Shown: one piece after another, positions 1-64,000 of the stretch
Layout: every line of letters starts with the position of its first letter
How positions within the stretch are numbered: position 1 is the stretch's first letter
Assembly: GCF_029887935.1 (NCBI RefSeq)
Contig: NZ_JARXRO010000014.1
Coordinates: 571,020 to 635,019, forward strand
Source: Luteimonas kalidii
GTDB lineage: Bacteria; Pseudomonadota; Gammaproteobacteria; Xanthomonadales; Xanthomonadaceae
DNA: 64,000 nt
Direction: 5' to 3'
Translations under genes and position numbers: made by a program
The notes under the pieces: model-generated
Seen by the model: the letters and a program-made list of their open reading frames with translations, nothing else
Databases searched by the model: none
Told to the model about the DNA's origin: nothing

Positions 1-83
1 AAGGTGGCGCGCAGGCCGGCGCCTCCGGCGCCGACGACGATCATGTCGTAATGGTGTTCGGTGATCTTGTAGGCGGTGGTCAT
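1..83 (-). CDS. sdhA: succinate dehydrogenase flavoprotein subunit, N-terminal fragment
   Basis: Only the first 27 codons lie in the window; the gene continues off the left edge. The reverse-strand start at 83 gives a peptide beginning MTTAYKITEHHYDMIVVGAG, followed by GAGL. This is the N-terminal FAD-binding dinucleotide fold (GxGxxG) of the succinate dehydrogenase flavoprotein. It lies 22 bp downstream of the sdhD stop on the same strand, giving the usual sdhC-sdhD-sdhA order. The product would oxidise succinate to fumarate in complex II on the cytoplasmic side of the inner membrane. Confidence 0.9.
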   Translation of the reverse strand, partial: MTTAYKITEHHYDMIVVGAGGAGLRAT

Positions 84-105
84 GAAAGGCTCGTTGGGAA
101 GCGGC

Positions 106-516
106 TCAGCCCAGCATCGCGATGCGGGCGATCGCGTACAGCGACGCGAGGGCGCCGACGGCGCAGGCGAAGGTCACGAGCAGCTGCAGCGTGATCTCGA
201 GGGCGCGCTGGTGAACGTAGTCCTCGATGATCACCTGCAGGCCCAGCTTGGCGTGCCAGAACAGCGCGATGGCGAACACGGCGAACAGGATCGCGGTCCA
301 CGGCCGCGACAGCGTGGCGTAGACGGTGGCCAGGTCCGCGCCGACCAGCGACAGCAGCGTGCCGATGAACCAGGCCACCAGCGGCACCAGGGCCACGGCG
401 GTGACGCGCTGCCACCAGAAATGGCCGGTGCCGGTCTTGCCCGAGCCCAGGCCGCGCGCGCGCGCGATCGGTGTGCGGTAGTCCGGCGGCGTGGACGCGT
501 TCGGATCGCTGCTCAT
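106..516 (-). CDS. sdhD: succinate dehydrogenase membrane anchor subunit SdhD
   Basis: A 136-residue protein with three hydrophobic segments (about residues 35-57, 64-85 and 108-132). The stretch WHAKLGLQVIIEDYVH between the second and third segments is the conserved SdhD signature (H-x-K-x-G-x-Q-x-I-x-E-D-Y) near the quinone and haem site. It anchors the catalytic SdhAB pair to the inner membrane and helps form the ubiquinone site. The ATG at 516 overlaps the sdhC stop by 4 bp (ATGA), so the two are translationally coupled; upstream in-frame starts would run into sdhC. Family and position agree. Confidence 0.93.
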   Translation of the reverse strand: MSSDPNASTPPDYRTPIARARGLGSGKTGTGHFWWQRVTAVALVPLVAWFIGTLLSLVGADLATVYATLSRPWTAILFAVFAIALFWHAKLGLQVIIEDYVHQRALEITLQLLVTFACAVGALASLYAIARIAMLG

Positions 517-908
517 GCCCCACCCCACAATGCGACGAACCAGATCAGCGCGGTCAGCACCGCGGACAGCGCCAGCACCGCGTAGCCGGAGCGGTAGACG
601 TCGGGAATCTCGAATCCCATGCCGGCATCCCACGCCAGGTGGCGGAGACCGTTAAGCAGGTGATAGACCACCGACAGCGAGACCAGGAACAGGCCGATCC
701 TGCCCAGCGGCGAGGCCAGGCATTCGGCGGCACGCAGGTAGGCCTCGCCGCCCCGGGCGACCGCGAGCAGCCACCACGCCAGCACGAAGGCGCCCACCGA
801 CGCGACGATGCCCGTCACACGATGCAGGAACGACATCACCGAAGTAATCTGGAAACGGTAGGTCTGCCCCAGCATGAACGGCGACAGGGGTCTTTCTCGG
901 CGTGCCAT
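513..908 (-). CDS. sdhC: succinate dehydrogenase cytochrome b556 subunit SdhC
   Basis: A 131-residue integral membrane protein beginning MARRERPLSPFMLGQTYRFQ, with the family signature SPF then SFLHRVTGI and the haem-ligand region VVYHLLNGLRHLAWD. Three membrane segments are visible. It binds haem b together with SdhD and contributes to the ubiquinone site of complex II. A longer in-frame start at 986 would add 26 residues of low-complexity sequence not typical of the family, so 908 was chosen. It is the first gene of the sdhCDA operon. The 280 bp upstream, shared with the divergent ygfZ gene, should hold its promoter, although no clear -35/-10 pair was found. Confidence 0.92.
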   Translation of the reverse strand: MARRERPLSPFMLGQTYRFQITSVMSFLHRVTGIVASVGAFVLAWWLLAVARGGEAYLRAAECLASPLGRIGLFLVSLSVVYHLLNGLRHLAWDAGMGFEIPDVYRSGYAVLALSAVLTALIWFVALWGGA

Positions 909-1188
909 CGCTGGTCGGCTCTCCTCGCTGGCGGCCCCGGGCCGCGTGGCTGGAACGCGGCCGGATGCAGCCAGCCGCGCAGTCATTCAAAAGTCGATGC
1001 AGCGACCGTTCTTTTCCCAATCGCCGTAGCGTGTCGGATCGGGACCTTCGCGGCCCCCGACTTCGGCGACAGGCCCGGCATCCGTACTCCCTGCAACAGG
1101 GTTTTCCGCCTGCGGCGGGACCGGATGCGGGGATGTGTCGCCTATCATGTCGCGATCTTCCACGACCGAAAGTTTAGTTCCGGGGCCC

Positions 1189-2055
1189 ATGTCCGACAAG
1201 CAGCCAGGGCCGGAAGGCCGCTTTTCCGCCCTTCCCGGCATCGCCTCCGTGACCCTCGAGGGCCGCGATGCGCTCGCGTTCGCGCAGGCCCAGTTCATGA
1301 GCGACGTCGCCGCGCTGGCGCCCGGGCACTGGCACTGGAGCGGTTGGCTGACCCCCAAGGGACGCGTGATCGCACTGTTCGCGCTGCTCCGACCGTCCCC
1401 GGACACCCTGCAACTCCTGCTGCTGGATGCGGACCCGGTGGAATTCGCCGCACGGCTGCAACGCTTCGTGTTCCGCAGCAAGGTCGTGGTGCGGGTGGAC
1501 GCGGGTCTCGCCGTGTCCGGGACGTTCAAGGCCCCGACCGGGGCGGCGGGCGCACGCTTCGCCGCCACCGGTGATGGCGGTCTGGAACTCGACCTCGGCA
1601 CGCCGACGCATCCGCGCACGCTTCGTGTCGGCCCGGCGTGCGCTCACGACGACGACGACGCCCTTGCCCTCGACTGGCGCCTGGCCGACCTGGCCCACGG
1701 CCTGCCGCGCCTGACCTCCGGGCAGGCGGAGACGTGGACGCCGCAGCAGCTCTCGCTCGACCGGCTCAGGGCCTTCAGCGTCCGCAAGGGCTGCTATCCG
1801 GGCCAGGAGATCGTGGCGCGCACGCACTTCCTCGGCCAGGCCAAGCGCGGCCTGGTGCGTCTGGTGGCAAAGATGGAGATGCCCGCCGGCGACGTCGCCG
1901 GCGCCGCGGCGCCGGCACGCGTGCTGGGCCAGGTGGTCAGCCGCGCAGGCTGCGAGGCGCTGGCGGTGATGCCGCTGGATGCCGGCGATGGACCGTTCGA
2001 AGTCTCCGGCGTGACCTGCACCTCCCTGCCGCTGCTGGATGGCCTGGAACGCTGA
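1189..2055 (+). CDS. ygfZ: tRNA-modifying folate-binding protein YgfZ
   Basis: A 288-residue member of the YgfZ/GcvT family. The diagnostic motif KGCYPGQEI (K-G-C-Y-x-G-Q-E, about residues 202-210) is intact, including the cysteine needed for function in E. coli YgfZ. The family binds tetrahydrofolate and supports Fe-S enzymes such as the tRNA methylthiotransferase MiaB. The start MSDKQPGPEG was preferred over an in-frame ATG at 1135, which adds 18 poorly conserved residues. It is transcribed divergently from sdhC; succinate dehydrogenase is itself an Fe-S enzyme, so the neighbourhood is functionally sensible. Confidence 0.9.
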   Translation: MSDKQPGPEGRFSALPGIASVTLEGRDALAFAQAQFMSDVAALAPGHWHWSGWLTPKGRVIALFALLRPSPDTLQLLLLDADPVEFAARLQRFVFRSKVVVRVDAGLAVSGTFKAPTGAAGARFAATGDGGLELDLGTPTHPRTLRVGPACAHDDDDALALDWRLADLAHGLPRLTSGQAETWTPQQLSLDRLRAFSVRKGCYPGQEIVARTHFLGQAKRGLVRLVAKMEMPAGDVAGAAAPARVLGQVVSRAGCEALAVMPLDAGDGPFEVSGVTCTSLPLLDGLER

Positions 2056-2218
2056 GACCGGAGTGCCCGCACGCCCGCCATGCATGTCACCAACGCGCCT
2101 CACGGCACTTGCTATGATCGGGGCGCACGTGGCGTTCCGCGGGACATGGCGGTTGCAACGGCACAGGGGGAGCAGGAACGTGTTCGTGATTCCACTCGCA
2201 CGCACTCACGGGGATGCC

Positions 2219-2734
2219 ATGAACAGGATTGTCCGCGCGCCGGTCGTCGGTCTCGCCGCTGTCGCTTTCACGTTGCTGCTCGGCGCCTGCGCGACCACCC
2301 CGCCGCCGCCATCGCCCGAACCCGCGGCAGAGGCGGCGCTTCCGCCGCGTGCGTATATCGAGAAGCTGTCCGCAGACGGCCTGTTCGGCTTCGGCAGCGC
2401 CAGTCTCGGCGACGCAGCCGGTACTGGGGCGCTTGCCGAGCTCGACGCGCTTGCCGCGAAACTCTCCGACGGTCGCAGCCTGCGCGCGGTGCACGTGATC
2501 GGACACAGCGACCGCATCGGCAGTGACCGGGCCAACCTGGCCCTCTCCACGCGACGCGCGGAGGCCGTACGCGACTACCTGGTCGAGCGTGGGGTCACCA
2601 CCGAACGGATCACCGCGGTCGGGCGCGGCAGCGTCGAACCCGTGGTCGAGTGCGCCGAAGAGCGGGGAGACGCGCTGGTCGAGTGCCTGGCGCCCAATCG
2701 CCGGGTCGAGGTGCGGGTCAGCTACGGCGACTGA
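2219..2734 (+). CDS. OmpA-family outer-membrane lipoprotein
   Basis: A 171-residue protein with a lipoprotein signal peptide (MNRIVRAPVV, then lipobox LLGAC with the acylated cysteine near residue 23), a short proline-rich linker and a C-terminal OmpA-like peptidoglycan-binding domain. The domain shows VIGHSDRIGSDRANLALSTR and AVRDYLVERGV, followed by a C-terminal NRRVEVRV typical of the fold. It probably tethers the outer membrane to peptidoglycan; the specific role is not known. Frames opening further upstream lack a signal peptide, so the ATG at 2219 was chosen. Confidence 0.85.
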   Translation: MNRIVRAPVVGLAAVAFTLLLGACATTPPPPSPEPAAEAALPPRAYIEKLSADGLFGFGSASLGDAAGTGALAELDALAAKLSDGRSLRAVHVIGHSDRIGSDRANLALSTRRAEAVRDYLVERGVTTERITAVGRGSVEPVVECAEERGDALVECLAPNRRVEVRVSYGD

Positions 2735-2850
2735 GGTCGCCGGCCGCCTCCAGGCGACGACGGGCCTACGAAGGCCGCGCTGCCCACCGTTGCGACGGGC
2801 TCACCTGCGGCCCGTGACAACGGAACGCGGGTGTCGACGGCGGCGACGCT

Positions 2851-5139
2851 TCAGCGCCTCCGCGATTCGCCCGCAAGCGCATCCGCCGCGGCCACGATCT
2901 GCTCGTCCGAGGGGATCACCAGGAACGCCGCCCCCGCGAGCGGGGTGAAGGTGTCGGCACCGACCACCCGTCGGAAGGGCCGGCTGCGGTACCCGGCCTC
3001 CGCGATCGCGGTGATGATGCCCTCGCCCACGCCCGCACTGCGGCGCCCCTCGTCGACCACAAGGATGCGGTCGCATTCGCCGGCGTGGCGTGCGATCGCC
3101 CCCTCGTTGAGCGGCGCCAGCCAGCGCAGGTCGACCACGCGCACCTTCCAGCCGTGGGCGGCCTCGATCGTCCTGGCGGCGCGCAGGCTCATCGGCACGC
3201 CGTTGCCGAAGGTGAACACGACCAGGTCGGTCGCCTCCGGGTGGTACACGCGCTCCTCGCCCAGCGTCATCGCCTCGTGCGGCGCGGGATATCCGGTCAG
3301 CCAGCCGCCGTCGCCCGGCGCGTGCAGGTCCTTGGCCATGTACAGCGCGATCGGTTCCAGGAATGCACACACGCGTCCGTCCACCTTCGCGAGCGCCATC
3401 ATCGTGCGCAGCATGGTGGCGGCGTCGTCGCCGCGGCTCGGACAGCCCACCACCAGCCCGGGGATGTCGCGCAGCGCGGTGATCGAGTTGTCGTTGTGGA
3501 AGTGGCCGCCGAAGCCGCGCTGGTAACCCAGCGAAGCGATGCGCATCACCATCGGATTGCGGTACTGGCCGTTGCTGAAGAACTGCAGGCTCGCCGCCTC
3601 ACCGCGGATCTGGTCGCAGGCGTTGTGGAAGTAGGCCAGGTACTGGATCTCGGGCAGCGGCAGGAAGCCCATATTGGCGTAGCCCTGCGCCAAGCCGAGG
3701 ATGATCGTCTCGTCGAGCAGGGTATTGAACACGCGGCGCGGCCCGAACGCCTTCTGCAGCCCCTTCGTGACGGTGTACACGCCGCCCTTCTGCGCCACGT
3801 CCTCGCCGAACAGCAGCGCCTCGGGATACTTGGCGAACAGGTCGTGCAGCGCGGCGTTGATCTGGATCGCCAGGTGCTTGGGGCCGGCGCGCTCGGGCAG
3901 CCGGGCGTCGCCGCCGAACACTTCGAGGCGACGCTGCGCGTAGTCCGCCCGCGTGGCCTCGGCGGACACCGCGTCGGGCGTGTACGGGGCCAGCGGCGCC
4001 ATCACCTCGGCCAGTGACGACAGCCGCGGCCTGCGGTCGGCGTCTTCGGCGGCGGCGAAGCACCGGGCACGGGTGGACTCGTACAGCGCGAGCACATCGT
4101 CCTTCGACATCGCGCCCGATTCGAGCGCGATCGCCGCACTGCGCAGCAGCGGGTCGCCCGCCTCTACCGCGCACAGCTCCTCGATGCTGCGCCACTCGAT
4201 CTCGAAATCGGTGCCGGCGTGGCCCATGATCCGCGTCGTGCGCAGGTGCAGGAAGGTGGGACGGCGCGTGCGCCTGCAGTGCTCCACCGCGCGCTGCACC
4301 TCGCCGTAGCCCGCGGCGAGATCCAGGCCGTCGGCGAAGAAGTAGTCCAGGTCCGGGCGGTGGCGGAAATTGCGCGCCACCCAGCCATCGGGCGTGCGCA
4401 CCGAAATGCCGATCCCGTTGTCCTCGCACACGAACAGCACCGGTGCCGGCAGCTTCTGGTAGGCGGTCCAGGCCGCGGCATTGAAGGCGGTCTGCGCGGT
4501 GGCGTGGTTGCTGGACGCATCGCCGAAGGAGCACACCACGATGCTGTCGGCCGGCACCGGAAGCGCGTGGCCCACGCGCCGCGCCTGCTCGATCGCCACC
4601 GCGGTGCCGAAGGCCTTGGGCAGGTGAGAGGCGATGGTCGAGGTCTGGGGCAGCACCCACAGGGGCTTGCTGCCCCAGACCTTGTGACGTCCTCCGCTGG
4701 CCGGATCGTCCTGGCTGGCGGCGAACGAAAGCGCCGAGTCCATGACCGGATCCAGGCCCGGAAGCTTGCGGAAGCGCTCGGCCATGAAGCCGCCGCTGCG
4801 GTAGTGCAGGAAGGCAGGGTCGGTGTGGCGCGTGAGCCGCGCCACCATCGCGTTGCCCTCGTGACCGCTTGAGCCGATGGTGTAGAAGACCTTGTTCTGC
4901 ACCCGCAGCACGCGCGCCATCAGGTCGAGATGGCGGCTGATCAGCTGCGACTCGAACAGTTCGCGAAACGCCCGCGCATCCAGCGCGCTGCCGTCCAGGA
5001 TGGCCTCGCCGTCGGCGGGCGCCGCGTCGGCACGCCCGTTCCAGCTGCGGACGAACTCCTGGAAGTTGACGTCGCAAATCTCGGCGCGGTTGAGGCCCTT
5101 CATGCGGGCCGGGATGGGATTGGGAACGGTTGCGAACAT
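2851..5139 (-). CDS. fused 2-oxoacid dehydrogenase E1 (alpha and beta domains)
   Basis: A 762-residue thiamine-diphosphate enzyme in which the E1 alpha and E1 beta chains are one polypeptide. The alpha half (about 60-390) has the ThDP-binding stretch FGDASSNHATAQTAFN (about 205-220). The beta half (about 420-755) has LFGEDVAQKGGVYTVTKGL, FNTLLDETIILGLAQGYA and GFGGHFHNDNS. Such fusions are annotated as branched-chain or 2-oxoisovalerate dehydrogenase E1 and decarboxylate 2-oxoacids, passing the acyl group to a lipoyl E2. No E2 or E3 gene is nearby, so the substrate is uncertain. The gene starts at ATG 5139, and the neighbouring acetyltransferase lies 42 bp upstream on the same strand. Confidence 0.87.
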   Translation of the reverse strand: MFATVPNPIPARMKGLNRAEICDVNFQEFVRSWNGRADAAPADGEAILDGSALDARAFRELFESQLISRHLDLMARVLRVQNKVFYTIGSSGHEGNAMVARLTRHTDPAFLHYRSGGFMAERFRKLPGLDPVMDSALSFAASQDDPASGGRHKVWGSKPLWVLPQTSTIASHLPKAFGTAVAIEQARRVGHALPVPADSIVVCSFGDASSNHATAQTAFNAAAWTAYQKLPAPVLFVCEDNGIGISVRTPDGWVARNFRHRPDLDYFFADGLDLAAGYGEVQRAVEHCRRTRRPTFLHLRTTRIMGHAGTDFEIEWRSIEELCAVEAGDPLLRSAAIALESGAMSKDDVLALYESTRARCFAAAEDADRRPRLSSLAEVMAPLAPYTPDAVSAEATRADYAQRRLEVFGGDARLPERAGPKHLAIQINAALHDLFAKYPEALLFGEDVAQKGGVYTVTKGLQKAFGPRRVFNTLLDETIILGLAQGYANMGFLPLPEIQYLAYFHNACDQIRGEAASLQFFSNGQYRNPMVMRIASLGYQRGFGGHFHNDNSITALRDIPGLVVGCPSRGDDAATMLRTMMALAKVDGRVCAFLEPIALYMAKDLHAPGDGGWLTGYPAPHEAMTLGEERVYHPEATDLVVFTFGNGVPMSLRAARTIEAAHGWKVRVVDLRWLAPLNEGAIARHAGECDRILVVDEGRRSAGVGEGIITAIAEAGYRSRPFRRVVGADTFTPLAGAAFLVIPSDEQIVAAADALAGESRRR

Positions 5140-5181
5140 GTCCTGCCTTGCGGGTGTCGATGCGATGTCCTGCGGACCTGG

Positions 5182-5736
5182 TCAATCGAAGCGCTTGCGG
5201 TGCTCCATCCATTCGGCGCGGGTCTGGCCCCAGACCTCGATGTGGTGCTCCTCGGACGGGGGCGGCAGCAGGCGACCCTCGCGCAGCAGGCTCGACCCCA
5301 GCCGTTGCGCGACCTTCTTCGAGGCGAGGTTGTCCGGCGAGATGCAGTGGATGATGTCGTCCCATCCGAGATGCACGAACGACCAGTCGATGGCCGCGAC
5401 CGCTGACTCCAGCGCGTAGCCCCTGCCCCAGGCGTCCGGATGGAACGCGTAGCCGATCTCGTTGCCCGGCCAGCCGTCCGGCTTCCACGGACCGATCTGT
5501 CCGACCCACTGCCCGCTGGCCTTCTCCTGCACCGAGAACATCGCGAATCCCTGCAGGGTCCAGGCGCCGGGCATCTGCAGGAACCTGCGCCACGCCGCGC
5601 CGCGCGGCAGGTGGCCGCCGATGTACCGGCAGGCGTCCTCGTCCGCCATCAATGCGGCGTAGCGTTCGAAATCGCCCATCTGCGGCAGGCGCAGGATCAG
5701 GCGCTCGGTTTCTAGAATGGGACCGGTGCCGGTCAT
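5182..5736 (-). CDS. GNAT-family N-acetyltransferase (RimJ/RimL-like)
   Basis: A 184-residue GNAT protein starting MTGTGPILETERLILR. The family pattern is clear: an opening beta strand with TERLILR, then EIGYAFHPDAWGRGYALESA as the acetyl-CoA-binding motif A (RGYA corresponds to the R/QxxGxG/A loop), and PDNLASKKVAQRLG near the C terminus. It should transfer acetyl from acetyl-CoA to an amine, possibly a protein N terminus; the acceptor is unknown. An in-frame ATG at 5754 would add six residues. It lies between gcdH and the E1 gene on the same strand and could be co-transcribed with them. Confidence 0.85.
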   Translation of the reverse strand: MTGTGPILETERLILRLPQMGDFERYAALMADEDACRYIGGHLPRGAAWRRFLQMPGAWTLQGFAMFSVQEKASGQWVGQIGPWKPDGWPGNEIGYAFHPDAWGRGYALESAVAAIDWSFVHLGWDDIIHCISPDNLASKKVAQRLGSSLLREGRLLPPPSEEHHIEVWGQTRAEWMEHRKRFD

Positions 5737-5780
5737 GTCGGGCCTTCGCTCCATCCCTCGCCCGGGGCGCGGGAACCGGA

Positions 5781-6944
5781 TCAGAACGCGTTGATGCCGG
5801 TCAGCTCGCGGCCGACCACCAGCTGGTGCACGGTCTCGGTGCCCTCGTAGGTGATCACCGATTCGAGGTTGAGCGCATGGCGGATGGGGCAATGCTCGGT
5901 GGTGATGCCGGCACCGCCGAGCAGGTCGCGCGCCTCGCGCGCGATGTCGATCGCCATGCGGCAGTTGTTCCACTTCGCCAGCGACACCTGGGTCGGCTGC
6001 ATCTTCCCGGCATCCTTGAGGCGTCCGAGCTGCAGGCTCAACAGCTGCGCCGCGGTGATGCGCCGCGCCCAGTCGGCCATCTTGAGTTGCGCGCTCTGGG
6101 TGGCGGCCACCGGACGACCGAACAGGATGCGCTCCTTCGAATAGCCCAGCGCCTCGTCAAGGCAGGCGATCGCCGCGCCGATGGGCCCCCAGGTGATGCC
6201 GTAGCGCGCCTGGGTCAGGCAGCCGAGCGGCCCCTTCAGGCCTTTCACGTTCGGCAGGCGATTGGCTTCGGGCACGCGCACGTTGTCGAAGAACAGCGCG
6301 CTCGTCACCGACGCGCGCAGGCTCATCTTGTGCTTGACCAGCTGCGCGCTGAAGCCGGCGAAGTCCTTCTCGACCACGAAACCCTGGATGCCGTCGTCGG
6401 TCTGTGCCCAGACGATGGCGATGTGCGCCAGGTTGCCATTGGTGATCCACATCTTCGAGCCGTTGAGCACCCAGTCGTCGCCGTCGCGCCTGGCGTGGGT
6501 CTTCATGTTGCCCGGGTCGGAACCGCCGTGCGGCTCGGTCAGGCCGAAGCAGCCGATCACCTTGCCTGCCGCCATGTCGGGCAGCCAGCGCCGCTTCTGC
6601 TCGTCGGTGCCGTAGGCGTAGATCGGATACATGCACAGCGAGGACTGCACGCTGGCGAAGCTGCGCAGGCCGCTGTCGCCACGTTCGAGTTCCTGGCAGA
6701 TCAGGCCGTAGCTGACGTAGTTGAGTTCCGAGCCGCCGTACTCGGCCGGCAGGGTCGCGCCCAGCAGGCCGAGCCCGGCGATCTCGGGAATCAGTTCGAC
6801 CGGGAAGCGTCCCTCGTCGAAGCAGTCGCCGATGATCGGCAGGACCCGTTCGTCGGTGAAGCGCGCGACAGTGTCCTGGACGGCCTGTTCCTCCTCGCTG
6901 AGCAGGGAGCGGACGTCGTAGAGGTCGTACGGATGCAGAGCCAT
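5781..6944 (-). CDS. gcdH: glutaryl-CoA dehydrogenase
   Basis: A 387-residue acyl-CoA dehydrogenase that follows the glutaryl-CoA dehydrogenase pattern throughout: DSGLRSFASVQSSLCMYPIY, GCFGLTEPHGGSDPGNM, QLGRLKDAGK, and catalytic base Glu at about residue 367 in TYEGTETVHQ. This enzyme oxidatively decarboxylates glutaryl-CoA to crotonyl-CoA in lysine and tryptophan degradation, using FAD and electron-transferring flavoprotein. The ATG at 6944 gives the expected N terminus MALHPYDLYDVRSLL; a start further upstream would run through a hairpin terminator. Confidence in the specific family is high because the substrate-binding arginine region (GLRSF) is present. Confidence 0.9.
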   Translation of the reverse strand: MALHPYDLYDVRSLLSEEEQAVQDTVARFTDERVLPIIGDCFDEGRFPVELIPEIAGLGLLGATLPAEYGGSELNYVSYGLICQELERGDSGLRSFASVQSSLCMYPIYAYGTDEQKRRWLPDMAAGKVIGCFGLTEPHGGSDPGNMKTHARRDGDDWVLNGSKMWITNGNLAHIAIVWAQTDDGIQGFVVEKDFAGFSAQLVKHKMSLRASVTSALFFDNVRVPEANRLPNVKGLKGPLGCLTQARYGITWGPIGAAIACLDEALGYSKERILFGRPVAATQSAQLKMADWARRITAAQLLSLQLGRLKDAGKMQPTQVSLAKWNNCRMAIDIAREARDLLGGAGITTEHCPIRHALNLESVITYEGTETVHQLVVGRELTGINAF

Positions 6945-7014
6945 GGCGCAAACATCGAGGCGGAAGGTTTCACATTGTACGATTCCGCGGCCCGGTTCCA
7001 TCGGCCCGGATGCA

Positions 7015-7042
7015 GAACGGGCCGGCAAGTGCCGGCCCGTTC
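7015..7042 (-). terminator. perfect hairpin terminator downstream of the glycine-zipper gene
   Basis: A 13-bp perfect stem (7015-7027 with 7030-7042) closed by a 2-nt gap lies between the 3' end of the glycine-zipper gene at 7071 and the gcdH start at 6944. Both genes are on the minus strand. A T-tract is weak in either direction, so intrinsic termination is inferred from the stem. Confidence 0.55.
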
Positions 7043-7070
7043 TTGGGATGGGGCAGCCGGATGGACCGGA

Positions 7071-7832
7071 TCAGCGCAGTGCGTTGCGCTGGTCGCTGCC
7101 CGCGACCATGCGGGTCATCACCTCGCCGTCCACCACCGGCAGACGCTCGCCCGGATCCTCGTCCATGCGCACGGTGTTCTCGATGCCGTCGTAGCGGTAG
7201 GTCACATCGTAGGCGACCGTGCGGTCCTCGGTCCCCAGAGAAATACGCTCGCCGGGCTTTTCGTCGGTCCGCATCGTCCCGGTGGTCCCGTCGGGATTCC
7301 GGTAGGTCACGTTCCAGGCGACCACGCGCGAGGACTGCGAACTGTCCTGCACGGTGCGGCACTGGCGATCGACGCGCTCTACGACTCGGCCGCCCACGTG
7401 GTTGCGATCGACCCGGTTGCCGATCATGCCGCCGGCGGTGGCACCTGCGGCCGTCGCCAGCTTGCGCCCGTTGCCGGAGCCCACCTGGTTGCCCACCAGA
7501 CCGCCGATGACCGCGCCCGCGACCGTGCCGCCGACGTTCCCGTCGCGTTCCGGCAGGCGCTCCTGGACGACAACGTCCTCGCACACTTGGCGCGGAGAGG
7601 TCGAGGTGGTGGTTTCGCGCACCGGGTCGGTCCCGATCACGGCCGCATACAGGTCGGCTTTTTCGGTGACCGGGGTGACGGCCACGACCGGGGCGTACTC
7701 GAGCCTGCCTTCCTCCTGCGCCGCAGCGTCCGCGGAGAGCGGGGCCCCGTCGCGGCTGTTGTGGTACGCGCCGACGGCGACGCCGCCCACCAGCAGTGCG
7801 GCCAGGGCAATCGCCAGGGTGTTGCTCTTCAT
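7071..7832 (-). CDS. glycine-zipper 2TM domain envelope protein
   Basis: A 253-residue protein starting MKSNTLAIALAALLVGGVAVGAYHN, with one N-terminal hydrophobic segment acting as signal or anchor. The centre carries a glycine-zipper repeat (GGTVAGAVIGGLVGNQVGSG, then GAAGG-type small-residue spacing near TAAGATAGGMIGNRV), typical of the Rick_17kDa/glycine-zipper 2TM family. The C-terminal half repeats the theme VTYR followed by GE(R): VAWNVTYRNPDG...PGERI and VAYDVTYRYDG...PGERL. It is probably an envelope-associated protein of unknown role. A strong ribosome site (AGGAGGAAGAG) precedes the ATG at 7832 and fixes the start. A second, shorter member of the class is encoded at 10567. Confidence 0.8.
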   Translation of the reverse strand: MKSNTLAIALAALLVGGVAVGAYHNSRDGAPLSADAAAQEEGRLEYAPVVAVTPVTEKADLYAAVIGTDPVRETTTSTSPRQVCEDVVVQERLPERDGNVGGTVAGAVIGGLVGNQVGSGNGRKLATAAGATAGGMIGNRVDRNHVGGRVVERVDRQCRTVQDSSQSSRVVAWNVTYRNPDGTTGTMRTDEKPGERISLGTEDRTVAYDVTYRYDGIENTVRMDEDPGERLPVVDGEVMTRMVAGSDQRNALR

Positions 7833-7998
7833 CTCTTCCTCCTGCGGGCGGGGCCCGGTTCGAACGTGCATGCAGATTCGAGCATTTCGAAGCTGAACAA
7901 GACCCCCGGCGAGTTCCCGGGAAGCTGACGCAGTCGTGAACCGCCGGTCGATGCGCCCGTGATAGCGTGGTCCCGACCCGCCTGCTGGAGCGAGACAA

Positions 7999-8232
7999 AT
8001 GGCCAACCCGCTGCTGCTGCCGCTGCTGAACTGGGCACGCGGATTGCGCTACCCGACGCTGTTCAAGGTGACCGCCATCGCCTTTGCGATCAGCGTGCTG
8101 TGGCCGTTCGACCCGATCCCCTTCATCGACGAGATCGTCCTGGGCCTGGGCACCCTGCTGCTGGCGAACTGGAAGAACCGCAAGACCCGGCAGGGTGCGC
8201 CGCTGGAGGGCGATGCGTCGCGCCGGCGCTGA
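7999..8232 (+). CDS. DUF6116 family small membrane protein
   Basis: A 77-residue protein, MANPLLLPLLNWARGLRYPT..., with one or two hydrophobic helices (about 22-36 and 45-57), the conserved core FDPIPFIDEIVLGLGTLLLANW and a basic tail. It matches the DUF6116 family that is common in Xanthomonadaceae and has no assigned function. The PIPFIDEI turn between helices suggests a membrane hairpin. It lies 35 bp upstream of tatD on the same strand, with which it may be co-transcribed. Confidence 0.75.
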   Translation: MANPLLLPLLNWARGLRYPTLFKVTAIAFAISVLWPFDPIPFIDEIVLGLGTLLLANWKNRKTRQGAPLEGDASRRR

Positions 8233-8267
8233 TCCGCGCCGTCACGCACCTCGACGGCGATGCCGAC

Positions 8268-9056
8268 ATGGAGCTGATCGACAGTCACTGCCACCTCGAT
8301 GCGTCCGAGTTCGATCGCGATCGCGACAGCGTGGTCGCACGCGCCCGCACCGCGGGCGTGTGCGCGCAGGTCCTGCCGGCGGTGGAGGCCGCCGGCTGGA
8401 CCCGGCTGGGTGAAATCTGCGCCGCGACCGACGGCCTGCATCCGGCCTATGGCCTGCATCCGATGTTCCTGTCTGCGCACCGGCCCGCACACCTGGACGC
8501 GCTGCGCGACCGGCTCGCGCGCGAACGCGCGGTCGCGGTCGGGGAATGCGGATTGGACTACTACGTCGACGGGCTCGACCGCGACGCGCAGCAGGTGTTC
8601 TTCGAGGGCCAGTTGCGCCTGGCGCGCGAGTTCGACCTGCCGGTGATCGTGCATGCGCGGCGGGCCGTGGACGCGGTGATCGCCACCTTGCGCCGCATCG
8701 GCGGCCTGCGCGGCGTGGTCCACAGCTGGTCGGGCAGCGAAGAGCAGGCCCAGCAACTGTGGAAGATGGGATTCCTGCTGGGTATCGGCGGGCCGGTCAC
8801 CTATGAGCGCGCCAGGCGGCTGCGGCGTCTGGTCGCGAGCATGCCGCTGGAACACCTGTTGCTGGAAACCGACGCCCCCGACCAGCCCGACGCGGCCATC
8901 CGCGGCCAGCGCAACGAACCCGCGCGCCTGGCGAACGTGTTCGACGCAGTCGTCGCGCTGCGCGACGAAGACCCGGAGGCCATCGCGCATGCGACGCGCC
9001 GGAACGCGATCCGACTGTTCGGACTGGCGCACGCGACGCCCGCAGCGTCAGCCTGA
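8268..9056 (+). CDS. tatD: TatD-family metal-dependent hydrolase (DNase)
   Basis: A 262-residue TatD/YcfH/YjjV-type amidohydrolase. Metal ligands are all in place: SHCHLD (HxH, residues 6-10), GECGLDYY (Glu), IVHARR (His), VHSWSG (His) and LLETDAPDQ (Asp). Members act as metal-dependent 3'-5' exonucleases and on D-aminoacyl-tRNA or related substrates; the exact substrate is not decided by sequence. The ATG at 8268 matches the family N terminus (MELIDSHCH); earlier frames belong to the preceding small gene. Its last 9 bp overlap the convergent tcdA gene. Confidence 0.87.
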   Translation: MELIDSHCHLDASEFDRDRDSVVARARTAGVCAQVLPAVEAAGWTRLGEICAATDGLHPAYGLHPMFLSAHRPAHLDALRDRLARERAVAVGECGLDYYVDGLDRDAQQVFFEGQLRLAREFDLPVIVHARRAVDAVIATLRRIGGLRGVVHSWSGSEEQAQQLWKMGFLLGIGGPVTYERARRLRRLVASMPLEHLLLETDAPDQPDAAIRGQRNEPARLANVFDAVVALRDEDPEAIAHATRRNAIRLFGLAHATPAASA

Positions 9057-9878
9057 CGTCGCTGCGGTCGCGCCGGAGGCAGGCGCCGGACCGGTCGCCT
9101 TCAGCAGCATCCCGAGCGCCTTGCCGGCAGCCGCGAACGCGAACGCGCCGGTGATGTGCGTGGCCGCACCAAGCCCGACGCCGCAATCGAGCTTGAGCGC
9201 CGCATCCGGCCCCGCGACCGGCCGCGTACCGCAGACCGTGCCATCGGGCTGCGGGTAGCGCACGTTCTCCAGCGAATACACGGCCGGCACTCCGAAGTAG
9301 CGATCGCGGTTCTTCGGGAAATTGAACTCGCCGCGCAACTTCTTGCGGATCAGCGCCAGCATCGCGTCGTGCTCGGTGCGCGACAGGTCGCGCACGCGCA
9401 CCAGCGTGGGATCGGTGCGCCCACCCGCGGCGCCGACGGTCAGCACGGCCCGCTTGCGACGCCGGCACCAGGCGATCAGTTCGACCTTGCTGCGGAAGCT
9501 GTCGCAGGCGTCGATCACCAGGTCGAAGTCCCGGTCGAGCAGCTCCGCCACGTTGCCCGGGGTGAGGAACGAGGGCACGACGTCGAGCGAGATCGCCGGG
9601 CTGATCGCGCGGCAGCGCTCGGCCATCGCCTCGGCCTTGTTGCGTCCGTACTGCCCCGCGAGCGCGGGCAGCTGGCGGCTGGTGTTGGACAGGCACAGGT
9701 CGTCGGCATCCACCAGGCACAGGTGGCCGACGGCGCTGCGCGCCAGCGCTTCCACCAGCCAGGAGCCCACGCCGCCCAGACCGACCACGGCCACGCGTCG
9801 CGCGCGCAGCCGATCGATCGCACCGCGTCCGTAGAGCCGGTCGATGCCGGCGAAGCGCTCGTTCCACACTGCATCCAT
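9048..9878 (-). CDS. tcdA: tRNA threonylcarbamoyladenosine dehydratase
   Basis: A 276-residue E1-like (ThiF/MoeB superfamily) ATP-dependent enzyme, formerly CsdL or YgdL. The nucleotide-binding loop is VVGLGGVGSWLVEALARS (about 30-47), followed by LVDADDLCLSNTSRQ and DACDSFRSKVELI, all typical of TcdA. It cyclises t6A at position 37 of ANN-decoding tRNAs to ct6A. The zinc-type CxxC pair of ThiF/MoeB is absent, as expected for TcdA. It is convergent with and overlaps tatD by 9 bp; the 60-bp gap upstream is shared with the divergent cytochrome-like gene. Confidence 0.9.
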   Translation of the reverse strand: MDAVWNERFAGIDRLYGRGAIDRLRARRVAVVGLGGVGSWLVEALARSAVGHLCLVDADDLCLSNTSRQLPALAGQYGRNKAEAMAERCRAISPAISLDVVPSFLTPGNVAELLDRDFDLVIDACDSFRSKVELIAWCRRRKRAVLTVGAAGGRTDPTLVRVRDLSRTEHDAMLALIRKKLRGEFNFPKNRDRYFGVPAVYSLENVRYPQPDGTVCGTRPVAGPDAALKLDCGVGLGAATHITGAFAFAAAGKALGMLLKATGPAPASGATAATSG

Positions 9879-9938
9879 GGCGCAAGTCTACCGGCGCAGA
9901 CGCGTGCTATCGTCGCCGCGCCCGCACCGGAGACCGCC

Positions 9939-10409
9939 ATGTCGACCACGCCGCCGCCAAGCCCGGACTCCATCCCGACGCGCAAGCCGCCCTCTGCCGC
10001 CGGCCGCTACCTGTTCGTGTTCCTGCTCGGCCTCGTCCTCGGCGTCGTGGCGGTGGTGATGCTGCTGCGCACGCTCGATGCCCGCAAGACCTGGCGCGAC
10101 CACTATCCCGAGTCGTTGATGCACGTGCTGTCGGCGCAGTCCGCACAGCTGCGGGACAACGCGGAGGCCAACCGCTGCAGTCCGACCGACACCCTGCCCC
10201 ACCTGCAGTCGTTGCGCAGCCTCGGCAACGATTTCGAGCGTGCGTTCCCCGAGCTGCGCGACGACCGCCGCTTCGTCTCGCACGCGGCACAGTTCCGCGG
10301 CACGCTCGATGCGGCGCTGGCTGCGCCGGCGGTCGGCTGCCAGGGCGTCACCCGCGCCGCCGACGCGGTGGGCGAAGCGTGCAAGGCCTGCCACCAGGAC
10401 TTCCGCTGA
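9939..10409 (+). CDS. membrane-anchored cytochrome c-like protein
   Basis: A 156-residue protein with an N-terminal membrane segment (about 25-45, YLFVFLLGLVLGVVAVVMLL) and a soluble helical domain ending in CKACHQDFR. The CxxCH haem-attachment motif only nine residues from the C terminus is the arrangement of cytochrome c'/c-556 four-helix bundles. A second cysteine pair (NRCSPTD and VGCQGV) may form a disulfide. The domain would face the periplasm. It probably carries electrons or binds a small ligand; no redox partner is adjacent. The ATG at 9939 directly precedes the MSTTPPP N terminus. Confidence 0.7.
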   Translation: MSTTPPPSPDSIPTRKPPSAAGRYLFVFLLGLVLGVVAVVMLLRTLDARKTWRDHYPESLMHVLSAQSAQLRDNAEANRCSPTDTLPHLQSLRSLGNDFERAFPELRDDRRFVSHAAQFRGTLDAALAAPAVGCQGVTRAADAVGEACKACHQDFR

Positions 10410-10566
10410 ATCTCGCAGCGGGCGCCGGGGCCTGAACCGCGACTGCACCGGCACGTCAGCCGCACGCGCGGATGCGCGTGGATTGCCGCCGCGTTCACCG
10501 AGCCGGCCCTAGTGTCCGCTCCGTGCCGCGCGACGCGGCCATCGTCCACGAAGCGAAGGAGTCCCG

Positions 10567-11049
10567 ATGAATATCCGCATGCGCATGACCTGTGTCGCCA
10601 CCGTCGCCACGCTGGCCCTCGCCGGCTGCGCCAGCACCTCACCGGGCTACGGCTCCGGTTACGGCAATACGGCGCCCGCACCGGCCGGCGGCCGCTGCTA
10701 CGACTGCGGTACGGTGGTCGCGATCGAGACCGCCGCCACCAGCGATGGCCAGACGAACGTGGCTGGCCCGGTCCTCGGCGGCATCGTCGGCGCGGTGGCC
10801 GCCAAGGAACTGGCCCGTCGCAATACCGACAGTGAAGGTCGCCGCAATGTCGCGATCGCGGCCGGCGCAGCCGGTGGCGCAGTGGCCGGCAATGCGATCC
10901 AGAACCGCGTGGAGGGCGGCCGCAGCGGGTATACCGTCCACGTCCGCATGGATGACGGACGCACCACGGCCGTGCACCAGGCCGACCTCGGTGGCATCCG
11001 CGAGGGCTCGTACGTACGGGTCCAGAACGGCCGCGCCTGGGTCTACTGA
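10567..11049 (+). CDS. glycine-zipper lipoprotein (SlyB-like)
   Basis: A 160-residue lipoprotein: signal peptide MNIRMRMTCVATVATLALAGC with a lipobox (LAGC, cysteine near residue 21), then C-Y-D-C-G-T-V, a glycine-zipper region (GPVLGGIVGAVAAKELARR, then AIAAGAAGGAVAGNAIQN) and a C-terminal beta domain (YTVHVRMDDGRT...REGSYVRVQNGRAWVY). The order is that of SlyB/PcP outer-membrane lipoproteins, which in enterics form stress-induced rings with outer-membrane proteins. The ribosome site GAAGGAG lies just upstream of the ATG at 10567. A strong hairpin terminator follows, suggesting a single-gene transcript. Confidence 0.83.
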   Translation: MNIRMRMTCVATVATLALAGCASTSPGYGSGYGNTAPAPAGGRCYDCGTVVAIETAATSDGQTNVAGPVLGGIVGAVAAKELARRNTDSEGRRNVAIAAGAAGGAVAGNAIQNRVEGGRSGYTVHVRMDDGRTTAVHQADLGGIREGSYVRVQNGRAWVY

Positions 11050-11100
11050 TCCATCCGCCGAGCGGACTCCCGCGCTCGTCCGCGGGCGCTCCAATCACGA

Positions 11101-11128
11101 CGCCGCCGGCCGACACCGGCGGCGTTTC
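11101..11128 (+). terminator. rho-independent terminator of the SlyB-like gene
   Basis: A perfect 9-bp GC stem (CGCCGCCGG with CCGGCGGCG, 11101-11109 and 11116-11124), a 6-nt loop and a short T run directly after it. It lies 52 bp beyond the stop of the glycine-zipper lipoprotein gene. Confidence 0.75.
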
Positions 11129-11270
11129 TGTCTCCACGGCCTGCCTGCACGCGCCGCCCGCCTGCCGCGACCAGCGGCGTGAACCCCGCATCACCGCGTT
11201 CCGACATGCGCTGGGGCTCCGGATGCGTCGGACGCTCCGCCGCTGGCTCCTCGCGATCCCGCAGGACCGG

Positions 11271-11516
11271 TCAGGCGGTGGTGCCTCCGCTGCCACCGGT
11301 CGGTTGGTGCCACGACTCGTCGAGGCGTGCTGTGGCGGGATCGCCGTCGTCGACCAGGAAGCTGATCTGCTGCCCGACATAAGGCGGCGGTCCGCCGACC
11401 GTGCCGAAAGCCTGGCTTGCGAACGCGAGGTCGCCCCAGCCCTCGTGGCCGACCGTGACCTGCCCGGACCCTGCATTGATGCTCTTCACCGTCCCTGTCT
11501 GGCGTTCGGATGACAT
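11271..11516 (-). CDS. small cold-shock-domain-like protein
   Basis: An 81-residue protein starting MSSERQTGTVKSINAGSGQV. The TGTVKSINAGSGQVTV opening resembles the first strands of a cold-shock OB-fold (TGTVKWFN...G), but the RNP1 aromatic motif (KGFGFI) is replaced by SGQVTVGHEGWGDLAF and RNP2 (VFVHF) is not recognisable. It may be a divergent OB-fold protein; nucleic-acid binding is uncertain. Length and the ATG at 11516 are consistent with CspA-type proteins of 67-80 residues. It stands alone, divergent from the DUF456 gene. Confidence 0.55.
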   Translation of the reverse strand: MSSERQTGTVKSINAGSGQVTVGHEGWGDLAFASQAFGTVGGPPPYVGQQISFLVDDGDPATARLDESWHQPTGGSGGTTA

Positions 11517-11690
11517 TCCGGCTCTCCCGATGCGTGGGCCGGCCGGGCCAACGCCCGATGCGCCCGCTTCCGGGCGGCCCGCTGCAGACAACGCGGCCAC
11601 CCGGGCCCAGCGGCCAGCGATTCGCGCGCGGGCATGGCGTTTTGCCAGAATGCGCCCACGGACGGAGTCCCAGCCGTCGCGGAGCCGTCC

Positions 11691-12194
11691 ATGGAAGCGC
11701 AATCGATCTACTACGCCATCGCAATTCTGCTGGTGCTGGTCGGCCTGGCGGGCATCGTGCTGCCCGCGCTGCCGGGCCTTCCGCTGGTGTTCGCGGGGAT
11801 GCTGCTGGCCGCCTGGGCCGGTGGGTTCGAGCAGATCGGCGGCTGGACCGTGCTGGCCCTGGCCGTGCTCACCCTGGTCTCGATCGGCGTCGACTTCCTG
11901 GCCTCGGCCGCGGGCGCGAAACGGGTCGGGGCAAGCCGGCTTGCCGTGATCGGGGCGCTGGTCGGCACGGTGGTCGGGCTGTTCTTCGGGCTGGTGGGCG
12001 TTTTCATCGGCCCGTTCGCGGGCGCTGTGATCGGAGAACTGGTGGCGCGCCGGGGCCTCGGCCATCGGGACCTGGGGCAGGCAACCCGGGTCGGGATCGG
12101 CACCTGGTTCGGGCTCTTCGTCGGCATCGTGCTCAAGCTCACTTTGGCGTTCGCCATGGTGGGAATCTTCGCCCTGGCATGGTGGACCGATTGA
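11691..12194 (+). CDS. DUF456 family membrane protein
   Basis: A 167-residue protein, MEAQSIYYAIAILLVLVGLAG, made of four or five hydrophobic segments rich in glycine (VLPALPGLPLVFAGMLLAAWAGGF; GALVGTVVGLFFGLVGVFIGPFAGAVIGEL). The pattern ILLVLVGLAGIVLPALPGLPLVFAG and IGPFAGAVIGEL matches DUF456, whose members are bacterial inner-membrane proteins of unknown function. A start at 11634 is possible but adds 19 non-conserved residues; the ATG at 11691 was preferred. It is followed at 54 bp by the MscS gene on the same strand. Confidence 0.75.
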   Translation: MEAQSIYYAIAILLVLVGLAGIVLPALPGLPLVFAGMLLAAWAGGFEQIGGWTVLALAVLTLVSIGVDFLASAAGAKRVGASRLAVIGALVGTVVGLFFGLVGVFIGPFAGAVIGELVARRGLGHRDLGQATRVGIGTWFGLFVGIVLKLTLAFAMVGIFALAWWTD

Positions 12195-12247
12195 GCGCAG
12201 TGCGACCATCCCGCGCCGGCGCGCGGACGTCAGGTACGCACCGCCGC

Positions 12248-13477
12248 ATGGCCTGGCCCACGCTGATGCGGGCGTCTTGTCTCGGTACCTGGCTGCTGCT
12301 CGCGTTCGCGACGGCGCTGGTGCCGGCCGCGGTGGCACAGCAGCGCGGCGACCCTGTCGGGCCCGCAGCCGGCGCCGCGCCGGCTGCGGATGCGGATGCG
12401 ACTGCGGATGCGACTGCGGATGCGACGGCCGCCCCGGCCGCTGGGCGCGTGCTTCCCGACGCTTCTGCCGTGGCCCCGCCGCCCGGCATCCGCGAACGCT
12501 TCGACGTCACCTTCGACCGGGTCGTGGCCAAGCTGGTGGGACTGGCGGCGAGCCTGCCGCTGCTGATGGCGGCGCTGGTGATCGTCGCCCTGGCCAGCTG
12601 GCTCGGTGGCTTCGTATCGCGCCGGCTGCACCTGCTCCGGCTTCGCACCGACAACCCGTACATGAACGGGCTGATCCGCAACGTGGTGCGCGTGCTGATC
12701 GTGCTGTTCGGCGTCCTGCTGGCACTGGACCTGCTCAACGCCACCGCGCTGGTGACTGCCGTCCTCGGGTCGGCCGGCGTGGTCGGCCTGGTGCTGGGCT
12801 TCGCGTTCAAGGACATCGCCGAGAACTACGTCGCCGGCATCCTGCTCAGCCTGCGGCAGCCGTTCTCGCCCGGCGACCTGGTGGTGATCGACGGCAACGA
12901 GGGTCGCGTGGTCGCACTGCACTCGCGCTCGACCGTGCTGATGACGCTCGACGGCAACGAGCTGCGGTTGCCCAACGCGCTCGTGTTCAAGGCGATCATC
13001 CTCAACTACACCCGCAACCCGAAGCGGCGGTTCGATTTCGCCGTCACCATCGATCCGGCGCAGTCGATCCAGCAGGCGCAGGCCCTGGCGCTGGGACAGG
13101 TGGCCAGGATCGACGGCGTGCTGACCGATCCGGGTCCGTCCTGGACCGTGCAGGAGTTCACGCCGGCCGGCCTCGTGCTGCGTTTCTTCGGCTGGATCGA
13201 CCAGCGCCACAGCGACCTGGGCAAGGTGCGCAGCGAGGCGATCCGCCTGGTCAAGGCGGCCTATGCGCAGGCGGACATCGAATCGCCGCGCACCACCTAC
13301 CACCTGCGGATGGCGCGCGATACCGAGGATGCCGGACCGCCCCGGAGCCCTGAACCGGCGCATCCGGTGAACGCCGACACCTCGGTCAACCGCGATATCG
13401 ACGAGCAGTTGGCGCATGCGCAGCAGGCCGCCGACGCCGGCACCAACCTGCTCGAACCCGGAACCGACCCACGATGA
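12248..13477 (+). CDS. MscS-family mechanosensitive ion channel
   Basis: A 409-residue small-conductance mechanosensitive channel. It has a signal peptide (MAWPTLMRASCLGTWLLLAFATALVPAAVAQ), an Ala/Asp/Thr-rich linker, two outer membrane helices, then the pore helix and beta domain: TAVLGSAGVVGLVLGFAFKDIAENYVAGI followed by PFSPGDLVVIDGNEGRVVALHSRSTVLMTLDGNELRLPN. This is the conserved MscS core. It releases solutes under hypo-osmotic shock in the inner membrane. An alternative ATG at 12266 would shorten the signal peptide by six residues. Its stop overlaps the pldA start by 4 bp, so the two are coupled. A 12-bp tandem repeat lies in the linker. Confidence 0.88.
   Translation: MAWPTLMRASCLGTWLLLAFATALVPAAVAQQRGDPVGPAAGAAPAADADATADATADATAAPAAGRVLPDASAVAPPPGIRERFDVTFDRVVAKLVGLAASLPLLMAALVIVALASWLGGFVSRRLHLLRLRTDNPYMNGLIRNVVRVLIVLFGVLLALDLLNATALVTAVLGSAGVVGLVLGFAFKDIAENYVAGILLSLRQPFSPGDLVVIDGNEGRVVALHSRSTVLMTLDGNELRLPNALVFKAIILNYTRNPKRRFDFAVTIDPAQSIQQAQALALGQVARIDGVLTDPGPSWTVQEFTPAGLVLRFFGWIDQRHSDLGKVRSEAIRLVKAAYAQADIESPRTTYHLRMARDTEDAGPPRSPEPAHPVNADTSVNRDIDEQLAHAQQAADAGTNLLEPGTDPR
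12392..12427 (+). repeat. 12-bp tandem repeat encoding A-D-A-T units
   Basis: Three adjacent copies of GCGGATGCGACT (the last with one change), preceded by a half-unit, encode Ala-Asp-Ala-Thr repeats in the linker between signal peptide and first membrane helix of the MscS protein. In-frame, so copy-number change would only alter linker length. Confidence 0.7.
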
Positions 13478-14637
13478 CTCCAGCTCCCCTGCGCGCCGCC
13501 GTCCTGCTCGTGCTCGCCTCGACCGTGACGCCCGCCTTCGCGCAATCCGTCGAACCCGGCCCGTCACTGGAAACCTGCGCCGCGATCGAGACCGACGCGA
13601 TGCGCCTGGCCTGCTACGACGGGCTCGCACGGCGCAGTTCGGCCGGCCCGCTCGAGGCCGACCTCGCCGCCGCCCGGGCGCGCGCGGAGCAGCAGGCCGC
13701 CGAGCGCGAGGACGCCGGTCCAGCGGCGCCGCAGATGCCGGCGCGCGCCGACGACCTGTTCCGGCACGACGAGGCGCTGGGCCGCGCGCTGGCCAACGCC
13801 GGCCGCGGGTCGCTGCTCGACAGCCGCTGGGAACTGGCGCGCGATTCCAAGCTCGGTGTCTTCAACTTCCGCGTCTACAAGCCGGTGTACCTGATGCCGG
13901 CGTTCTGGACCTCGAACGTCAACGAGCGGCCGACCTCGCTCAACCCCGACAACACCGTGACCGACCCGATCGCGCTGGACGCGGTGGAAACCAAGTTCCA
14001 GCTCAGCTTCAAGACCAAGGCGGTGGAGAACCTGTTCGGCGACAACGGCGACATCTGGATGGGCTATACCCAGTCCTCGCGCTGGCAGGTCTACAACAGC
14101 GAGGAATCGCGTCCGTTCCGCGAGACCAACTACGAGCCGGAAGTGCTGCTGGTGTTCCGCAACGCCTACAGCCTCGGCGGCTGGAAGGGGCGCATGGCAG
14201 CGGTCGGCATCAACCACCAGTCCAACGGCCGCGGCGATCCGCTATCGCGCAGCTGGAACCGGATCATGTTCAACATCGGCCTGGACCGCGAGAACTGGGC
14301 GCTGATGCTGCGGCCGTGGATCCGCGTCTCCGACGGCAGCGACGACGACAACCCGCAGATGGAGGACTACATCGGCCGCGGCGACGCCACCCTCACCCAT
14401 GTGCGCGGGCGCAACGAGTTCTCGCTGATGGCGCGCCATTCGCTGCGCGGCGGCGACCGCTCGCGCGGCGCGGTGCAGTTCGACTGGGGCTTCCCGGTCC
14501 ATCCGTCGATCCCCATGCGCGGCCGCCTGCAGCTGTTCCACGGTTACGGCGAAAGCCTGATCGACTACAACCACAAGGCGACCTACGTCGGGCTGGGCGT
14601 GTCGCTGCAGGAGTGGTTCGAGCCGCACATCGACTGA
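13474..14637 (+). CDS. pldA: outer-membrane phospholipase A (OMPLA)
   Basis: A 387-residue protein with a signal peptide (cleavage after AFAQ, about residue 24), an N-terminal extension containing CAAIETDAMRLACYD, and a C-terminal 12-stranded barrel of the phospholipase A1 family. The active-site block INHQSNGRGDPLSRSWNR holds the catalytic His and Ser (NHQS), the Asn in SWNR and the Ser/Arg used for calcium binding, as in E. coli PldA. It hydrolyses phospholipids that reach the outer leaflet. The CxxI...RLxCYD extension is absent from the E. coli enzyme and common in xanthomonad homologues. The start overlaps the MscS stop (ATGA). A perfect hairpin terminator follows. Confidence 0.9.
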   Translation: MTPAPLRAAVLLVLASTVTPAFAQSVEPGPSLETCAAIETDAMRLACYDGLARRSSAGPLEADLAAARARAEQQAAEREDAGPAAPQMPARADDLFRHDEALGRALANAGRGSLLDSRWELARDSKLGVFNFRVYKPVYLMPAFWTSNVNERPTSLNPDNTVTDPIALDAVETKFQLSFKTKAVENLFGDNGDIWMGYTQSSRWQVYNSEESRPFRETNYEPEVLLVFRNAYSLGGWKGRMAAVGINHQSNGRGDPLSRSWNRIMFNIGLDRENWALMLRPWIRVSDGSDDDNPQMEDYIGRGDATLTHVRGRNEFSLMARHSLRGGDRSRGAVQFDWGFPVHPSIPMRGRLQLFHGYGESLIDYNHKATYVGLGVSLQEWFEPHID

Positions 14638-14668
14638 CCCGCGCACCCCGGCTTCACGCCGCCCCGGT

Positions 14669-14698
14669 GCGGGCGCCGCTACAGTGGCGCCCGCATTT
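14669..14698 (+). terminator. hairpin terminator after pldA
   Basis: A 9-bp perfect stem (GCGGGCGCC, 14669-14677, with its complement at 14686-14694), 8-nt loop, followed by ATTT. It separates pldA from the cardiolipin synthase gene, which starts 41 bp later and probably has its own promoter. Confidence 0.6.
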
Positions 14699-14738
14699 CC
14701 GCCCCCCTTCCCGTCACCACGCCGGAGCCCGCCGCCGC

Positions 14739-16004
14739 ATGACCTGGACCATCGTGGTGACGATCGCGCTGACGATCCTCGGCGTCGTGGTGGCGATGAA
14801 CTTCGCCACGTCCGAAAAGAAGATCGACAAGAAGGTCGAGCATCGCCACGCGGTCGCGGATCCGCAGTTCCGGCGCGAGATGTCGGTGCTGCTCGGCCCC
14901 GCGATCGTGCCCGGCAACCGGGTCGAGGCGTTCCAGAACGGCAACGCGATCTTCCCCGCCATGCTCGAGGCGATCTGTGCCGCGAAGCGCACGGTGAACC
15001 TCGAGACCTACATCTACTGGTCCGGCGAGATCGGGCGGAAGTTCGCCGAGGCCCTGTCCGAGCGCGCACGCGACGGCATCGACGTGCACCTGGTGATCGA
15101 CTGGGCCGGCAGCCTCAAGATGGACGACGAGTTGCTGTCCGCGATGAAGGACGCGGGCGTGCGGATCGAGCACTACCGTCCACTGCGCTGGTACAACCTG
15201 GGCAGGCTCAACAACCGCACACACCGCAAGCTGCTGGTGGTCGACGGCCGGATCGGGTTCACCGGCGGCGTGGGCATCGCCGACCAGTGGACCGGGCAGG
15301 CGCAGGATCCGGACCATTGGCGCGACACGCATTTCCGGGTCGAAGGGCCGGTGGTGGCGCAGATGCAGGCCGCGTTCAACGACAACTGGATCAAGACCAC
15401 GGGCGAACTGCTGCACGGCCCGGACCATTTCCCGGAACTGCAGCGCGCCGGCGACATGGACGCACACCTGTTCATCGCCTCCCCGGCGAGCGGCAGCGAG
15501 AGCATGCACCTGATGTACCTGTCCTCGATCGCGGCCGCGATCCGCAGCATCGACCTGTGCGCGGCCTATTTCGTGCCCGACCGGCTGATCGCCGATGCCC
15601 TGCTGGCCGCGTGCCGGCGCGGGGTCAGGGTGCGGGTGCTGTTGCCGGGCGAGCACATCGACTCGGAGACGGTCCGGGTCGCGTCCAAGGCGTCCTGGGG
15701 CGAGCTGATGGCCGGCGGCATCCACATCCACGTCTATCGCCCGACCATGATCCACGCCAAGCTGCTGGTGGTGGACGGGGAGCTCGTGTCCGTCGGCTCG
15801 ACCAATTTCGACATCCGCTCGTTCCGCCTCAACGACGAGGCGAGCCTGAATGTCTACGACCGCGAGTTCGCCGCGACCATGACCGCCGTGTTCGAGCACG
15901 ACCTCGAACAGGCGCAGGAATACGACCTGGCGACATGGATGAAGCGCCCGCTCTCGGAGAAGCTCGCCGAAAAGCTGATCCTGCCCCTGCGTTCGCAGGT
16001 GTGA
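14739..16004 (+). CDS. cardiolipin synthase-like phospholipase D protein
   Basis: A 421-residue protein with one N-terminal membrane segment (MTWTIVVTIALTILGVVVAM) and two phospholipase D modules. Both HKD motifs are intact: HRKLLVVD (about residue 164) and HAKLLVVD (about residue 339), each followed by a GG or GSTNFD element. This architecture fits ClsA/ClsB-type cardiolipin synthases, which join two phosphatidylglycerols or phosphatidylglycerol and phosphatidylethanolamine at the inner membrane. Two N-terminal helices of classic ClsA are replaced by one, closer to ClsB/ClsC. It sits beside the phospholipase and mechanosensitive channel genes, a membrane-lipid grouping. Confidence 0.85.
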   Translation: MTWTIVVTIALTILGVVVAMNFATSEKKIDKKVEHRHAVADPQFRREMSVLLGPAIVPGNRVEAFQNGNAIFPAMLEAICAAKRTVNLETYIYWSGEIGRKFAEALSERARDGIDVHLVIDWAGSLKMDDELLSAMKDAGVRIEHYRPLRWYNLGRLNNRTHRKLLVVDGRIGFTGGVGIADQWTGQAQDPDHWRDTHFRVEGPVVAQMQAAFNDNWIKTTGELLHGPDHFPELQRAGDMDAHLFIASPASGSESMHLMYLSSIAAAIRSIDLCAAYFVPDRLIADALLAACRRGVRVRVLLPGEHIDSETVRVASKASWGELMAGGIHIHVYRPTMIHAKLLVVDGELVSVGSTNFDIRSFRLNDEASLNVYDREFAATMTAVFEHDLEQAQEYDLATWMKRPLSEKLAEKLILPLRSQV

Positions 16005-16023
16005 CCGCGGCGCGCGACTCCGC

Positions 16024-16659
16024 TCAGGTCCAGTCGGCGATGCCCTCGCGCCGGTAGACCTCGGCGAACGAGGGCAGCGCCTTCATCCGCGCCGCGTGCG
16101 CGGCCAGCGCTGGCCAGCGGTCGCTGGGCGCGGGCATGTTGCGCGACCACCGCATCAGCATGGTCAGCACGAAATCCGCGGCGCTGCGGCGCTCGCCGAG
16201 CAGCCACGGCCCTGACGTGGCGAGGTGGTCGGCCACCTGCTGCCAGGCCTGCTCGAGAACCTGCGCGGCACGGACCTTGACCTGCTCCGCCTGCCCGGGC
16301 CCGGCCGGCTCGTCGGGGTAGAACCAGTCGCGGTAGGCCGGCATCAGGGTGTAGGCGCAGAACGCCATCCACCGGTAATAGGCGCCGCGTGCGGGCGTGC
16401 CCACCTCCGGTGCCAGGCCGGCGGCCGGATGCAGGTCGGCCAGCTGCATGGCGATCGCCGTGGATTCGGTCAGGACCTGTCCGTCGATCACCAGCGTCGG
16501 CACCCGCCCCTGCGGATTGACCGCCAGGTAGTCGGCCGACTTGTGCTCGCGCCGCTCGAAATCGAGCATGCGCAACTCGTGCTCCACACCGAGCTCGATC
16601 AGCAGCCAGTGGACGACGAGCGAGGCGGTACTGGGAGAGCCGTACAGGACGATCGACAT
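16024..16659 (-). CDS. glutathione S-transferase family protein
   Basis: A 211-residue GST. The N-terminal thioredoxin-like domain starts MSIVLYGSPSTASLVVHWLLIELG (active-site Ser in the SPST segment) and carries NPQGRVPTLVIDG with the cis-proline, and ESTAIAMQLAD, the glutathione-binding ES(T)xAI motif. The helical C-terminal domain runs from about 85, with the family element ERRSAADFVLTMLM (N-capping box). It would conjugate or transfer glutathione in the cytosol; substrate unknown. It is convergent with the cardiolipin synthase gene (19-bp gap) and follows fumarase on the same strand at 62 bp. Confidence 0.87.
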   Translation of the reverse strand: MSIVLYGSPSTASLVVHWLLIELGVEHELRMLDFERREHKSADYLAVNPQGRVPTLVIDGQVLTESTAIAMQLADLHPAAGLAPEVGTPARGAYYRWMAFCAYTLMPAYRDWFYPDEPAGPGQAEQVKVRAAQVLEQAWQQVADHLATSGPWLLGERRSAADFVLTMLMRWSRNMPAPSDRWPALAAHAARMKALPSFAEVYRREGIADWT

Positions 16660-16721
16660 GGCGCGTTCCGCTGCAAGGGGAGTGACGGAGTATCGCGCGC
16701 CCGGCCTGGCGCGCGCCGAAC

Positions 16722-18290
16722 TCAGGCGATCTCGACCACCGGGATCTTTCCGATCCGCGCCTGCCAGTGCTTCGGTCCGGTGCGGTGTACCGATTCGCCG
16801 GTCGAATCGACCGCCACGGTCACCGGCATGTCCCTGACCTCGAACTCGTAGATCGCCTCCATGCCCAGGTCGGCGAATCCCACCACCTTCGCGGCGCGGA
16901 TCGCCTTGGACACGAGGTAGGCCGAGCCGCCGACCGCCATCAGGTAGACCGACCGGTGCCTGCGGATGGCCTCCAGCGCCGCGGGACCACGCTCGGCCTT
17001 GCCGATCATGCCCAGCAGGCCGGTCTGGCCGAGCACCTGCTCGGTGAACTTGTCCATGCGCGTGGCCGTGGTCGGGCCGGCGGGGCCCACCACCTCGTCG
17101 CGCACCGGATCGACCGGGCCGACGTAGTAGATGAAGCGGCCCTTGAGATCGACCGGCAGCGGCTCGCCCTTGTCGAGCATGTCGACCATGCGTTTGTGGG
17201 CAGCATCGCGCCCGGTGAGCATCTTCCCGTTGAGCAGCAGCACCTCGCCCGGCCTGAAAGTCGCGACTTCCTCGCGGGTGATCGTGTCGAGATCGACGCG
17301 GCGCGCGTTCTGCGGGTTGTAGGTCAGCTTCGGCCAGTCCTCCAGCGAGGGCGGGTCCAGCGCGACCGGGCCGCTGCCGTCGAGGGTGAAGTGCGCATGC
17401 CGGGTGGCGGCGCAGTTGGGAATCATCGCCACCGGCAGGTTGGCCGCATGGGTCGGGTAGTCCTTGACCTTGATGTCGAGCACCGTGGTCAGGCCGCCCA
17501 GACCCTGCGCGCCGATGCCCAGCGCATTGACCTTGTCGTAAAGTTCCAGGCGCAGTTCCTCGGCGCGGCTGGAAGGACCGCGCGCGATCAGGTCCTGGAT
17601 GTTGATCGGTTCCATCAGCGCTTCCTTGGCCAGCAGCATCGCCTTTTCGGCGGTGCCGCCGATGCCGATGCCGAGCATGCCCGGTGGGCACCAGCCCGCG
17701 CCCATGGTCGGCACGGTCTTCAGCACCCAGTCGACGATCGAATCGGACGGGTTGAGCATCGCGAACTTGCTCTTGGCCTCCGAGCCGCCCCCCTTGGCCG
17801 CCACGATCACGTCGACGGTGTTGCCCGGGACGATCTTCATGTTGACCACCGCCGGGGTGTTGTCCTTGGTGTTCTGGCGCCTGCCGGCCGGGTCGGCCAG
17901 CACGCTGGCGCGCAGCTTGTTGTCGGGGTGGTTGTAGGCGCGGCGCACGCCTTCGTTGACGGCATCCTCGAGCGAGCCAGTGAAGCCTTCCCAGCGCACA
18001 TCCATGCCCACTTCCAGGAAGACGGTGACGATGCCGGTGTCCTGGCAGATCGGCCGGTGACCCTCCGCGCACATGCGCGAGTTGATCAGGATCTGCGCCA
18101 TCGCGTCCTTCGCTGCCGGCGACTCCTCGCGCTCGTATGCGGCGGCCAGGCTGCGGATGTAATCGACCGGGTGGTAGTAGCTGATGTACTGGAGGGCGTC
18201 GGCGATCGACTGGATCAGATCGTCCTGCCTGATCGTGCTGACGGAAGCGTGGGTCACGGCTGGCTCGGTGGCGGGCGGAAAACGGCCCAT
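16722..18290 (-). CDS. class I fumarate hydratase, 4Fe-4S
   Basis: A protein of up to 522 residues of the iron-sulfur fumarase family, with alpha and beta domains in one chain. Cluster ligands are visible in ICQDTGIVTVF, GWCPPGMLGIGIGG and PNCAATRHAHF. The C-terminal catalytic domain has GPVDPVRDEVVGPAGPTTATRMD. It interconverts fumarate and malate in the citric acid cycle. The ATG at 18290 gives MGRFPPATEPAVTHASVST; a GTG at 18257 gives VTHASVSTIRQDDLIQS, closer to the usual N terminus, so the start is unsettled by 33 bp. It lies 174 bp beyond the LacI gene stop, on the same strand, and is probably separate from the sugar island. Confidence 0.9.
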   Translation of the reverse strand: MGRFPPATEPAVTHASVSTIRQDDLIQSIADALQYISYYHPVDYIRSLAAAYEREESPAAKDAMAQILINSRMCAEGHRPICQDTGIVTVFLEVGMDVRWEGFTGSLEDAVNEGVRRAYNHPDNKLRASVLADPAGRRQNTKDNTPAVVNMKIVPGNTVDVIVAAKGGGSEAKSKFAMLNPSDSIVDWVLKTVPTMGAGWCPPGMLGIGIGGTAEKAMLLAKEALMEPINIQDLIARGPSSRAEELRLELYDKVNALGIGAQGLGGLTTVLDIKVKDYPTHAANLPVAMIPNCAATRHAHFTLDGSGPVALDPPSLEDWPKLTYNPQNARRVDLDTITREEVATFRPGEVLLLNGKMLTGRDAAHKRMVDMLDKGEPLPVDLKGRFIYYVGPVDPVRDEVVGPAGPTTATRMDKFTEQVLGQTGLLGMIGKAERGPAALEAIRRHRSVYLMAVGGSAYLVSKAIRAAKVVGFADLGMEAIYEFEVRDMPVTVAVDSTGESVHRTGPKHWQARIGKIPVVEIA

Positions 18291-18464
18291 TTTAGCCGCG
18301 CGGCCCGCGCCCGGCCCGTGCCGGCGAAGGCCCATGCGCGCATCGATGCTTTCCGCGGCCGGCGCGATGGACCGCGCCCGCGCCTCCTGCCCTGCCGCCC
18401 ACGGGCGAAACGGTCGGGCGCGGCGCAGGCTGCGTGGCGGCCGCCTGCGCCCGGTCACGATGCG

Positions 18465-19478
18465 TCAGAGGCGGCGCTCCGGCGGTGCGGCGGTCGATCC
18501 GCGCAGCATCAGGCTGAAATCCAGGGTCTGCTGGTGCGGCACCTCGACCCCCTCGATGATGGCCAGCAGGAGCCGGGCCGCGCGGACGCCGATCTCCCGC
18601 ATGGGCTGGCTGATCGTGGTCAGCGGCGGGCTCAGGTAGCGCGAGGACGCCAGGTCGTCGAACCCGACCACCGAGAAATCCTCCGGCACGCGGATGTCCA
18701 GGTCCCGACACGCCGCGAGCACCCCCAAGGCCATCTGGTCGCTGAAACAGAACGCGGCGGTGGGCGCAGGCGCCTGGGCCAGGAACCGCGTCGCAGCCGC
18801 GTGGCCGGATTCCACCGAGAAGTCGCCGGGGACCGTCGTCAACACGTCCAGGCGGCCGTGCGCCCTGGCCGCGGCCATGGCCCCTTCCAGGCGCTGGCGA
18901 TGCAACGGATTGTCGGGCGGACCACCGACCACGGCGATCCGCGCGTGCCCCAGCGCATACAGGTGCTCCATCGCGGTGCGCGCCGCGGCCGCGTTGTCGA
19001 TGTGGACGCTGGGAATCCCCAGCGTCGGATCGAACTCGCAGCCGTTGACCACCGGCGCCCTCGCGCCGAGCTGCCGGACGATCTCCCGCGCCGTCGGCGG
19101 AAGCCGGTGGCCGAGGACGATCATGCCGTCGGCCTGGTTGCGCGGCAGCATCTGCGCGTAGCGCTCCTCGCGCTCCGCCTGGTGTTCGGTATCGCCGAGC
19201 AGGACCGCGTAGCCTGCGGCCTGCGCGGCCTCCTCCGCCCCCTTGAGGATCTGCGCGAAGAACGGGTTGCCGATGTCCGGCACCGTGATCAGGATCTTGC
19301 CGCTGCGCTGGGTCTTGAGCGTCCGTGCCGAGGCATTGGGGACATAGCCCAGCGCGGCGGCGGCCTGCTCGATGCGCCTGCGCGTGTCCGGCAGGACCTT
19401 TTCGGGCCGCGAGAGCGCGCGGGAGACGGTGCCTGCCGAGACGCCCACGTGCCTGGCGATGTCGTAGATGGTGGCCAT
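18465..19478 (-). CDS. LacI-family transcriptional repressor
   Basis: A 337-residue regulator. The N-terminal helix-turn-helix and hinge read MATIYDIARHVGVSAGTVSRALSRPEKV...NASARTLKTQRSGKI, followed by a periplasmic-binding-protein-like sensor domain (ILITVPDIGNPFFAQILKG, MIVLGHRLP, VVGGPPDNPLHRQRLEG, FCFSDQMALGVLAACRD, LTTISQPMREIG). The start at 19478 matches the family N terminus; a start at 19514 adds 12 residues. It lies at the left edge of the sugar-oxidation island, divergent from its first gene, with a perfect palindrome between them. It is inferred to repress both operons of the island; the inducer is probably a sugar or 3-keto-sugar derivative. Confidence 0.9.
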   Translation of the reverse strand: MATIYDIARHVGVSAGTVSRALSRPEKVLPDTRRRIEQAAAALGYVPNASARTLKTQRSGKILITVPDIGNPFFAQILKGAEEAAQAAGYAVLLGDTEHQAEREERYAQMLPRNQADGMIVLGHRLPPTAREIVRQLGARAPVVNGCEFDPTLGIPSVHIDNAAAARTAMEHLYALGHARIAVVGGPPDNPLHRQRLEGAMAAARAHGRLDVLTTVPGDFSVESGHAAATRFLAQAPAPTAAFCFSDQMALGVLAACRDLDIRVPEDFSVVGFDDLASSRYLSPPLTTISQPMREIGVRAARLLLAIIEGVEVPHQQTLDFSLMLRGSTAAPPERRL

Positions 19479-19534
19479 GTCCCCGTCCCCGGATGCGCGC
19501 GATGCAGTGCACAACGCGTGTCCCGATCATCGCA

Positions 19535-19543
19535 TGCTAGGAT
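19535..19543 (+). promoter_or_regulatory. candidate extended -10 promoter of the left sugar operon
   Basis: TGCTAGGAT resembles an extended -10 (TGn plus a TATAAT-like hexamer TAGGAT). No good -35 is present. The proposed LacI operator starts 3 bp downstream and would cover the transcription start, which suits repression. Confidence 0.35.
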
Positions 19544-19545
19544 CG

Positions 19546-19563
19546 GATGCAATCGATTGCATC
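19546..19563. promoter_or_regulatory. LacI-family operator, left copy (18-bp perfect palindrome)
   Basis: GATGCAATCGATTGCATC is perfectly symmetrical with a central CG and the AAnCGnTT core usual for LacI-family sites. It lies between the divergent repressor gene (start 19478) and the isomerase gene (ATG 19576), 12 bp before the latter. A 14-bp core of the same sequence recurs at 31501-31514 ahead of the opposing operon. Confidence 0.8.
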
Positions 19564-19575
19564 AGGTGGTTCGGC

Positions 19576-20628
19576 ATGCGGACACTGCAGGGCCCGGCGC
19601 TGTTCCTGGCCCAGTTCATCGGCGACGAGCCTCCGTTCGACCGCCTGGACACCTTGGCCCAATGGGCCGCCGGACTCGGCTATCGCGGCGTGCAGGTGCC
19701 GACCAGCGCGCCGCACATCTTCGATCTCGCCCGGGCCGCGGAGAGCCAGGCCTACTGCGACGACCTGGCGGGGATGCTGGCCGGCCACGGGATCCGGATC
19801 ACCGAGCTGTCCACCCACCTGCAGGGCCAGCTGGTGGCCGTGCACCCGGCCTACGACGCGCTGTTCGACGGGTTCGCCCCGGAAGACCGGCGCGGCAACC
19901 CGGCCGCGCGGCAGGCCTGGGCGGTGGAGCAGCTGAAGCTGGCAGCGAAGGCCAGCCGGCGCCTGGGGCTCACCGCGCACGCCACCTTCTCCGGCGCGCT
20001 CGCCTGGCCGTACCTCTATCCCTGGCCGCAGCGTCCGTCCGGCTTGGTGGATGAGGCCTTCGCCGAACTTGGCCGCCGCTGGCGCCCGATCCTCGACGTC
20101 TTCGACGAATGCGGGGTGGACCTGTGCTACGAGATCCATCCGGGCGAGGACCTTCACGACGGCGCGACCTTCGAGCGCTTCCTGGACTCGGTCGACCACC
20201 ATCCGCGCGCCAAGATCCTCTACGACCCCAGCCACCTGCTGCTGCAGCAGATGGACTACCTGGGATTCATCGACCGCTACCACGCGCGCATCGGCATGTT
20301 CCACGCCAAGGACGCCGAGTACCGCCCCGACGCGCGCAGCGGCGTGTATGGCGGCTACCAGGACTGGATCGACCGCCCCGGCCGGTTCCGCTCGCTCGGA
20401 GACGGCCAGGTCGACTTCAAGGCGATCTTCTCGAAGCTGGCCCAGTACGATTTCCCCGGCTGGGCGGTCGTGGAGTGGGAGTGCTGCCTGAAGCATCCGG
20501 AGGATGGCGCGCGCGAGGGCGCGGCCTTCATCCGCGAACACCTGATCCGCGTGACCGAGCACGCGTTCGACGACTTTGCCGGCAGCGGCGCCAGCCCACG
20601 GGCGCTGCGCGGCATGCTGGGGCTTTGA
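19576..20628 (+). CDS. sugar phosphate isomerase/epimerase (cytosolic)
   Basis: A 350-residue AP-endonuclease-2/xylose-isomerase-like TIM barrel without a signal peptide. Metal-site residues stand out: YEIHPGEDLHDG (Glu and His), LYDPSHLLLQQMDY (Asp and His), MFHAKDAEY (His) and VVEWECC (Glu). It resembles isomerases found with Gfo/Idh oxidoreductases in inositol or keto-sugar pathways. It is the first gene of the left operon, 12 bp after the LacI operator, and is followed by the transporter gene. It probably isomerises or epimerises a keto-sugar after uptake; the true substrate is unknown. The ATG at 19576 gives MRTLQGPALFLAQFIGD. Confidence 0.8.
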   Translation: MRTLQGPALFLAQFIGDEPPFDRLDTLAQWAAGLGYRGVQVPTSAPHIFDLARAAESQAYCDDLAGMLAGHGIRITELSTHLQGQLVAVHPAYDALFDGFAPEDRRGNPAARQAWAVEQLKLAAKASRRLGLTAHATFSGALAWPYLYPWPQRPSGLVDEAFAELGRRWRPILDVFDECGVDLCYEIHPGEDLHDGATFERFLDSVDHHPRAKILYDPSHLLLQQMDYLGFIDRYHARIGMFHAKDAEYRPDARSGVYGGYQDWIDRPGRFRSLGDGQVDFKAIFSKLAQYDFPGWAVVEWECCLKHPEDGAREGAAFIREHLIRVTEHAFDDFAGSGASPRALRGMLGL

Positions 20629-20671
20629 ATCCATACCGCGTGATGCGGACACCGACCTGGGAGGGGAAGTG

Positions 20672-21895
20672 ATGACGTCCACGATGTCGCGCCTCGGCGT
20701 GATGATGTTCCTGCAATTCTTCATCTGGGGCGCCTGGTTCGTGACCCTGGGCACGTACCTGGTCAATGGCCCGCTGCAGGCGAGCGCCAGCCAAGTGGCC
20801 ACGGCCTTCCTCAGCCAGTCCGTCGGCGCGATCGTCGCGCCCTTCCTGGTCGGGCTGATCGCCGACCGCTATTTCGCCGCGCAGCGCATCCTCGCCCTGC
20901 TGCACCTGGGCGGGGCGGCGCTGATGTGGGGCGCGTCCACGGCCACCAGCTTCAATACCTTCTCGGGGTTCGTGTTCGCCTACATGCTGCTGTTCATGCC
21001 GACCCTGGCGCTGGCCACCAGCATCGCGATGCGACACATGCAGTCGCCGGAGAAGCAGTTCCCGCCGGTGCGCGTGGCCGGCAGCATCGGCTGGATCGTC
21101 GCCGGCGTGCTGATCGGCTGGCTGGGCTGGGAGCAGACCCAGCGCCTGGACTTCACCTTCAGGATGGCCGCGATCGCGTCCGCGGTGCTGGGCCTGTACG
21201 CGCTGACCCTGCCGCACACGCCGCCGCTGGCGCGCAAGCAGGGTGCGAAGCTGGGCGAGATCCTCGGGCTGGATGCGGCGCTGCACCTGCTCAAGTCGCG
21301 GGCCTACCTGGTGTTCTTCCTGGCCTCGATCGCGATCTGCATCCCGCTGTCGTTCTACTACAACTTCACCAACCCCTTCCTCAACGACGTGGGCGTGCGC
21401 GGCGCGGCCGGGCTGCAGTCGCTGGGCCAGGTGTCCGAAGTGCTGCTGATGCTGGCCATGCCGTTCCTGTTCGTGCGCCTGGGGGTGAAGGTGATGCTGG
21501 CGGTGGGCATGGGCGCATGGGTGCTGCGCTACGTGATGTTCGCCTTCGGCGACGCGGACGCGGGTTTCGCGCTGCTGGTGATCGGCATCGTGCTGCACGG
21601 CATCTGCTACGACTTCTTCTTCGTCACCGGCCAGATCTACACCGACGCGCACGCCGGGCAGAAATTCCGCAGCAGCGCTCAGGGCTTCATCACCCTGGCC
21701 ACCTATGGCGTGGGCATGCTGATCGGCACCTTCCTGTCGGGCGCGGTCGTGGAGTACTACACCACCGAGGCCGGCCCGGACTGGGAGCGGATCTGGCTGT
21801 TCCCGGCCGGGGTCGCGTTCGTGGTGCTGGTGGCCTTCCTGTTCCTGTTCCGCGAAGGGCGGGCGGCGACGCCTGCCGCTTCGCCCGCGCACTGA
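20672..21895 (+). CDS. MFS transporter of the nucleoside/H+ symporter family
   Basis: A 407-residue membrane protein with about twelve hydrophobic segments. The N terminus ([23 protein letters not shown]) and segments such as [16 protein letters not shown] and [16 protein letters not shown] are characteristic of the NupG/XapB-like nucleoside-H+ symporter family of the major facilitator superfamily. In this island it more likely imports a sugar or keto-sugar across the inner membrane than a nucleoside; this is inference from context. It follows the isomerase by 43 bp with a ribosome site GAGGGGAAG just before the ATG, and precedes the Gfo/Idh gene by 7 bp. Confidence 0.85.
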
Positions 21896-21902
21896 GGTCG
21901 GC

Positions 21903-23030
21903 ATGATGAGTACGCTTGGAGTCGCCATCGTCGGCACCGGCATGATCGGTGCGGTGCATCGCCGCGCGGCGGTGCTGGCCGGCGCGACGGTCCGCGGCGT
22001 GGCCGCGTCCTCGCCTGCGCGTGCGCAGGAAGTGGCGCAGGCCTGGGGCGTGCCCCGGGGCTACGACGGGATCGAGGACGTGATCGCCGATCCGCAGGTG
22101 CAGGTCGTGCACGTCTGCACGCCCAACCACCTGCACCGGTCGATGGCGCAGGCGGCGCTGGAAGCGGGCAAGCACGTGGTCTGCGAGAAGCCGCTGGCCA
22201 CCACCCTGGAAGACGCGCGTGCGCTGGCGGCGCTGGCCGCCTCCACCGGGCAGGTGGCCACGGTGCCCTTCGTCTACCGCTACCACCCGGTGGTGCGCGA
22301 GGCGCGTGCCCGCATCGCCGCAGGCGACATCGGCCCGCTGCGCCTGATCCACGGCAGCTACCTGCAGGACTGGCTGCTGGATCCGGCCAGCAACAACTGG
22401 CGCGTGGATCCGGCGCTGGGCGGCGCATCGCGCGTGTTCGCCGACATCGGCTCGCACTGGTGCGACCTGGTGGAATGGGTCGGCGGCGAGCGCTTCGCCG
22501 AAGTCAGCGCGGTGTTCGAGACGGTGATCGCCGAGCGCGGCGTGGCCACCGGCAAGAGCTTCACCACGCCTGCGGCCGGTGGAGACACCCAGGCGGTGTC
22601 CAGCGAGGACGCGGCCGCGGCCATGTTCAGGACCGGCAACGGTACGCTGGCGACCGTCACCGTCAGCCAGGTTTCGGCCGGGCGCCGCAATCGCCTGTGG
22701 TTCGAGATCGACGGAGCGAAGGCCAGCGTGGCCTTCGACCAGGAGGACTGCGAGCGCCTGTGGATGGGCTATCCGGACCAGCGCGAGGAAGTGTTCGTGC
22801 GCGGCCCGGGCGCCGGCAGCGCCGAGCAGCGCCGGCTGTCGGTGCTGCCCGCCGGCCATGCGCAGGGCTATGCCAACTGCTTCGAGGCGTTCGTGGCCGA
22901 CACGTACCGGGCGATCGCGCGCGAACAACCGGAAGGATTGCCGACGTTCGAGGACGGCCTGCGTTCGGCGCTGATCGTCGATCGCGTCATCGCTTCGTCC
23001 AGGTCGCGCGCATGGACGCCGATCGCCTGA
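21903..23030 (+). CDS. Gfo/Idh/MocA-family NAD(P)-dependent oxidoreductase
   Basis: A 375-residue dehydrogenase. The Rossmann fold opens with [21 protein letters not shown]; the nucleotide-binding and catalytic segment [30 protein letters not shown] carries the diagnostic EKP lysine; the C-terminal domain includes [23 protein letters not shown], with the conserved Asp and His. It would oxidise or reduce a sugar carbon (commonly C3 of a pyranose) with NAD(P) in the cytosol, so it is the natural partner for reducing an imported 3-keto-sugar or continuing its oxidation. An ATGATG gives two adjacent possible starts (21903, 21906). It is third in the left operon. Confidence 0.87.
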
Positions 23031-23067
23031 GTTCCCGCGGCGCCCGGGATCCGTTCCCTGCCGCGCC

Positions 23068-23080
23068 GGTATCGTTTACC
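23068..23080. promoter_or_regulatory. weak inverted repeat ahead of the isomerase/DUF1080 fusion gene
   Basis: GGTATCGTTTACC has GGTA/TACC arms around a CG-containing centre, in the 250-bp gap before the fusion gene at 23281. It is reminiscent of a LacI-family half-conserved site but differs from the two clear operators. Treated as tentative. Confidence 0.2.
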
Positions 23081-23097
23081 TGCAGCGCGTCAAGGCA

Positions 23098-23222
23098 ATG
23101 CTGAAAAAGTCCGGTGTGTCACTCCGAACAAATTGAAAAGAGATTCACAACGGCGAGCCGGTCAATCTCGGGACATGAACGGCATGGATTTCTCGCTACG
23201 CTCGAAATGACAATTTGCCAGT
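23098..23222. repeat. AT-richer intergenic repeat remnant
   Basis: This stretch is clearly less GC-rich than its surroundings. Its right part (about 23179-23215) read on the minus strand contains TCATTTCGAGCGTAGCGAGA, a core seen dispersed between genes in many unrelated bacterial genomes; its spurious translation includes HFERSEKS. The left part contains CTGAAAAAGTCCGG and GTGTCACTCCGA. It is probably a non-autonomous mobile repeat relic lying inside the left operon gap. Exact ends are estimated from composition. Confidence 0.55.
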
Positions 23223-23280
23223 GTTGCCTTAAGCGCGGGTCGGATCCCGTTTGCCGTTACCACAATCTCTGGAGGACCCC

Positions 23281-24756
23281 ATGACGATCCATACCCTGCG
23301 CACGATCGCGGCCGCCGCGCTCGCGCTCTGCACCGCCCTGCCCGCCTGGGCGCAACCGGGCGATGCCACCGCCAAGCCCATCGCCGTGCAGATGTACACG
23401 CTGCGCAACGCCGGATCGCTCGAAGACCAGCTGAAGATCGTCCACGACGCCGGCGTCCGCGCGGTGGAGACGGTCGGGACGCAGGAGGTCCCCGCCGCGG
23501 CACTGAAACAGCTCCTGGACAAGTACGGGATCGAGCCGATCGCGGCCCACGTGGCGCTGTCCGACTTGCGCGGCGACCTGGACGAAATGGCGGCGTCCCA
23601 CCGGGCCATCGGCAACACGATGCTGGTGGTGCCCTGGCTGCAGGAATCCGAACGGCCGACCGACGCCGAAGGCTGGCGCGCGCTGGGCCGCGAGCTCGGC
23701 GCCCTGGCCGCACGCCTGCAGCCGATGGGCATGCGGCTGGCGTACCACAACCACGAATTCGAGCTGGTCGAGTTCGACGGCAGGACGGGGCTCGAGCTGC
23801 TGTTCGAAGCCGCCGGTCCGGCGCTCGCCGTCGAGCTGGACCTGGCCTGGGTGGCGCGCGCCGGCCACGACCCGGCGGCGTTCCTCGGCAGGTTCCCCGG
23901 GCGCGTGTACGCGGTCCACGCCAAGGACAACGCCCCGGAGGGCGAGGCGCAGGACGAACAGGGCTTCACCGCCCTGGGCCAGGGCGTGCTCGACTGGAAT
24001 GCGATCCTTCCCGCCGCCGCGGACGCGGGCGTGCAGTGGTACATCATCGAGCACGACCTTCCGCGCGATGCTGCCGCCGTCGTGCGGACGGGCGCGGCCT
24101 TCCTCGCCGAACACCTGCCATCCGACAACCAGCTGAGCAGGCAGGAACAGGCCGACGGCTGGCAACTCCTGTTCGACGGCAAGGATCTGTCGCAGTGGCG
24201 CACCTTCAAGCAGGAGGGGCTTGGCGACAAGTGGATCATCGAGGATGGCGCCATCAAGCTGACCGGCGCAGGCGGCGGCGACATCCTGACCAAGGCCCGT
24301 TACCAGGATTTCGACCTCAGGCTGGACTGGAAGATTTCGGAAGTCGGCAACAGCGGCATCTTCATCCTGGCGGACGAGACCGGCGAACACATCTACTCGC
24401 ACGCGCCGGAAATCCAGATCCTCGACAACGAGCGCCATCCCGACAACGAACTGGACACCCATCTGTCCGGCTCCCTGTACGACATGATCGCCTCGCCACC
24501 GGCCTCGCACCGGATCGCGGGTGAGTGGAACCGCGTGCGCATCCTGCTCGACCAGGGCCACCTGACCATCTGGCAGAACGGCGTGCAGACCGCATCGGTG
24601 GAGATCGGCAGCGCGGAGTGGAAGCGGCTGGTGGCGGCCAGCAAGTTCGCCGACTGGGCGGGATTCGCCGCCAACGCCAGTGGCCATATCGGCCTGCAGG
24701 ACCACGGCGACGTGGTGTGGTTCAAGAACCTCAAGATCAAAGAACTGAAGCGATGA
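23281..24756 (+). CDS. exported sugar isomerase fused to 3-keto-disaccharide hydrolase (DUF1080)
   Basis: A 491-residue two-domain protein. Residues 1-25 form a Sec signal peptide (MTIHTLRTIAAAALALCTAL, cleavage near AWAQ). Residues about 32-275 are a sugar phosphate isomerase/epimerase TIM barrel with metal ligands in YHNHEF (155-160), VELDLAW, VHAKD and IIEHD. Residues about 292-489 are a DUF1080/3-keto-disaccharide hydrolase (PF06439) domain: GWQLLFDGKDLSQW, DFDLRLDWKISEVGNSGIFI, PEIQILDNERHPDNE, WNRVRILLDQGHLTIWQNG, HIGLQDHGDVVWFKNLKI. DUF1080 enzymes cleave 3-keto-glycosides. The pair would act in the periplasm on one substrate. The ribosome site GGAGG precedes the ATG. Its stop overlaps the GMC gene start (ATGA). 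Confidence 0.85.
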   Translation: MTIHTLRTIAAAALALCTALPAWAQPGDATAKPIAVQMYTLRNAGSLEDQLKIVHDAGVRAVETVGTQEVPAAALKQLLDKYGIEPIAAHVALSDLRGDLDEMAASHRAIGNTMLVVPWLQESERPTDAEGWRALGRELGALAARLQPMGMRLAYHNHEFELVEFDGRTGLELLFEAAGPALAVELDLAWVARAGHDPAAFLGRFPGRVYAVHAKDNAPEGEAQDEQGFTALGQGVLDWNAILPAAADAGVQWYIIEHDLPRDAAAVVRTGAAFLAEHLPSDNQLSRQEQADGWQLLFDGKDLSQWRTFKQEGLGDKWIIEDGAIKLTGAGGGDILTKARYQDFDLRLDWKISEVGNSGIFILADETGEHIYSHAPEIQILDNERHPDNELDTHLSGSLYDMIASPPASHRIAGEWNRVRILLDQGHLTIWQNGVQTASVEIGSAEWKRLVAASKFADWAGFAANASGHIGLQDHGDVVWFKNLKIKELKR

Positions 24757-26432
24757 ACGATTTCGCCCACCACGTGCTGGTCGTCGGCTCCGGCGCCGGC
24801 GGCGCCATGGCCGCGTACGAACTGACCCGCCAGGGCCACAAGGTGCTGCTGCTCGAAGCCGGCCGCCACTACGACCCGACCACGGAAACGCCGATGTTCC
24901 GGCCCAATGGCGACGCACCGCTGATGGGCGCTTCCACGCCGGACAAGGACTTCGGCTTCTACGATTCCACCGTGGGCGGCGGCTGGGAGGTGCCGGACGA
25001 GCCCTACACCACCGCCGAAGGCACCGAGTTCCTGTGGTGGCGTGCGCGCATGCTGGGCGGGCGCACCAACCACTGGGGCCGGTACGCGCTGCGTTTCAGC
25101 GAACACGACTTCAAGGCAAAGAGCCGGGACGGCCTCGGCGCCGACTGGCCGTTCGAGTACGACGAGATCGCCCCCTGGTACGACAAGACCGAAGCACTGG
25201 TGGGCGTCTGCGGCACCAATACCGGCCTGGACGACATGCCGCCGTCGTCGGACGGGGTCCTGCAGCCGGCCCCGACGCCACGGATACCGGAACTGCTGAT
25301 CGCCGCCGCGGCGAAGAAGCACGGCATCGAGGCAGCGCCGATGCACCGGGCCATCCTGACCCGGGCGCTGGATCAGCGCGCGCCCTGCTTCTGGGCCACG
25401 CCCTGCGGTTACGGCTGCTCGATCGGCGCGGCGTTCCAGACCACCACCTCGCTGTTGCCGATGGCGCAGGCCACGGGCCACCTGCGGGTCATCACCGACG
25501 CCATGGTCAAGACCGTGACCACCGATGCAGGCGGCAACGTCACGGGCGTGAGCTATGTCGACAAGACGACCGGCACCGAACGGCAAGTGGACGCGAAGGT
25601 GGTGGTCCTGGCCGCCAGCGCCTGCGAGACGGCGCGCATTCTGCTCAATTCCAAGAACGCCAGTCATCCCGACGGACTCGCCAATTCCAGCGGCCAGGTC
25701 GGTCGCAACCTGATGGACTCCACCGGCGCGGGCCTCTCGGCGCTGGTCCCGGCCCTGATGGACCGGCCGCGCTACAACGAGGACGGCCACACCGCCAACC
25801 ACCTGTTCATACCCTGGTGGGGCCACCAGGCGCATGCCAACGGAGAACTGGATTTCCCGCGCGGCTACCACTTCGAACTGGGCGGACGCTTCGGCGAGCC
25901 GGGCGCCTATGTCAGTGGCGACCTGCAAGGCTATGGCCCCGCGCTGAAACAGCAGGTGCGCGCGCACTACGGTGCCTACGTGCACTTTGCGCTCCGTGGC
26001 GAGATGCTGCCGAACGACGACTGCTACATGGACATCGACCCGAGCGTCACGGACAAATGGGGCATCCCGGTGCCGCGTTTCCACTGGAAATGGTCCGAGC
26101 ACGAACTCAAGCAGGTCGAGCACGGCCTCAAGACCGCCAAGGCCATCCTGGAAACCATGGGCGCGACCGTCGGCGAGTTGCCTGCCGCTGAAGAGGCGAT
26201 CAAGAAGGGGGGCGAGATCATCCACGAGGTCGGCACCACCCGGATGGGCGACTCACCCGAGGACTCGGTGACCAACCAGTGGGGCCAGACCTGGGACTGT
26301 CCCAACCTGTTCGTGATGGACGGCGGCGTGTTCGCCTCCAATCCGCACAAGAACTGTACCCTGACCATCATGACGCTGGCGATGCGCAACAGCGCCTGGC
26401 TGGCCGACCAGCTCAAGACGGGGGCGCTGTGA
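24753..26432 (+). CDS. GMC-family FAD oxidoreductase, catalytic subunit (left copy)
   Basis: A 559-residue flavoprotein starting MNDFAHHVLVVGSGAGGAMA (FAD-binding GxGxxG). The C-terminal active-site regions are IIHEVGTTRMGDSPEDSVTN (catalytic His) and NPHKNCTLTIMTLAMR (second catalytic residue region). A CFWATPCGYGC segment gives C-x5-C-x3-C, the spacing that holds a 3Fe-4S cluster in bacterial FAD-dependent glucose dehydrogenase alpha subunits. There is no signal peptide; export would depend on the Tat signal of the next gene's product, as in gluconate 2-dehydrogenase complexes. It probably oxidises a glycoside hydroxyl, likely C3, given the DUF1080 partner. Overlaps on both sides (4 bp upstream, 1 bp downstream). 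Confidence 0.87.
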   Translation: MNDFAHHVLVVGSGAGGAMAAYELTRQGHKVLLLEAGRHYDPTTETPMFRPNGDAPLMGASTPDKDFGFYDSTVGGGWEVPDEPYTTAEGTEFLWWRARMLGGRTNHWGRYALRFSEHDFKAKSRDGLGADWPFEYDEIAPWYDKTEALVGVCGTNTGLDDMPPSSDGVLQPAPTPRIPELLIAAAAKKHGIEAAPMHRAILTRALDQRAPCFWATPCGYGCSIGAAFQTTTSLLPMAQATGHLRVITDAMVKTVTTDAGGNVTGVSYVDKTTGTERQVDAKVVVLAASACETARILLNSKNASHPDGLANSSGQVGRNLMDSTGAGLSALVPALMDRPRYNEDGHTANHLFIPWWGHQAHANGELDFPRGYHFELGGRFGEPGAYVSGDLQGYGPALKQQVRAHYGAYVHFALRGEMLPNDDCYMDIDPSVTDKWGIPVPRFHWKWSEHELKQVEHGLKTAKAILETMGATVGELPAAEEAIKKGGEIIHEVGTTRMGDSPEDSVTNQWGQTWDCPNLFVMDGGVFASNPHKNCTLTIMTLAMRNSAWLADQLKTGAL

Positions 26433-27220
26433 TGCCGAACCCAGAGGACAAGGGCATTGCCGCCCGAACCGACAGCGACGCGCCCGTGTACGCGCACAAG
26501 CTGACCCGACGCGATTCGCTGAAGCTGCTGGCCGCACTGGCGGCAAGCGCCATGCTGCCTGCATTGTCCGCCTGCTCGTCGCCATCGACGGGCGATGCCG
26601 CCGATAGCCTCGCGGATGAGGGGCATTGGCCGGAGCTGGACCTGCAGCCGGTGACGGCCAAGGGTTACGGCAAGGATCCGAACCTGATGGTGCCGCCGGA
26701 AACGCCCTGGCCGCTGACGTTGACGCCCGCACAGCTGTCGCTGCTGGCAGTGCTGTCGGACATCATCGTGCCGGCGGAAGGCGAGTCGCCCTCGGCATCC
26801 GCGGCGCAGGTGCCGACAGTCGTCGACGAATGGGTGAGCGCGCCCTATCCCGACCAGCAGCAGGACCGGTTGACCGTGCTGTCGGCCCTCGCCTGGCTCG
26901 ACGACGAAGCCGCCCTGCGCTTCTCGCAGCCGTTCGCGGCGCTGGACACGGCGCAGCAGCTGGCGATCATCGACGACATCGCGTATCGCAACGACCAGAC
27001 CCCACGGCAGTTCCAACGCATCGCGGGGGCGTTCTCCCGGCTGCGCAACCTGGTCCTGGCGGCCTACTTCTGCACGCCGGACGGCATGCAGGACATCGGC
27101 TACATGGGCAACGTGGCCATTGCCGGCGATTACCCCGGCCCGACGCCGGAAGCCTACGGCCATCTGGAGACGGTGCTGGCGGACCTCGGGCTCAGCGAGT
27201 TCGCCTATCCCGTGGGCTGA
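26432..27220 (+). CDS. Tat-exported gluconate 2-dehydrogenase subunit 3-like protein (left copy)
   Basis: A 262-residue small subunit. An N-terminal cytoplasmic stretch leads to a twin-arginine signal (LTRRDSLKLLAALAAS) that ends in a lipobox-like LSAC (cysteine near residue 46), so it may be a Tat-exported lipoprotein. The rest is the GLUCDH_gamma domain: LLAVLSDIIVPAEGESPSA, VPTVVDEWVSAPYPDQQQ, ending EFAYPVG. Such subunits chaperone, export and anchor the flavoprotein partner. It begins inside the GMC stop codon (TGATG). It is longer than the 191-residue right-hand copy by a hydrophilic N-terminus and an extended linker. Confidence 0.82.
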   Translation: MPNPEDKGIAARTDSDAPVYAHKLTRRDSLKLLAALAASAMLPALSACSSPSTGDAADSLADEGHWPELDLQPVTAKGYGKDPNLMVPPETPWPLTLTPAQLSLLAVLSDIIVPAEGESPSASAAQVPTVVDEWVSAPYPDQQQDRLTVLSALAWLDDEAALRFSQPFAALDTAQQLAIIDDIAYRNDQTPRQFQRIAGAFSRLRNLVLAAYFCTPDGMQDIGYMGNVAIAGDYPGPTPEAYGHLETVLADLGLSEFAYPVG

Positions 27221-27304
27221 CCGTCGTACCCGGCATCCGGGCAGCGCGCGACCGCACCAGCACCATCGCTCGCTGTCCGGAAGGGTCCGGGGTTACGCGC
27301 GCCG

Positions 27305-28081
27305 CTAGAGTTCCCGCACCCAGATGTTGCGGAAGCTGACCTCGGAGTCGTGGTCCTGCAGGGAGATCGGGGCGCAGCCGTGCGGAGAATACGAAGGCGG
27401 CCCCCGGTATTCGGTGGTGCCGGCGATGACGGTGTCGTCCTGCACCAGCACGCCGTTGTGCAGCACGGTGATGCGCGCGGGTGACAGCAGGCCACCGCCT
27501 TCGGAGAAGCGCGGCGCCTTCCAGATGACGTCATAGGACTGCCATTCGCCCGGCGGGCGCGAGGCGTTCACCAGCGGGATCGCCTGCTTGTAGATCGAGG
27601 CCGCCTGGCCGTTGGGATACGTGGGGTTGTCGTGGCTGTCGAGCACCTGCAGTTCGTACAGCTCCTGCAGGAAGATGCCGCTGTTGCCGCGGTTCTGGCC
27701 GTCGACACCGCGGGTCTGCGCCGGACTGCGCCATTCGACGTGCAGCTGGATGTCGCAGAAGCGCTGGCGGGTGCGGATGCCCTTGCTGCCGGGCACCACG
27801 GTGAGCGCGCCATCGGCCACGCGCCACGGCGCATCACCGCCCTGCTCCGACTCCCACGCGGCCAGGCCGCTGCCGTCGAACAGCACCACCGCGTCCGACG
27901 GCGCCGCGCCCACGGGCGTGGCCACGACCGCCGGCACCGGGGTCCAGGCTTCGGTCTTCTCCGGATCGGCCGCGGGATCGTGGGCGAGCGCAGCGGCACT
28001 GGCCACCATGCCAGCGGTGAGCAGGAGCGCGCGTGCGGCCATGTGGTGGCGTGGCGAAGAGTGACGGCGGCGGCGCATCAT
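27305..28081 (-). CDS. exported 3-keto-disaccharide hydrolase (DUF1080)
   Basis: A 258-residue protein with a signal peptide (basic MMRRRRHSS start, hydrophobic ARALLLTAGMVASAAAL, cleavage near ALAH) and one DUF1080 domain: VVLFDGSGLAAWESEQG, DIQLHVEWRSPAQ, GNSGIFLQELYELQVLDSHDNPTYPNGQA, WQSYDVIWKAPRF, GPPSYSPHGCAPISLQDHD, SFRNIWVREL. The family cleaves 3-keto-O-glycosides; this is the second such enzyme in the island and carries no isomerase fusion. The ATG at 28081 overlaps the stop of the small-subunit gene (ATGA); in-frame ATGs at 28093 and 28042 are alternatives. It is the last gene of the right operon and ends convergent to the left one. Confidence 0.85.
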   Translation of the reverse strand: MMRRRRHSSPRHHMAARALLLTAGMVASAAALAHDPAADPEKTEAWTPVPAVVATPVGAAPSDAVVLFDGSGLAAWESEQGGDAPWRVADGALTVVPGSKGIRTRQRFCDIQLHVEWRSPAQTRGVDGQNRGNSGIFLQELYELQVLDSHDNPTYPNGQAASIYKQAIPLVNASRPPGEWQSYDVIWKAPRFSEGGGLLSPARITVLHNGVLVQDDTVIAGTTEYRGPPSYSPHGCAPISLQDHDSEVSFRNIWVREL

Positions 28082-28653
28082 CGTGTCGCCCATGCCGGCG
28101 TGCCCGGCTCGTAGGGCAGGTCACCGTCATAGCCCCCGGGCACCGGGTCGTAGCGCAGGACTTCGGTGGCGCCCACCTCCGATGTGAAAAAGCTGAAGAG
28201 CACCAGCTGCTTGATCATCGTGAAGGAGTGCATCCCGCTCCCGCTGCCGGATCCGTCGGCGGCCACCCACGCCCGGCGGGCCTGTTCGCCCGCCTCCCGG
28301 TCCAGCGTGGTGAGCATCTTCAGGCGGGCCGCGGGCGGCAGGGCCATGAAGCTTCCGGACGCGCGCTGGTCCAGGTCCGCCAGCCCGGCGCGAAAGGCGG
28401 CCTGGTCCTCGGGGGTGTAGCAGTCGGTGACGAAGCGCGCCATGAACGAGCCCACCTCCGCATCCTTCGCCCCGGGCGTGTCGGTGCGCGGGATAATGGT
28501 CTCTGCGATCTCGTCCAGCAGCGCCACTTCGTCGGCGGTGAAGCCGGCGGCGGCCTGCGGGACGGGCGCCTGCCCGAGCACGAAGGCCGGCATGCCGACC
28601 ATGGCCACACCGGTGGCGGACGCGATCATCTTCAGCAGTTCGCGACGGTCCAT
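28078..28653 (-). CDS. Tat-exported gluconate 2-dehydrogenase subunit 3-like protein (right copy)
   Basis: A 191-residue GLUCDH_gamma-type small subunit starting MDRRELLKMIASATGVAMVG, a twin-arginine signal peptide (RRELLK) with cleavage near VLGQA. The domain shows FTADEVALLDEIAETIIPRTDTPGAKDAEVGSFMARFV and ends with LVLFSFFTSEVGATEVLRYDPVPGGYDGD, the conserved C-terminal tyrosine/proline-rich part. It would carry the neighbouring GMC subunit through the Tat pore and hold it in the periplasm. Its ATG overlaps the GMC stop by 1 bp (TGATG) and its stop overlaps the DUF1080 start, so all three are coupled. Confidence 0.88.
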   Translation of the reverse strand: MDRRELLKMIASATGVAMVGMPAFVLGQAPVPQAAAGFTADEVALLDEIAETIIPRTDTPGAKDAEVGSFMARFVTDCYTPEDQAAFRAGLADLDQRASGSFMALPPAARLKMLTTLDREAGEQARRAWVAADGSGSGSGMHSFTMIKQLVLFSFFTSEVGATEVLRYDPVPGGYDGDLPYEPGTPAWATR

Positions 28654-30338
28654 CACAGGTTCCCCGCCTTGAGTTCGCGCACCGCATGGTCGGCGGCGCG
28701 CGCGGTCAATGCCATGTAGGTCAGCGACGGGTTCACGCAGCTGGCCGAGGTCATGCAGGCGCCGTCGGTCACGTACACGTTGGGCGCGTCCCACACCTGG
28801 TTGTGCCCGTTGAGCACCGAGCTCTTCGGGTCGCGGCCCATGCGCGCGGTGCCCATCTCGTGGATCGCCCGGCCGGGCGCGGGCTCGGCTTCGTAGGTCC
28901 GCACGTCGCGAACGCCCGCCGCTTCCAGCATCTCGGCGGCATCGGCGGCCATGTCCTTGCGCATGGCCCGCTCGTTGTCGCGGATCGACACGTCCATCGC
29001 CAGCACCGGCAGGCCCCACTTGTCCTTGGTGCCGTGGTCCAGGCGGATGGTGTTGTCGTGGTAGGGAAGCATCTCGCCGAACGCGGTCATGCCGATGCTC
29101 CAGTCGCCCGGCACGCTCGCGGCCTGCTTCAGGCCCGCGCCGATGCCCATTTCGGCGACGCTGCGCGACCAGTCCTGGCGGCTCGCGCCCCCCTGGTAGC
29201 CGAAGCCGCGCAGATAGTCGCGGCGGTCGTCGCCGACGTTGCGGAAGCGCGGAATGTAGAAGCCGCAGGGGCGGCGTCCGGAGTAGTACCTGTCCTCGAA
29301 GCCGTCCACGACGCCCTGGGCGCCGGCTTCGAAATGGTGGTCCATGACGTTGTGGCCCAGCTCGCCGGACGAGGACCCCAGCCCGCCTTCCCACACGTCG
29401 GTGGCCGAGTTCATCAGCACCCAGGTCGAATTGAAGCTCGATGCGTTGAGGAAGATCACCTTGGCCGTGTACTCGTAGGTCTGGCCGGTCTCGGCGTCCA
29501 CGATCTCGACGCCGCGCGCGCGCTTGCGATCCTTGTCGTAGAGCACCTGCCGCACGATCGAGAACGGGCGCAGGGTGAGGTTGCCGGTCTGCATCGCAGC
29601 CGGCAGGGTGGCCGACTGGGTCGAGAAGTAGGCGCCATAGGGGCAGCCCAGGATGCACTTGTTGCGGTACTGGCAGTTGGCCCGCCCCTGCTCCGGACGC
29701 GGTTCGGTGATGTTGGCGGTGCGCGAGTGGATCATGTGACGGCTGCCGCCGAAGGCCTTGCGGATGCGCGCGGCCACATCCTTCTCGACGACGTTCAGCG
29801 GCACCGGCGGCAGGAACTTGCCATCGGGCAGCACGTCCAGGCCTTCGACCGTGCCGGCGATGCCGGCGAACGTCTCGACGTGGTCGTACCAGGGCGCGAG
29901 GTCCTCGTAGCGGATCGGCCAGTCGACGGCGATGCCCTCGCGCGCGTTGGCCTCGAAGTCCATCCGCGAGAGGCGGTAGCTCTGCCGGCCCCACATCAGC
30001 GAGCGACCGCCGACGTGGTAGCCGCGGAACCAGTCGAAGCGCTTGGTCTCGGTGTACGGGCAGTCCTTCTCGTCGGCCCACATCCCGTAGGTGCTCTCCG
30101 ACAGCGGGTAGTCGCGGCGCAGGACCGGGTGCGCTTCCTTCATCGCCTGGGTGGGCACGTTGCGGTGCGGGTAGTCCCACGCCTCCTTGTGCGCGTTGAC
30201 GTAGTCCTTGATGTGCTCGATGTTGCGGCCGCGCTCGAGCATCAGCACCTTGAGTCCCTTCTCGGCCAGTTCCTTGGCGGCCCAGCCGCCGCTGATGCCC
30301 GAGCCGACGACGATCGCGTCGTAATCATTGTTCGCCAT
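28653..30338 (-). CDS. GMC-family FAD oxidoreductase, catalytic subunit (right copy)
   Basis: A 561-residue flavoprotein, MANNDYDAIVVGSGISGGWA, with FAD-binding motif, a NCQYRNKCILGCPYGAYF segment (C-x5-C-x3-C, possible 3Fe-4S ligands), and active-site blocks AIHEMGTARMGRDPKSSV and SASCVNPSLTYMAL. It is clearly homologous to, but divergent from, the left copy: the second block reads CVNPSLT here and HKNCTLT there. No signal peptide; Tat export through its small subunit is inferred. It probably oxidises a glycoside to a 3-keto-glycoside, similar in type to bacterial glucoside 3-dehydrogenases. No cytochrome c subunit gene accompanies it. Confidence 0.88.
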   Translation of the reverse strand: MANNDYDAIVVGSGISGGWAAKELAEKGLKVLMLERGRNIEHIKDYVNAHKEAWDYPHRNVPTQAMKEAHPVLRRDYPLSESTYGMWADEKDCPYTETKRFDWFRGYHVGGRSLMWGRQSYRLSRMDFEANAREGIAVDWPIRYEDLAPWYDHVETFAGIAGTVEGLDVLPDGKFLPPVPLNVVEKDVAARIRKAFGGSRHMIHSRTANITEPRPEQGRANCQYRNKCILGCPYGAYFSTQSATLPAAMQTGNLTLRPFSIVRQVLYDKDRKRARGVEIVDAETGQTYEYTAKVIFLNASSFNSTWVLMNSATDVWEGGLGSSSGELGHNVMDHHFEAGAQGVVDGFEDRYYSGRRPCGFYIPRFRNVGDDRRDYLRGFGYQGGASRQDWSRSVAEMGIGAGLKQAASVPGDWSIGMTAFGEMLPYHDNTIRLDHGTKDKWGLPVLAMDVSIRDNERAMRKDMAADAAEMLEAAGVRDVRTYEAEPAPGRAIHEMGTARMGRDPKSSVLNGHNQVWDAPNVYVTDGACMTSASCVNPSLTYMALTARAADHAVRELKAGNL

Positions 30339-30367
30339 TGAGACTGTGTTCCTGGTTGAGGCGGGGG

Positions 30368-31240
30368 TTACACGTCGCACAGCCGGATGGCCTCGCGCAG
30401 CGAGGCGACCGGATCCGGCGCCGACGGCATGAATTCCTGTGCGATGTACCCGTCGAATCCGGTCTCGCGGATCGCGCGACAGATGGCCGGGTAGTTCAGT
30501 TCCTGGTCCTCGCCGATCTCGTGCCGGCCCGGCACGCCCGCCGTGTGGTAGTGCACGAACCAGCGGTGGTGGCGACGGATGGTGGCGATGATGTCGCCCT
30601 CCATGATCTGCATGTGGTAGATGTCGTAGAGCAGGCCGAAGTGGACCGACCCGAGCGTCTCGCACAGCTCGACGCCCCAGGCGGAGCGGTCGCACAGATA
30701 GTCGGGGTGGTCGACGCGCGAGTTCAGCAGTTCCATCACCAGCCTGACGCCGCGCTTTTCCGCATGCCCGAGGAGGCGCTTGAGGCCGGCGGCCGAATTG
30801 GCCAGGCCTTCGGCCGGGTCCATGCCGCCGCGGTTGCCGGAAAAGCAGATCAGGTTGCGGTAGCCGGCATCGGCCACCAGGTCGATATGGCGGGTGTAGC
30901 GCGCCACCAGCTCGTCATGGAAGCGGGTGTCCGCGAACCCCTGCTCCAGCCCGAGTTCGGCGCCGTTGCACATCGAACTGTCCACGCCATGCGACTTCAG
31001 CGTGGACCAGTCGTCCGGGCCGACCAGGTCGATGGCGGAAAAGCCGATCTGCTTCACGATCCGGCACAGCTCGGCGATGGGCGTCTGCCCGAACGTCCAG
31101 CGCGCGACGGAATGCTTCAGATTGCCCTTCAGCGGCTGGACGGGAGTATCGGCCGCCGGCACCAGACCCGAGGCCGCCAGTCCCAGTCCGCCCACCATCG
31201 TGGCGCGCAGCGCGTCGCGCCGGGTGAATGTGTGCTTCAA
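30368..31240 (-). CDS. Tat-exported sugar isomerase/epimerase (TTG start)
   Basis: A 290-residue TIM-barrel isomerase of the AP-endonuclease-2/hydroxypyruvate-isomerase type. The N terminus MKHTFTRRDALRATMVGGLG is a twin-arginine signal peptide (TRRDALR), placing it in the periplasm. Metal-site residues: VMELLNSRVDHPDY (Glu), LLYDIYHMQIMEG (Asp, His), YHTAGVPGRHEIG (His) and IAQEFMP (Glu). The start is TTG at 31240: a GGGAGG ribosome site lies 6 bp upstream and no in-frame ATG or GTG gives a signal peptide. It is the first gene of the right operon, about 260 bp downstream of the second LacI operator and 29 bp before the GMC gene. Confidence 0.82.
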   Translation of the reverse strand: MKHTFTRRDALRATMVGGLGLAASGLVPAADTPVQPLKGNLKHSVARWTFGQTPIAELCRIVKQIGFSAIDLVGPDDWSTLKSHGVDSSMCNGAELGLEQGFADTRFHDELVARYTRHIDLVADAGYRNLICFSGNRGGMDPAEGLANSAAGLKRLLGHAEKRGVRLVMELLNSRVDHPDYLCDRSAWGVELCETLGSVHFGLLYDIYHMQIMEGDIIATIRRHHRWFVHYHTAGVPGRHEIGEDQELNYPAICRAIRETGFDGYIAQEFMPSAPDPVASLREAIRLCDV

Positions 31241-31748
31241 GTCAGGCCTCCCGGGTCTGCCCAAATGGCGGTTCCGGCATTGCGCCCGCCCCGGCGGACT
31301 GTACGTCCGCCGGGCGGTGCCGCCGCCTAGGCATGGAAGATACGTCGCGCGGCCACCGGGGCAACCGCCGGCAGACAGGTTCATGAATCGCGGTGACGGG
31401 AGCGCGCGCGCGAGGCGCGGCAGCCGCATTCGGTCTGGTCGACGAAACGCCCATGCTCCACCGGCCTCCCAACCGGTACAGACACACGAATCCGCTCGGA
31501 TGCAATCGATTGCACGATAGCAACAGCGCGCCCGATTGCAAGGTCCGCCGGTGGATTCCGTCGCCCGCCAGCCGGCGTATCCGGCATTGGGCAAGCGGCG
31601 TGGATGACCCGCGCGATGGACTCCTGAAAGGGGCCCGCTGAACTTCCGGGCCCGGCAGGCCGGTTGGGAGCGGCGCGGCGCTTGCCGCTGCGCGGTGTGG
31701 AACAGAGCGGCTTTAAACCCTGGCCCGCGCGCCCGCATCGGACTCGAT
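31241..31748. other. non-coding gap between right sugar operon and ECF sigma gene
   Basis: About 500 bp without a convincing gene. It contains the second LacI operator (31501-31514) about 260 bp before the TTG start at 31240, implying a long untranslated leader for the right operon. A GGAAC element at 31699-31703, 46 bp before the sigma-factor ATG, resembles an ECF -35 and could allow autoregulation, but no matching -10 is certain. Nothing else was recognised. Confidence 0.5.
31501..31514. promoter_or_regulatory. LacI-family operator, right copy (14-bp palindrome)
   Basis: TGCAATCGATTGCA is identical to the core of the operator at 19546-19563 and is also perfectly symmetrical. It lies upstream of the right operon on its minus strand, where TTGCTATCG immediately precedes it as a possible promoter element. 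A 14-bp exact match 12 kb away, flanking the same gene set, supports one repressor controlling both operons. Confidence 0.78.
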
Positions 31749-32333
31749 ATGCTGACGGCGACGATGAGTGCATCCCCGGAAGAGGCGGGCTCCGCGACCG
31801 ACCTGGACCACGCGCTGGCGCGGGCCTCGGCCGGCGGCGACATGGCGGCGTTCGAGACCCTGTACCGGCGCCATGCCGGGCGCGTGCACGGCGTGATCCT
31901 GCGTCTGGTGGGCCACCAGCATGCGCGCGCGGAGGATCTCACCCAGGAAGCGTTCGTCCGCGCCTGGCAGGCACTGCCGACGTTCCGGTACGAAAGCGCG
32001 TTCGGCACCTGGCTGCACCGGCTGGCCGCCAATACCGCGCTGATGGAACTGCGCAGCCGCCGCAGCGCCCCGGGCATGGACACCGACGAGGACGCACTGG
32101 ACGCGGTCGGCAGCGTCGACTCGGCCGGCCACGCGACGGCGCTGTCGATGGACCTTGAGCAGGCGGTGGCCAGCCTGCCGCCACGGGCACGCGCGGTGCT
32201 GGTGCTGTACGACATCGAAGGCTGGAAGCACGAGGAGATCGCCGGCACGCTGGACATGGCGGTCGGCAGTTCGAAGGCACAACTGCATCGCGCCCGCAGG
32301 CTGCTGCGCGCGAAGCTGGGAGACCACGCATGA
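31749..32333 (+). CDS. ECF-type RNA polymerase sigma factor
   Basis: A 194-residue sigma-70 family protein. Region 2 is RHAGRVHGVILRLVGHQHARAEDLTQEAFVRAWQALPTF and region 4 is SLPPRARAVLVLYDIEGWKHEEIAGTLDMAVGSSKAQLHRARRLLR, both typical ECF. It redirects RNA polymerase to a stress or envelope regulon that cannot be read from sequence. The start at 31749 was chosen; an in-frame ATG at 31764 is equally possible, and neither has a strong ribosome site. The stop overlaps the next gene start (ATGA), the classic sigma/anti-sigma arrangement. Confidence 0.87.
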   Translation: MLTATMSASPEEAGSATDLDHALARASAGGDMAAFETLYRRHAGRVHGVILRLVGHQHARAEDLTQEAFVRAWQALPTFRYESAFGTWLHRLAANTALMELRSRRSAPGMDTDEDALDAVGSVDSAGHATALSMDLEQAVASLPPRARAVLVLYDIEGWKHEEIAGTLDMAVGSSKAQLHRARRLLRAKLGDHA

Positions 32334-32890
32334 CCCACGACCCGACCGACCACGACCTGCCCGCCACGCTGCGCCTGCAACTGCGCGGATTGCGGCGCGA
32401 CGAGCCGCCGGCGCGCGACTTGTGGCCCGACCTCAGCGCGCGCCTGGCGGTCGAACCCCGGCAGCCGCCCGTCCGCCCTGCGGCCCGCCCGCGCGCGCTA
32501 CCGGCCCTGGCCGCGGCGGCGGTGCTGGCGCTGGCCCTGGGGCTGGGATGGCAGTTGCGGCCCGATACCGCGGTGCCCGTTCCCGTCGAGGCGCCCGCAC
32601 CCACTCCGGCGGCCGCTCCCGGCGCCGCGCCCGCGGACGCACCCCGCACGCCCGCCCCGCTGGTGGTGCAGGCCGATGCCATGGCCCGCGAGTACGAAGG
32701 CGCGCTGCGCGAGCTGACCGCGGCGCGTCCGCCGGTCGCCGGCCACCCCGCCCTGATCGAGCTCGACCGCAGCGCGGACGACGTGCGCCAGGCGCTGGCG
32801 CACGATCCCGACGCCGTATTCCTGCTCCAGCGCCTGCAGCGTGTGTACGCGCAGCGGCTGTCGCTGACCCAACGCCTGGCCCGGGCCTGA
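32330..32890 (+). CDS. putative anti-sigma factor
   Basis: A 186-residue protein with an N-terminal soluble region (about 1-55) containing RDEPPARDLWPDLSARL, one membrane segment (about 58-76, ALPALAAAAVLALALGLGWQL), a Pro/Ala-rich linker and a C-terminal helical region. Translational coupling to the ECF sigma gene, cytoplasmic N-terminus and single membrane span match anti-sigma factors, although a zinc-binding HxxxCxxC motif is absent. It probably holds the sigma factor at the membrane until an envelope signal arrives. Function is inferred from context and topology. Confidence 0.6.
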   Translation: MTHDPTDHDLPATLRLQLRGLRRDEPPARDLWPDLSARLAVEPRQPPVRPAARPRALPALAAAAVLALALGLGWQLRPDTAVPVPVEAPAPTPAAAPGAAPADAPRTPAPLVVQADAMAREYEGALRELTAARPPVAGHPALIELDRSADDVRQALAHDPDAVFLLQRLQRVYAQRLSLTQRLARA

Positions 32891-32927
32891 TGCCCGGCCG
32901 CGACGCCCCACATTCGAGGAGATCCCG

Positions 32928-33815
32928 ATGAAAGCCCTGACCCTGACCGCCGCCCTGCTCGCCTGCCTGGGCACCGCGCCCGCCTTCGCCGCCACCCCGA
33001 TCGACGAGACCCGCCCGCTGGACGCGCGCGGCCAGCTGGAAGTGTCCAACGTGAAAGGGCGCATCGAAGTGCGCGCCTGGGACCGCGAGGAAGTGAAGAT
33101 CACCGGCAGCCTCGGCGACGGCGTCGAGCGGCTGCAGGTCGAAGGCGACCGCAAGTCGCTCGAGGTCAAGGTGCGCTACCCGCGCAACAGCCGCAATACC
33201 GAACCGACCACGCTGCTGCTCCAGGTGCCGCGCCAGGTCGAACTGGAAGTGGACGGCGTCGCCGTGGACATCGACGTCAATGGCATCGCCGGCCGCACGC
33301 TGGACATCGAGAGCGTCAGCGGCGACGTGGTGGCCGTGGGCGCGCCGCGCGAGGCCGACATCAGCAGCGTCAGCGGCAACCTGCAGCTCAACCTCAACTC
33401 CGACAACGTCGAAGTGGAGAGCGTGAGCGGCAACATCGTGCTGCGCGGGCGCATCGAGGGCGAGATTTCGGCCGAGACCGTCTCGGGCGACATCCGCATC
33501 GACTCGCGCGGCGAATCCACGCGCCGGCTGTCCACCAGCAGCGTGTCGGGCAGCGCCAGCTACACCGGCGGGCTGGCCCCGGGCGGCCGCATCAGTGCCG
33601 AATCGGTGAGCGGTGACATCCGCCTCGCGCTGCCGGCGGCGGTGTCGGCGCGGGTCAGCGCCGAGAGCTTCAGCGGCGACCTGCGCGCCCCCGGGGTGCA
33701 GATCGACAAGCCGAAATACGGGCCCGGCTCGAGCTTCGAACACACCTTCGGCGATGGCGCGGGCGAGATCCGGATGGAAACCTTCTCCGGCAACGCGGAG
33801 CTGGTCCTGGAGTGA
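32928..33815 (+). CDS. DUF4097-family exported beta-repeat protein
   Basis: A 295-residue secreted protein with a signal peptide (cleavage near AFAATP). The body is a series of repeats around SVSGD/N: DIESVSGDVVAV, DISSVSGNLQLNL, EVESVSGNIVLRG, SAETVSGDIRI, STSSVSGSAS, SAESVSGDIRLAL, SAESFSGDLRA, MKTFSGNA-like ends. This is the DUF4097/DUF4098 pattern, expected to fold as a stacked beta-solenoid. It is third after the sigma and anti-sigma genes with a ribosome site GAGGAGA, so it is likely part of the same unit, possibly as envelope sensor or target. The function of the family is unknown. Confidence 0.8.
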   Translation: MKALTLTAALLACLGTAPAFAATPIDETRPLDARGQLEVSNVKGRIEVRAWDREEVKITGSLGDGVERLQVEGDRKSLEVKVRYPRNSRNTEPTTLLLQVPRQVELEVDGVAVDIDVNGIAGRTLDIESVSGDVVAVGAPREADISSVSGNLQLNLNSDNVEVESVSGNIVLRGRIEGEISAETVSGDIRIDSRGESTRRLSTSSVSGSASYTGGLAPGGRISAESVSGDIRLALPAAVSARVSAESFSGDLRAPGVQIDKPKYGPGSSFEHTFGDGAGEIRMETFSGNAELVLE

Positions 33816-33912
33816 GCCGAACTGCCCCGCCCGGCCCATTGCCGGCACTGAATCCCCGCGCGCGCCTGCGGGCGCGGCCGTTCCGGGTGCGGTCGGTCCC
33901 GATGCGATGGAC

Positions 33913-33927
33913 GATGCCTGAGGCATC
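33913..33927. promoter_or_regulatory. inverted repeat upstream of XRE regulator
   Basis: GATGCC-TGA-GGCATC is a 6-bp inverted repeat. The right arm and following bases (GAGGCATCATC, 33920-33930) recur at 33972-33982, next to the long palindrome over the start codon, suggesting a repeated binding element in the control region. Confidence 0.4.
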
Positions 33928-33979
33928 ATCTTCGATCACGCCCGGCGGCACTGGCAGAACTTCGGGATAGCGAGGCATC

Positions 33980-34003
33980 ATCATCGGGAGATCTCCCGAT
34001 GAT
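33980..34003. promoter_or_regulatory. 24-bp perfect palindrome spanning RBS and start codon of XRE gene
   Basis: The 12-bp half-site ATCATCGGGAGA (33980-33991) is followed immediately by its exact complement (33992-34003). The right half includes the ATG at 33999-34001 and the left half includes the GGGAG ribosome site. It could be an operator for the encoded regulator, or an mRNA hairpin that hides the ribosome site. Confidence 0.6.
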
Positions 34004-34256
34004 TACCGCCCTCCAACTGCGCGCCGCACGCGCGATGCTCGGCATCGACCAGCGCCAGCTTGCCGCACTGGCCGGCGTGTCGCTGCCGACGGTCCAGCGC
34101 ATGGAGGCCGCTCCCTGCGCCGTGCACAGCGTCTCGGGCACCCTGGCGAAGGTGGTCGGCGCCCTGGACACGGCCGGCATCGAGCTGATCGGCAACGACC
34201 AGCCCAGCCGCGGCCGCGGCCGCGGCGTCCGCCTGAAGGCTGCGACGGACGCCTGA
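33999..34256 (+). CDS. XRE-family helix-turn-helix protein
   Basis: An 85-residue DNA-binding protein: [37 protein letters not shown] is a clear Cro/C1-type helix-turn-helix (helices about 5-15, 18-25, 29-37). A short C-terminal part ([20 protein letters not shown]) resembles the common tail of small transcriptional regulators in proteobacteria, and the last 16 residues are basic and glycine-rich. No partner toxin, phage or restriction gene is adjacent. A 24-bp palindrome covers its ribosome site and start codon, which points to autoregulation. Confidence 0.8.
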
Positions 34257-34290
34257 CGCACGACGACCCGGTGGCGCGGCACAATGGGGC

Positions 34291-35109
34291 ATGTCATCCG
34301 CCGCCCCTTCGCCTCCCGTGTCCGCCCTGACCATCGCCGGATCCGATTCCGGCGGCGGTGCCGGCATCCAGGCCGACCTGCGCACCTTCGCCGCGCACGG
34401 CGTGCACGGGCTGTCGGCGATCACCGCGCTCACCGCGCAGCACACCCGCGGCGTCACCGCCGTGCATGTCCCGCCGGTGGCCTTCCTGCGGGCGCAGATC
34501 GACGCGTGTTTCGACGATTTCCGCATCCGGGCGGTCAAGCTCGGGATGCTCGCGAACGCGGCCGTCATCCACGCGGTCGCCGACGCGCTGGAGACGCACC
34601 GGCCGCCTTTCCTGGTGCTGGACCCGGTGATGGTCGCCACCTCCGGCGCGAAGCTGCTGGAGGACGAGGCGCTCGAAGCGATGCGCACGCGGCTGATCCC
34701 GCGCGCCGACCTGCTCACGCCCAACATCCCGGAAGCCGAGCTGCTTACCGGCATGCGGATCGCGGACGCAGCCGCCGCGGAGAGCGCACTCGAAGCGCTG
34801 GAGACGATGGGCTGCCGGGCGGTCCTGCTCAAGGGCGGGCACCTGGAGGAAGGCGCGCAGGTGATCGACCGCTACCGCGACGCGGGCGGCGAGGCCAGGT
34901 TCGTCCACGACCGCCTGCCCATCGAAGGCCACGGCACCGGCTGCACCCTGGCCTCGGCCGTAACGGCGCGGCTGTGCCAGGGCATGCCGATGGCGCAGGC
35001 CGCCGCCGAAGCGATCGAGTACGTGGGTCACGCCCTGCGCCTGGGCTACCGCCCCGGACGCGGCGAGGTGCGGGTGCTGGACCACATCGGCGCGGCGCCC
35101 CGCGCGTGA
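34291..35109 (+). CDS. thiD: hydroxymethylpyrimidine/phosphomethylpyrimidine kinase
   Basis: A 272-residue ribokinase-fold enzyme. Conserved parts: [80 protein letters not shown] and the catalytic [14 protein letters not shown] (anion hole and Asp/Cys region). It phosphorylates HMP and HMP-phosphate to HMP-diphosphate for thiamine synthesis. Only 34 bp separate it from the XRE gene and no thiamine riboswitch is visible. No other thiamine gene is nearby. Its stop overlaps a GTG start for the following hydrolase. Confidence 0.92.
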
Positions 35110-35966
35110 GTCCCGTCGTGTCCACCCTGGAGACCGACGTCCGTGCGGACGACGGCCACCGATGGCGACTGCTCGCACGGGTTCCGCAGGCCCCCCGGCA
35201 GGCACTGCTGTGGCTGCCGGCGCTGGGCGTGGCCGCGCGCCATTATCTTGCGTTCGCCGACGCGCTCGCGCAGCGCGGGGTCGCCGTGTTCGTGCATGAA
35301 TGGCGCGGCCACGGCTCGAGCGACGTGCGCGCCGGGCGAGGCTGCGACTGGGGCTACCGCGAATTGCTGCTGCACGATCTTCCCGCCAGCCAGGCCGCTG
35401 CCAGGCGCTTGCTGCTGAACAACCCGCCGCACCTGATCGGCGGCCACAGCCTGGGCGGGCAGCTGGCCTGCTGCCGGCTTGCGATGGCGCCCGACACGGC
35501 CGCGGCGCTGTGGCTGGTCGCCAGCGGCGCGCCCTACTGGCGGAGTTTCCCGATGCCGCAGCGCCTGCTGCTGCCGCTGGCCTACCGGTTCCTGCCCTGG
35601 CTGGCGCGCACGCGCGGCGCGCTGCCGGGCCGGCGGATCGGGTTCGGTGGCAACGAGGCCGCCGGCGTGATCCGGGACTGGGCCCGCACCGCGCTCAGCG
35701 GCCGCTACGCCGCCGAGGGCCTGGACGTGGACCTGGAGGCCGCGATGTCCCGCGTGATCCGACCGGTACGCGCCGTGCTGCTCGCACAGGACTGGCTGGC
35801 GCCGCGCGGCTCGCTCGACTTCCTGCTCGCCAGGATGCCGGCGGCGCCGGCGCAGGCCATCTGCATGGACGCGCACGCGGCGGGCACGCGGGCGGACCAC
35901 TACGCCTGGATGAAGACGCCCGACGCCGTCGTCGACCGGCTGCTGGCTCAACCGGGCTCGGCGTAG
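35106..35966 (+). CDS. alpha/beta hydrolase family protein
   Basis: A 286-residue alpha/beta hydrolase. After an N-terminal strand region, the segment [40 protein letters not shown] is the lid-preceding fold, and [14 protein letters not shown] is the nucleophile elbow (GHSLGG, Ser about residue 118). A late His in DHYAWMKTP is a candidate catalytic base. It looks like a serine-type esterase or lipase-like hydrolase with unknown substrate. The start is taken as GTG 35106, overlapping the thiD stop (GTGA); a second GTG at 35118 is possible. Its last 19 bp overlap the convergent galE gene. Confidence 0.8.
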
Positions 35967-36967
35967 CCGGTCGGATTCATCGACTGCCAGCGCCAGGCAT
36001 CGCGGCACATGGCGTCGACGTCGAGGGTGGCGCGCCAGCCCAGCAGCGACTGCGCGCGTGCCGGGTCTGCGTAGACCTCGGCCACGTCGCCCGGACGGCG
36101 GCCGACGATCTCGTAGGGCACCGCGCGCCCCGACGCCCGTTCGAACGCCTGTACCAGCTGCAGCACGCTCACCCCGGTGCCGGTGCCGAGGTTGACGGTG
36201 AACCCCGCGCCGGTGCGCTCCAGCGTGTCCAGCGCATCGGCATGGGCACGGGCCAGGTCGAGCACATGGATGTAGTCGCGCACACCGGTGCCGTCGACCG
36301 TGGGCCAGTCGCCGCCGTAGATGCTCAGCGCCGGGCGCCGGCCCACCGCCACCTGGCAGATGTAGGGCATCAGATTGTTCGGCACCCCGCCCGGATCCTC
36401 GCCGATCAGACCCGAGCCGTGCGCGCCGACCGGATTGAAATAGCGCAGCACGCCGGCCTGGAACCCGGGCTCGGCGCTGCACAGGTCGGCGATCAGCTGC
36501 TCCATCACCAGCTTGGTGCGGCCGTAGGGGTTGGTGACCCGCAGCGGCGCGTCCTCGTCCACCGGGACCCGCTCCGGATCGCCGTAGACCGTGGCCGAGG
36601 AACTGAAGACCAGCCGCGCCACGCCCGCTTCGCGCATCGCCTGCAGCAGGTTCAGCGTGCCGGTGATGTTGTTGTCGAAGTAGTCCAGCGGCCGCTCGCA
36701 GGACTCGCCCACCGCCTTGAGCGCGGCGAAATGCACCACCGCGTCGAATCCGGCACCGGCGAGCAGCGTGCGCGTCGCCTCGCGGTCGCGCAGATCGACG
36801 TTGCGGAACGCGAGCGGCGCGCCGATGATCGCCTGCAGCCGCTCGAGCACCCGCGGCGAACTGTTGCTGAGGTTGTCGGCCACCACCAGGTCATGGCCAC
36901 GCGCGGCCAGTTCGATGCAGGTGTGGCTGCCGATGTAGCCGGTGCCGCCGAAGACCAGGATGCGCAT
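35948..36967 (-). CDS. galE: UDP-glucose 4-epimerase
   Basis: A 339-residue short-chain dehydrogenase/reductase of the extended type. NAD binding: [27 protein letters not shown]. Catalytic residues: SSSATVYGD (Ser) and [13 protein letters not shown] (YxxxK). Substrate-binding and family markers [20 protein letters not shown] and [16 protein letters not shown] identify GalE. It interconverts UDP-glucose and UDP-galactose and supplies sugar donors. It lies at the left edge of the exopolysaccharide locus, divergent from tviB, and overlaps the hydrolase gene by 19 bp at the 3' end. Confidence 0.92.
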
Positions 36968-37165
36968 GCGCGGGGTCCGACTCGTGTCCGGCGCGCATTA
37001 TCCACCACCCGGGGCGGGTTCCGGTCGCGGTGCGCGCTGGCCTGTCGCGGTCGCATCCCGCGTTGTGCATTGGCGCATGCGTGGATCCGATCCCCGTCCG
37101 CGGCCGGACGGTCGCGCGGCCGCGGTCCGCTAGACTGCGCCCGCCCACCAACGACAGCCGACCGG

Positions 37166-38455
37166 ATGACCGCCACCCTTCCCGACCGCAACGACGTCCG
37201 CATCGCCATCATCGGCCTGGGCTATGTGGGACTCCCCCTGGCCGCCGCGTTCGGCCGCCAGTACCCCACGCTCGGCTTCGACATCGACGCCGCGCGCATC
37301 GACGACCTGCGCCGCCACCACGACCACACCCTGGAGATGTCGCCCGAGGAACTGCGCGCCTCCACCCACCTCGCCTGTTCGTCGGATCCGGCGGATCTGG
37401 CCACGTGCAACGTGTTCATCGTCACCGTGCCCACCCCGATCGACAACTACAAGCGGCCGGACCTGCGTCCGCTGGAGTCGGCCAGCCGCACCGTCGGCCG
37501 CGCGATCGCCCGTGGCGGGGTCGCGATCTTCGAGTCCACCGTCTATCCGGGCGCGACCGAGGAAGTGTGCGTGCCGATCATCGAGCACGAATCCGGGCTG
37601 GCGTTCAATCGGGACTTCTTCGCCGGGTACAGCCCCGAGCGCATCAATCCGGGCGACAAGGAGCACCGGCTGGAGACGATCCTCAAGGTGACGTCGGGCT
37701 CGACGCCCGAAGTGGCCGATTTCGTCGACGCGCTGTACGCCAGCGTGGTCACCGCCGGCACCCACAAGGCCTCGAGCATCCGCGTGGCCGAGGCGGCGAA
37801 GGTGATCGAGAACACCCAGCGCGACGTCAACATCGCCCTGATCAACGAGCTGGCGCTGATCTTCGGCCGGCTCGGCATCGACACCCACGAGGTGCTCGAG
37901 GCGGCAGGCACGAAGTGGAATTTCCTGCCCTTCCGCCCCGGGCTGGTCGGCGGCCACTGCATCGGCGTGGATCCGTACTACCTGACGCACAAGGCGCAGG
38001 AGATTGGCTACCACCCCGAAGTGATCCTGGCCGGGCGCCGGCTCAACGACAGCATGGGCGCGCACGTGGCGCAGCGGGTGGTCAAGCTGATGCAGCAGCG
38101 CGGCCTGCGCACCGCCGGGGCCCGGGTGCTGATCCTGGGCCTGGCATTCAAGGAGAACTGCCCGGACCTGCGCAACACGCGCGTGACCGACATCATCGAC
38201 GAACTGCGCACCTACAGCGTCGAGGTCGACGTGCACGACCCGTGGGTCTCGCCGGCGCAGGCGCGCCACGAGTACGGCATCGATCCGGTCGCCGAGCCCG
38301 CGGCCGGCAGCTACGACGCCGTGGTCCTGGCGGTCGCCCACCGCGAGTTCGTCGCCCTGGGCGCGGACGGCGTGCGCGCGCTGTGCAAGCCCGAGGCGAT
38401 CGTGTTCGACGTCAAGCGCGCGCTGCCGCGCGAGCGCGTCGACGGCTGCCTCTGA
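37166..38455 (+). CDS. tviB: UDP-N-acetylglucosamine 6-dehydrogenase (TviB/WbpO type)
   Basis: A 429-residue nucleotide-sugar dehydrogenase. NAD motif: [18 protein letters not shown]. Signature segments [50 protein letters not shown], and catalytic Cys in [17 protein letters not shown], followed by [18 protein letters not shown]. These match TviB of Salmonella Vi antigen closely, rather than UDP-glucose dehydrogenase. It converts UDP-GlcNAc to UDP-N-acetylglucosaminuronate for the polymer made by this locus. The ATG at 37166 follows a 198-bp gap shared with divergent galE, which should hold the promoters. Confidence 0.9.
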
Positions 38456-38473
38456 CCTTCCAAGGAGTTTTCC

Positions 38474-39481
38474 ATGCGCGTCCTGGTCACCGGCGCCGCC
38501 GGTTTCATCGGTTCCCACCTCAGCCACCGCCTGGCCGAGCGCGGCGACGAGGTGCTCGGCTTCGACAACCTCAACAACTATTACGATCCGGCGCTCAAGC
38601 AGGCGCGCCTGGACCGGCTGCTGCCCGTCCCCGGCTTCTCGTTCGTCAAGGGCGCGCTCGAGGACCGCGGCACGCTGGAGCGCGCGTTCGCCAACTTCCG
38701 TCCGCAGCGGGTGGTCAACCTGGCCGCCCAGGCCGGCGTGCGCTATTCGCTGGAGAATCCGCATGCCTACATCGACAGCAACATCACCGGCTTCACCAAC
38801 GTGCTCGAGGCCTGCCGCCACGGCGGCGTCGAGCACCTGGTCTACGCCTCGTCGAGTTCGGTCTACGGCGCCAACCGGAAGCTGCCGTTCGCGGTCGAGG
38901 ACAGCGTCGACCATCCGGTGAGCCTGTACGCGGCCACCAAGAAGGCCAACGAGCTGATGGCGCACACCTACAGCCACCTGTTCGCGCTGCCGACCACGGG
39001 CCTGCGCTTCTTCACCGTGTATGGCCCGTGGGGCCGACCGGACATGGCGCTGTTCCTGTTCACGAAGAATATTCTGGAGGGCAGGCCGATCGACGTGTTC
39101 AACCACGGCCGGCACAGCCGCGACTTCACCTACGTCGACGACATCGTCGAGGGCGTGATCCGCACCCTGGACCGCGTACCCGGCCCCGATCCCGACTACG
39201 ACCCGTTCCTGCCCAACCCCGGATCGTCCAGCGCGCCGTACCGCGTCTACAACATCGGCAACCACAGCCCGGTGCAGCTGCTGCGCTACATCGAGGTGCT
39301 GGAGGACTGCCTGGGCCGCAAGGCCGAGAAGAACCTGCTGCCGATGCAGCCGGGGGACGTGCCCGACACCGAGGCCGACGTCTCGGCGCTGCAGCGGGAC
39401 ACCGGCTACACGCCGGCCACGCCGATCGAGACCGGCGTGCGCAACTTCGTGGAGTGGTACCGGGCGTTCTACGGCGCCTGA
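38474..39481 (+). CDS. UDP-glucuronate 4-epimerase-like NAD-dependent epimerase
   Basis: A 335-residue extended [23 protein letters not shown], the GlcA-epimerase mark [47 protein letters not shown] with YAATKKANE (YxxxK), and [17 protein letters not shown]. These features are typical of UDP-glucuronate 4-epimerases such as CapI, giving UDP-galacturonate, but the enzyme may instead act on the N-acetylated uronic acid from the upstream tviB product. It follows tviB by 18 bp with a ribosome site AAGGAG, so they are one operon. Confidence 0.88.
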
Positions 39482-39574
39482 ACGCGGCGCGCCCGCGCGC
39501 CTGGCGCCGCGGTGTCCGCGACAGCGGTGTTTTCGCGTTTGTCTTCGTATCGGAAACACCACGGGGACTCACCA

Positions 39575-40195
39575 ATGCGCATGCTCCGCCTCGTCGCGGC
39601 CTTCTTCATCCTGCCCCTGCTCGGCGCGTGCGCGTCGAGCGTGCCGCAGTCGTCCTCGCCGCCGCCCGCGGTGCAGGCCCTGCTCGACGATTACCTGATC
39701 GGGGTCGACGACGAAGTCCAGGTGTCGGTCTGGCGCAACCCGGAGCTGGGGATCACCGTACCGGTGCGCCCGGACGGCAGGATCTCGGTGCCGCTGGTCG
39801 GTGACGTCGTCGCCGGCGGCCGCACGCCCGACCAGGTCGCTGCCGACATCCAGGAGAAGCTGGGCGCGTACGTGCGCGACCCGCAGGTGGCGGTGATCCT
39901 GACCCAGCTGCGCAGCCATGAATACCTCTCGCGGGTGCGCGTGACCGGCGCGGTGCGGCAGCCGGTGTCGATCCCCTATCGCCAGGGCATGACCGTGCTC
40001 GATGCGGTGCTCGCCGCTGGCGGCGTGACCGAGTTCGCCGCGCCCGATCGCGCCGACCTGTTCCGCCGCAACGAGGACGCCACCACCACGTCCTATGCGG
40101 TGCGCCTGGACCGGATCCTCAACCGCGGCGAACTGGACACCAACTACCCGGTCGCCCCGGGTGACGTCATCACCATCCCGGAGCGCACGTTCTGA
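39575..40195 (+). CDS. polysaccharide export lipoprotein (Wza-like, exosortase-A type)
   Basis: A 206-residue outer-membrane lipoprotein: signal MRMLRLVAAFFILPLLGAC with lipobox (Cys near residue 19), then a polysaccharide-export (Poly_export) domain LDDYLIGVDDEVQVSVWRNPELGITVPVRPDGRISVPLVGDVVAGG and an SLBB-type region RVTGAVRQPVSIPYRQGMTVLDAVLAAGGVTEF. It is shorter than Wza (about 360-380 residues), as usual for the PEP-CTERM/XrtA-system export protein. It would form the outer-membrane conduit for the polymer. The stop overlaps the next gene start by 1 bp (TGATG). A 7-bp inverted repeat (GGTGTTT/AAACACC, 39526-39560) lies in its leader. Confidence 0.87.
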   Translation: MRMLRLVAAFFILPLLGACASSVPQSSSPPPAVQALLDDYLIGVDDEVQVSVWRNPELGITVPVRPDGRISVPLVGDVVAGGRTPDQVAADIQEKLGAYVRDPQVAVILTQLRSHEYLSRVRVTGAVRQPVSIPYRQGMTVLDAVLAAGGVTEFAAPDRADLFRRNEDATTTSYAVRLDRILNRGELDTNYPVAPGDVITIPERTF

Positions 40196-41778
40196 TGGCG
40201 CCTTCATCGCTGCCGGCGGCGCGGCCGCCGGCCCAGGCCCGCAAGGCCGACGACCTCAAGCCGGACGAACTGCTGGTCGTGCTCTACAAGGAAGCGCGCA
40301 AGCGGATCCTCGCCATCGCCGCCACCTTCGCCGTGGTGATGCTGCTGACCCTGTTCATCGGGCTGATCATCATTCCGCGCAACTACACCTCGTCGACCAC
40401 GATCCTGGCCCAGGAAAGCGACATCATCCAGCCGCTGCTGGAGGGCCGCGCAGTCCCGACCGGCGTGTCCGACCGCGCCGGACGCGCACGCCAGATCGTG
40501 TACAGCAGCCGCGTGCTCGAGCGCATCCTCGAGGTCGGCGGCTGGACCGAGCGCGACCTGACCCCGCTCCAGCGCGACAAGCTGATGGAGGACATCCGCA
40601 ACAACACCATGGTCAACGCCCCGCGCGGCGACCTGGTGCAGATCGACTACCGCGACACCGACCCCGAGCGCGCCTACCGCGTCGCCAACGCCTTCAGCAC
40701 GTTGTTCATCGAGGAGACATTGGCGACCAAGGCGCGCGAGAGCCGCGACGCCTACGAGTTCATCGACAAGCAGGTCAAGGAATACCACGCCAAGCTCACC
40801 GGCGCCGAGCAGAACCTGCAGGACTACCGCTCCCGCAACGCCGATGCACAGCCGGGCAGTGCGACCGACACCAACACCCGCATCACCTCGCTGCGCAGCC
40901 AGGTCGAGCAGTCGCGCATGCAGCTGCTGGAACAGGAATCGCGCGCCGAGGCGATCACCTCGCAGCTGTCCGGCGAGTCGGCGGTGACCGCGGTGCACAC
41001 CCGCGAGAACCTGTTCAACACCCAGCTGATCGAACTGCGCGCGGAACTCGACCGGCTGATGCTGACCTACACCGAACGCCATCCCGACGTGGTGCGCATC
41101 CGCCACCAGATCGAGGACCTGCAGCGCGCGCTCGCCGCCGAGCAGCAGCGCCGCGCCCAGGGCGGCGGTGCGACCGGCAGCGAAGAAGCCCAGCTCAACC
41201 CGCTGTACAACGAGCTGCGCAGCCAGCAGGCGCAGGCGCGACGGGAAGCGGCCGGCATCCGCTCGCGCATGGGCGTGGCGCAGACGCTGCTCGACCAGGA
41301 GCTCGACCGCAGCCGGCGCATCGCCGCTTCCGAGAGCGCGCTGGCCGAGCTGACCCGCGACTACGAGGTGAACCGCGAGATCTACCAGGATCTGCTGCGC
41401 CGGCGCGAGAACGCCCGCGTGTCGATGGGCCTGGACCAGGAGAACCGCGGCCTGACCCTGCGCGTGCAGGACCCGGCCACGGTGCCGCTGCGTCCCAGCG
41501 GGCTGCGCTTCATGCACATCGCCGCGGCCGGCGCGGTGCTCGCGATCGGCCTGCCGCTGGGATTGCTGTTCCTGCTCGCGCGCTTCGACCCGCGGGTACG
41601 CTCGCCGCGCCAGATCCAGACGCGCACGCCGTACACGCTGCTCACCGTGATTCCGCCCTACCCCACGCCGCGCGAGCGTCGCCGCCAGTCGCTCAGGCTC
41701 GCCATGAGCGCGGCGATGGTCTGCAGCGTGTTCGTGGTCTACGGGCTGGTCTTCGCTCTCAAGCTCGCGGCTGCCTGA
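40195..41778 (+). CDS. polysaccharide chain-length determinant (Wzz domain, exosortase-A type)
   Basis: A 527-residue inner-membrane protein. It has an N-terminal Wzz domain with a first membrane segment (about 42-62, ILAIAATFAVVMLLTLFIGLI), a long periplasmic helical region rich in coiled-coil (about 170-400, including VKEYHAKLTGAEQNLQDYRSRNAD and EQQRRAQGG), and two C-terminal hydrophobic segments (about 440-465 and 500-520). No kinase domain is fused. It matches the XrtA-system chain-length proteins, which set polymer length together with a separate CpsD-like ATPase, encoded next. Overlaps the export lipoprotein gene by 1 bp. Confidence 0.87.
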   Translation: MAPSSLPAARPPAQARKADDLKPDELLVVLYKEARKRILAIAATFAVVMLLTLFIGLIIIPRNYTSSTTILAQESDIIQPLLEGRAVPTGVSDRAGRARQIVYSSRVLERILEVGGWTERDLTPLQRDKLMEDIRNNTMVNAPRGDLVQIDYRDTDPERAYRVANAFSTLFIEETLATKARESRDAYEFIDKQVKEYHAKLTGAEQNLQDYRSRNADAQPGSATDTNTRITSLRSQVEQSRMQLLEQESRAEAITSQLSGESAVTAVHTRENLFNTQLIELRAELDRLMLTYTERHPDVVRIRHQIEDLQRALAAEQQRRAQGGGATGSEEAQLNPLYNELRSQQAQARREAAGIRSRMGVAQTLLDQELDRSRRIAASESALAELTRDYEVNREIYQDLLRRRENARVSMGLDQENRGLTLRVQDPATVPLRPSGLRFMHIAAAGAVLAIGLPLGLLFLLARFDPRVRSPRQIQTRTPYTLLTVIPPYPTPRERRRQSLRLAMSAAMVCSVFVVYGLVFALKLAAA

Positions 41779-41818
41779 GCGCACGCCCATGCAACTCCAT
41801 ACCCGCCAGGACCACCAG

Positions 41819-42553
41819 ATGAATGCGTATCCGAACGATGCGGCCGATGCCCCCGACGGCGGGACGTCGCGCTCGATCGTCCGTGCCACCGAGCCGCAGG
41901 CGCTCACCACCCGCGCGCTCGAGGAGCGCCGGCTGATCCACCGCAACGACTCGGCACGGGTGCAGGCGGACGCGTTCCGCGACCTGCGCACGCGCCTGCT
42001 CGCCCAGCGCGGCGAGACCAACTTCGTCACCCTGGTGGCTCCGGTGGTGCCGGGCTGCGGCGCGAGCTTCGTCGCCCGCAACCTCGCCGCGGCGTTCGCG
42101 TTCGACGAGACCAAGGTGGCGACGCTGGTCGATTGCGACGCGCTGCACCCGGCGCAGCATGCCGCACTGGACGTCGAGGCACCCACGGGCGGCCTGATGG
42201 ACTACATCGAAGGCAACGTCGGCGAACTGCAGCAGGTGCACTACCGCACCGGCCTGCCGCGGCTGTACCTGGTGCCGGCCGGCAGCGTGCGCGAGATCGC
42301 GGGCGAGTCGTTCTCGTCGCTGCGCATGCGCACCCTGGTGGACTCGCTGCGCAGCAGCCACTCCAACCGCTACGTGGTGCTCGACAGCCCGCCCGTGCTG
42401 CGCTCGCCCGACGCGCGCATCCTGTCCGACCTGGCCGACCTGATCGTGCTGGTGGCCGGCTACGGGCGCGTGACCACCGACCAGATCGAGAAGGCGGCGG
42501 CCAACTTCGATCCGGACAAGCTGGCCGGCGTCGTCTTCAACGACCTCCATTGA
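41819..42553 (+). CDS. CpsD/CapB-like P-loop protein with degenerate Walker A
   Basis: A 244-residue MinD/BY-kinase-like protein. After a 60-residue leader (DAFRDLRTRLL) comes the nucleotide site: VTLVAPVVPGCGASFVARNLAAAFA (about 70-94), where the P-loop lysine is missing (GCGAS instead of GxGKS/T), then the Walker A' strand VATLVDCD and Walker B-like YVVLDSPPVL. The C-terminus ends FNDLH with no tyrosine cluster. Therefore it is probably not an active autokinase but a partner of the Wzz protein. An in-frame ATG at 41789 would add ten residues; 41819 has a better ribosome site (AGGA). Confidence 0.75.
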   Translation: MNAYPNDAADAPDGGTSRSIVRATEPQALTTRALEERRLIHRNDSARVQADAFRDLRTRLLAQRGETNFVTLVAPVVPGCGASFVARNLAAAFAFDETKVATLVDCDALHPAQHAALDVEAPTGGLMDYIEGNVGELQQVHYRTGLPRLYLVPAGSVREIAGESFSSLRMRTLVDSLRSSHSNRYVVLDSPPVLRSPDARILSDLADLIVLVAGYGRVTTDQIEKAAANFDPDKLAGVVFNDLH

Positions 42554-42573
42554 ACCGCGACGGACTGCCCGCC

Positions 42574-43875
42574 ATGACCTCCCGCCGGATCCCGACCACC
42601 CTGATCGCAGTCGCGATGGCGGGCGCCGTGCCTGGCGCCGCGCACGCCGTGCGCATCGACTACACCATCGACGCCGGCTACGAGCACGACGACAACGTCA
42701 CGCTGAGCGCGGAGGACCAGATCGAGCAGGACATCGCCCGGGTCGGGTTCGGGTTCGCGCTCGAGCAGGCCTCGTCCACGGTGCAGGCGAGCATGATCGG
42801 CCGCATCGACCACCGCCGCTACGAGGACGTGTACGACAACCTGACCGACCGCATGTTCGAGGGCCGGTTGAACTGGATGGTCGTGCCCGACCGCCTGGCG
42901 CTGGTGCTCGAAGACAGCTACGGCGTGCAGACAATCAACCGCACCGCACCCGGTTCGCCCGACAACCGCCAGCAGGTGAACGTGCTGTCGGTCGGCCCCG
43001 ACCTGCAGTTCGGCCTCGGCCCCGCGCGGCGCGGCGTGGCCGAACTGCGCTACATCAACAGTGACGCCGAGGTCACCCAGGAGTTCAATTCCGACCGCGT
43101 GCTGGCCGGATTGCGCATCCTGCAGGAGCTCGATGCCACGCGCACCCTGTCCTGGAACATGCAGGGCCAGCAGGTCGACTTCGACAACGACGAGTTCGCT
43201 CGCGATCACCGTCGCTACGAGGCCTTCGTCGGCTACCGGCACGTATTCCGCCGCTTCGACATGACCGTCGACGCTGGCTACGCCTATCTCGACTACGAGG
43301 ACGGGCAGACCCGCGGCGATCCGCTGCTGCGCGCGGCGTTCGGATGGGAGCCGACCGAACGCAGCCGCTTTTCGGTCGCCCTGGCGAACCAGTTCTCGGA
43401 CGCGGCCGTCAACGCACTCGACCAGATCGACACCACCTCCGGCGTGCCGGCATCGGTGCTGACGGGCAATACCACGATCACCGCATATGCCTACGAACAG
43501 CGCTCGATCGGCGTGGACTACACCTACACCGGCACGCGCCTGACGGTCTCGTTCAACGGCACTGCGCAGGAGCTCGACTACGTCGACGAAGCAGCGTCCG
43601 GCGAAGAAAGCCGTGGGGCGGGCGCGTCGCTGCGCTACCGCCTGCGCCCGACGCTGGTGCTGAGCGGCTCGGCCTACACCAACCGCAGCGAGTTCGGCGC
43701 GCCGGAAGGACGCACCGAGACCGATCGCCTCTACGCGATCGGCCTGGAGAAGGAATGGTCGCGGCACTGGAGCACGAACCTCAGCGTGACCCGCTACGAG
43801 CGCGAGAGCTCGGCCGCGGTCGGCGACTTCGAGCAGAACGTGGTCTACCTCAACCTGACCTACCGCAACCGATGA
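42574..43875 (+). CDS. outer-membrane beta-barrel protein of the polysaccharide system
   Basis: A 433-residue exported protein: signal peptide MTSRRIPTTLIAVAMAGAVP (cleavage near AHA), then alternating beta strands such as DYTIDAGYEHDDNVTLS, GVAELRYINSDAEVTQEFN, YEAFVGYRHVFRRFDMTVDAGYAYLDYED and the last strand FEQNVVYLNLTYRNR, ending in an aromatic/basic residue. This matches the outer-membrane barrel protein regularly found in XrtA/PEP-CTERM polysaccharide loci, with ~14-18 strands expected. It may act as a secretion pore or a surface docking protein for the polymer. It follows the CpsD-like gene by 20 bp. Confidence 0.8.
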   Translation: MTSRRIPTTLIAVAMAGAVPGAAHAVRIDYTIDAGYEHDDNVTLSAEDQIEQDIARVGFGFALEQASSTVQASMIGRIDHRRYEDVYDNLTDRMFEGRLNWMVVPDRLALVLEDSYGVQTINRTAPGSPDNRQQVNVLSVGPDLQFGLGPARRGVAELRYINSDAEVTQEFNSDRVLAGLRILQELDATRTLSWNMQGQQVDFDNDEFARDHRRYEAFVGYRHVFRRFDMTVDAGYAYLDYEDGQTRGDPLLRAAFGWEPTERSRFSVALANQFSDAAVNALDQIDTTSGVPASVLTGNTTITAYAYEQRSIGVDYTYTGTRLTVSFNGTAQELDYVDEAASGEESRGAGASLRYRLRPTLVLSGSAYTNRSEFGAPEGRTETDRLYAIGLEKEWSRHWSTNLSVTRYERESSAAVGDFEQNVVYLNLTYRNR

Positions 43876-44711
43876 GCGAGCCCGCGTCGCCCGTCCGCCC
43901 TTCGCCGCGCCAGTGGCTGGCGGGCTCGCCGCATCCGCTCGCCGCGAACCTGCGTGCACTGCGTCGCGGCCTGCGCGACTTCACCCTACCGGCGCCGCGG
44001 GTACTGGTGCTGCCCTACCTGTGGCTGTTCCTCGGCCTGCGAGCGCTGGTGTTCGGCGCGCGCCGGCTGCTGGTCGCAGAGCCGCTGTTCAAGGCCTACT
44101 GCACGCGCCTGGGGCGTCATGTGACCACCGGCATCTACGTGCCCTGGATCCAGGGCAAGGGCGATCTCGAGGTCGGCGACCACGTCCACATCAGCGGCAA
44201 GCTGTCGGTGACTTTCGCCGCGCGCTTCGTCGCCCGGCCCCGCCTGCGCATCGGCGCGCGCACCGACATCGCCCACGACTGCAGGATCGTGGTGGGCAAG
44301 GAAGTGACCATCGGCGAGGGCGTGGAGATCGCCGGCGGAGTGACGATCCGCGATTCGGGCGGCCATCCGGCCGATCCGGCCCGGCGTGCCGCCGGTGCGC
44401 CGCCGGACGAAGCGGACGTCAAGCCGGTCGCGATCCACGACAATGCCTGGATCGGCTCGCAGGTGCTGATCCTGCCGGGCAGCGTGATCGGCGAGGGCAG
44501 CATCATCTCGGCGCATTCGGTGGTGGCCGGCACGGTCGCGCCGTACACCATCGTCGCCGGCAATCCGGCACGGCGCATCGGCACGCTCACCCCGCCGCCG
44601 GACCGCGCGCACCTGGTGACCGCGGCGCCCGCGCGCGCGCCCGTGCCGGCCGCGACGGAGACGCCGGCAGACGCCGCCGCGCAATCTCCGGCGCGCAGCA
44701 GCGCCGCCTGA
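43872..44711 (+). CDS. hexapeptide-repeat acyltransferase
   Basis: A 279-residue protein with a left-handed beta-helix of hexapeptide repeats: GDLEVGDHVHISGKLSV, RIGARTDIAHDCRIVVGKEVTIGEGVEIAGGVTIRDS, VAIHDNAWIGSQVLILPGSVIGEGSIISAHSVVAG, and PYTIVAGNPARRIG, the closing motif of the maltose O-acetyltransferase/WbbJ class. A hydrophobic stretch (about 40-60) near the N terminus may sit at the membrane. It likely acetylates a sugar of the repeat unit. The gene overlaps the barrel gene stop by 4 bp (ATGA) and closes the rightward transcript. Confidence 0.8.
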   Translation: MSEPASPVRPSPRQWLAGSPHPLAANLRALRRGLRDFTLPAPRVLVLPYLWLFLGLRALVFGARRLLVAEPLFKAYCTRLGRHVTTGIYVPWIQGKGDLEVGDHVHISGKLSVTFAARFVARPRLRIGARTDIAHDCRIVVGKEVTIGEGVEIAGGVTIRDSGGHPADPARRAAGAPPDEADVKPVAIHDNAWIGSQVLILPGSVIGEGSIISAHSVVAGTVAPYTIVAGNPARRIGTLTPPPDRAHLVTAAPARAPVPAATETPADAAAQSPARSSAA

Positions 44712-44882
44712 TCCGTCAGGGACCACCCGGGCCGCAGCGTTCGCGCGCCTGTCCCGAGCGCCGCTGCCCAAGGACGGCGACGGCCCCCTCGCAGCGTATC
44801 ACCGGACCTCGTCCCGGCCCCCCGGCGCCAGTCGCGCGGTCATCGTCCGCGCGCAGGAAACCAGGCAGCGTCTGCGCCGCGG

Positions 44883-46157
44883 CTACACCAGCGCTTCGAC
44901 CGCCTCGGGATGGCTCAGGAACGCGCGTGGGCTGGCGCTGCGTCCGTAGGCGCCGGACTGGAACACCACCACCAGGTCGCCGGGTTCGGCGCGGTCGAGT
45001 TCCATGCGGTCGGCCAGCAGGTCCAGCGGCGTGCACAGCGGGCCGACCACGCTGGCGGTTTCGGTGCCCAGGTCGGTGCGATTGACCGCCACCGGATAGT
45101 TGCGCCGGATCACCTGGCCGAAGTTGCCGGTTGCGGCGAGGTGGTGGTGCATGCCGCCGTCCACCACCAGGAACACCTGTCCGCGCGAGACCTTGCGGTC
45201 GATCACGCGGCTCACGTACACGCCCGCTTCGCCCACCAGGTAGCGTCCGAGCTCAATCACGATGTGCCCGCCGGGCCAGTCGCCCTGCAGCCGCTGCGAC
45301 AGCTCGCCGAGGTTGTCGAGCACCGGGCCAAGGTCGAGCGCGCCCTCGCCGGGGGTGTAGGGAATGCCGAAGCCGCCGCCCAGGTTCAGGCTGCGCACCG
45401 GCGCGGGCAGCAACGATTGCCATTCCAGCGCCTGCTCGTAGCACTTGCGTTGCGCTTCGACGATCGCGGCGTGGCGCAGGTTCTGCGACCCGGCGAACAT
45501 GTGGAACCCCTCGAAGCCGAGGTCCGCGCCGGCGACCTCGCGCAGCAGGTCGGGCACCGCTTCGGCATCGACGCCGAACTGGCGCGCGCCACCGCTCATC
45601 TTCATGCCCGAGGCCTTGAGCTCGAACGGCAGATTGACCCGGATCGCCACCCGCGGGCGGCAGCCGAGTCGTTCGCCGGCGCGGGCGAGGATCGCGATCT
45701 CGCGGAACGACTCGACGTTCACCAGGATCCCGGCCGCGACCGCCTGCGCCAGCTCCGCGTCCGACTTTCCCGGCCCGGCGAAGCTGATGTGCTCAGGTGC
45801 CATGCCGGTGTCCAGCGCCACGCGCAGCTCGCCGGCGGAGGCGACGTCGAGCCCGTCCACCAGCCCGGCCACGTGTCCCACCAGCGCCGGCATCGGATTG
45901 GCCTTCATCGCGTAGTGCAGCAGCACGTCAGGCGGCATCGCGCCGCGCAGGCCGCGCACGCGGCGCGTGATCCGCTCGCGGTCGTACAGGTAGCACGGCG
46001 TCGAACCGACCGCCGCCACCACCCGCGACAACGGCTGACCCGCCACCAGCAGTTCGCCGCGCGCGTCGCGTTCCCACGCCGGCATCGCGGATCCAGTCTC
46101 GGCCTTCACGTCCACCACCACTCCCGTTGCAGGACGCGCATCGCGCGCGTCATGCAC
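44883..46157 (-). CDS. PLP-dependent decarboxylase, exosortase-A-associated type
   Basis: A 424-residue fold-III (alanine-racemase-like) decarboxylase of the Orn/DAP/Arg group IV family. The PLP lysine is in LHYAMKANPMPALV (about residue 84); GGGFGIPYTPGEG is the phosphate-binding loop; FQSGAYGRSASPRAFLSHP near the C terminus is the active-site cysteine-replacement region. It matches the diaminopimelate-decarboxylase-like proteins of exosortase-A loci. It may decarboxylate an amino acid to give a building block for polymer decoration together with the acyl ligase and carrier protein encoded at 55402-57242. It is 12 bp downstream of the polymerase gene. Confidence 0.83.
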   Translation of the reverse strand: MHDARDARPATGVVVDVKAETGSAMPAWERDARGELLVAGQPLSRVVAAVGSTPCYLYDRERITRRVRGLRGAMPPDVLLHYAMKANPMPALVGHVAGLVDGLDVASAGELRVALDTGMAPEHISFAGPGKSDAELAQAVAAGILVNVESFREIAILARAGERLGCRPRVAIRVNLPFELKASGMKMSGGARQFGVDAEAVPDLLREVAGADLGFEGFHMFAGSQNLRHAAIVEAQRKCYEQALEWQSLLPAPVRSLNLGGGFGIPYTPGEGALDLGPVLDNLGELSQRLQGDWPGGHIVIELGRYLVGEAGVYVSRVIDRKVSRGQVFLVVDGGMHHHLAATGNFGQVIRRNYPVAVNRTDLGTETASVVGPLCTPLDLLADRMELDRAEPGDLVVVFQSGAYGRSASPRAFLSHPEAVEALV

Positions 46158-46169
46158 ATTCCGGCTGCT

Positions 46170-47450
46170 TCAGCCCATCGCCAGCAGCACCTTGACCAAC
46201 ACGTACAGCCCCACCACCGTCGCCACCGCCATCACCGGCCAGCGCACCAGGTGGGCGCCCAGAGAGAATCCCGCCAGGCCCGGGGTGCGGTCGCGCACCA
46301 CGGAAAAGTGTGCGACCACCACGGCCGCCAGCAGGTACAGCAGGATCACGTAGCTGCGGCTGAGGAAGAACGCGGCGGTGAAGAACCCGACCAGCGACAC
46401 CATCAGCGCCAGCGTGATCCTGCGATCCTCGATCCAATCCCACGCCTGCTCCTCCTCGCCCTCCACGAAACCGGGGTCGTGGCGCAGGATCCGGACCATC
46501 ATCCAGAAGCAGTAGCCGACGAACGCCAGCCAGATCGTGAGCCCGATGATCCCGTTTTCGGCCAGGACCAGCACCAGCGAATTGTGCGCGGTGAGGTAAT
46601 GGTACTCGGTGAACCGGCCGGTGCCGACACCGAACAGCGGGTTGGCCTGGAACATGTGGAGGCCCTCGTACCAGGCCTCCACGCGACCTGCCGCGGACTC
46701 CTCGCCCGCGTCGATCTGGCTGCCGCGCGAGGGCATCATCAGCAGCCCCGCCAGCGCGACCGCCCCCAGCGCCCCGGCCGCGAACCAGCCGCGCCGGAAC
46801 AGCACGTACGTGCCGCCCATCGCCACCACCGACAGCAGGGCGCCGCGCGACTGGGTCAGGTACACGCCGTACAGCAGCAGCGCGCACAGCGACCACCAGA
46901 ACAGCCGGCGCAGTCCCATCAGTCCGCCACGCGCGCCCAGGTAGGCCGCCATCGGCATGCTGATGACGAACAGCATGCCCAGGTCGTTGGGATCGCTGAA
47001 GATGCCCACGTACTGGATGCGCCCGTCATTGACCAGTTCCGCGCCGGTCCAGCCGGTGCCGAGCGCCACCTGCTCCACGCCGTGCAGTGCCAGCACCGAG
47101 GCGCAGATCACGAACACCGCCATCGTCATCACCACCCGCTCGCGCGTGTCCACCGCGTTCGCAAGCAGGAAAAACGAGACCACAATCGCGGCGAAGTTTG
47201 TGAACTGCTGCAGCGCGCCGCCGCTCCACCCGGTCAGCAGGACCGAGAGGCTGGTGGCCACCAGGAACAGCAGCAGCAGCAGGTACTGCGGTGCATCGAA
47301 GCGCTTGTTGCGCGACAGCAGCCACACGCCAAGCGCCAGCATCAGCGCCAGCGGCAGCAAGGGCACCGCGGCGAGCGGCGAGTCCGGGTATTCCTGCGGC
47401 CGGATCAGCACCAGCGCCAGGTACACCACCATCAGCGCGAACATCAGCAT
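46170..47450 (-). CDS. O-antigen ligase/polymerase family protein (Wzy-like)
   Basis: A 426-residue polytopic membrane protein, about ten to twelve hydrophobic segments. The large periplasmic loop carries the family marks YLTQSRGALLSVVA (arginine) and GRFTEYHYLTAHNSLVLVLAENGI (HNS, catalytic region), and RPQEY near the N terminus. It would polymerise the lipid-linked repeat unit or ligate it to an acceptor at the periplasmic face. It matches the O-antigen-ligase-domain proteins of exosortase-A loci. It is in a minus-strand pair with the decarboxylase and downstream of the flippase. Confidence 0.83.
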   Translation of the reverse strand: MLMFALMVVYLALVLIRPQEYPDSPLAAVPLLPLALMLALGVWLLSRNKRFDAPQYLLLLLFLVATSLSVLLTGWSGGALQQFTNFAAIVVSFFLLANAVDTRERVVMTMAVFVICASVLALHGVEQVALGTGWTGAELVNDGRIQYVGIFSDPNDLGMLFVISMPMAAYLGARGGLMGLRRLFWWSLCALLLYGVYLTQSRGALLSVVAMGGTYVLFRRGWFAAGALGAVALAGLLMMPSRGSQIDAGEESAAGRVEAWYEGLHMFQANPLFGVGTGRFTEYHYLTAHNSLVLVLAENGIIGLTIWLAFVGYCFWMMVRILRHDPGFVEGEEEQAWDWIEDRRITLALMVSLVGFFTAAFFLSRSYVILLYLLAAVVVAHFSVVRDRTPGLAGFSLGAHLVRWPVMAVATVVGLYVLVKVLLAMG

Positions 47451-47541
47451 GACGGCCGCTCCGCGCAGCCGCGAGCACCACGCCCTGCGCCGGGCGTCGA
47501 CGCACCCATGCCGCCCGTGTGCGCCGCAGTCCGCCTCGCGC

Positions 47542-49086
47542 TCACTGCAGCCTCAGCGCCCAGCGCTGCAGGAAACCGGACACGCGTCCGTGGACAAAGG
47601 GATACCGCTCCAGGAATTCGACCAGGTGACCGACATCGGACGCGCGCCAGGCGTTGAACATCACCGTGCTCGACAGGAACAGCAGCGCGAACACGAAGCC
47701 GGCAACCAGTTCGGTCCAGATCCCGGGCAGCGCCAGCACCAGACCGTAGGCCAGCAGGCCCGAAAGCGCCGCACAGCCGGCCAGGCGCATGAACTCGCGT
47801 ACCGGCAGGCGCAGGCGCATCATCCGGGTGATGCCCACCGCGACCAGCGCGAACACCAGCAGCCGCGAGATCGCGTACGAGGCGACCGCGCCCAGCAGCC
47901 CCCAGGTCGGCACCAGCGCGAAGGCGAATGCGGCGGCGATGCCCAGCGACAGGCACGCGAACACCACCCGCATGCGCTGGTTGTCGGTGGTCGACAGCAG
48001 CGCGTTGAACGCGGCCTCGCCGAGCGTCAGGCCCCCGACCAGGATCATCACCCGCAGCGGCAGCACCACCTCGCCGTAGCGCTCGCCGTACATCAGGGTC
48101 ACGCCCGGACGCGACAGCAGCAGCCCCACGCCGACCAGCATCAGCCCCAGGAAGAAGCAGTAGCGCAGCGAGTTGCTCATGATCGTGTTGGCGCGATCGA
48201 TCCCGCCCTCGCCGAACGCGTGCCCCATGATCGGCATCATCACGGTCATCAGGCCGGACGCCAGCAGGTCCACGCCGCCGCGACTGAGCGCGGCCGCGAT
48301 GGCGAAGAAGCCGACCTCCGCCGGGCCCACGGTCGCGTTGAGCAGGTAGGTCTCGATCGACTTGTTGCTGAACGTGTAAGCGAGCACCAGCAGCACCGTC
48401 CACGCCAGGTGGCTGCGCACCCGCGACGCCATCGCCGGGTCCGGATCTTCGCCCTCGACGACCATGCCGCCCCGGCGCAGCATCACGCGCGAGACCAGCG
48501 CGTAGCCGATGCTCACCAGCGCGAACGCAACCAGGTACGCCAGCAGCGGCGCGCCCATCGCCACCAGCACCAGCACGAAGGCGATGTTGGCCAAGCTCAT
48601 CGTGACCGTGGCCCGCGCCTCCACGTCGAAACGACCGTAGCCCTTGGCCACCGACGCGTCGAAGATGTACACCGCCTTCGCCAGGCCGGCGACCAGCGCC
48701 ACCGCCACGAACGCCGCCAGCGAGTTTTCCCAGCCGTCCGGCGCCAGCCAGCGGCTGCCCAGCGTGAACACCACCGCCACCAGCGCCAGGCAGGCGACCT
48801 GCCGCCGCAGCAGCCAGCCGTGCACGCGACGCGCGGACTCCGGCGACTTGCGGCCCAGCGATTCGGACACGAAGCGGATCGCGGTGGAGCTGATGCCGTT
48901 GTTGCCGACCGCCAGCAGCATGCCGGCCATCCACACCACGTAGGAGTAGCGCCCGAAGTCGGCCGGCCCCAGGTGACGCGCGATGATGATGCTGACCAGC
49001 AGGCCGACCCCGTAGGTGACGTAGGTCGAGCCCATGATCATCACCGCGGCACGGATCGCCGCGGCACCACTGAACTGCTGGCTCAT
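47542..49086 (-). CDS. lipopolysaccharide/polysaccharide flippase (Wzx-type)
   Basis: A 514-residue membrane protein with about twelve to fourteen hydrophobic segments of the polysaccharide biosynthesis/MOP family. N-terminal GSTYVTYGVGLLVSIIIARHLGPADFGRYSYVVWMAG is the typical entry, with the GP..FG turn; further marks include EVGFFAIAAALSRGGVDL. It would flip undecaprenyl-linked repeat units to the periplasm. It is upstream of the Wzy-like gene, and a 232-bp gap separates it from the divergent glycosyltransferase at 49319. Confidence 0.87.
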   Translation of the reverse strand: MSQQFSGAAAIRAAVMIMGSTYVTYGVGLLVSIIIARHLGPADFGRYSYVVWMAGMLLAVGNNGISSTAIRFVSESLGRKSPESARRVHGWLLRRQVACLALVAVVFTLGSRWLAPDGWENSLAAFVAVALVAGLAKAVYIFDASVAKGYGRFDVEARATVTMSLANIAFVLVLVAMGAPLLAYLVAFALVSIGYALVSRVMLRRGGMVVEGEDPDPAMASRVRSHLAWTVLLVLAYTFSNKSIETYLLNATVGPAEVGFFAIAAALSRGGVDLLASGLMTVMMPIMGHAFGEGGIDRANTIMSNSLRYCFFLGLMLVGVGLLLSRPGVTLMYGERYGEVVLPLRVMILVGGLTLGEAAFNALLSTTDNQRMRVVFACLSLGIAAAFAFALVPTWGLLGAVASYAISRLLVFALVAVGITRMMRLRLPVREFMRLAGCAALSGLLAYGLVLALPGIWTELVAGFVFALLFLSSTVMFNAWRASDVGHLVEFLERYPFVHGRVSGFLQRWALRLQ

Positions 49087-49318
49087 GAAGCGCCCTGAAT
49101 GGATGGATCAGCCCCCCGGTGGCGCAACGCGCCCGCGACCGCGGCTCTTGGGAAACAACGGCAATCGGGACGCGGAACGGCCATCCACGGGCGGCGGCGT
49201 GTCCGGCCGGCCCCGCGCTTGCCGTGGTATGTTCCGGCCGCCTTCGCGCCCGTACCCTGCGACGTACCCGCGCCTGCGCGCGCGGCGTCCGCGATGTCCC
49301 ACTTCCCACGCCCGGCCC

Positions 49319-50440
49319 ATGGACCAGACGACTCCCCGCGGCATCCTGCATGTCGTCAACTCGCTCGACTACGGCGGGCTCGAGCGCGTGGTCGCGGACC
49401 TGGCGATCGAACAGCGCGCGCGGGGGCACGACGTGCGCGTGTTCAGCATCTGCGAAACCGCCGGCTTCCGCGATGGCCTCGAGGCCGCGGGCGTGCCGGT
49501 GCTGGTCGCCGGCAAGCGCAGCACCCTCGACCTGCGCGTGCTGCGCATGCTGCGCCGGGCCACGGCCGGCGCGCAGGTCGTCCACAGCCACAACTTCGTC
49601 CCCAACTACTACGCCGCGACCGCCCTGCTCGGCCTGCGCGGCAAGCGGCTGGTCAACACCTGCCACAACATGGGGACGCGCCTGGACAACCGCCGCCTGC
49701 GCCTGCTGTACCGCTGGTCGCTGGCGCGCACCGCGCGCGTGGCGATGGTCGGCGAACAGGTGCGCCGGCGCTTCGTCGACGACGGCACCGTGTCCGACGC
49801 CAGGGCGGTGACGGTGCTCAACGGGATTCCGGTGCAGCGCTTCGGCCACGATGAACGCGCGCGCATGGCCGCCCGCGAGCGGCTCGGGATTCCCGCGTCG
49901 GTGCCGCTGATCGGCTGCGTCGGGCGCCTGGTCGCGCTCAAGCACCACCGGCTGCTGATCGCGTCCGTGCCGGCCCTGGCCGTGGCGCAGCCCGACCTGC
50001 GCGTGGTGCTGGTCGGCGACGGACCGGAAGAGACCGCGCTGCGCGCGCAGGCCGCGTCGCTGGGTGTCGCCGACCGGATCCTGTTCACCGGGGCGCGCGA
50101 CGACGTGTCGACCCTGCTGCCCGCATTCGACGTATTCGCGTTGCCCTCGCGCACCGAGGGGCTGTCGATCGCGCTGCTCGAAGCCTGTGCGGCCGGAGTC
50201 GCGGTCGTCGCCTCGGCGGTCGGGGGCAATCCCGAGATCGTCCGCGACGGCGACACCGGGCGCCTGTTTCCGGACGACGATGGCGACGCGTTCCGCGCCG
50301 TGCTGCTGGCGCTGCTGGCCGATGCCGGCGAGCGCCGCCGGCTCGGCGACGCCGCGCGTGCGTGGGTCGCCGCGCACGCGTCGGTCGAGGCGATGGCGAC
50401 GCGCTACGAGCGGCTGTACGGCGACGCGCTCGCCGGCTGA
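49319..50440 (+). CDS. family 4 glycosyltransferase
   Basis: A 373-residue retaining GT-B enzyme. N-terminal acceptor-binding domain: ILHVVNSLDYGGLERVVADLA. The C-terminal GT4 domain: LIGCVGRLVALKHHRLLIASV, LRVVLVGDGPEE, FALPSRTEGLSIALLEACAAGVAVVASAVGGNPEIV with the E-x7-E pattern (EGLSIALLE). The product adds one sugar of the repeat unit from an NDP-sugar in the cytosol. The ATG at 49319 is the first to give the GLERV domain start. It ends 136 bp before the convergent beta-helix/deacetylase gene. Confidence 0.88.
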   Translation: MDQTTPRGILHVVNSLDYGGLERVVADLAIEQRARGHDVRVFSICETAGFRDGLEAAGVPVLVAGKRSTLDLRVLRMLRRATAGAQVVHSHNFVPNYYAATALLGLRGKRLVNTCHNMGTRLDNRRLRLLYRWSLARTARVAMVGEQVRRRFVDDGTVSDARAVTVLNGIPVQRFGHDERARMAARERLGIPASVPLIGCVGRLVALKHHRLLIASVPALAVAQPDLRVVLVGDGPEETALRAQAASLGVADRILFTGARDDVSTLLPAFDVFALPSRTEGLSIALLEACAAGVAVVASAVGGNPEIVRDGDTGRLFPDDDGDAFRAVLLALLADAGERRRLGDAARAWVAAHASVEAMATRYERLYGDALAG

Positions 50441-50534
50441 CGGCGCGGCGCCAGGCCGGGTCCGGCCGGGGCAGGACCAGGCCGCAGCATCGCCCGCCGA
50501 TGTCGCACTCGGGGCCAATTCCATGGCCGCACAT

Positions 50535-50568
50535 GACGCCCCCCGGCGAAGGAGCGCGCCGGGGCGTC
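50535..50568. terminator. bidirectional hairpin between convergent genes
   Basis: GACGCCCCCCGGCG and CGCGCCGGGGCGTC pair around an AAGGAG loop, with a small mismatch/bulge. It lies in the 135-bp gap between the glycosyltransferase stop (50440) and the stop of the opposite-strand gene (50576), where a terminator for both would be expected. T runs are lacking. Confidence 0.45.
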
Positions 50569-50575
50569 CGCCGGG

Positions 50576-53338
50576 TCAGCCCGTCGCGGCGCGCCGCTGC
50601 TCCGCAGCCTGGACGCCGTAACCGGGACGCGGGATGACGTGGTCCCGGTACTGGCCCGGATCGCCCCTCAGCCCGGCCTCGGCGGCCTTGGCGATGTTGT
50701 AGGCCTCGCGCGCGCTCACGTAGTGCAGCTTCCAGTCGCGACCGTCGTTGTAGCGCGTCTCGAGATACGTATGCGCCTGGTCCATCGCCTGGCCGAGCAG
50801 TGCGTCCATGTCCTCGTCCTCGGCCCCATGGGTGTGGATCTTGACGAAGATCCATTCCGGGCGGCCCTCGACATGGATCCCGGTCTCGACCCAGGCATCG
50901 ATGCGGTCCGGGGTGGCCGGGGCGACCGCGCGGATGTCGGAGTTCTCGATCCGCGGCAGCAGCCCCCACTTGCGGTTCTTCCAGCGGAAGCCGAGCGGAC
51001 CCTGGATGATCATCAGGTCGCCGTCGGTCCCGCCCCCGGCCTTCACCCGCGGGCCGGTGTCGTGCGACTTCGGCCGCGCCGGATCGTCCTTGGCGTAGTA
51101 GATTCGGTTCACCGCGCGGGTCTGGCACGGATCGGGCGCCGACGGCAGGGTGAAGTCGGCGTAGCAGCCGGTCTCGCGGAGCACGATCAGTTCGTTGTCC
51201 ACGCCGCAGTGGCGACCATGCGGGTGGCTGTTGTCCAGCGCCCAGTTGCCGTGGATGAAGGCCCAGCGCGGCTGTCCGGTGGCCGGGTCGCGCGGCAGCG
51301 CGTCGTGGCGCGTGGCCAGCAGCTCGGTGAACCGGGTCAGGGTCGCGCGCAGGTTGGCCTCGGTGTCGTTGTCGTGGTGCAGGTGGATCTCGATCTCGCC
51401 CAGCCCCTGCCGGCACAGCTCGACCAGCGCGTCGAGGTGTTCCTCGCGGTACTCCTCTTCGGGGTAGAAGAACGAGTGCACCGGGGGCCGGCCGTCGGCG
51501 TCGCGATGGTTCGCGCACAGCACGGGCAGGTCGCGGTGCCAGCGCGCCACGCGCGCACGCTCCTTCGCCAGGTCGGGCTTGCCCCACGCCGGCTCGTAAT
51601 GGTCGACGAAGCAGAACATCAGGTGGCGCGTGGTGCCGGCCGGCACCGGCGCGCGCCAGTCCTGGCGCATCCACGCCAGCAGCCATCCGGTGAGGTTGCG
51701 CCGGCGGGCCATCCACCAGGCGAAGGCGAGCGCGGCGAGTCCCAGCAGGCCCAGGGCCAGCAACAGCAGAGTCATCGGTGTCATCCAGTTGGCGGCGCGG
51801 GGCCAGGCATGTTGCAGGCGGGCAAGTCCGGAACGTGCGACGACCGCGGTATCCCCCGCGACCTCGCGCAGCCCGTCGCCGGTGGTCGGCGTGCCCGGCG
51901 GGCGGCGCGCCTCGAGCGCGCCGATCGCCGCGCCGGACGCGGGCTGCTCGAAGGCGCCGATCGTCGGCGCGCTGTCCGGGCGCGGATCGCCGACGATGTC
52001 CTCGGACACGTCCGGCAGTCGCGTGGCGGCCGCCAGTGCGGCACTGCCGGCGAGCGGCCGCCCGCTGGCGTCGACCAGGAAGTGCGCCTGCACGCTGTGC
52101 GCGTCCACGCCCATGCCGCGTCGCCAGCCGTCGAATCCGGTGACCGCCATCGCCAGCGGGGAATCCGGGCGCTGATCGACGAAGCGGCACGGGCGTCCGC
52201 CCTGGGGGTAGCCGTTGAAGTCGATCCGCGGCGTCCCCCTGAGCGCGGACAGGCCGCCGAGCTCCGGCGACCAGCGGATCTCCACGCAGTGGCCGCCGTC
52301 CTGCACCACCAGGTTGTTGAGCATCGAGACATTGGTGTTGGGCGGCCGCCCCGCCTCGCCGTACCAGTCCTGGAACACGATCCCGAAGAACAGCGCCGAC
52401 TGGCCGTCGCGCGCGGCGTCGATGATCGTGTTGTGCGCGACCACGGTGTCCAGGGTGGCGTACAGGCCGATGCCGGCGTAGCGCGTATTGCGCACCACGT
52501 TGTTGCGCACGATGCCGCGAATCGCCTCGTGGTAGCCGGGATTGGCGGCGAGGTCGAAGAATCCCACGCTGGTGTCGAAGCCTGCGAGGATACCGGCGTC
52601 GCCGGTGTTCTCGATCCGGTTGCGCTGGACCACCACGTCGCGCGCGCCGCCCTTGAAGTACAGCCCGGTGGTGGCGACGTCGTGGATGTAGCTGTCCTCC
52701 ACCACCATGCCGTCGCCGTTGACGTTGTCGATGCCGTCGGCGTTCTCCGCGTCGCGGCGCCCGGTGCCGTGGATCTCGACCCGGCGGATGGTCGCGCGTC
52801 GCGACCGGGGCGTGATCTTGATCCCGTCGCGTCCGGTGTCGCGGATCAGCAGGTCTTCCAGCACCACGTCGGAGGCGCCGATGTCGGTGTCCGGGCCGTC
52901 TTGGTACCAGTTGGTCTGCAGCATCACGCCGTAGTAGAAGCCGCCGCTGATCTCCAGGTTCGACAGCACGCTGCCGGAGGCGTCCGGATCGATCTGCACC
53001 ACAACCGAGTCGGGCGTCTTCGGGTCGCAGTGGATGTGGGCACGCCCCTCCGGCCCGGATCGCAGCGTCAGCCGGGTGCGCAGGCGCACGTCGCATTCGT
53101 CGTAGCGGTTGCGGCCGGCGCGCCCGTCCAGTTCGATCACGTCGCCTTCGCCAGCGGTGCCGCTGGACGTGTCGAGCACGCGCATGACGGTGCGGAACGG
53201 CCGCTCGGCCGAGCCGTCCCCGCGCACGTCGTCTCCGGCGCCGGAGACGTGCCACGTCCTCGCCGCGACCGGCCCGGCCGCGAGCAGCGCGAGCGCCAGC
53301 GCGAACCCGCAAAGTCCCCTGATGCTGTGTCCGGCCAT
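50576..53338 (-). CDS. beta-helix protein fused through a membrane segment to a deacetylase-like domain
   Basis: A 920-residue protein. Residues 1-26 are a signal peptide. Residues about 30-470 are a right-handed parallel beta-helix (NADGIDNVNGDGMVVEDSYI, GLYFKGGARDVVVQRNRIEN, NNVVRNTRYAGIGLYA), strongly similar to the neighbour at 59015. A membrane segment (about 519-543, MTPMTLLLLALGLLGLAALA) is followed by MARRRN, which points the C-terminal part inward. Residues about 570-905 form a polysaccharide-deacetylase-like domain: MFCFVDHYEPAWGKPD, EIEIHLHHDND (650-657), FIHGNWALDNS (694-704), IHTHGAEDED. The reaction is unknown; polymer modification is inferred. The start is at 53338, divergent from the deacetylase gene. 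Confidence 0.75.
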   Translation of the reverse strand: MAGHSIRGLCGFALALALLAAGPVAARTWHVSGAGDDVRGDGSAERPFRTVMRVLDTSSGTAGEGDVIELDGRAGRNRYDECDVRLRTRLTLRSGPEGRAHIHCDPKTPDSVVVQIDPDASGSVLSNLEISGGFYYGVMLQTNWYQDGPDTDIGASDVVLEDLLIRDTGRDGIKITPRSRRATIRRVEIHGTGRRDAENADGIDNVNGDGMVVEDSYIHDVATTGLYFKGGARDVVVQRNRIENTGDAGILAGFDTSVGFFDLAANPGYHEAIRGIVRNNVVRNTRYAGIGLYATLDTVVAHNTIIDAARDGQSALFFGIVFQDWYGEAGRPPNTNVSMLNNLVVQDGGHCVEIRWSPELGGLSALRGTPRIDFNGYPQGGRPCRFVDQRPDSPLAMAVTGFDGWRRGMGVDAHSVQAHFLVDASGRPLAGSAALAAATRLPDVSEDIVGDPRPDSAPTIGAFEQPASGAAIGALEARRPPGTPTTGDGLREVAGDTAVVARSGLARLQHAWPRAANWMTPMTLLLLALGLLGLAALAFAWWMARRRNLTGWLLAWMRQDWRAPVPAGTTRHLMFCFVDHYEPAWGKPDLAKERARVARWHRDLPVLCANHRDADGRPPVHSFFYPEEEYREEHLDALVELCRQGLGEIEIHLHHDNDTEANLRATLTRFTELLATRHDALPRDPATGQPRWAFIHGNWALDNSHPHGRHCGVDNELIVLRETGCYADFTLPSAPDPCQTRAVNRIYYAKDDPARPKSHDTGPRVKAGGGTDGDLMIIQGPLGFRWKNRKWGLLPRIENSDIRAVAPATPDRIDAWVETGIHVEGRPEWIFVKIHTHGAEDEDMDALLGQAMDQAHTYLETRYNDGRDWKLHYVSAREAYNIAKAAEAGLRGDPGQYRDHVIPRPGYGVQAAEQRRAATG

Positions 53339-53551
53339 GCGGCGCGCGTACTCCTGCCTCGTCTGGAGCGGGCCGGCGCCCGCGAGCGACCCGACACCGG
53401 TGATTGGGTGGATGCCTTCGGAAACGCGGTTTGCACGTCCGTGCGGCCACGCGGCCGCCTGGTTCCGCTTTCTGCGTAACCCTGTCCGGGAAGGCGCGAA
53501 AGCCCGGGCGCAACGTGGCCCGGGATCCGCGGGGGATTGGAGCTGAAGGAC

Positions 53552-54547
53552 GTGAAAAAGCGCATCGCCGCCAGGATCCTGTCGCGCACCGGCCTGGACC
53601 GGCTGCTCGCGGCGCTGCTGCCGCCCGAGGGGATCCTGATCCTCAACTACCACCGCATCGGCGACGGGCGCGATTCGCCCTACGACCGGGAGCTGTGGAG
53701 CGCGGACGAAGCCGCCTTCGATGCCCAGGTCGGGTGCCTGGCGCGCCATTGCGACGTGATCTCGCCCGGCGACATCGATACCGTCGCAGGCCGTCGCGGA
53801 CGCCACGTGCTGGTCACCTTCGACGACGGCTACATCGACAACTACCGGGCGGCCTTCCCGATCCTGCGCGCGCACGGCGTGCCGGCGACCTTCTTCATCG
53901 CCACCGGCTTCATCGACCATCCGCGCCTGCCGTGGTGGGACGAGATCGCCTGGCGGGTGCGCTCCACCGGGCAGGCGCGGCTGGACCTGCGCCCGTGGCT
54001 GCCCGAGCCGCTGGTGCTGGCCGATGCGCACGAAGATGCGATCCACGCGATCCTGTGCGCGTACAAGTCGCTGCAGGCCACCGAGTCGGCGCAGCTGATG
54101 GACCGCTTGCGCGAGGCCACGGACCTGGCCACGCCCGATCGCGTCGACGGACTGTGGATGGACTGGGACATGATCCGCGAAATGGGCGCGGCCGGCATGA
54201 CCATCGGCGGCCATACGGTCGACCACCCGGTGCTGTCGCGCCTGCCGGTGGAACGCCAGTGCGAGGAGGTCGAAGGCTGCGCGGCGCGCATCCGCGCCGA
54301 GACCGGGCGCCCGATGGAGTACTTCGCCTATCCGGTAGGCAGCCAGTGGGCATTCGACGCCGACACCCGCGCCTGCCTGGAAGCGGCCGGCGTGCGGCGT
54401 GCGTTCTCGTACTACGGCGGTCACGCGAGCGCAGCCTCGCCGCGGTTCGACACGCCGCGCATGGCGATCGAACGCGACGTCGCCCTGCCCGACCTGGCGG
54501 CGATGCTGTGGCTGCCGCGGCTGTTCGCCCGGGTCGATCCGGCATGA
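53552..54547 (+). CDS. polysaccharide deacetylase (NodB-type)
   Basis: A 331-residue carbohydrate esterase family 4 protein. Motif 1 is VTFDDGYIDNYRAAFPIL (catalytic base and metal Asp), motif 2 is IGGHTVDHPVLSRL (HxxxH metal ligands), and later FAYPVGSQWAFD corresponds to motif 3. ILNYHRIGD near the N terminus is typical of exopolysaccharide-locus members. It would remove acetyl groups from N-acetylated sugars of the polymer. No signal peptide is visible. GTG at 53552 was chosen (GGAG 9 bp upstream); a TTG at 53537 is an alternative and adds five residues. A J-domain gene follows at 31 bp. Confidence 0.87.
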   Translation: MKKRIAARILSRTGLDRLLAALLPPEGILILNYHRIGDGRDSPYDRELWSADEAAFDAQVGCLARHCDVISPGDIDTVAGRRGRHVLVTFDDGYIDNYRAAFPILRAHGVPATFFIATGFIDHPRLPWWDEIAWRVRSTGQARLDLRPWLPEPLVLADAHEDAIHAILCAYKSLQATESAQLMDRLREATDLATPDRVDGLWMDWDMIREMGAAGMTIGGHTVDHPVLSRLPVERQCEEVEGCAARIRAETGRPMEYFAYPVGSQWAFDADTRACLEAAGVRRAFSYYGGHASAASPRFDTPRMAIERDVALPDLAAMLWLPRLFARVDPA

Positions 54548-54578
54548 GGGCAGCCTTCCGGTGGCCGAAGCGCAGGCG

Positions 54579-55325
54579 ATGACCCCGCAGACCGACTTCA
54601 TCGCCCTGTATCGCGAACTGGGCATCGATCCGGCGTGCTCGCCGGATGCGTTCAAGCGCGCGTACCGGCGCCGCGTCTCGGAGCTGCATCCCGACCGCAG
54701 CCAGGAAGGCGCCGGCGGCGAGGAAGCGCTGAAATCACTCAACCTCGGCTATGCCGCGGCGCTGGAATTCTTCCACGTGCACGGCCGTTTTCCCGGCGCG
54801 CCCGTGGTGACGGTACCGCGCGCGCCCTCGCCCGTGCCGGAGGCACCGCCGGTCGAGCTCGACGGTGACATCGACGCCCGGACGATGCCGGGCCCGCGGC
54901 CACCGCAACGGGCCCGGCGCTGGCTGAGCGTCACGCTGGCCGCACTGGCGGTCCTGGTCGTGGGCATGCAGTTTGCCGGCAGCGATCCGGCCACCGCCGA
55001 CGCCCCGGTGCGCACGCAGGCGCGATTCGACGCGCGTCCGACGGCGACGGTGGCCGTGACGGCGCCGCAGGCGATGCTCGAGATCGGCATGCCGGCACGC
55101 GACGCACTCGACGCGCTCGGCGCGCCGACCGACACCGCGGAGGACGGACGCCTGTGGCACTACGGCCCGTCCTGGGTGCGCCTGGCCTGCCGGGAGGTCG
55201 TGGACTGGTACAGCTCGCCGCTCAAGCCGCTGGGCCACGCGCCGATGCATCCCGACGCGCCGGCGACCGACGACACCCCGCGCGGCTGCACCGAGCTCGA
55301 CCCCGCGATGCTGCGGCGCGGCTGA
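54579..55325 (+). CDS. membrane-anchored J-domain protein
   Basis: A 248-residue three-part protein. Residues about 6-66 are a J domain: FIALYRELGIDP, KRAYRRRVSELHPDRSQEG (HPD at 37-39), EEALKSLNLGYAAALEFF. A proline-rich linker leads to one membrane segment (about 115-133, WLSVTLAALAVLVVGMQFA). The C-terminal part (about 165-225) has TAPQAMLEIGMPARDALDALGAPTDTAEDGRLWHYGPSWV, resembling the small BamE/OmlA-like fold. The J domain faces the cytosol, where it could recruit DnaK; the C-terminal part would be periplasmic. The link with polysaccharide export is contextual. A GTG at 54561 is an alternative start. Confidence 0.7.
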   Translation: MTPQTDFIALYRELGIDPACSPDAFKRAYRRRVSELHPDRSQEGAGGEEALKSLNLGYAAALEFFHVHGRFPGAPVVTVPRAPSPVPEAPPVELDGDIDARTMPGPRPPQRARRWLSVTLAALAVLVVGMQFAGSDPATADAPVRTQARFDARPTATVAVTAPQAMLEIGMPARDALDALGAPTDTAEDGRLWHYGPSWVRLACREVVDWYSSPLKPLGHAPMHPDAPATDDTPRGCTELDPAMLRRG

Positions 55326-55401
55326 GCCCCGGTCGTCGGCGACCGCGGACCGCCTGGAACCTGCGCCAGACGCGCGTGCGCAGGCACGCCACCGCCATGA
55401 C

Positions 55402-56985
55402 TCAGGCCGCGGCTTCCTCGTCCGGCGCCGGGCGGCCCTCGGCTTCGGCCTGCAGCACGCTGCGGCGGATCTTGCCGGTATTGGTCTTGGGCAGCGCGTC
55501 GCGGAACTCCACCGTGCGCGGGATCATGAATTCCTCCAGGTGCGCGCGGCAGTGGGCGAGGATGGCGCGCGCGTCGAGGTCCTCGCGGTCGCTGACCACG
55601 ATCGCCTTCAGCGCATGCCCCATGATCGGATCGGGCACGCCCACCAGCGCGGCCTCGCGGATGCCGGCCAGCGCGTAGAGCACGTTCTCGACCTCCTTCG
55701 GGCTGACCTTCTCGCCGCGCGACTTGAGGATGTCGTCCTTGCGCCCGACGAAATACAGGAAGCCCTCGGCATCCATGCGGAACAGGTCGCCGGTATGCAG
55801 CACCTTCTCCCAGGGATAGCGTCCGGGACGCAGCGCCTTCGCGGTCGCCTCCTCGTTGCGCCAGTAGCCCTGCATCACATGCCCGCCGCGCACCACCAGT
55901 TCGCCCACGGTGTCCCGCGGCAGCGGCCGGCCCTCGTCGTCGGCCACCCAGACCTCGGTGCCCGGGATCGCGATGCCGACGCTGTCGGGGCGCTTCGCGA
56001 GCTGGTCCGGCGGCAGCCAGGTGCAGCGCTTGGATTCGGTCATCCCGTACATCGAGAACACCTTCGCGTTCGGGAAGATCTCCTGCAGCCTGAGGATGTG
56101 CGCCGGCGGCAGCGCGGCCGCGGTGTTGGTGATGTAGCGCACGCCCTGCGCCCACGCCGGGTCGAAGTTCCCGATCTGCACGATCAGCGCGGCCATCGTG
56201 GGCACCAGCGGGAAGCCGGTGACCTTCTCCGAGGCCAGCAGCGGCAGCACCTTCTGCGGGAACGCGAAGGATTTCTCCAGCACCAGCGTGGCGCCCATCT
56301 TCACGCACATCAGGAGCTGGTACAGGCCGTAGTCGAACGACAGCGGCAGCACGCTCAGCACCACGTCGTCCTCGTGCGACTCGAGGTAGGTGGTGATCGA
56401 GGCGGCGGCGTGCTCGATGTTCTTGTGCGTCATCATGACGCCCTTGGGATTGCCGGTGGATCCCGAGGTGTAGACCAGCATCGCCAGGTCGATGTCCACG
56501 CCCGCCGGACGCGCCGACGCGCAGCCCGGTGAAGCGACCGTGGTGAAGTCCGCGTACGCCAGCGCGACGCCGCCGGCGTCTCCGGGCAGCGCGTCCACGA
56601 CCACCACGCGGCGCACGCTGGGCGCCTGCGCGGCGGCGGCGAGCGCGACCGGCGCCAGGCTGGCCTGGGTGAACAGCACCGCAGCCTCGCAGTTGTTGAG
56701 CACGAAGGCGAGCTTGTCGGTCTTGGTTGTGGCATTGACCACGCTGAACACGCCGCCGGCACGCAGGGTGCCGAAGATCGCCACCGCGGTCTCGACCCGG
56801 TTGTCCAGGAACACCACGCAGCGATCGCCGTTGGCGAAGCCGGCGTGCTCGACCAGGCCGTCGGCGAAGCGGTCGGCGGCGGCATCGAGTTCGGCATAGC
56901 TGGTGCGGGCGCCGGCCTGGACGATCGCCGCATGCCCCGGACGACGCCGCGCCGCGAGGGTGAGGTGGTGCTCGTAGCGGTTCAT
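55402..56985 (-). CDS. AMP-forming acyl-CoA/acyl-carrier ligase, exosortase-A-associated
   Basis: A 527-residue ANL-superfamily adenylating enzyme. Core motifs: LVYTSGSTGNPKGVMMTHKN (P-loop-like A3), YGMTE (A5), HTGDLFRMDAEGFLYFVGRKDDILKSRGEKVSPKEVEN (A7-A8) and the catalytic lysine in TNTGKIRRS (A10). It activates a carboxylate with ATP and loads it on a thiol, here probably the carrier protein encoded immediately upstream (start overlap ATGA). It matches the acyl-CoA ligases typical of exosortase-A loci. Its substrate (fatty acid, amino acid or hydroxy acid) is not apparent. Confidence 0.85.
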   Translation of the reverse strand: MNRYEHHLTLAARRRPGHAAIVQAGARTSYAELDAAADRFADGLVEHAGFANGDRCVVFLDNRVETAVAIFGTLRAGGVFSVVNATTKTDKLAFVLNNCEAAVLFTQASLAPVALAAAAQAPSVRRVVVVDALPGDAGGVALAYADFTTVASPGCASARPAGVDIDLAMLVYTSGSTGNPKGVMMTHKNIEHAAASITTYLESHEDDVVLSVLPLSFDYGLYQLLMCVKMGATLVLEKSFAFPQKVLPLLASEKVTGFPLVPTMAALIVQIGNFDPAWAQGVRYITNTAAALPPAHILRLQEIFPNAKVFSMYGMTESKRCTWLPPDQLAKRPDSVGIAIPGTEVWVADDEGRPLPRDTVGELVVRGGHVMQGYWRNEEATAKALRPGRYPWEKVLHTGDLFRMDAEGFLYFVGRKDDILKSRGEKVSPKEVENVLYALAGIREAALVGVPDPIMGHALKAIVVSDREDLDARAILAHCRAHLEEFMIPRTVEFRDALPKTNTGKIRRSVLQAEAEGRPAPDEEAAA

Positions 56986-57242
56986 GCCAGGGTCCCGGCC
57001 TCGCGCTGCTTGCGCTCCGCGTAGGCGGTGATGCCTGCGATGCTGCCGAGGTTCTCGGGCACCACGTCCTCGTCGTCGACGACGAAGCCGAAGGTTTCCT
57101 CGAGCCAGGTCACCAGCGTCAGCACGCCGATCGAATCGATGATGCCGGCTTCCAGCAGGTCCATTTCCCCGGGCGGCTCGCCGCCGTCGCTGGGAAAGGT
57201 GGTGGCGATGAAGTCGCGGACGGTCTGTTGCGTGGATGCCAT
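56982..57242 (-). CDS. acyl carrier protein
   Basis: An 86-residue phosphopantetheine carrier protein: MASTQQTVRDFIATTFPSDG, with the attachment serine in LEAGIIDSIGVLTLVTWLEE (DSIG) and the following helices EDVVPENLGSIAGITAYAERK. It is acidic and of normal ACP length. Coupled to the ligase by a 4-bp overlap, it likely receives the activated acyl group and delivers it to an acyltransferase in the polymer pathway. An upstream in-frame start at 57284 adds 14 residues without domain character, so 57242 was chosen. Confidence 0.87.
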   Translation of the reverse strand: MASTQQTVRDFIATTFPSDGGEPPGEMDLLEAGIIDSIGVLTLVTWLEETFGFVVDDEDVVPENLGSIAGITAYAERKQREAGTLA

Positions 57243-57351
57243 GCGGGTGTCTGGGTCGTGGGAACGGGAAGGCGTGCCGGGCACGCCCGCGGCGGGGTCG
57301 CCGCGGTCGGATTGGAACAGATTGCGGCGGTGGACGGAACCGCGACGGCGC

Positions 57352-58758
57352 TCAGCGCGCGCCGCGCCTGAACAGCACGACCTCGACGGTCTGCAGCAGG
57401 ATCATGAAATCGAAGAACAGGCCGTGGTTCTTGACGTAGAACAGGTCGAACTTCAGCTTCTCGCGGGCGTCGTTGACCGAGGCGCCGTAGGGATAGCGCA
57501 GCTGCGCCCAGCCGGTCAGGCCCGGCTTCACCGAGTGCCGCACGTTGTAGTAGCGGATTTCCTCGTTGAGCTGGTCGACGAACTGCGGCCGCTCGGGGCG
57601 TGGTCCGACGAAGCTCATGTCGCCGGCGAGCACGTTGAACAGCTGCGGCAGCTCGTCCAGCCGGGTGGCGCGGATGAAGCGGCCCACCCGCGTGGTGCGA
57701 TCGTCGTTGGTGCTGGCCCAGCGCGCGACGCCGTCCTTCTCCGCATCGGTGCGCATGCTGCGGAACTTGGTCAGGTCGAAGGTGCGGCCGCCCTCGCCCA
57801 CCCGGGTCTGGCGGTAGAGGATCGGCGAACCGGACTCGGCCCACACGCACAGCGCCACCACCAGCATGAACGGCCAGGCGACCAGCAGCAGCACCAGCGC
57901 AGCGGCGATGTCGAAGGCGCGCTTGCTGAGCCGGCGCGGGAACGAGTGGTCGAAACCTCCGGAGAACACCAGGGTGGACGGGTCGGCGATCTCGAGCTTG
58001 ATCAGGCCGGCCTCGCGCTCGAAGAACGCCGGCAGATCGACGATCGCCACGCCCATCTGCGCGCACTGCAGGATCTGGTCCATCGGCAGCCCGCCGCGGC
58101 GTTCGTCCGGCGCCACCACGATCTCGTGCGCGTGCAGCTCGAGCGCAAGCTCGCGCAGCGTGCGCCCCTGCAGCGGAACCAGCAGATCCTGGGAGACCAC
58201 CTGCGCCTGGCCGTCGATCGGGATGAAGCCGACCACGGTGAAGGCCTTGCGGTCGCTGCGGCGACGCAGGCGGCGGTTGATCAGGTCGGCATTGCTGCCG
58301 GCGCCGAGGATCAGGATGCGGCGCTTGAACGCCTCCATCCCGAACAGGCCGTAGACCAGCAGCCGCAGGAAACAGATCAGCACGAAGCCGATCAGCAGAG
58401 AGAGTGCCAGCACGCCGCGGCCGATGTAGGTCGAGGGCAACGCGTAGTACAGGACCAGCAGGCCGACGCCGCCGAAGGCGAAGCCCAGCCCGATCCGCAG
58501 CATCAGGTCGATGCGGTTGTGGCGCACGTGCGGCTGGTACAGGCCGAACGCGGCCATCGCGCCGGTGACGAACACGGCCACCAGCAGCGACCGCACCGGC
58601 GCCGTGTCGATGAACAGGCCGCGGCTGGCGGGGTCGTCGATGAAGCGCAGCCACACCGCCACGGTCACCGCGAGCAGCAGGACCGAGAGCTCCAGCAGCC
58701 AGACCACGCGGATGGTGCGGTTGGCCCGGCCCGCGAATGCGCCGATCACGATGCCCAC
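57352..58758 (-). CDS. priming undecaprenyl-phosphate sugar transferase, exosortase-A type
   Basis: A polyprenyl glycosylphosphotransferase of about 468 residues. Four to five N-terminal membrane helices (WLLELSVLLLAVTVAVWLRF, SLLVAVFVTGAMAAFG...), a CoA-binding-like Rossmann segment (ILILGAGSNADLI), a further hydrophobic helix (AALVLLLVAWPFMLVVALCVW) and the catalytic domain: YRQTRVGEGGRTFDLTKFRSMRTDAE, RATRLDELPQLFNVLAGDMSFVGPRPERPQFV, RHSVKPGLTGWAQLRYPYGAS. It transfers the first sugar phosphate to undecaprenyl phosphate. The start is uncertain: GTG 58758 or 58749 fits the family; a TTG at 58890 would add 44 unlikely residues. Confidence 0.85.
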   Translation of the reverse strand: MGIVIGAFAGRANRTIRVVWLLELSVLLLAVTVAVWLRFIDDPASRGLFIDTAPVRSLLVAVFVTGAMAAFGLYQPHVRHNRIDLMLRIGLGFAFGGVGLLVLYYALPSTYIGRGVLALSLLIGFVLICFLRLLVYGLFGMEAFKRRILILGAGSNADLINRRLRRRSDRKAFTVVGFIPIDGQAQVVSQDLLVPLQGRTLRELALELHAHEIVVAPDERRGGLPMDQILQCAQMGVAIVDLPAFFEREAGLIKLEIADPSTLVFSGGFDHSFPRRLSKRAFDIAAALVLLLVAWPFMLVVALCVWAESGSPILYRQTRVGEGGRTFDLTKFRSMRTDAEKDGVARWASTNDDRTTRVGRFIRATRLDELPQLFNVLAGDMSFVGPRPERPQFVDQLNEEIRYYNVRHSVKPGLTGWAQLRYPYGASVNDAREKLKFDLFYVKNHGLFFDFMILLQTVEVVLFRRGAR

Positions 58759-58974
58759 CCGCGCGGGCGACACACGGGCGGCTGCGCCGCCACATGCCCA
58801 CGATGCAATGCGTACATGGTCCAAGCCCCCTGATGCCGTTGCGATCGAACGACCACGCCGGCCGTGCCGAGTCGTGGTCGCCTGATTCAACGCATTTCCC
58901 GCCGGGGGCAGGACAGGACGCGGTGCGGCCGCCGACCCGTGCGGGGTACCGGCCGCGCCAGGGCACCGACGCCC

Positions 58975-59004
58975 TGCCGGTGCCGGTGCCGGTGCCGGTG
59001 CCGG
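58975..59004. repeat. hexanucleotide tandem repeat (TGCCGG)x5
   Basis: Five perfect copies of TGCCGG lie just downstream of the beta-helix gene stop (59015) and upstream of the sugar-transferase gene. It is non-coding here and could vary in copy number by slippage. Confidence 0.75.
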
Positions 59005-59014
59005 GGTCAGCGGA

Positions 59015-60691
59015 TCAGCGCTGGACCTCGCGCGACGCCGCGGTGGCGCCGCGATGCAGCCAGCTCTGCAGGCGCGCCCACAGCATCAGGGCGGGCGGCG
59101 CGACGCGCACCGGGGATGCGGAGGCGATTGGCGAATGGAGCGTCCGATCCGCGACCGGAGCCGCGACTGACGACGGCACGGCCGCAACCGGGGACGCCGG
59201 GGCCGCACTGGACGTGGACCGGATCGCCGCGACCGGCTGCGGCGACGCGGCGGCGGGCGACGCTCCGTTGGCCGACGCGCCACCGACGCCCAGCGGCTGG
59301 CTTCCGCTGCGCCGGATGCGGGTCGGCGGCGGCGCCGAGGCGACTTCGTCCGCGCCCAGGTCGTAGGGCGCGCTGCGCGCCTGGCGGTCGATGTCGTCGG
59401 TCACCTGCGCGATGGTGGTGCCGGCGTCGGTCGCCGGGCTGTTGGCCGGCAGGCGGCCGTTCGCATCCACCGAATACGCCGCCTGCTTGCTGTTGGCGTC
59501 GACGTTGAGCGCGTTGCGCCACTGCGACAGGCTGCCCTGGCTGAAGCCGCTGCCCGGGCGGCTGTCGCGGAACACGCAGCCGTTGCCGTAGCCGTTCCAG
59601 TTGGTGCCCGGAGAGCCGCTGAGGCCCGACAGCCCGCCGAGCTCGCTCGAATGACGAATCTCCACGCAGCGGTTGTTGGCCTGGATGACGAGGTTGTTGA
59701 CGATCTTCGGATTGACGTTCGCCGGCCGCTTGGCCGCCGGATCGTAGTCCTGGAAGGTGACGCCGAAGTAGATCGCCGAATGCGCACCGGTGGCCGTATT
59801 GACGATGGTGTTGTTGGCCACAACCGTGTCTTTGGACGCATACAGGCCGATGCCGGCGTAGCGGGTGTTGCGCACCACGTTGTTGCGCACGATGCCGCCG
59901 ATGGCTTCGTAGTAGTTCGGATTCACCGCCAGGTCGAAGAACTCGGGACTGGTGTCGAAACCCACCAGGATGCCGGCGTCGCCGGTGTTCTCGATCCGGT
60001 TGCGCTGGATCACCACGTTGCGCGCGCCGCCCTTGAAGTAGAGGCCGGTGGTCGCGGTGTCGTGGATGTAGCTGTCCTCCACCACCATGCCGTCGCCGTT
60101 GACGTTGTCGATGCCGTCGGCATTGCCGTCGTCGCGGGTGCCGGTGTTGCGGATCTCCACCCGGCGGATGGTCGCGCGGTTGGACTTGGGCGTGATCTTG
60201 ATCCCGTCGCGACCGGAGTCGCGGATCAGCAGGTCCTCCATCACCACGTCCGAGGCGCCGGTGTTCGAGGACGGACCACCCTGGTACCAGTCGGTCTGCA
60301 GCATGATCCCGTAGTAGAAGCCGCCGCTGATCTCGAGGTTGGCGATGCGGCTGCCCGAGGCCCCCGGATCGACCTGGATCGTCACCGAGTTGGACGTGGA
60401 CGGATTGCAGTGGATCAGGGCGCGCTCGCCCGACGGCGAGCGCAGCGTGACCCGCTGGCGCAGGCGCACGTTGCATTCGTTGTAGGTGCGGTTGGCGGAC
60501 GGCGCGCGCACGGTCACGGTGTCGCCGGCGCGTGCGGCCGACAGGCCACGCTGGACGGTGCGGTAGGGACGCGACGCACTGCCGTCGCCGCTTGAATCGT
60601 TGCCGCTGGTGGAGACGAAATATTCGGCCGACCAGGCCGGTGCGGCGGCCAGCGCCAGGACCAGCGCGGCCATCAGGGTACTGCGGGGCAT
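59015..60691 (-). CDS. secreted right-handed beta-helix protein
   Basis: A 558-residue secreted protein, signal peptide MPRSTLMAALVLALAAAPAWSA. Its beta-helix domain (about 22-450) begins EYFVSTSGNDSSGDGSASRPYRTVQ and contains NADGIDNVNGDGMVVEDSYI, GLYFKGGARNVVIQRNRIEN, NNVVRNTRYAGIGLYAS. It is paralogous to the N-terminal half of the 920-residue protein at 50576, with long identical stretches at the DNA level, but lacks its membrane segment and deacetylase domain. The last 110 residues are Ala/Pro/Ser-rich, low complexity, with no PEP-CTERM signal. It may be a polysaccharide lyase or epimerase-like enzyme; catalytic residues were not identified. Confidence 0.78.
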   Translation of the reverse strand: MPRSTLMAALVLALAAAPAWSAEYFVSTSGNDSSGDGSASRPYRTVQRGLSAARAGDTVTVRAPSANRTYNECNVRLRQRVTLRSPSGERALIHCNPSTSNSVTIQVDPGASGSRIANLEISGGFYYGIMLQTDWYQGGPSSNTGASDVVMEDLLIRDSGRDGIKITPKSNRATIRRVEIRNTGTRDDGNADGIDNVNGDGMVVEDSYIHDTATTGLYFKGGARNVVIQRNRIENTGDAGILVGFDTSPEFFDLAVNPNYYEAIGGIVRNNVVRNTRYAGIGLYASKDTVVANNTIVNTATGAHSAIYFGVTFQDYDPAAKRPANVNPKIVNNLVIQANNRCVEIRHSSELGGLSGLSGSPGTNWNGYGNGCVFRDSRPGSGFSQGSLSQWRNALNVDANSKQAAYSVDANGRLPANSPATDAGTTIAQVTDDIDRQARSAPYDLGADEVASAPPPTRIRRSGSQPLGVGGASANGASPAAASPQPVAAIRSTSSAAPASPVAAVPSSVAAPVADRTLHSPIASASPVRVAPPALMLWARLQSWLHRGATAASREVQR

Positions 60692-60945
60692 GCGGGCTAC
60701 CTCGGGTATCGGAACTGCGTTGTGTGGCCCCCTGATTGCCCGCGGCAGGCAGGCCCGCCACGAAGCCCGGCGAGGCTCTCACGAAAAAGCTGAACCGATG
60801 GTACATCCGCGCCGAACCGTGCCAACGGACCGATTCACGCGGCACGCGCCCGCCTGGAATGTGACCGTCCGCACACCGGTGCGCGGACGAGGGTCGGGTC
60901 GCGCGCGCCCGTCGGGGGCAGGACCCACCCCGGCCAGGGGCCGGA

Positions 60946-61689
60946 TCAGACGCGCTTGCGGACCGCCCGCGCAGCGTAGTGGGCGAAGTACCAGCCCGAA
61001 CGCAGCACACCCAGCCGTTCGCTCTCGCGGTAGATGCGCCACTGCCAGCGCGCCGCACGCAGCTTGTTCGCCGACAGCGACCCGGACCGGACCAGGTACG
61101 AGGCCAGCACGCGCTCGGGCGCCGCGCAGACCGCCTCGCCCGCCTGGCGCACCAGCCCCAGCCAGAACACGTAGTCCTCGTGACCCATGGCGCCGAACCG
61201 GGGGTCGCCGAGCGAGCGGTCGTAGAGACCGGTCAGGTTGCCGATGCAGTTGCCCTTGAGCATCCCGGCATAGGTCGCCCGCTCCGGCGGCCGCACCCGG
61301 GAGAGGACCCGCCCGGTCTCGTCGACCCGCTCGTAGGCGGTGTAGCTCACCCGCGCCCCGGCGGCGCGCATGGCCGCGAGCTGGACCTCCAGCTTGTCCG
61401 GGTACCAGGTGTCGTCGCTGTCGAGGAAGGCGACGTGGTGGCCGGTCGCGGCTTCGATGCCGGCATTGCGCGCCGCCGCCACGCCCGCGTTGCGCGGCTG
61501 GCGGATCGGCACCACGCGCGGATCGGCCTCGGCCTGGCGTTGGATCAGCTCCCAAGTCCCGTCCGTGGATCGGTCGTCGACCACCAGCAGTTCGACTCCG
61601 GCGTGGGTCTGCGCCAGTGCGGAGTGCATCGACGCCTCCAGCGTCGCCGCGGCATTGTAGGCGGGCATCACCACGCTCACCCGTTCCAT
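60946..61689 (-). CDS. family 2 glycosyltransferase
   Basis: A 247-residue GT-A fold enzyme starting MERVSVVMPAYNAAATLEAS. The nucleotide-sugar site is VELLVVDDRSTDGTWELI, with the DxD-type metal site in VAFLDSDDTWYPDKLE, and a later GHEDYVFWLGL containing the ED catalytic base. It would add a sugar in inverting fashion. No membrane segment is obvious. An upstream frame is open to 61869 but only the ATG at 61689 fits the family N terminus. The 254 bp between it and the beta-helix gene hold no further gene. Confidence 0.88.
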   Translation of the reverse strand: MERVSVVMPAYNAAATLEASMHSALAQTHAGVELLVVDDRSTDGTWELIQRQAEADPRVVPIRQPRNAGVAAARNAGIEAATGHHVAFLDSDDTWYPDKLEVQLAAMRAAGARVSYTAYERVDETGRVLSRVRPPERATYAGMLKGNCIGNLTGLYDRSLGDPRFGAMGHEDYVFWLGLVRQAGEAVCAAPERVLASYLVRSGSLSANKLRAARWQWRIYRESERLGVLRSGWYFAHYAARAVRKRV

Positions 61690-61840
61690 CCGGACATCCC
61701 CTGCTTGGTCGAGGCGGTAAACGCGAAAACGCGCCCGGAGCGGGCATGCGCACCGGAAAGGCGCGCCGCGGCGTCCGGATATCATGCCGACCTGCGTCCA
61801 CGAAGGATGCGCGTTCCGGCGTTGGCCGGCGGGGAGGAGC

Positions 61841-62374
61841 ATGCGGTTCGTCGACGACGTCAAGGCCAAGTCCCGCTGGTGCTACGGCGACGACCGTCCG
61901 CGCACCCTGCTCAAGACCTTGCTGACCGACGGCACCTTCGCCATGGCCTGCTACCGGGCGATGCAGTGGTCGCAGGCGCACCGACTGGCACCGCTGGCGA
62001 TGGTGTTCAACAAGCTCAATGCATTCTTCGGCCAGTGCATCATCGGCCGCGGGGCGGATTTCGGCCCCTGCTTCGTGCTGATCCACAGCCAGGGCGTGGT
62101 GATCAACGGCAGCGTGCGCGGCGGCGCCCATGTCTACATCGAGCACCAGGTGACGATCGGCGCGGAGAAGTACGTCTCGCCGCGGATCGGCGACCACGTG
62201 TTCATCGGCGCGGGCGCCAAGATCGTGGGCGCGGTGACGCTCGGCGACCACAGCCGGGTCGGCGCCAACGCCGTGGTGGTGCACGACGTGCCGGCGGGGG
62301 CGACGGTCGGCGGCATTCCCGCGCGCGTGCTGCGCCAGCGCAGCCCAGGCGAGGACGACGACGCCGGCCGCTGA
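61841..62374 (+). CDS. serine O-acetyltransferase-like hexapeptide acyltransferase
   Basis: A 177-residue left-handed beta-helix protein: MRFVDDVKAKSRWCYGDDRP, then IIGRGADFGPCFVLIHSQGVVINGSVRGGAHVYIEHQVTIGAEKY, RIGDHVFIGAGAKIVGAVTLGDHSRVGANAVVVHDVPAGATVGGIPARVL. The repeats and closing AGATVGGIPAR belong to the serine acetyltransferase/CysE-like group, but the shortened N-terminal domain suggests polymer or lipid acylation rather than cysteine synthesis. A very strong ribosome site (GGGGAGGAG) fixes the start at 61841. Confidence 0.85.
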   Translation: MRFVDDVKAKSRWCYGDDRPRTLLKTLLTDGTFAMACYRAMQWSQAHRLAPLAMVFNKLNAFFGQCIIGRGADFGPCFVLIHSQGVVINGSVRGGAHVYIEHQVTIGAEKYVSPRIGDHVFIGAGAKIVGAVTLGDHSRVGANAVVVHDVPAGATVGGIPARVLRQRSPGEDDDAGR

Positions 62375-62590
62375 ACGGTGCGCAGGCGCCCCTTCCGGGC
62401 GTCGTCGCGGCACGGGCATGCGCTGCGTCTGCACGGCGAGCTGTCCGGTTCGCCGGCGCAAACCCGTACTTCGAGGCATGCGGCCGCATGGGGGGGCCGT
62501 GCGGGCCAGCGAGGCGGCGCCCGGCCGCACCGCCCGGCCGTCGCCCCACGCCGGGCGGCGGCGCGTCGCCGCGACGCCCCCGCGCACACG

Positions 62591-63796
62591 ATGGAACGCA
62601 TGAAGATCCTGGCGCTGACCAATCTGTATCCGAACCCGCTGCAGCCGCATCGCGCCGCGTTCAACCGCCACCGTTTCCGCTTCCTGGCCGAACACCACGC
62701 GTTGCGCCTGATCGCGCCCGTGGCCTGGCGCGACGAATGGGCGCTGCGCCGTTCGGCGGCCCGCATTCCGTCCGATCGGCGCACCACGAACGACGGCATT
62801 CCGGTCGAACATCCACGCTACTGGTACACGCCGGGCATGTTGCGCAGCCAGTACGGACGCTTCTTCGAGGCCTCGGTGCGCGGCGCGTTCGATCGCGCCG
62901 TGCGCGAGTTCGCGCCCGACATCGTGCTGGCCACCTGGGCCTACCCCGACGGCTGGGCCGCGGTCAGGCTCGCCCGCCGCCACGGCCTGCCGGTGGCGGT
63001 ACTGGTGCACGGCAGCGACGTGCGGCGCATGGACGAATTCGCGGCGCGACGCACAGGCACGCGCGACGCATTGCGCGGGGCCGACGGTGTGATCGCGGTC
63101 TCGGCCGACCTGGCCGCGCGCGTGGTCGCGCTGGGCGCGGCCCCCGACCGCGTCGCCACCGTCCTCGACGGCGTCGACCGCACCCTGTTCCGCACCGGCG
63201 ACCGCTCCGCGGCCAGGCAGCGCCTCGGGCTCGGCGACGACCGGCGCCACCTGCTGTACATCGGCAACCTGCTGCCGGTGAAGGGTGTGGACGTGCTGCT
63301 GGAGGCCTGCCGGGCCCTGGACGCGCAGCGGCCGGACTGGTGCCTGCACCTGGTCGGCGATGGCGCGGAACGTGCGCGCCTGGAAGCGCAGGCGCAGGCG
63401 CTGGGTATCGCCGGCAAGGTCGTGTTCCACGGTGCCCGCCCGCATGCGGACCTGCCCGACTGGCTGCGCGCGGCCGACCTGTTCGTGCTGCCGAGCCGGT
63501 CGGAAGGCATTCCGAACGTGCTGCTCGAGGCCTCCGCCTGCGGCACGCCCTATGTCGCCAGCCGGGTCGGCGGGATTCCCGAGATCGCGTCGCTCGGCGC
63601 CGGCGTGCTGGTCCCGCCCGAACAGCCGCAGGCGCTGGCCGAAGCGATCGGCCACGCGCTGGAGGCACCGCCCGCGCAGCCTGCGGACGGTCCGCGCGAT
63701 CGGCGCGAAGCCGTGTCGGAGATCGCACGGTTCCTCGCCCGCACCGCCGCGCGCACGCGCGAACCGGCGCCGCTGTCCCGATCGGCGGCCGTCTGA
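62591..63796 (+). CDS. family 4 glycosyltransferase
   Basis: A 401-residue GT-B glycosyltransferase: MERMKILALTNLYPNPLQPHRAAFNRHR, VLVHGSDVRR, VLDGVDRTLF, HLLYIGNLLPVKGVDVLLEACRAL, LHLVGDGAERARLEAQA, VLPSRSEGIPNVLLEASACGTPYVASRVGGIPEIASL (E-x7-E). It likely adds a hexose in polymer assembly. Another ATG three codons on (62600) is possible. It starts after a 216-bp gap with no recognised element and precedes a further glycosyltransferase. Confidence 0.88.
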   Translation: MERMKILALTNLYPNPLQPHRAAFNRHRFRFLAEHHALRLIAPVAWRDEWALRRSAARIPSDRRTTNDGIPVEHPRYWYTPGMLRSQYGRFFEASVRGAFDRAVREFAPDIVLATWAYPDGWAAVRLARRHGLPVAVLVHGSDVRRMDEFAARRTGTRDALRGADGVIAVSADLAARVVALGAAPDRVATVLDGVDRTLFRTGDRSAARQRLGLGDDRRHLLYIGNLLPVKGVDVLLEACRALDAQRPDWCLHLVGDGAERARLEAQAQALGIAGKVVFHGARPHADLPDWLRAADLFVLPSRSEGIPNVLLEASACGTPYVASRVGGIPEIASLGAGVLVPPEQPQALAEAIGHALEAPPAQPADGPRDRREAVSEIARFLARTAARTREPAPLSRSAAV

Positions 63797-63866
63797 CGTT
63801 CTCTTATCCCAAGATCCCTGCAGCGCGGCTCCACCGGCGGCGCGCCATCCGCGAGCACAGACCTCC

Positions 63867-64000
63867 ATGCCAGACACCAGCGGCCAACCGCGCCTGAAGA
63901 TCCTGTTCCTGCACAAGCAGATCCTGTTCCCGCGCGATACCGGCGGCAAGATCCGCGTGCTGAACCTGCTCAGGCACCTCGCGCAGTGGCACGACGTGAC
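63867..64000 (+). CDS. glycosyltransferase, N-terminal fragment
   Basis: The gene runs off the right edge; 44 codons are visible. The peptide (MPDTSGQPRLKILFLHKQ, then ILFPRDTGGKIRVLNLLRHL) has the opening strand and GGKIR helix of GT-B glycosyltransferases, similar to those in exosortase-A polysaccharide loci. This shows that the locus continues beyond the window. Confidence 0.7.
   Translation, partial: MPDTSGQPRLKILFLHKQILFPRDTGGKIRVLNLLRHLAQWHDV

Follow-up and report, generated by a model that had tools for sequence, protein, structure and literature searches.

Two facing operons for a proposed 3-keto-glycoside catabolic pathway in Luteimonas kalidii and its relatives, with an added cassette between the arms

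Our analysis of a 64,000-nucleotide stretch of Luteimonas kalidii DNA (the window) points to an island that quite likely encodes one catabolic pathway laid out over two convergent operons, probably under one LacI switch, in which glycosides would be broken down by oxidation, elimination, hydration and reduction and to which a further cassette was added. The extent proposed in an earlier note, positions 18465-31514 of the window, was borne out, 31514 being the final base of a perfect operator-like palindrome. Pfam confirmed the families named there: LacI, three AP_endonuc_2 (PF01261) proteins, a Nuc_H_symport MFS transporter and a Gfo/Idh protein, together with two PF06439 (DUF1080), two GMC and two PF13618 proteins, with LacI, MFS and Gfo/Idh confined to the left arm. 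The PF06439 scores (168 bits for dufL, 147 bits for dufR) lie above the curated cut-off of 26.8, and PF06439 and PF13618 each have two matches in the whole genome, all of them in the island (E <= 0.001). As had been remarked, the island shows no ordinary glycoside hydrolase: no GH family matched any of the 11 island proteins (E <= 0.001). The suggestion that oxidative cleavage may replace hydrolysis is not supported organism-wide, with five GH3-domain matches found elsewhere in the genome. Rfam gave no match in 18000-32500, and promoter-like and terminator-like scans returned about as many hits as shuffled sequences (1 found against 0.9 expected and 5 against 4.7).

The left arm begins with lacI (18465..19478, minus strand; PF00356 and PF13377), followed on the plus strand by isoA (19576..20628), mfs (20672..21895), gfo (21906..23030) and a gene for a 491-aa protein whose first part we call barL (23281..24120). 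The product of isoA, a probable 2-hydroxy-3-keto-glucal hydratase of family PF01261, matches PDB 8ro4, which bears that name, from end to end (E 6e-180); no signal peptide was seen in it by eye and it is probably cytoplasmic. The Nuc_H_symport-family transporter (PF03825, 374 bits) encoded by mfs is the probable importer of the keto-sugar product. The gfo product (PF01408), a probable 3-keto-glucose reductase, belongs to the Gfo/Idh/MocA oxidoreductases and reaches the cut-off of none of the NCBIfam models that it matched, among them that for levoglucosan dehydrogenase (196 bits, cut-off 650). The O-glycoside β-eliminase-like (OGE) domain barL has a signal-peptide-like N-terminus and shares 57.9% identity across 254 residues with the crystallised O-glycoside β-eliminase AtOGE (PDB 8bvk), of whose active-site residues it conserves four, E39, H134, E161 and H189. 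The island thus holds both a β-eliminase homologue with these active-site residues and a homologue of the hydratase, and the dehydrogenase step is assigned by family, from two GMC and PF13618 pairs.

The right arm lies on the minus strand and consists of dufR (27305..28042, with an earlier start, to 28093, possible), tatR (28078..28653), the core GMC flavoprotein gene gmcR (28653..30338) and isoR (30368..31240, its TTG start being a guess). The DUF1080 protein dufR has a signal-peptide-like N-terminus and PDB 4qhz as its best structure match (E 3e-71), and tatR, a PF13618 small subunit (116 bits), carries a Tat motif without a lipobox Cys. The TIM-barrel protein isoR (PF01261) carries a Tat motif as well and has remote solved relatives only (PDB 3ngf, E 3e-15). 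The three PF01261 proteins, earlier called isomerases, differ in their nearest solved relatives, which are a hydratase for isoA, a β-eliminase for barL and a remote hydroxypyruvate-isomerase-like protein for isoR. Between the arms, on the plus strand, lie the GMC flavoprotein gene of the added cassette, gmcL (24753..26432), and tatL (26432..27220), a PF13618 small subunit (81 bits) in which a lipobox-like Cys (LSAC) comes after the Tat motif. Both GMC proteins show a C-x5-C-x3-C motif and an N-terminal FAD motif with no signal peptide seen, have FAD glucose dehydrogenase and fructose dehydrogenase (FDH) as nearest solved sequences (PDB 6a2u, 7w2j), and, with dN/dS values of 0.05-0.20 in two comparisons, seem to be kept by purifying selection. 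The motif of gmcR aligns with that of FDH, and we take its cysteines to be the ligands of the [3Fe-4S] cluster in FAD/[3Fe-4S] GMC dehydrogenases.

Oxidation, elimination, hydration and reduction are the likely steps because barL resembles AtOGE and isoA matches a solved hydratase. In the periplasm the GMC flavoprotein, exported by way of its Tat small subunit, would oxidise the glycoside at C3, and barL, probably together with the DUF1080 proteins, would break the glycosidic bond by β-elimination to give the aglycone and 2-hydroxy-3-keto-glucal. The latter would be imported by the MFS protein, converted to 3-keto-glucose by isoA in the cytoplasm and reduced to glucose by the Gfo/Idh protein; isoR may also take part. 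In the Luteimonas lineage dufL-gmcL-tatL, lying between the arms, would supply a second oxidation-and-cleavage cassette, whose dufL forms one protein with the eliminase. It could also be that barL is the sole eliminase and the DUF1080 proteins are hydratases or true hydrolases, in which case the fused protein would make 3-keto-glucose from the 3-keto-glycoside and isoA would handle leaked product. One source (PMC9007349) refers to BT2157, a DUF1080 protein, as a 3-ketotrehalose hydrolase, and joining two consecutive steps in one protein would be sensible; the island, however, has a hydratase match in isoA, which is as conserved as the other core genes, and the second DUF1080 protein, dufR, is unfused, so that we find this division of labour possible but rather doubtful.

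As anticipated in the earlier note, the general chemistry is known in other bacteria; glycoside breakdown without hydrolysis is on record for Agrobacterium, Caulobacter, Bacillus and gut bacteria. The gut-bacterial 3-keto-glycoside pathway reportedly described by Nasseri in 2024 is said to proceed step by step without hydrolysis, through modules for oxidation, elimination and hydration that can be exchanged for one another, and reportedly relies on Gfo/Idh-type dehydrogenases, whereas Luteimonas has GMC/Tat pairs. A study on levoglucosan (PMC7676230) shows the order oxidation, elimination, hydration, reduction with purified enzymes. The LgdA/B1/B2/C system of Bacillus smithii has the same four steps, with a Gfo/Idh reductase and a pair of enzymes resembling sugar phosphate isomerases, but differs in its NAD-dependent first oxidation and its anhydrosugar substrate. 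The GlycDH-OGE-HYD-Gfo operon of Agrobacterium tumefaciens likewise has a dehydrogenase, an OGE 58% identical to barL and a Gfo oxidoreductase, with a second sugar-phosphate-isomerase-like protein proposed as the hydratase, and the GlycDH of Rhizobium GIN611 was expressed together with a Tat-pathway protein (PMC10628242). In the available part of that description the Agrobacterium genes form one putative operon and no DUF1080 protein appears, whereas the Luteimonas genes form two operons with two GMC sets, and the OGE there has a signal-peptide-like start and is fused to a DUF1080 domain. The lacABC locus of Caulobacter crescentus does come with DUF1080 proteins and, as far as its available description goes (PMC9007349), has three dehydrogenase components against two per set in Luteimonas, which differs further by its two GMC sets, facing operons and fused cleavage protein.

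With the chemistry already known elsewhere, what is new here is the family-wide two-operon regulon, its variable middle slot and the fusion. The nine-gene core, lacI and then hydratase-transporter-reductase-eliminase facing DUF1080-Tat subunit-GMC-TIM barrel, was found in all 71 of the 71 complete loci retrieved for seven further genera of this family, a conservation therefore far beyond chance. This gene-order comparison confirms that both arms co-occur in relatives, and the gene content supports at sequence level the oxidative 3-keto-glycoside metabolism that had been read from the GMC/Tat-subunit pairs, DUF1080 and TIM-barrel enzymes. The two-armed layout, thought to be possibly undescribed, has no description among the literature matches listed; far from being special to this strain, it is widespread in the family. 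If our reading is correct, the island would represent a compact single-repressor version of the pathway, found in no fewer than eight genera of the family to which Xanthomonas belongs.

The earlier note had gone further and seen in the arms two sets of the same modules, duplicated and diverged for two substrates or consecutive steps. GMC, PF13618 and PF06439 proteins do occur in both arms, but the left and right copies are only 33% (GMC), 26% (DUF1080) and 21% (Tat subunit) identical, which speaks against any recent duplication, and isoA, barL and isoR differ in their nearest relatives. The two GMC proteins also resemble proteins from outside the island more than they resemble one another: against 33% between the two, gmcL is 72-82% identical to proteins of Alteromonadales-type trios and gmcR 77% identical to a Palleronia protein. 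The 71 complete loci from other genera all carry both arms with a single GMC set and all lack the left GMC-Tat-DUF1080 trio, and seven core genes drawn from the two arms (isoA, gfo, barL, isoR, gmcR, tatR, dufR) form a single same-direction run in Palleronia. An origin of the arms by duplication is thus very improbable.

From its sequence affinities, the left DUF1080-GMC-Tat trio is instead an additional cassette, similar to one known from Alteromonadales. Outside Luteimonas, 58 of 76 loci have DUF1080, GMC and PF13618 genes in this order, and gmcL was matched in seven of the 395 genomes of the family sample (six Luteimonas and one partial match of 55%). The left DUF1080 protein did not prove to be the separate gene expected: dufL (24121..24756, plus strand) is the C-terminal part of the 491-aa protein, whose N-terminal part, barL, is the second TIM barrel of the left arm. 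The dufL-eliminase fusion recurs in six of the seven cassette-bearing Luteimonas islands, with a different joint in one genome (G018), and in Luteimonas wenzhouensis dufL stands as a gene by itself and begins with a signal-peptide-like stretch. One further apparent fusion, at locus L257, was rejected as barL is broken there over two frames.

The slot filled by the cassette in seven Luteimonas islands holds a cytochrome c gene in 65 of the 72 readable loci of other genera. We take a flavoprotein with a PF13618 subunit to be two of the three components of a LacABC-type 3-dehydrogenase, the third being of cytochrome type. The first two are found in our island, and CXXCH is absent from every frame of positions 18001-32000. 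None of the seven Luteimonas islands has a match to the relatives' island cytochrome, whose best match in the genome of our own island has an E value of 0.0065. FAD glucose dehydrogenase and fructose dehydrogenase complexes (PDB 6a2u, 7w2j) presumably have a cytochrome subunit, whereas the Luteimonas island encodes none.

In a core-gene tree the seven cassette-bearing islands do not form one clade, G018 lying among cassette-free islands (support 100, 95), and a single simple insertion therefore does not fit. Rooted on G416, the tree has the six fumarase-side islands branching first and G018 in the other clade. Such a tree could also be explained by two losses, had the cassette been ancestral to the family's islands and then lost, or swapped for cytochrome c, in the cassette-free lineages. 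Against this, the cassette is absent from the stretches retrieved for G416 and for the Paracoccus, Ketogulonicigenium, Palleronia and Halomonas outgroup records, G018 has its different joint, the trio stands independently elsewhere and the root is a long branch (1.08); we consider an ancestral cassette unlikely. Replacement of cytochrome c by the cassette in all seven islands became less plausible: neither is present in the outgroup stretches, and G018 alone is placed within a group of islands most of which carry the cytochrome. A sigma-factor gene borders four of the six fumarase-side islands.

Tentatively, the space between the arms may be an exchange slot, occupied mostly by cytochrome c and in Luteimonas by a second dehydrogenase with a usually lipoprotein-like Tat subunit. 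The cytochrome c of most family islands would accept electrons from the core dehydrogenase, and the second dehydrogenase would elsewhere travel mostly without a cytochrome, so that a membrane-tethered second oxidase might have replaced a soluble electron outlet. At least two separate deletions would then have fused DUF1080 to the OGE eliminase into a double-headed periplasmic 3-keto-glycoside cleavage enzyme. If true, the slot and the fusion would show the oxidising and cleaving ends of the pathway changing and the cytoplasmic end staying fixed.

A local LacI regulator probably controls both operons through TGCAATCGATTGCA, to which it would bind. The lacI product is most like CytR (NCBIfam, 321 bits, below the model cut-off of 436). 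This perfect palindrome stands before each operon, at 19548..19561 between lacI and isoA and at 31501..31514 upstream of isoR, and no other place in the genome matches it at <= 1 mismatch. The left site (<= 2 mismatches) starts 28-30 bp before the isoA alignment in 77/77 fetched loci showing isoA, and the right site (<= 2 mismatches) lies upstream of isoR in 79/79 fetched loci, in 57 of them exactly. At <= 2 mismatches the palindrome is absent from the Alphaproteobacterial and Halomonas relatives and from G416. The locus thus has its own regulator gene and a conserved palindrome before each operon, and so clean a putative operator would make the inducer, and via the inducer the natural substrate, directly testable. 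Exact palindromes occur in seven of 52 Luteimonas genomes, which are the seven with the island; one genome (G024) has a third exact copy outside it.

The island at 18465-31240 is occupied by eleven genes. A minus-strand lacI gene, its family confirmed by Pfam, lies outermost on the left and is followed by a plus-strand left arm of isoA (a TIM barrel), mfs, gfo (Gfo/Idh), a gene for a 491-aa protein, gmcL and tatL (a PF13618 small subunit). Facing it on the minus strand is the right arm of isoR (another barrel), gmcR, tatR and dufR; Pfam families were assigned in both arms. In the 491-aa protein an AP_endonuc_2 barrel (barL) and a DUF1080 domain (dufL) share one chain, and thus the left side has two barrels, barL besides isoA. 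The gmcL start overlaps the end of this fused gene by 4 bases and the tatL start overlaps the end of gmcL by 1 base. Pfam confirmed the families proposed in the earlier note, an isomerase, GMC, Tat small-subunit and DUF1080 set on both sides, but the left DUF1080 is not a separate protein, being fused to the second left barrel. Throughout the 3.96-Mb genome there are two PF13618 and two PF06439 matches, all of them in the island. Between gfo and barL lies a gap of 250 bp containing TTTCTCGCTACGCTCGAAATGACA (23189-23212), present once in the window, which we take to resemble a dispersed repeat of this group.

The arms had also been read as two sets of the same modules. Sequence identities and gene order argue instead that the locus is one pathway: left and right counterparts are only 33% (GMC), 26% (DUF1080) and 21% (PF13618) identical, complete relatives have both arms without dufL-gmcL-tatL, and seven core genes of the two arms run in the same direction in Palleronia. 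Our family sample comprised 395 Xanthomonadaceae genomes from 54 genera, and isoR (E <= 1e-60) was detected in 79 of them, from 8 genera (six Luteimonas and 73 others). All 73 non-Luteimonas loci were fetched, two of which (L269, L277) are cut by contig ends. In each of the 71 complete loci lacI is followed by isoA-mfs-gfo-barL facing dufR-tatR-gmcR-isoR, an example being Xanthomonas sacchari NZ_CP010410.1, and none contains the dufL-gmcL-tatL cassette; in one (L257) barL is broken over two frames. Co-occurrence of the arms in relatives, on which the idea of a single island depended, holds in all 71 complete loci that the family sample gave outside Luteimonas. Palleronia sp. LCG004 carries isoA, gfo, three ABC transporter genes, barL, isoR, gmcR, tatR and dufR in a single direction, Ketogulonicigenium likewise has lacI, isoA, gfo, gmcR, tatR and barL in one direction, and in Paracoccus dufR-tatR-gmcR-isoR faces barL. 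The 508-kb X. sacchari record (L311) is labelled a plasmid; murD lies near its island, which suggests that the record is a piece of chromosome.

The perfect palindrome TGCAATCGATTGCA is found at 19548-19561 and 31501-31514, and nowhere else in the whole genome is there a site within one mismatch of it. Exact copies were present in 7 of the 52 genomes of the genus, the same seven that bear the island; 13 of their 14 exact sites lie at island promoters and one elsewhere (genome G024), and the right site of genome G018 has one mismatch. A survey of 79 fetched family loci (73 from other genera and six Luteimonas), allowing up to two mismatches, located a site before isoA in all 77 loci showing this gene (exact in 61) and upstream of isoR in 79/79 (exact in 57), those of X. 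sacchari having one and two mismatches. The exact palindrome occurred in 62/79 loci and palindromes with shuffled half-sites in 0/79 (199 draws, repeats possible). Since five outgroup stretches (L148, L312, L339-L341) contain no TGCAATCGATTGCA-like site, the putative operator belongs to the islands of this family. Both arms probably form one regulon through this predicted operator. TGCAATCGATTGCA was not found in the literature searched, and the main text of PMC4052901, on LacI regulons, does not contain Xanthomonad-, Stenotrophomonas or 3-keto. The third palindrome of G024 (L161 position 5101; G024:C17:602100) lies inside a longer perfect inverted repeat, directly after a gene resembling, by eye, a phytoene-desaturase-type FAD oxidoreductase, and might be a terminator or simply a stray site. 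Four island-free genomes among the 52 (G046, G038, G003, G022) have other DUF1080 loci (L151-L154) with different gene orders; in G046 GMC-PF13618 pairs face both ways and the barrels are different.

Resemblances to solved proteins were found for most of the enzymes. isoA matches PDB 8ro4, named 2-hydroxy-3-keto-glucal hydratase, over its full length (E 6e-180), and barL shares 57.9% identity across 254 residues with the O-glycoside beta-eliminase AtOGE (PDB 8bvk), whose residues E39, H134, E161 and H189 are all kept. In AtOGE Glu39 and Glu161 are at the metal and His134 is catalytic, and H134A and H189A variants were described (PMC10628242). Several solved DUF1080 proteins match dufL, and 4qhz matches dufR; tatR has no solved relative at E <= 0.1. 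isoR is a different barrel from isoA and barL, with a remote likeness to what we take to be the hydroxypyruvate isomerase family. The Gfo/Idh protein resembles the levoglucosan dehydrogenase model with a score under the model's cut-off. The nearest solved relatives of gmcL and gmcR are FAD glucose dehydrogenase and fructose dehydrogenase, and both carry a C-x5-C-x3-C motif that presumably binds a [3Fe-4S] cluster. No signal peptide is seen in either GMC protein, each having its FAD motif at the N-terminus, and both PF13618 partners have a Tat motif, which would fit carriage by the small subunit. Both GMC proteins are probably functional because dN/dS against G024 and G027 is low (gmcR, 0.054 and 0.150; gmcL, 0.104 and 0.202).

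Relatives of gmcL place the cassette mainly outside the family. We kept 80 of 104. Four of these come from Luteimonas records in which the complete two-armed island has the same gene order; dufL-gmcL-tatL order was seen in 58 of the remaining 76 loci. These 58 belong mainly to Pseudoalteromonas, Rheinheimera, Thalassotalea and other Alteromonadales (GMC identity 72-82%), and within the family gmcL matches (E <= 1e-120) came from 7/395 genomes, six Luteimonas plus one partial 55% match. All 12 loci inspected outside Luteimonas encode the DUF1080 protein in a frame of its own (233-328 aa), whose start looks by eye like a signal peptide. dufL is also a separate gene in Luteimonas wenzhouensis (G050, L087) and is fused to barL in the other six Luteimonas islands. 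DNQL is kept at all six joints, preceded by Ala in four, and Ala-DNQL resembles what follows the signal peptide when the protein is separate; the G018 joint differs from the other five. No other barL-dufL fusion was seen among the matches listed (398 phylum genomes, 55 matching, at most three candidates scored per genome), the two domains were never joined in one continuous match in 24 other loci of the phylum sample, and 0/144 matching plasmid records cover 80% of the query.

In six Luteimonas genomes the island is bordered by a fumarase gene, and four of these genomes (not G027, G050) have a sigma-factor gene on the island's other side. Of 10 other fumarase regions fetched, three (L192, L194 and L199, the last from G018) have these two genes adjacent without the island, and the G018 island sits on another contig than its fumarase region. 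In a core-gene tree (80 tips, rooted on the cassette-free G416) the six fumarase-side islands form a clade (support 100) and G018 groups with cassette-free islands (support 100, 95), so that the seven cassette-bearing islands are not a clade. The cassette-gene tree, which included seven Alteromonadales-type sequences, separates these from the seven Luteimonas. The cassette may have been ancestral and then lost; the two trees and the two fusion joints suggest rather two cassette entries or transfer between islands.

The chemistry predicted for the locus is already known, with related pathways treated in PMC9007349, PMC7676230 and PMC10628242. What appears new from the genomes is the organisation: a probable two-operon regulon found across the family, its variable middle and, in Luteimonas, the additional dehydrogenase-cleavage cassette with a fused cleavage protein. 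Among the matches listed, from a literature without most subscription papers, none concerned this locus, which is weak evidence that its organisation is undescribed; PMC12291463 cites Nasseri 2024 (Nature), on a gut-bacterial 3-keto-glycoside pathway.

The variable middle is the slot between barL and dufR. The gene that follows barL in X. sacchari encodes a cytochrome c of 98 residues, and a homologue with CXXCH was found in this slot in 65 of 72 readable non-Luteimonas loci, the seven exceptions having no CXXCH frame there. No such homologue occupies the slot in the seven Luteimonas islands, and the best match in the L. kalidii genome has E 0.0065 over 50 residues of a 920-aa frame. Because a Rhizobium radiobacter mono-heme cytochrome is reported to accept electrons from glucoside 3-dehydrogenase (PMC9915066), by analogy the slot cytochrome probably serves gmcR. 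We also inspected 70 loci of more than 9 kb in which gmcL and tatL have relatives but lacI has no match (eight from Opitutae/Verrucomicrobia records), where a CXXCH frame of any kind lay near gmcL in 16 and by eye only one was cytochrome-like (L079). A lipobox-like Cys follows the Tat motif of tatL in 5/7 Luteimonas (not G027, G050) and in 42/63 relatives outside the genus, 53/63 having some Cys; tatR has such a Cys in 0/79. This Cys, together with the rarity of cytochromes near gmcL, makes a membrane-tethered gmcL complex independent of the slot cytochrome plausible. The outgroup stretches have neither cassette nor cytochrome. In four loci the slot contains other inserts. L253 has a Tat-motif protein, by eye GH36-type alpha-galactosidase-like (11022-13523), L257 has a 5-kb insertion in which large and small genes are repeated, beside its broken barL (8284-13311), and L302 and L303, which have no cytochrome c in the interval, carry genes that by eye resemble a ketopantoate reductase and a SIS-domain regulator.
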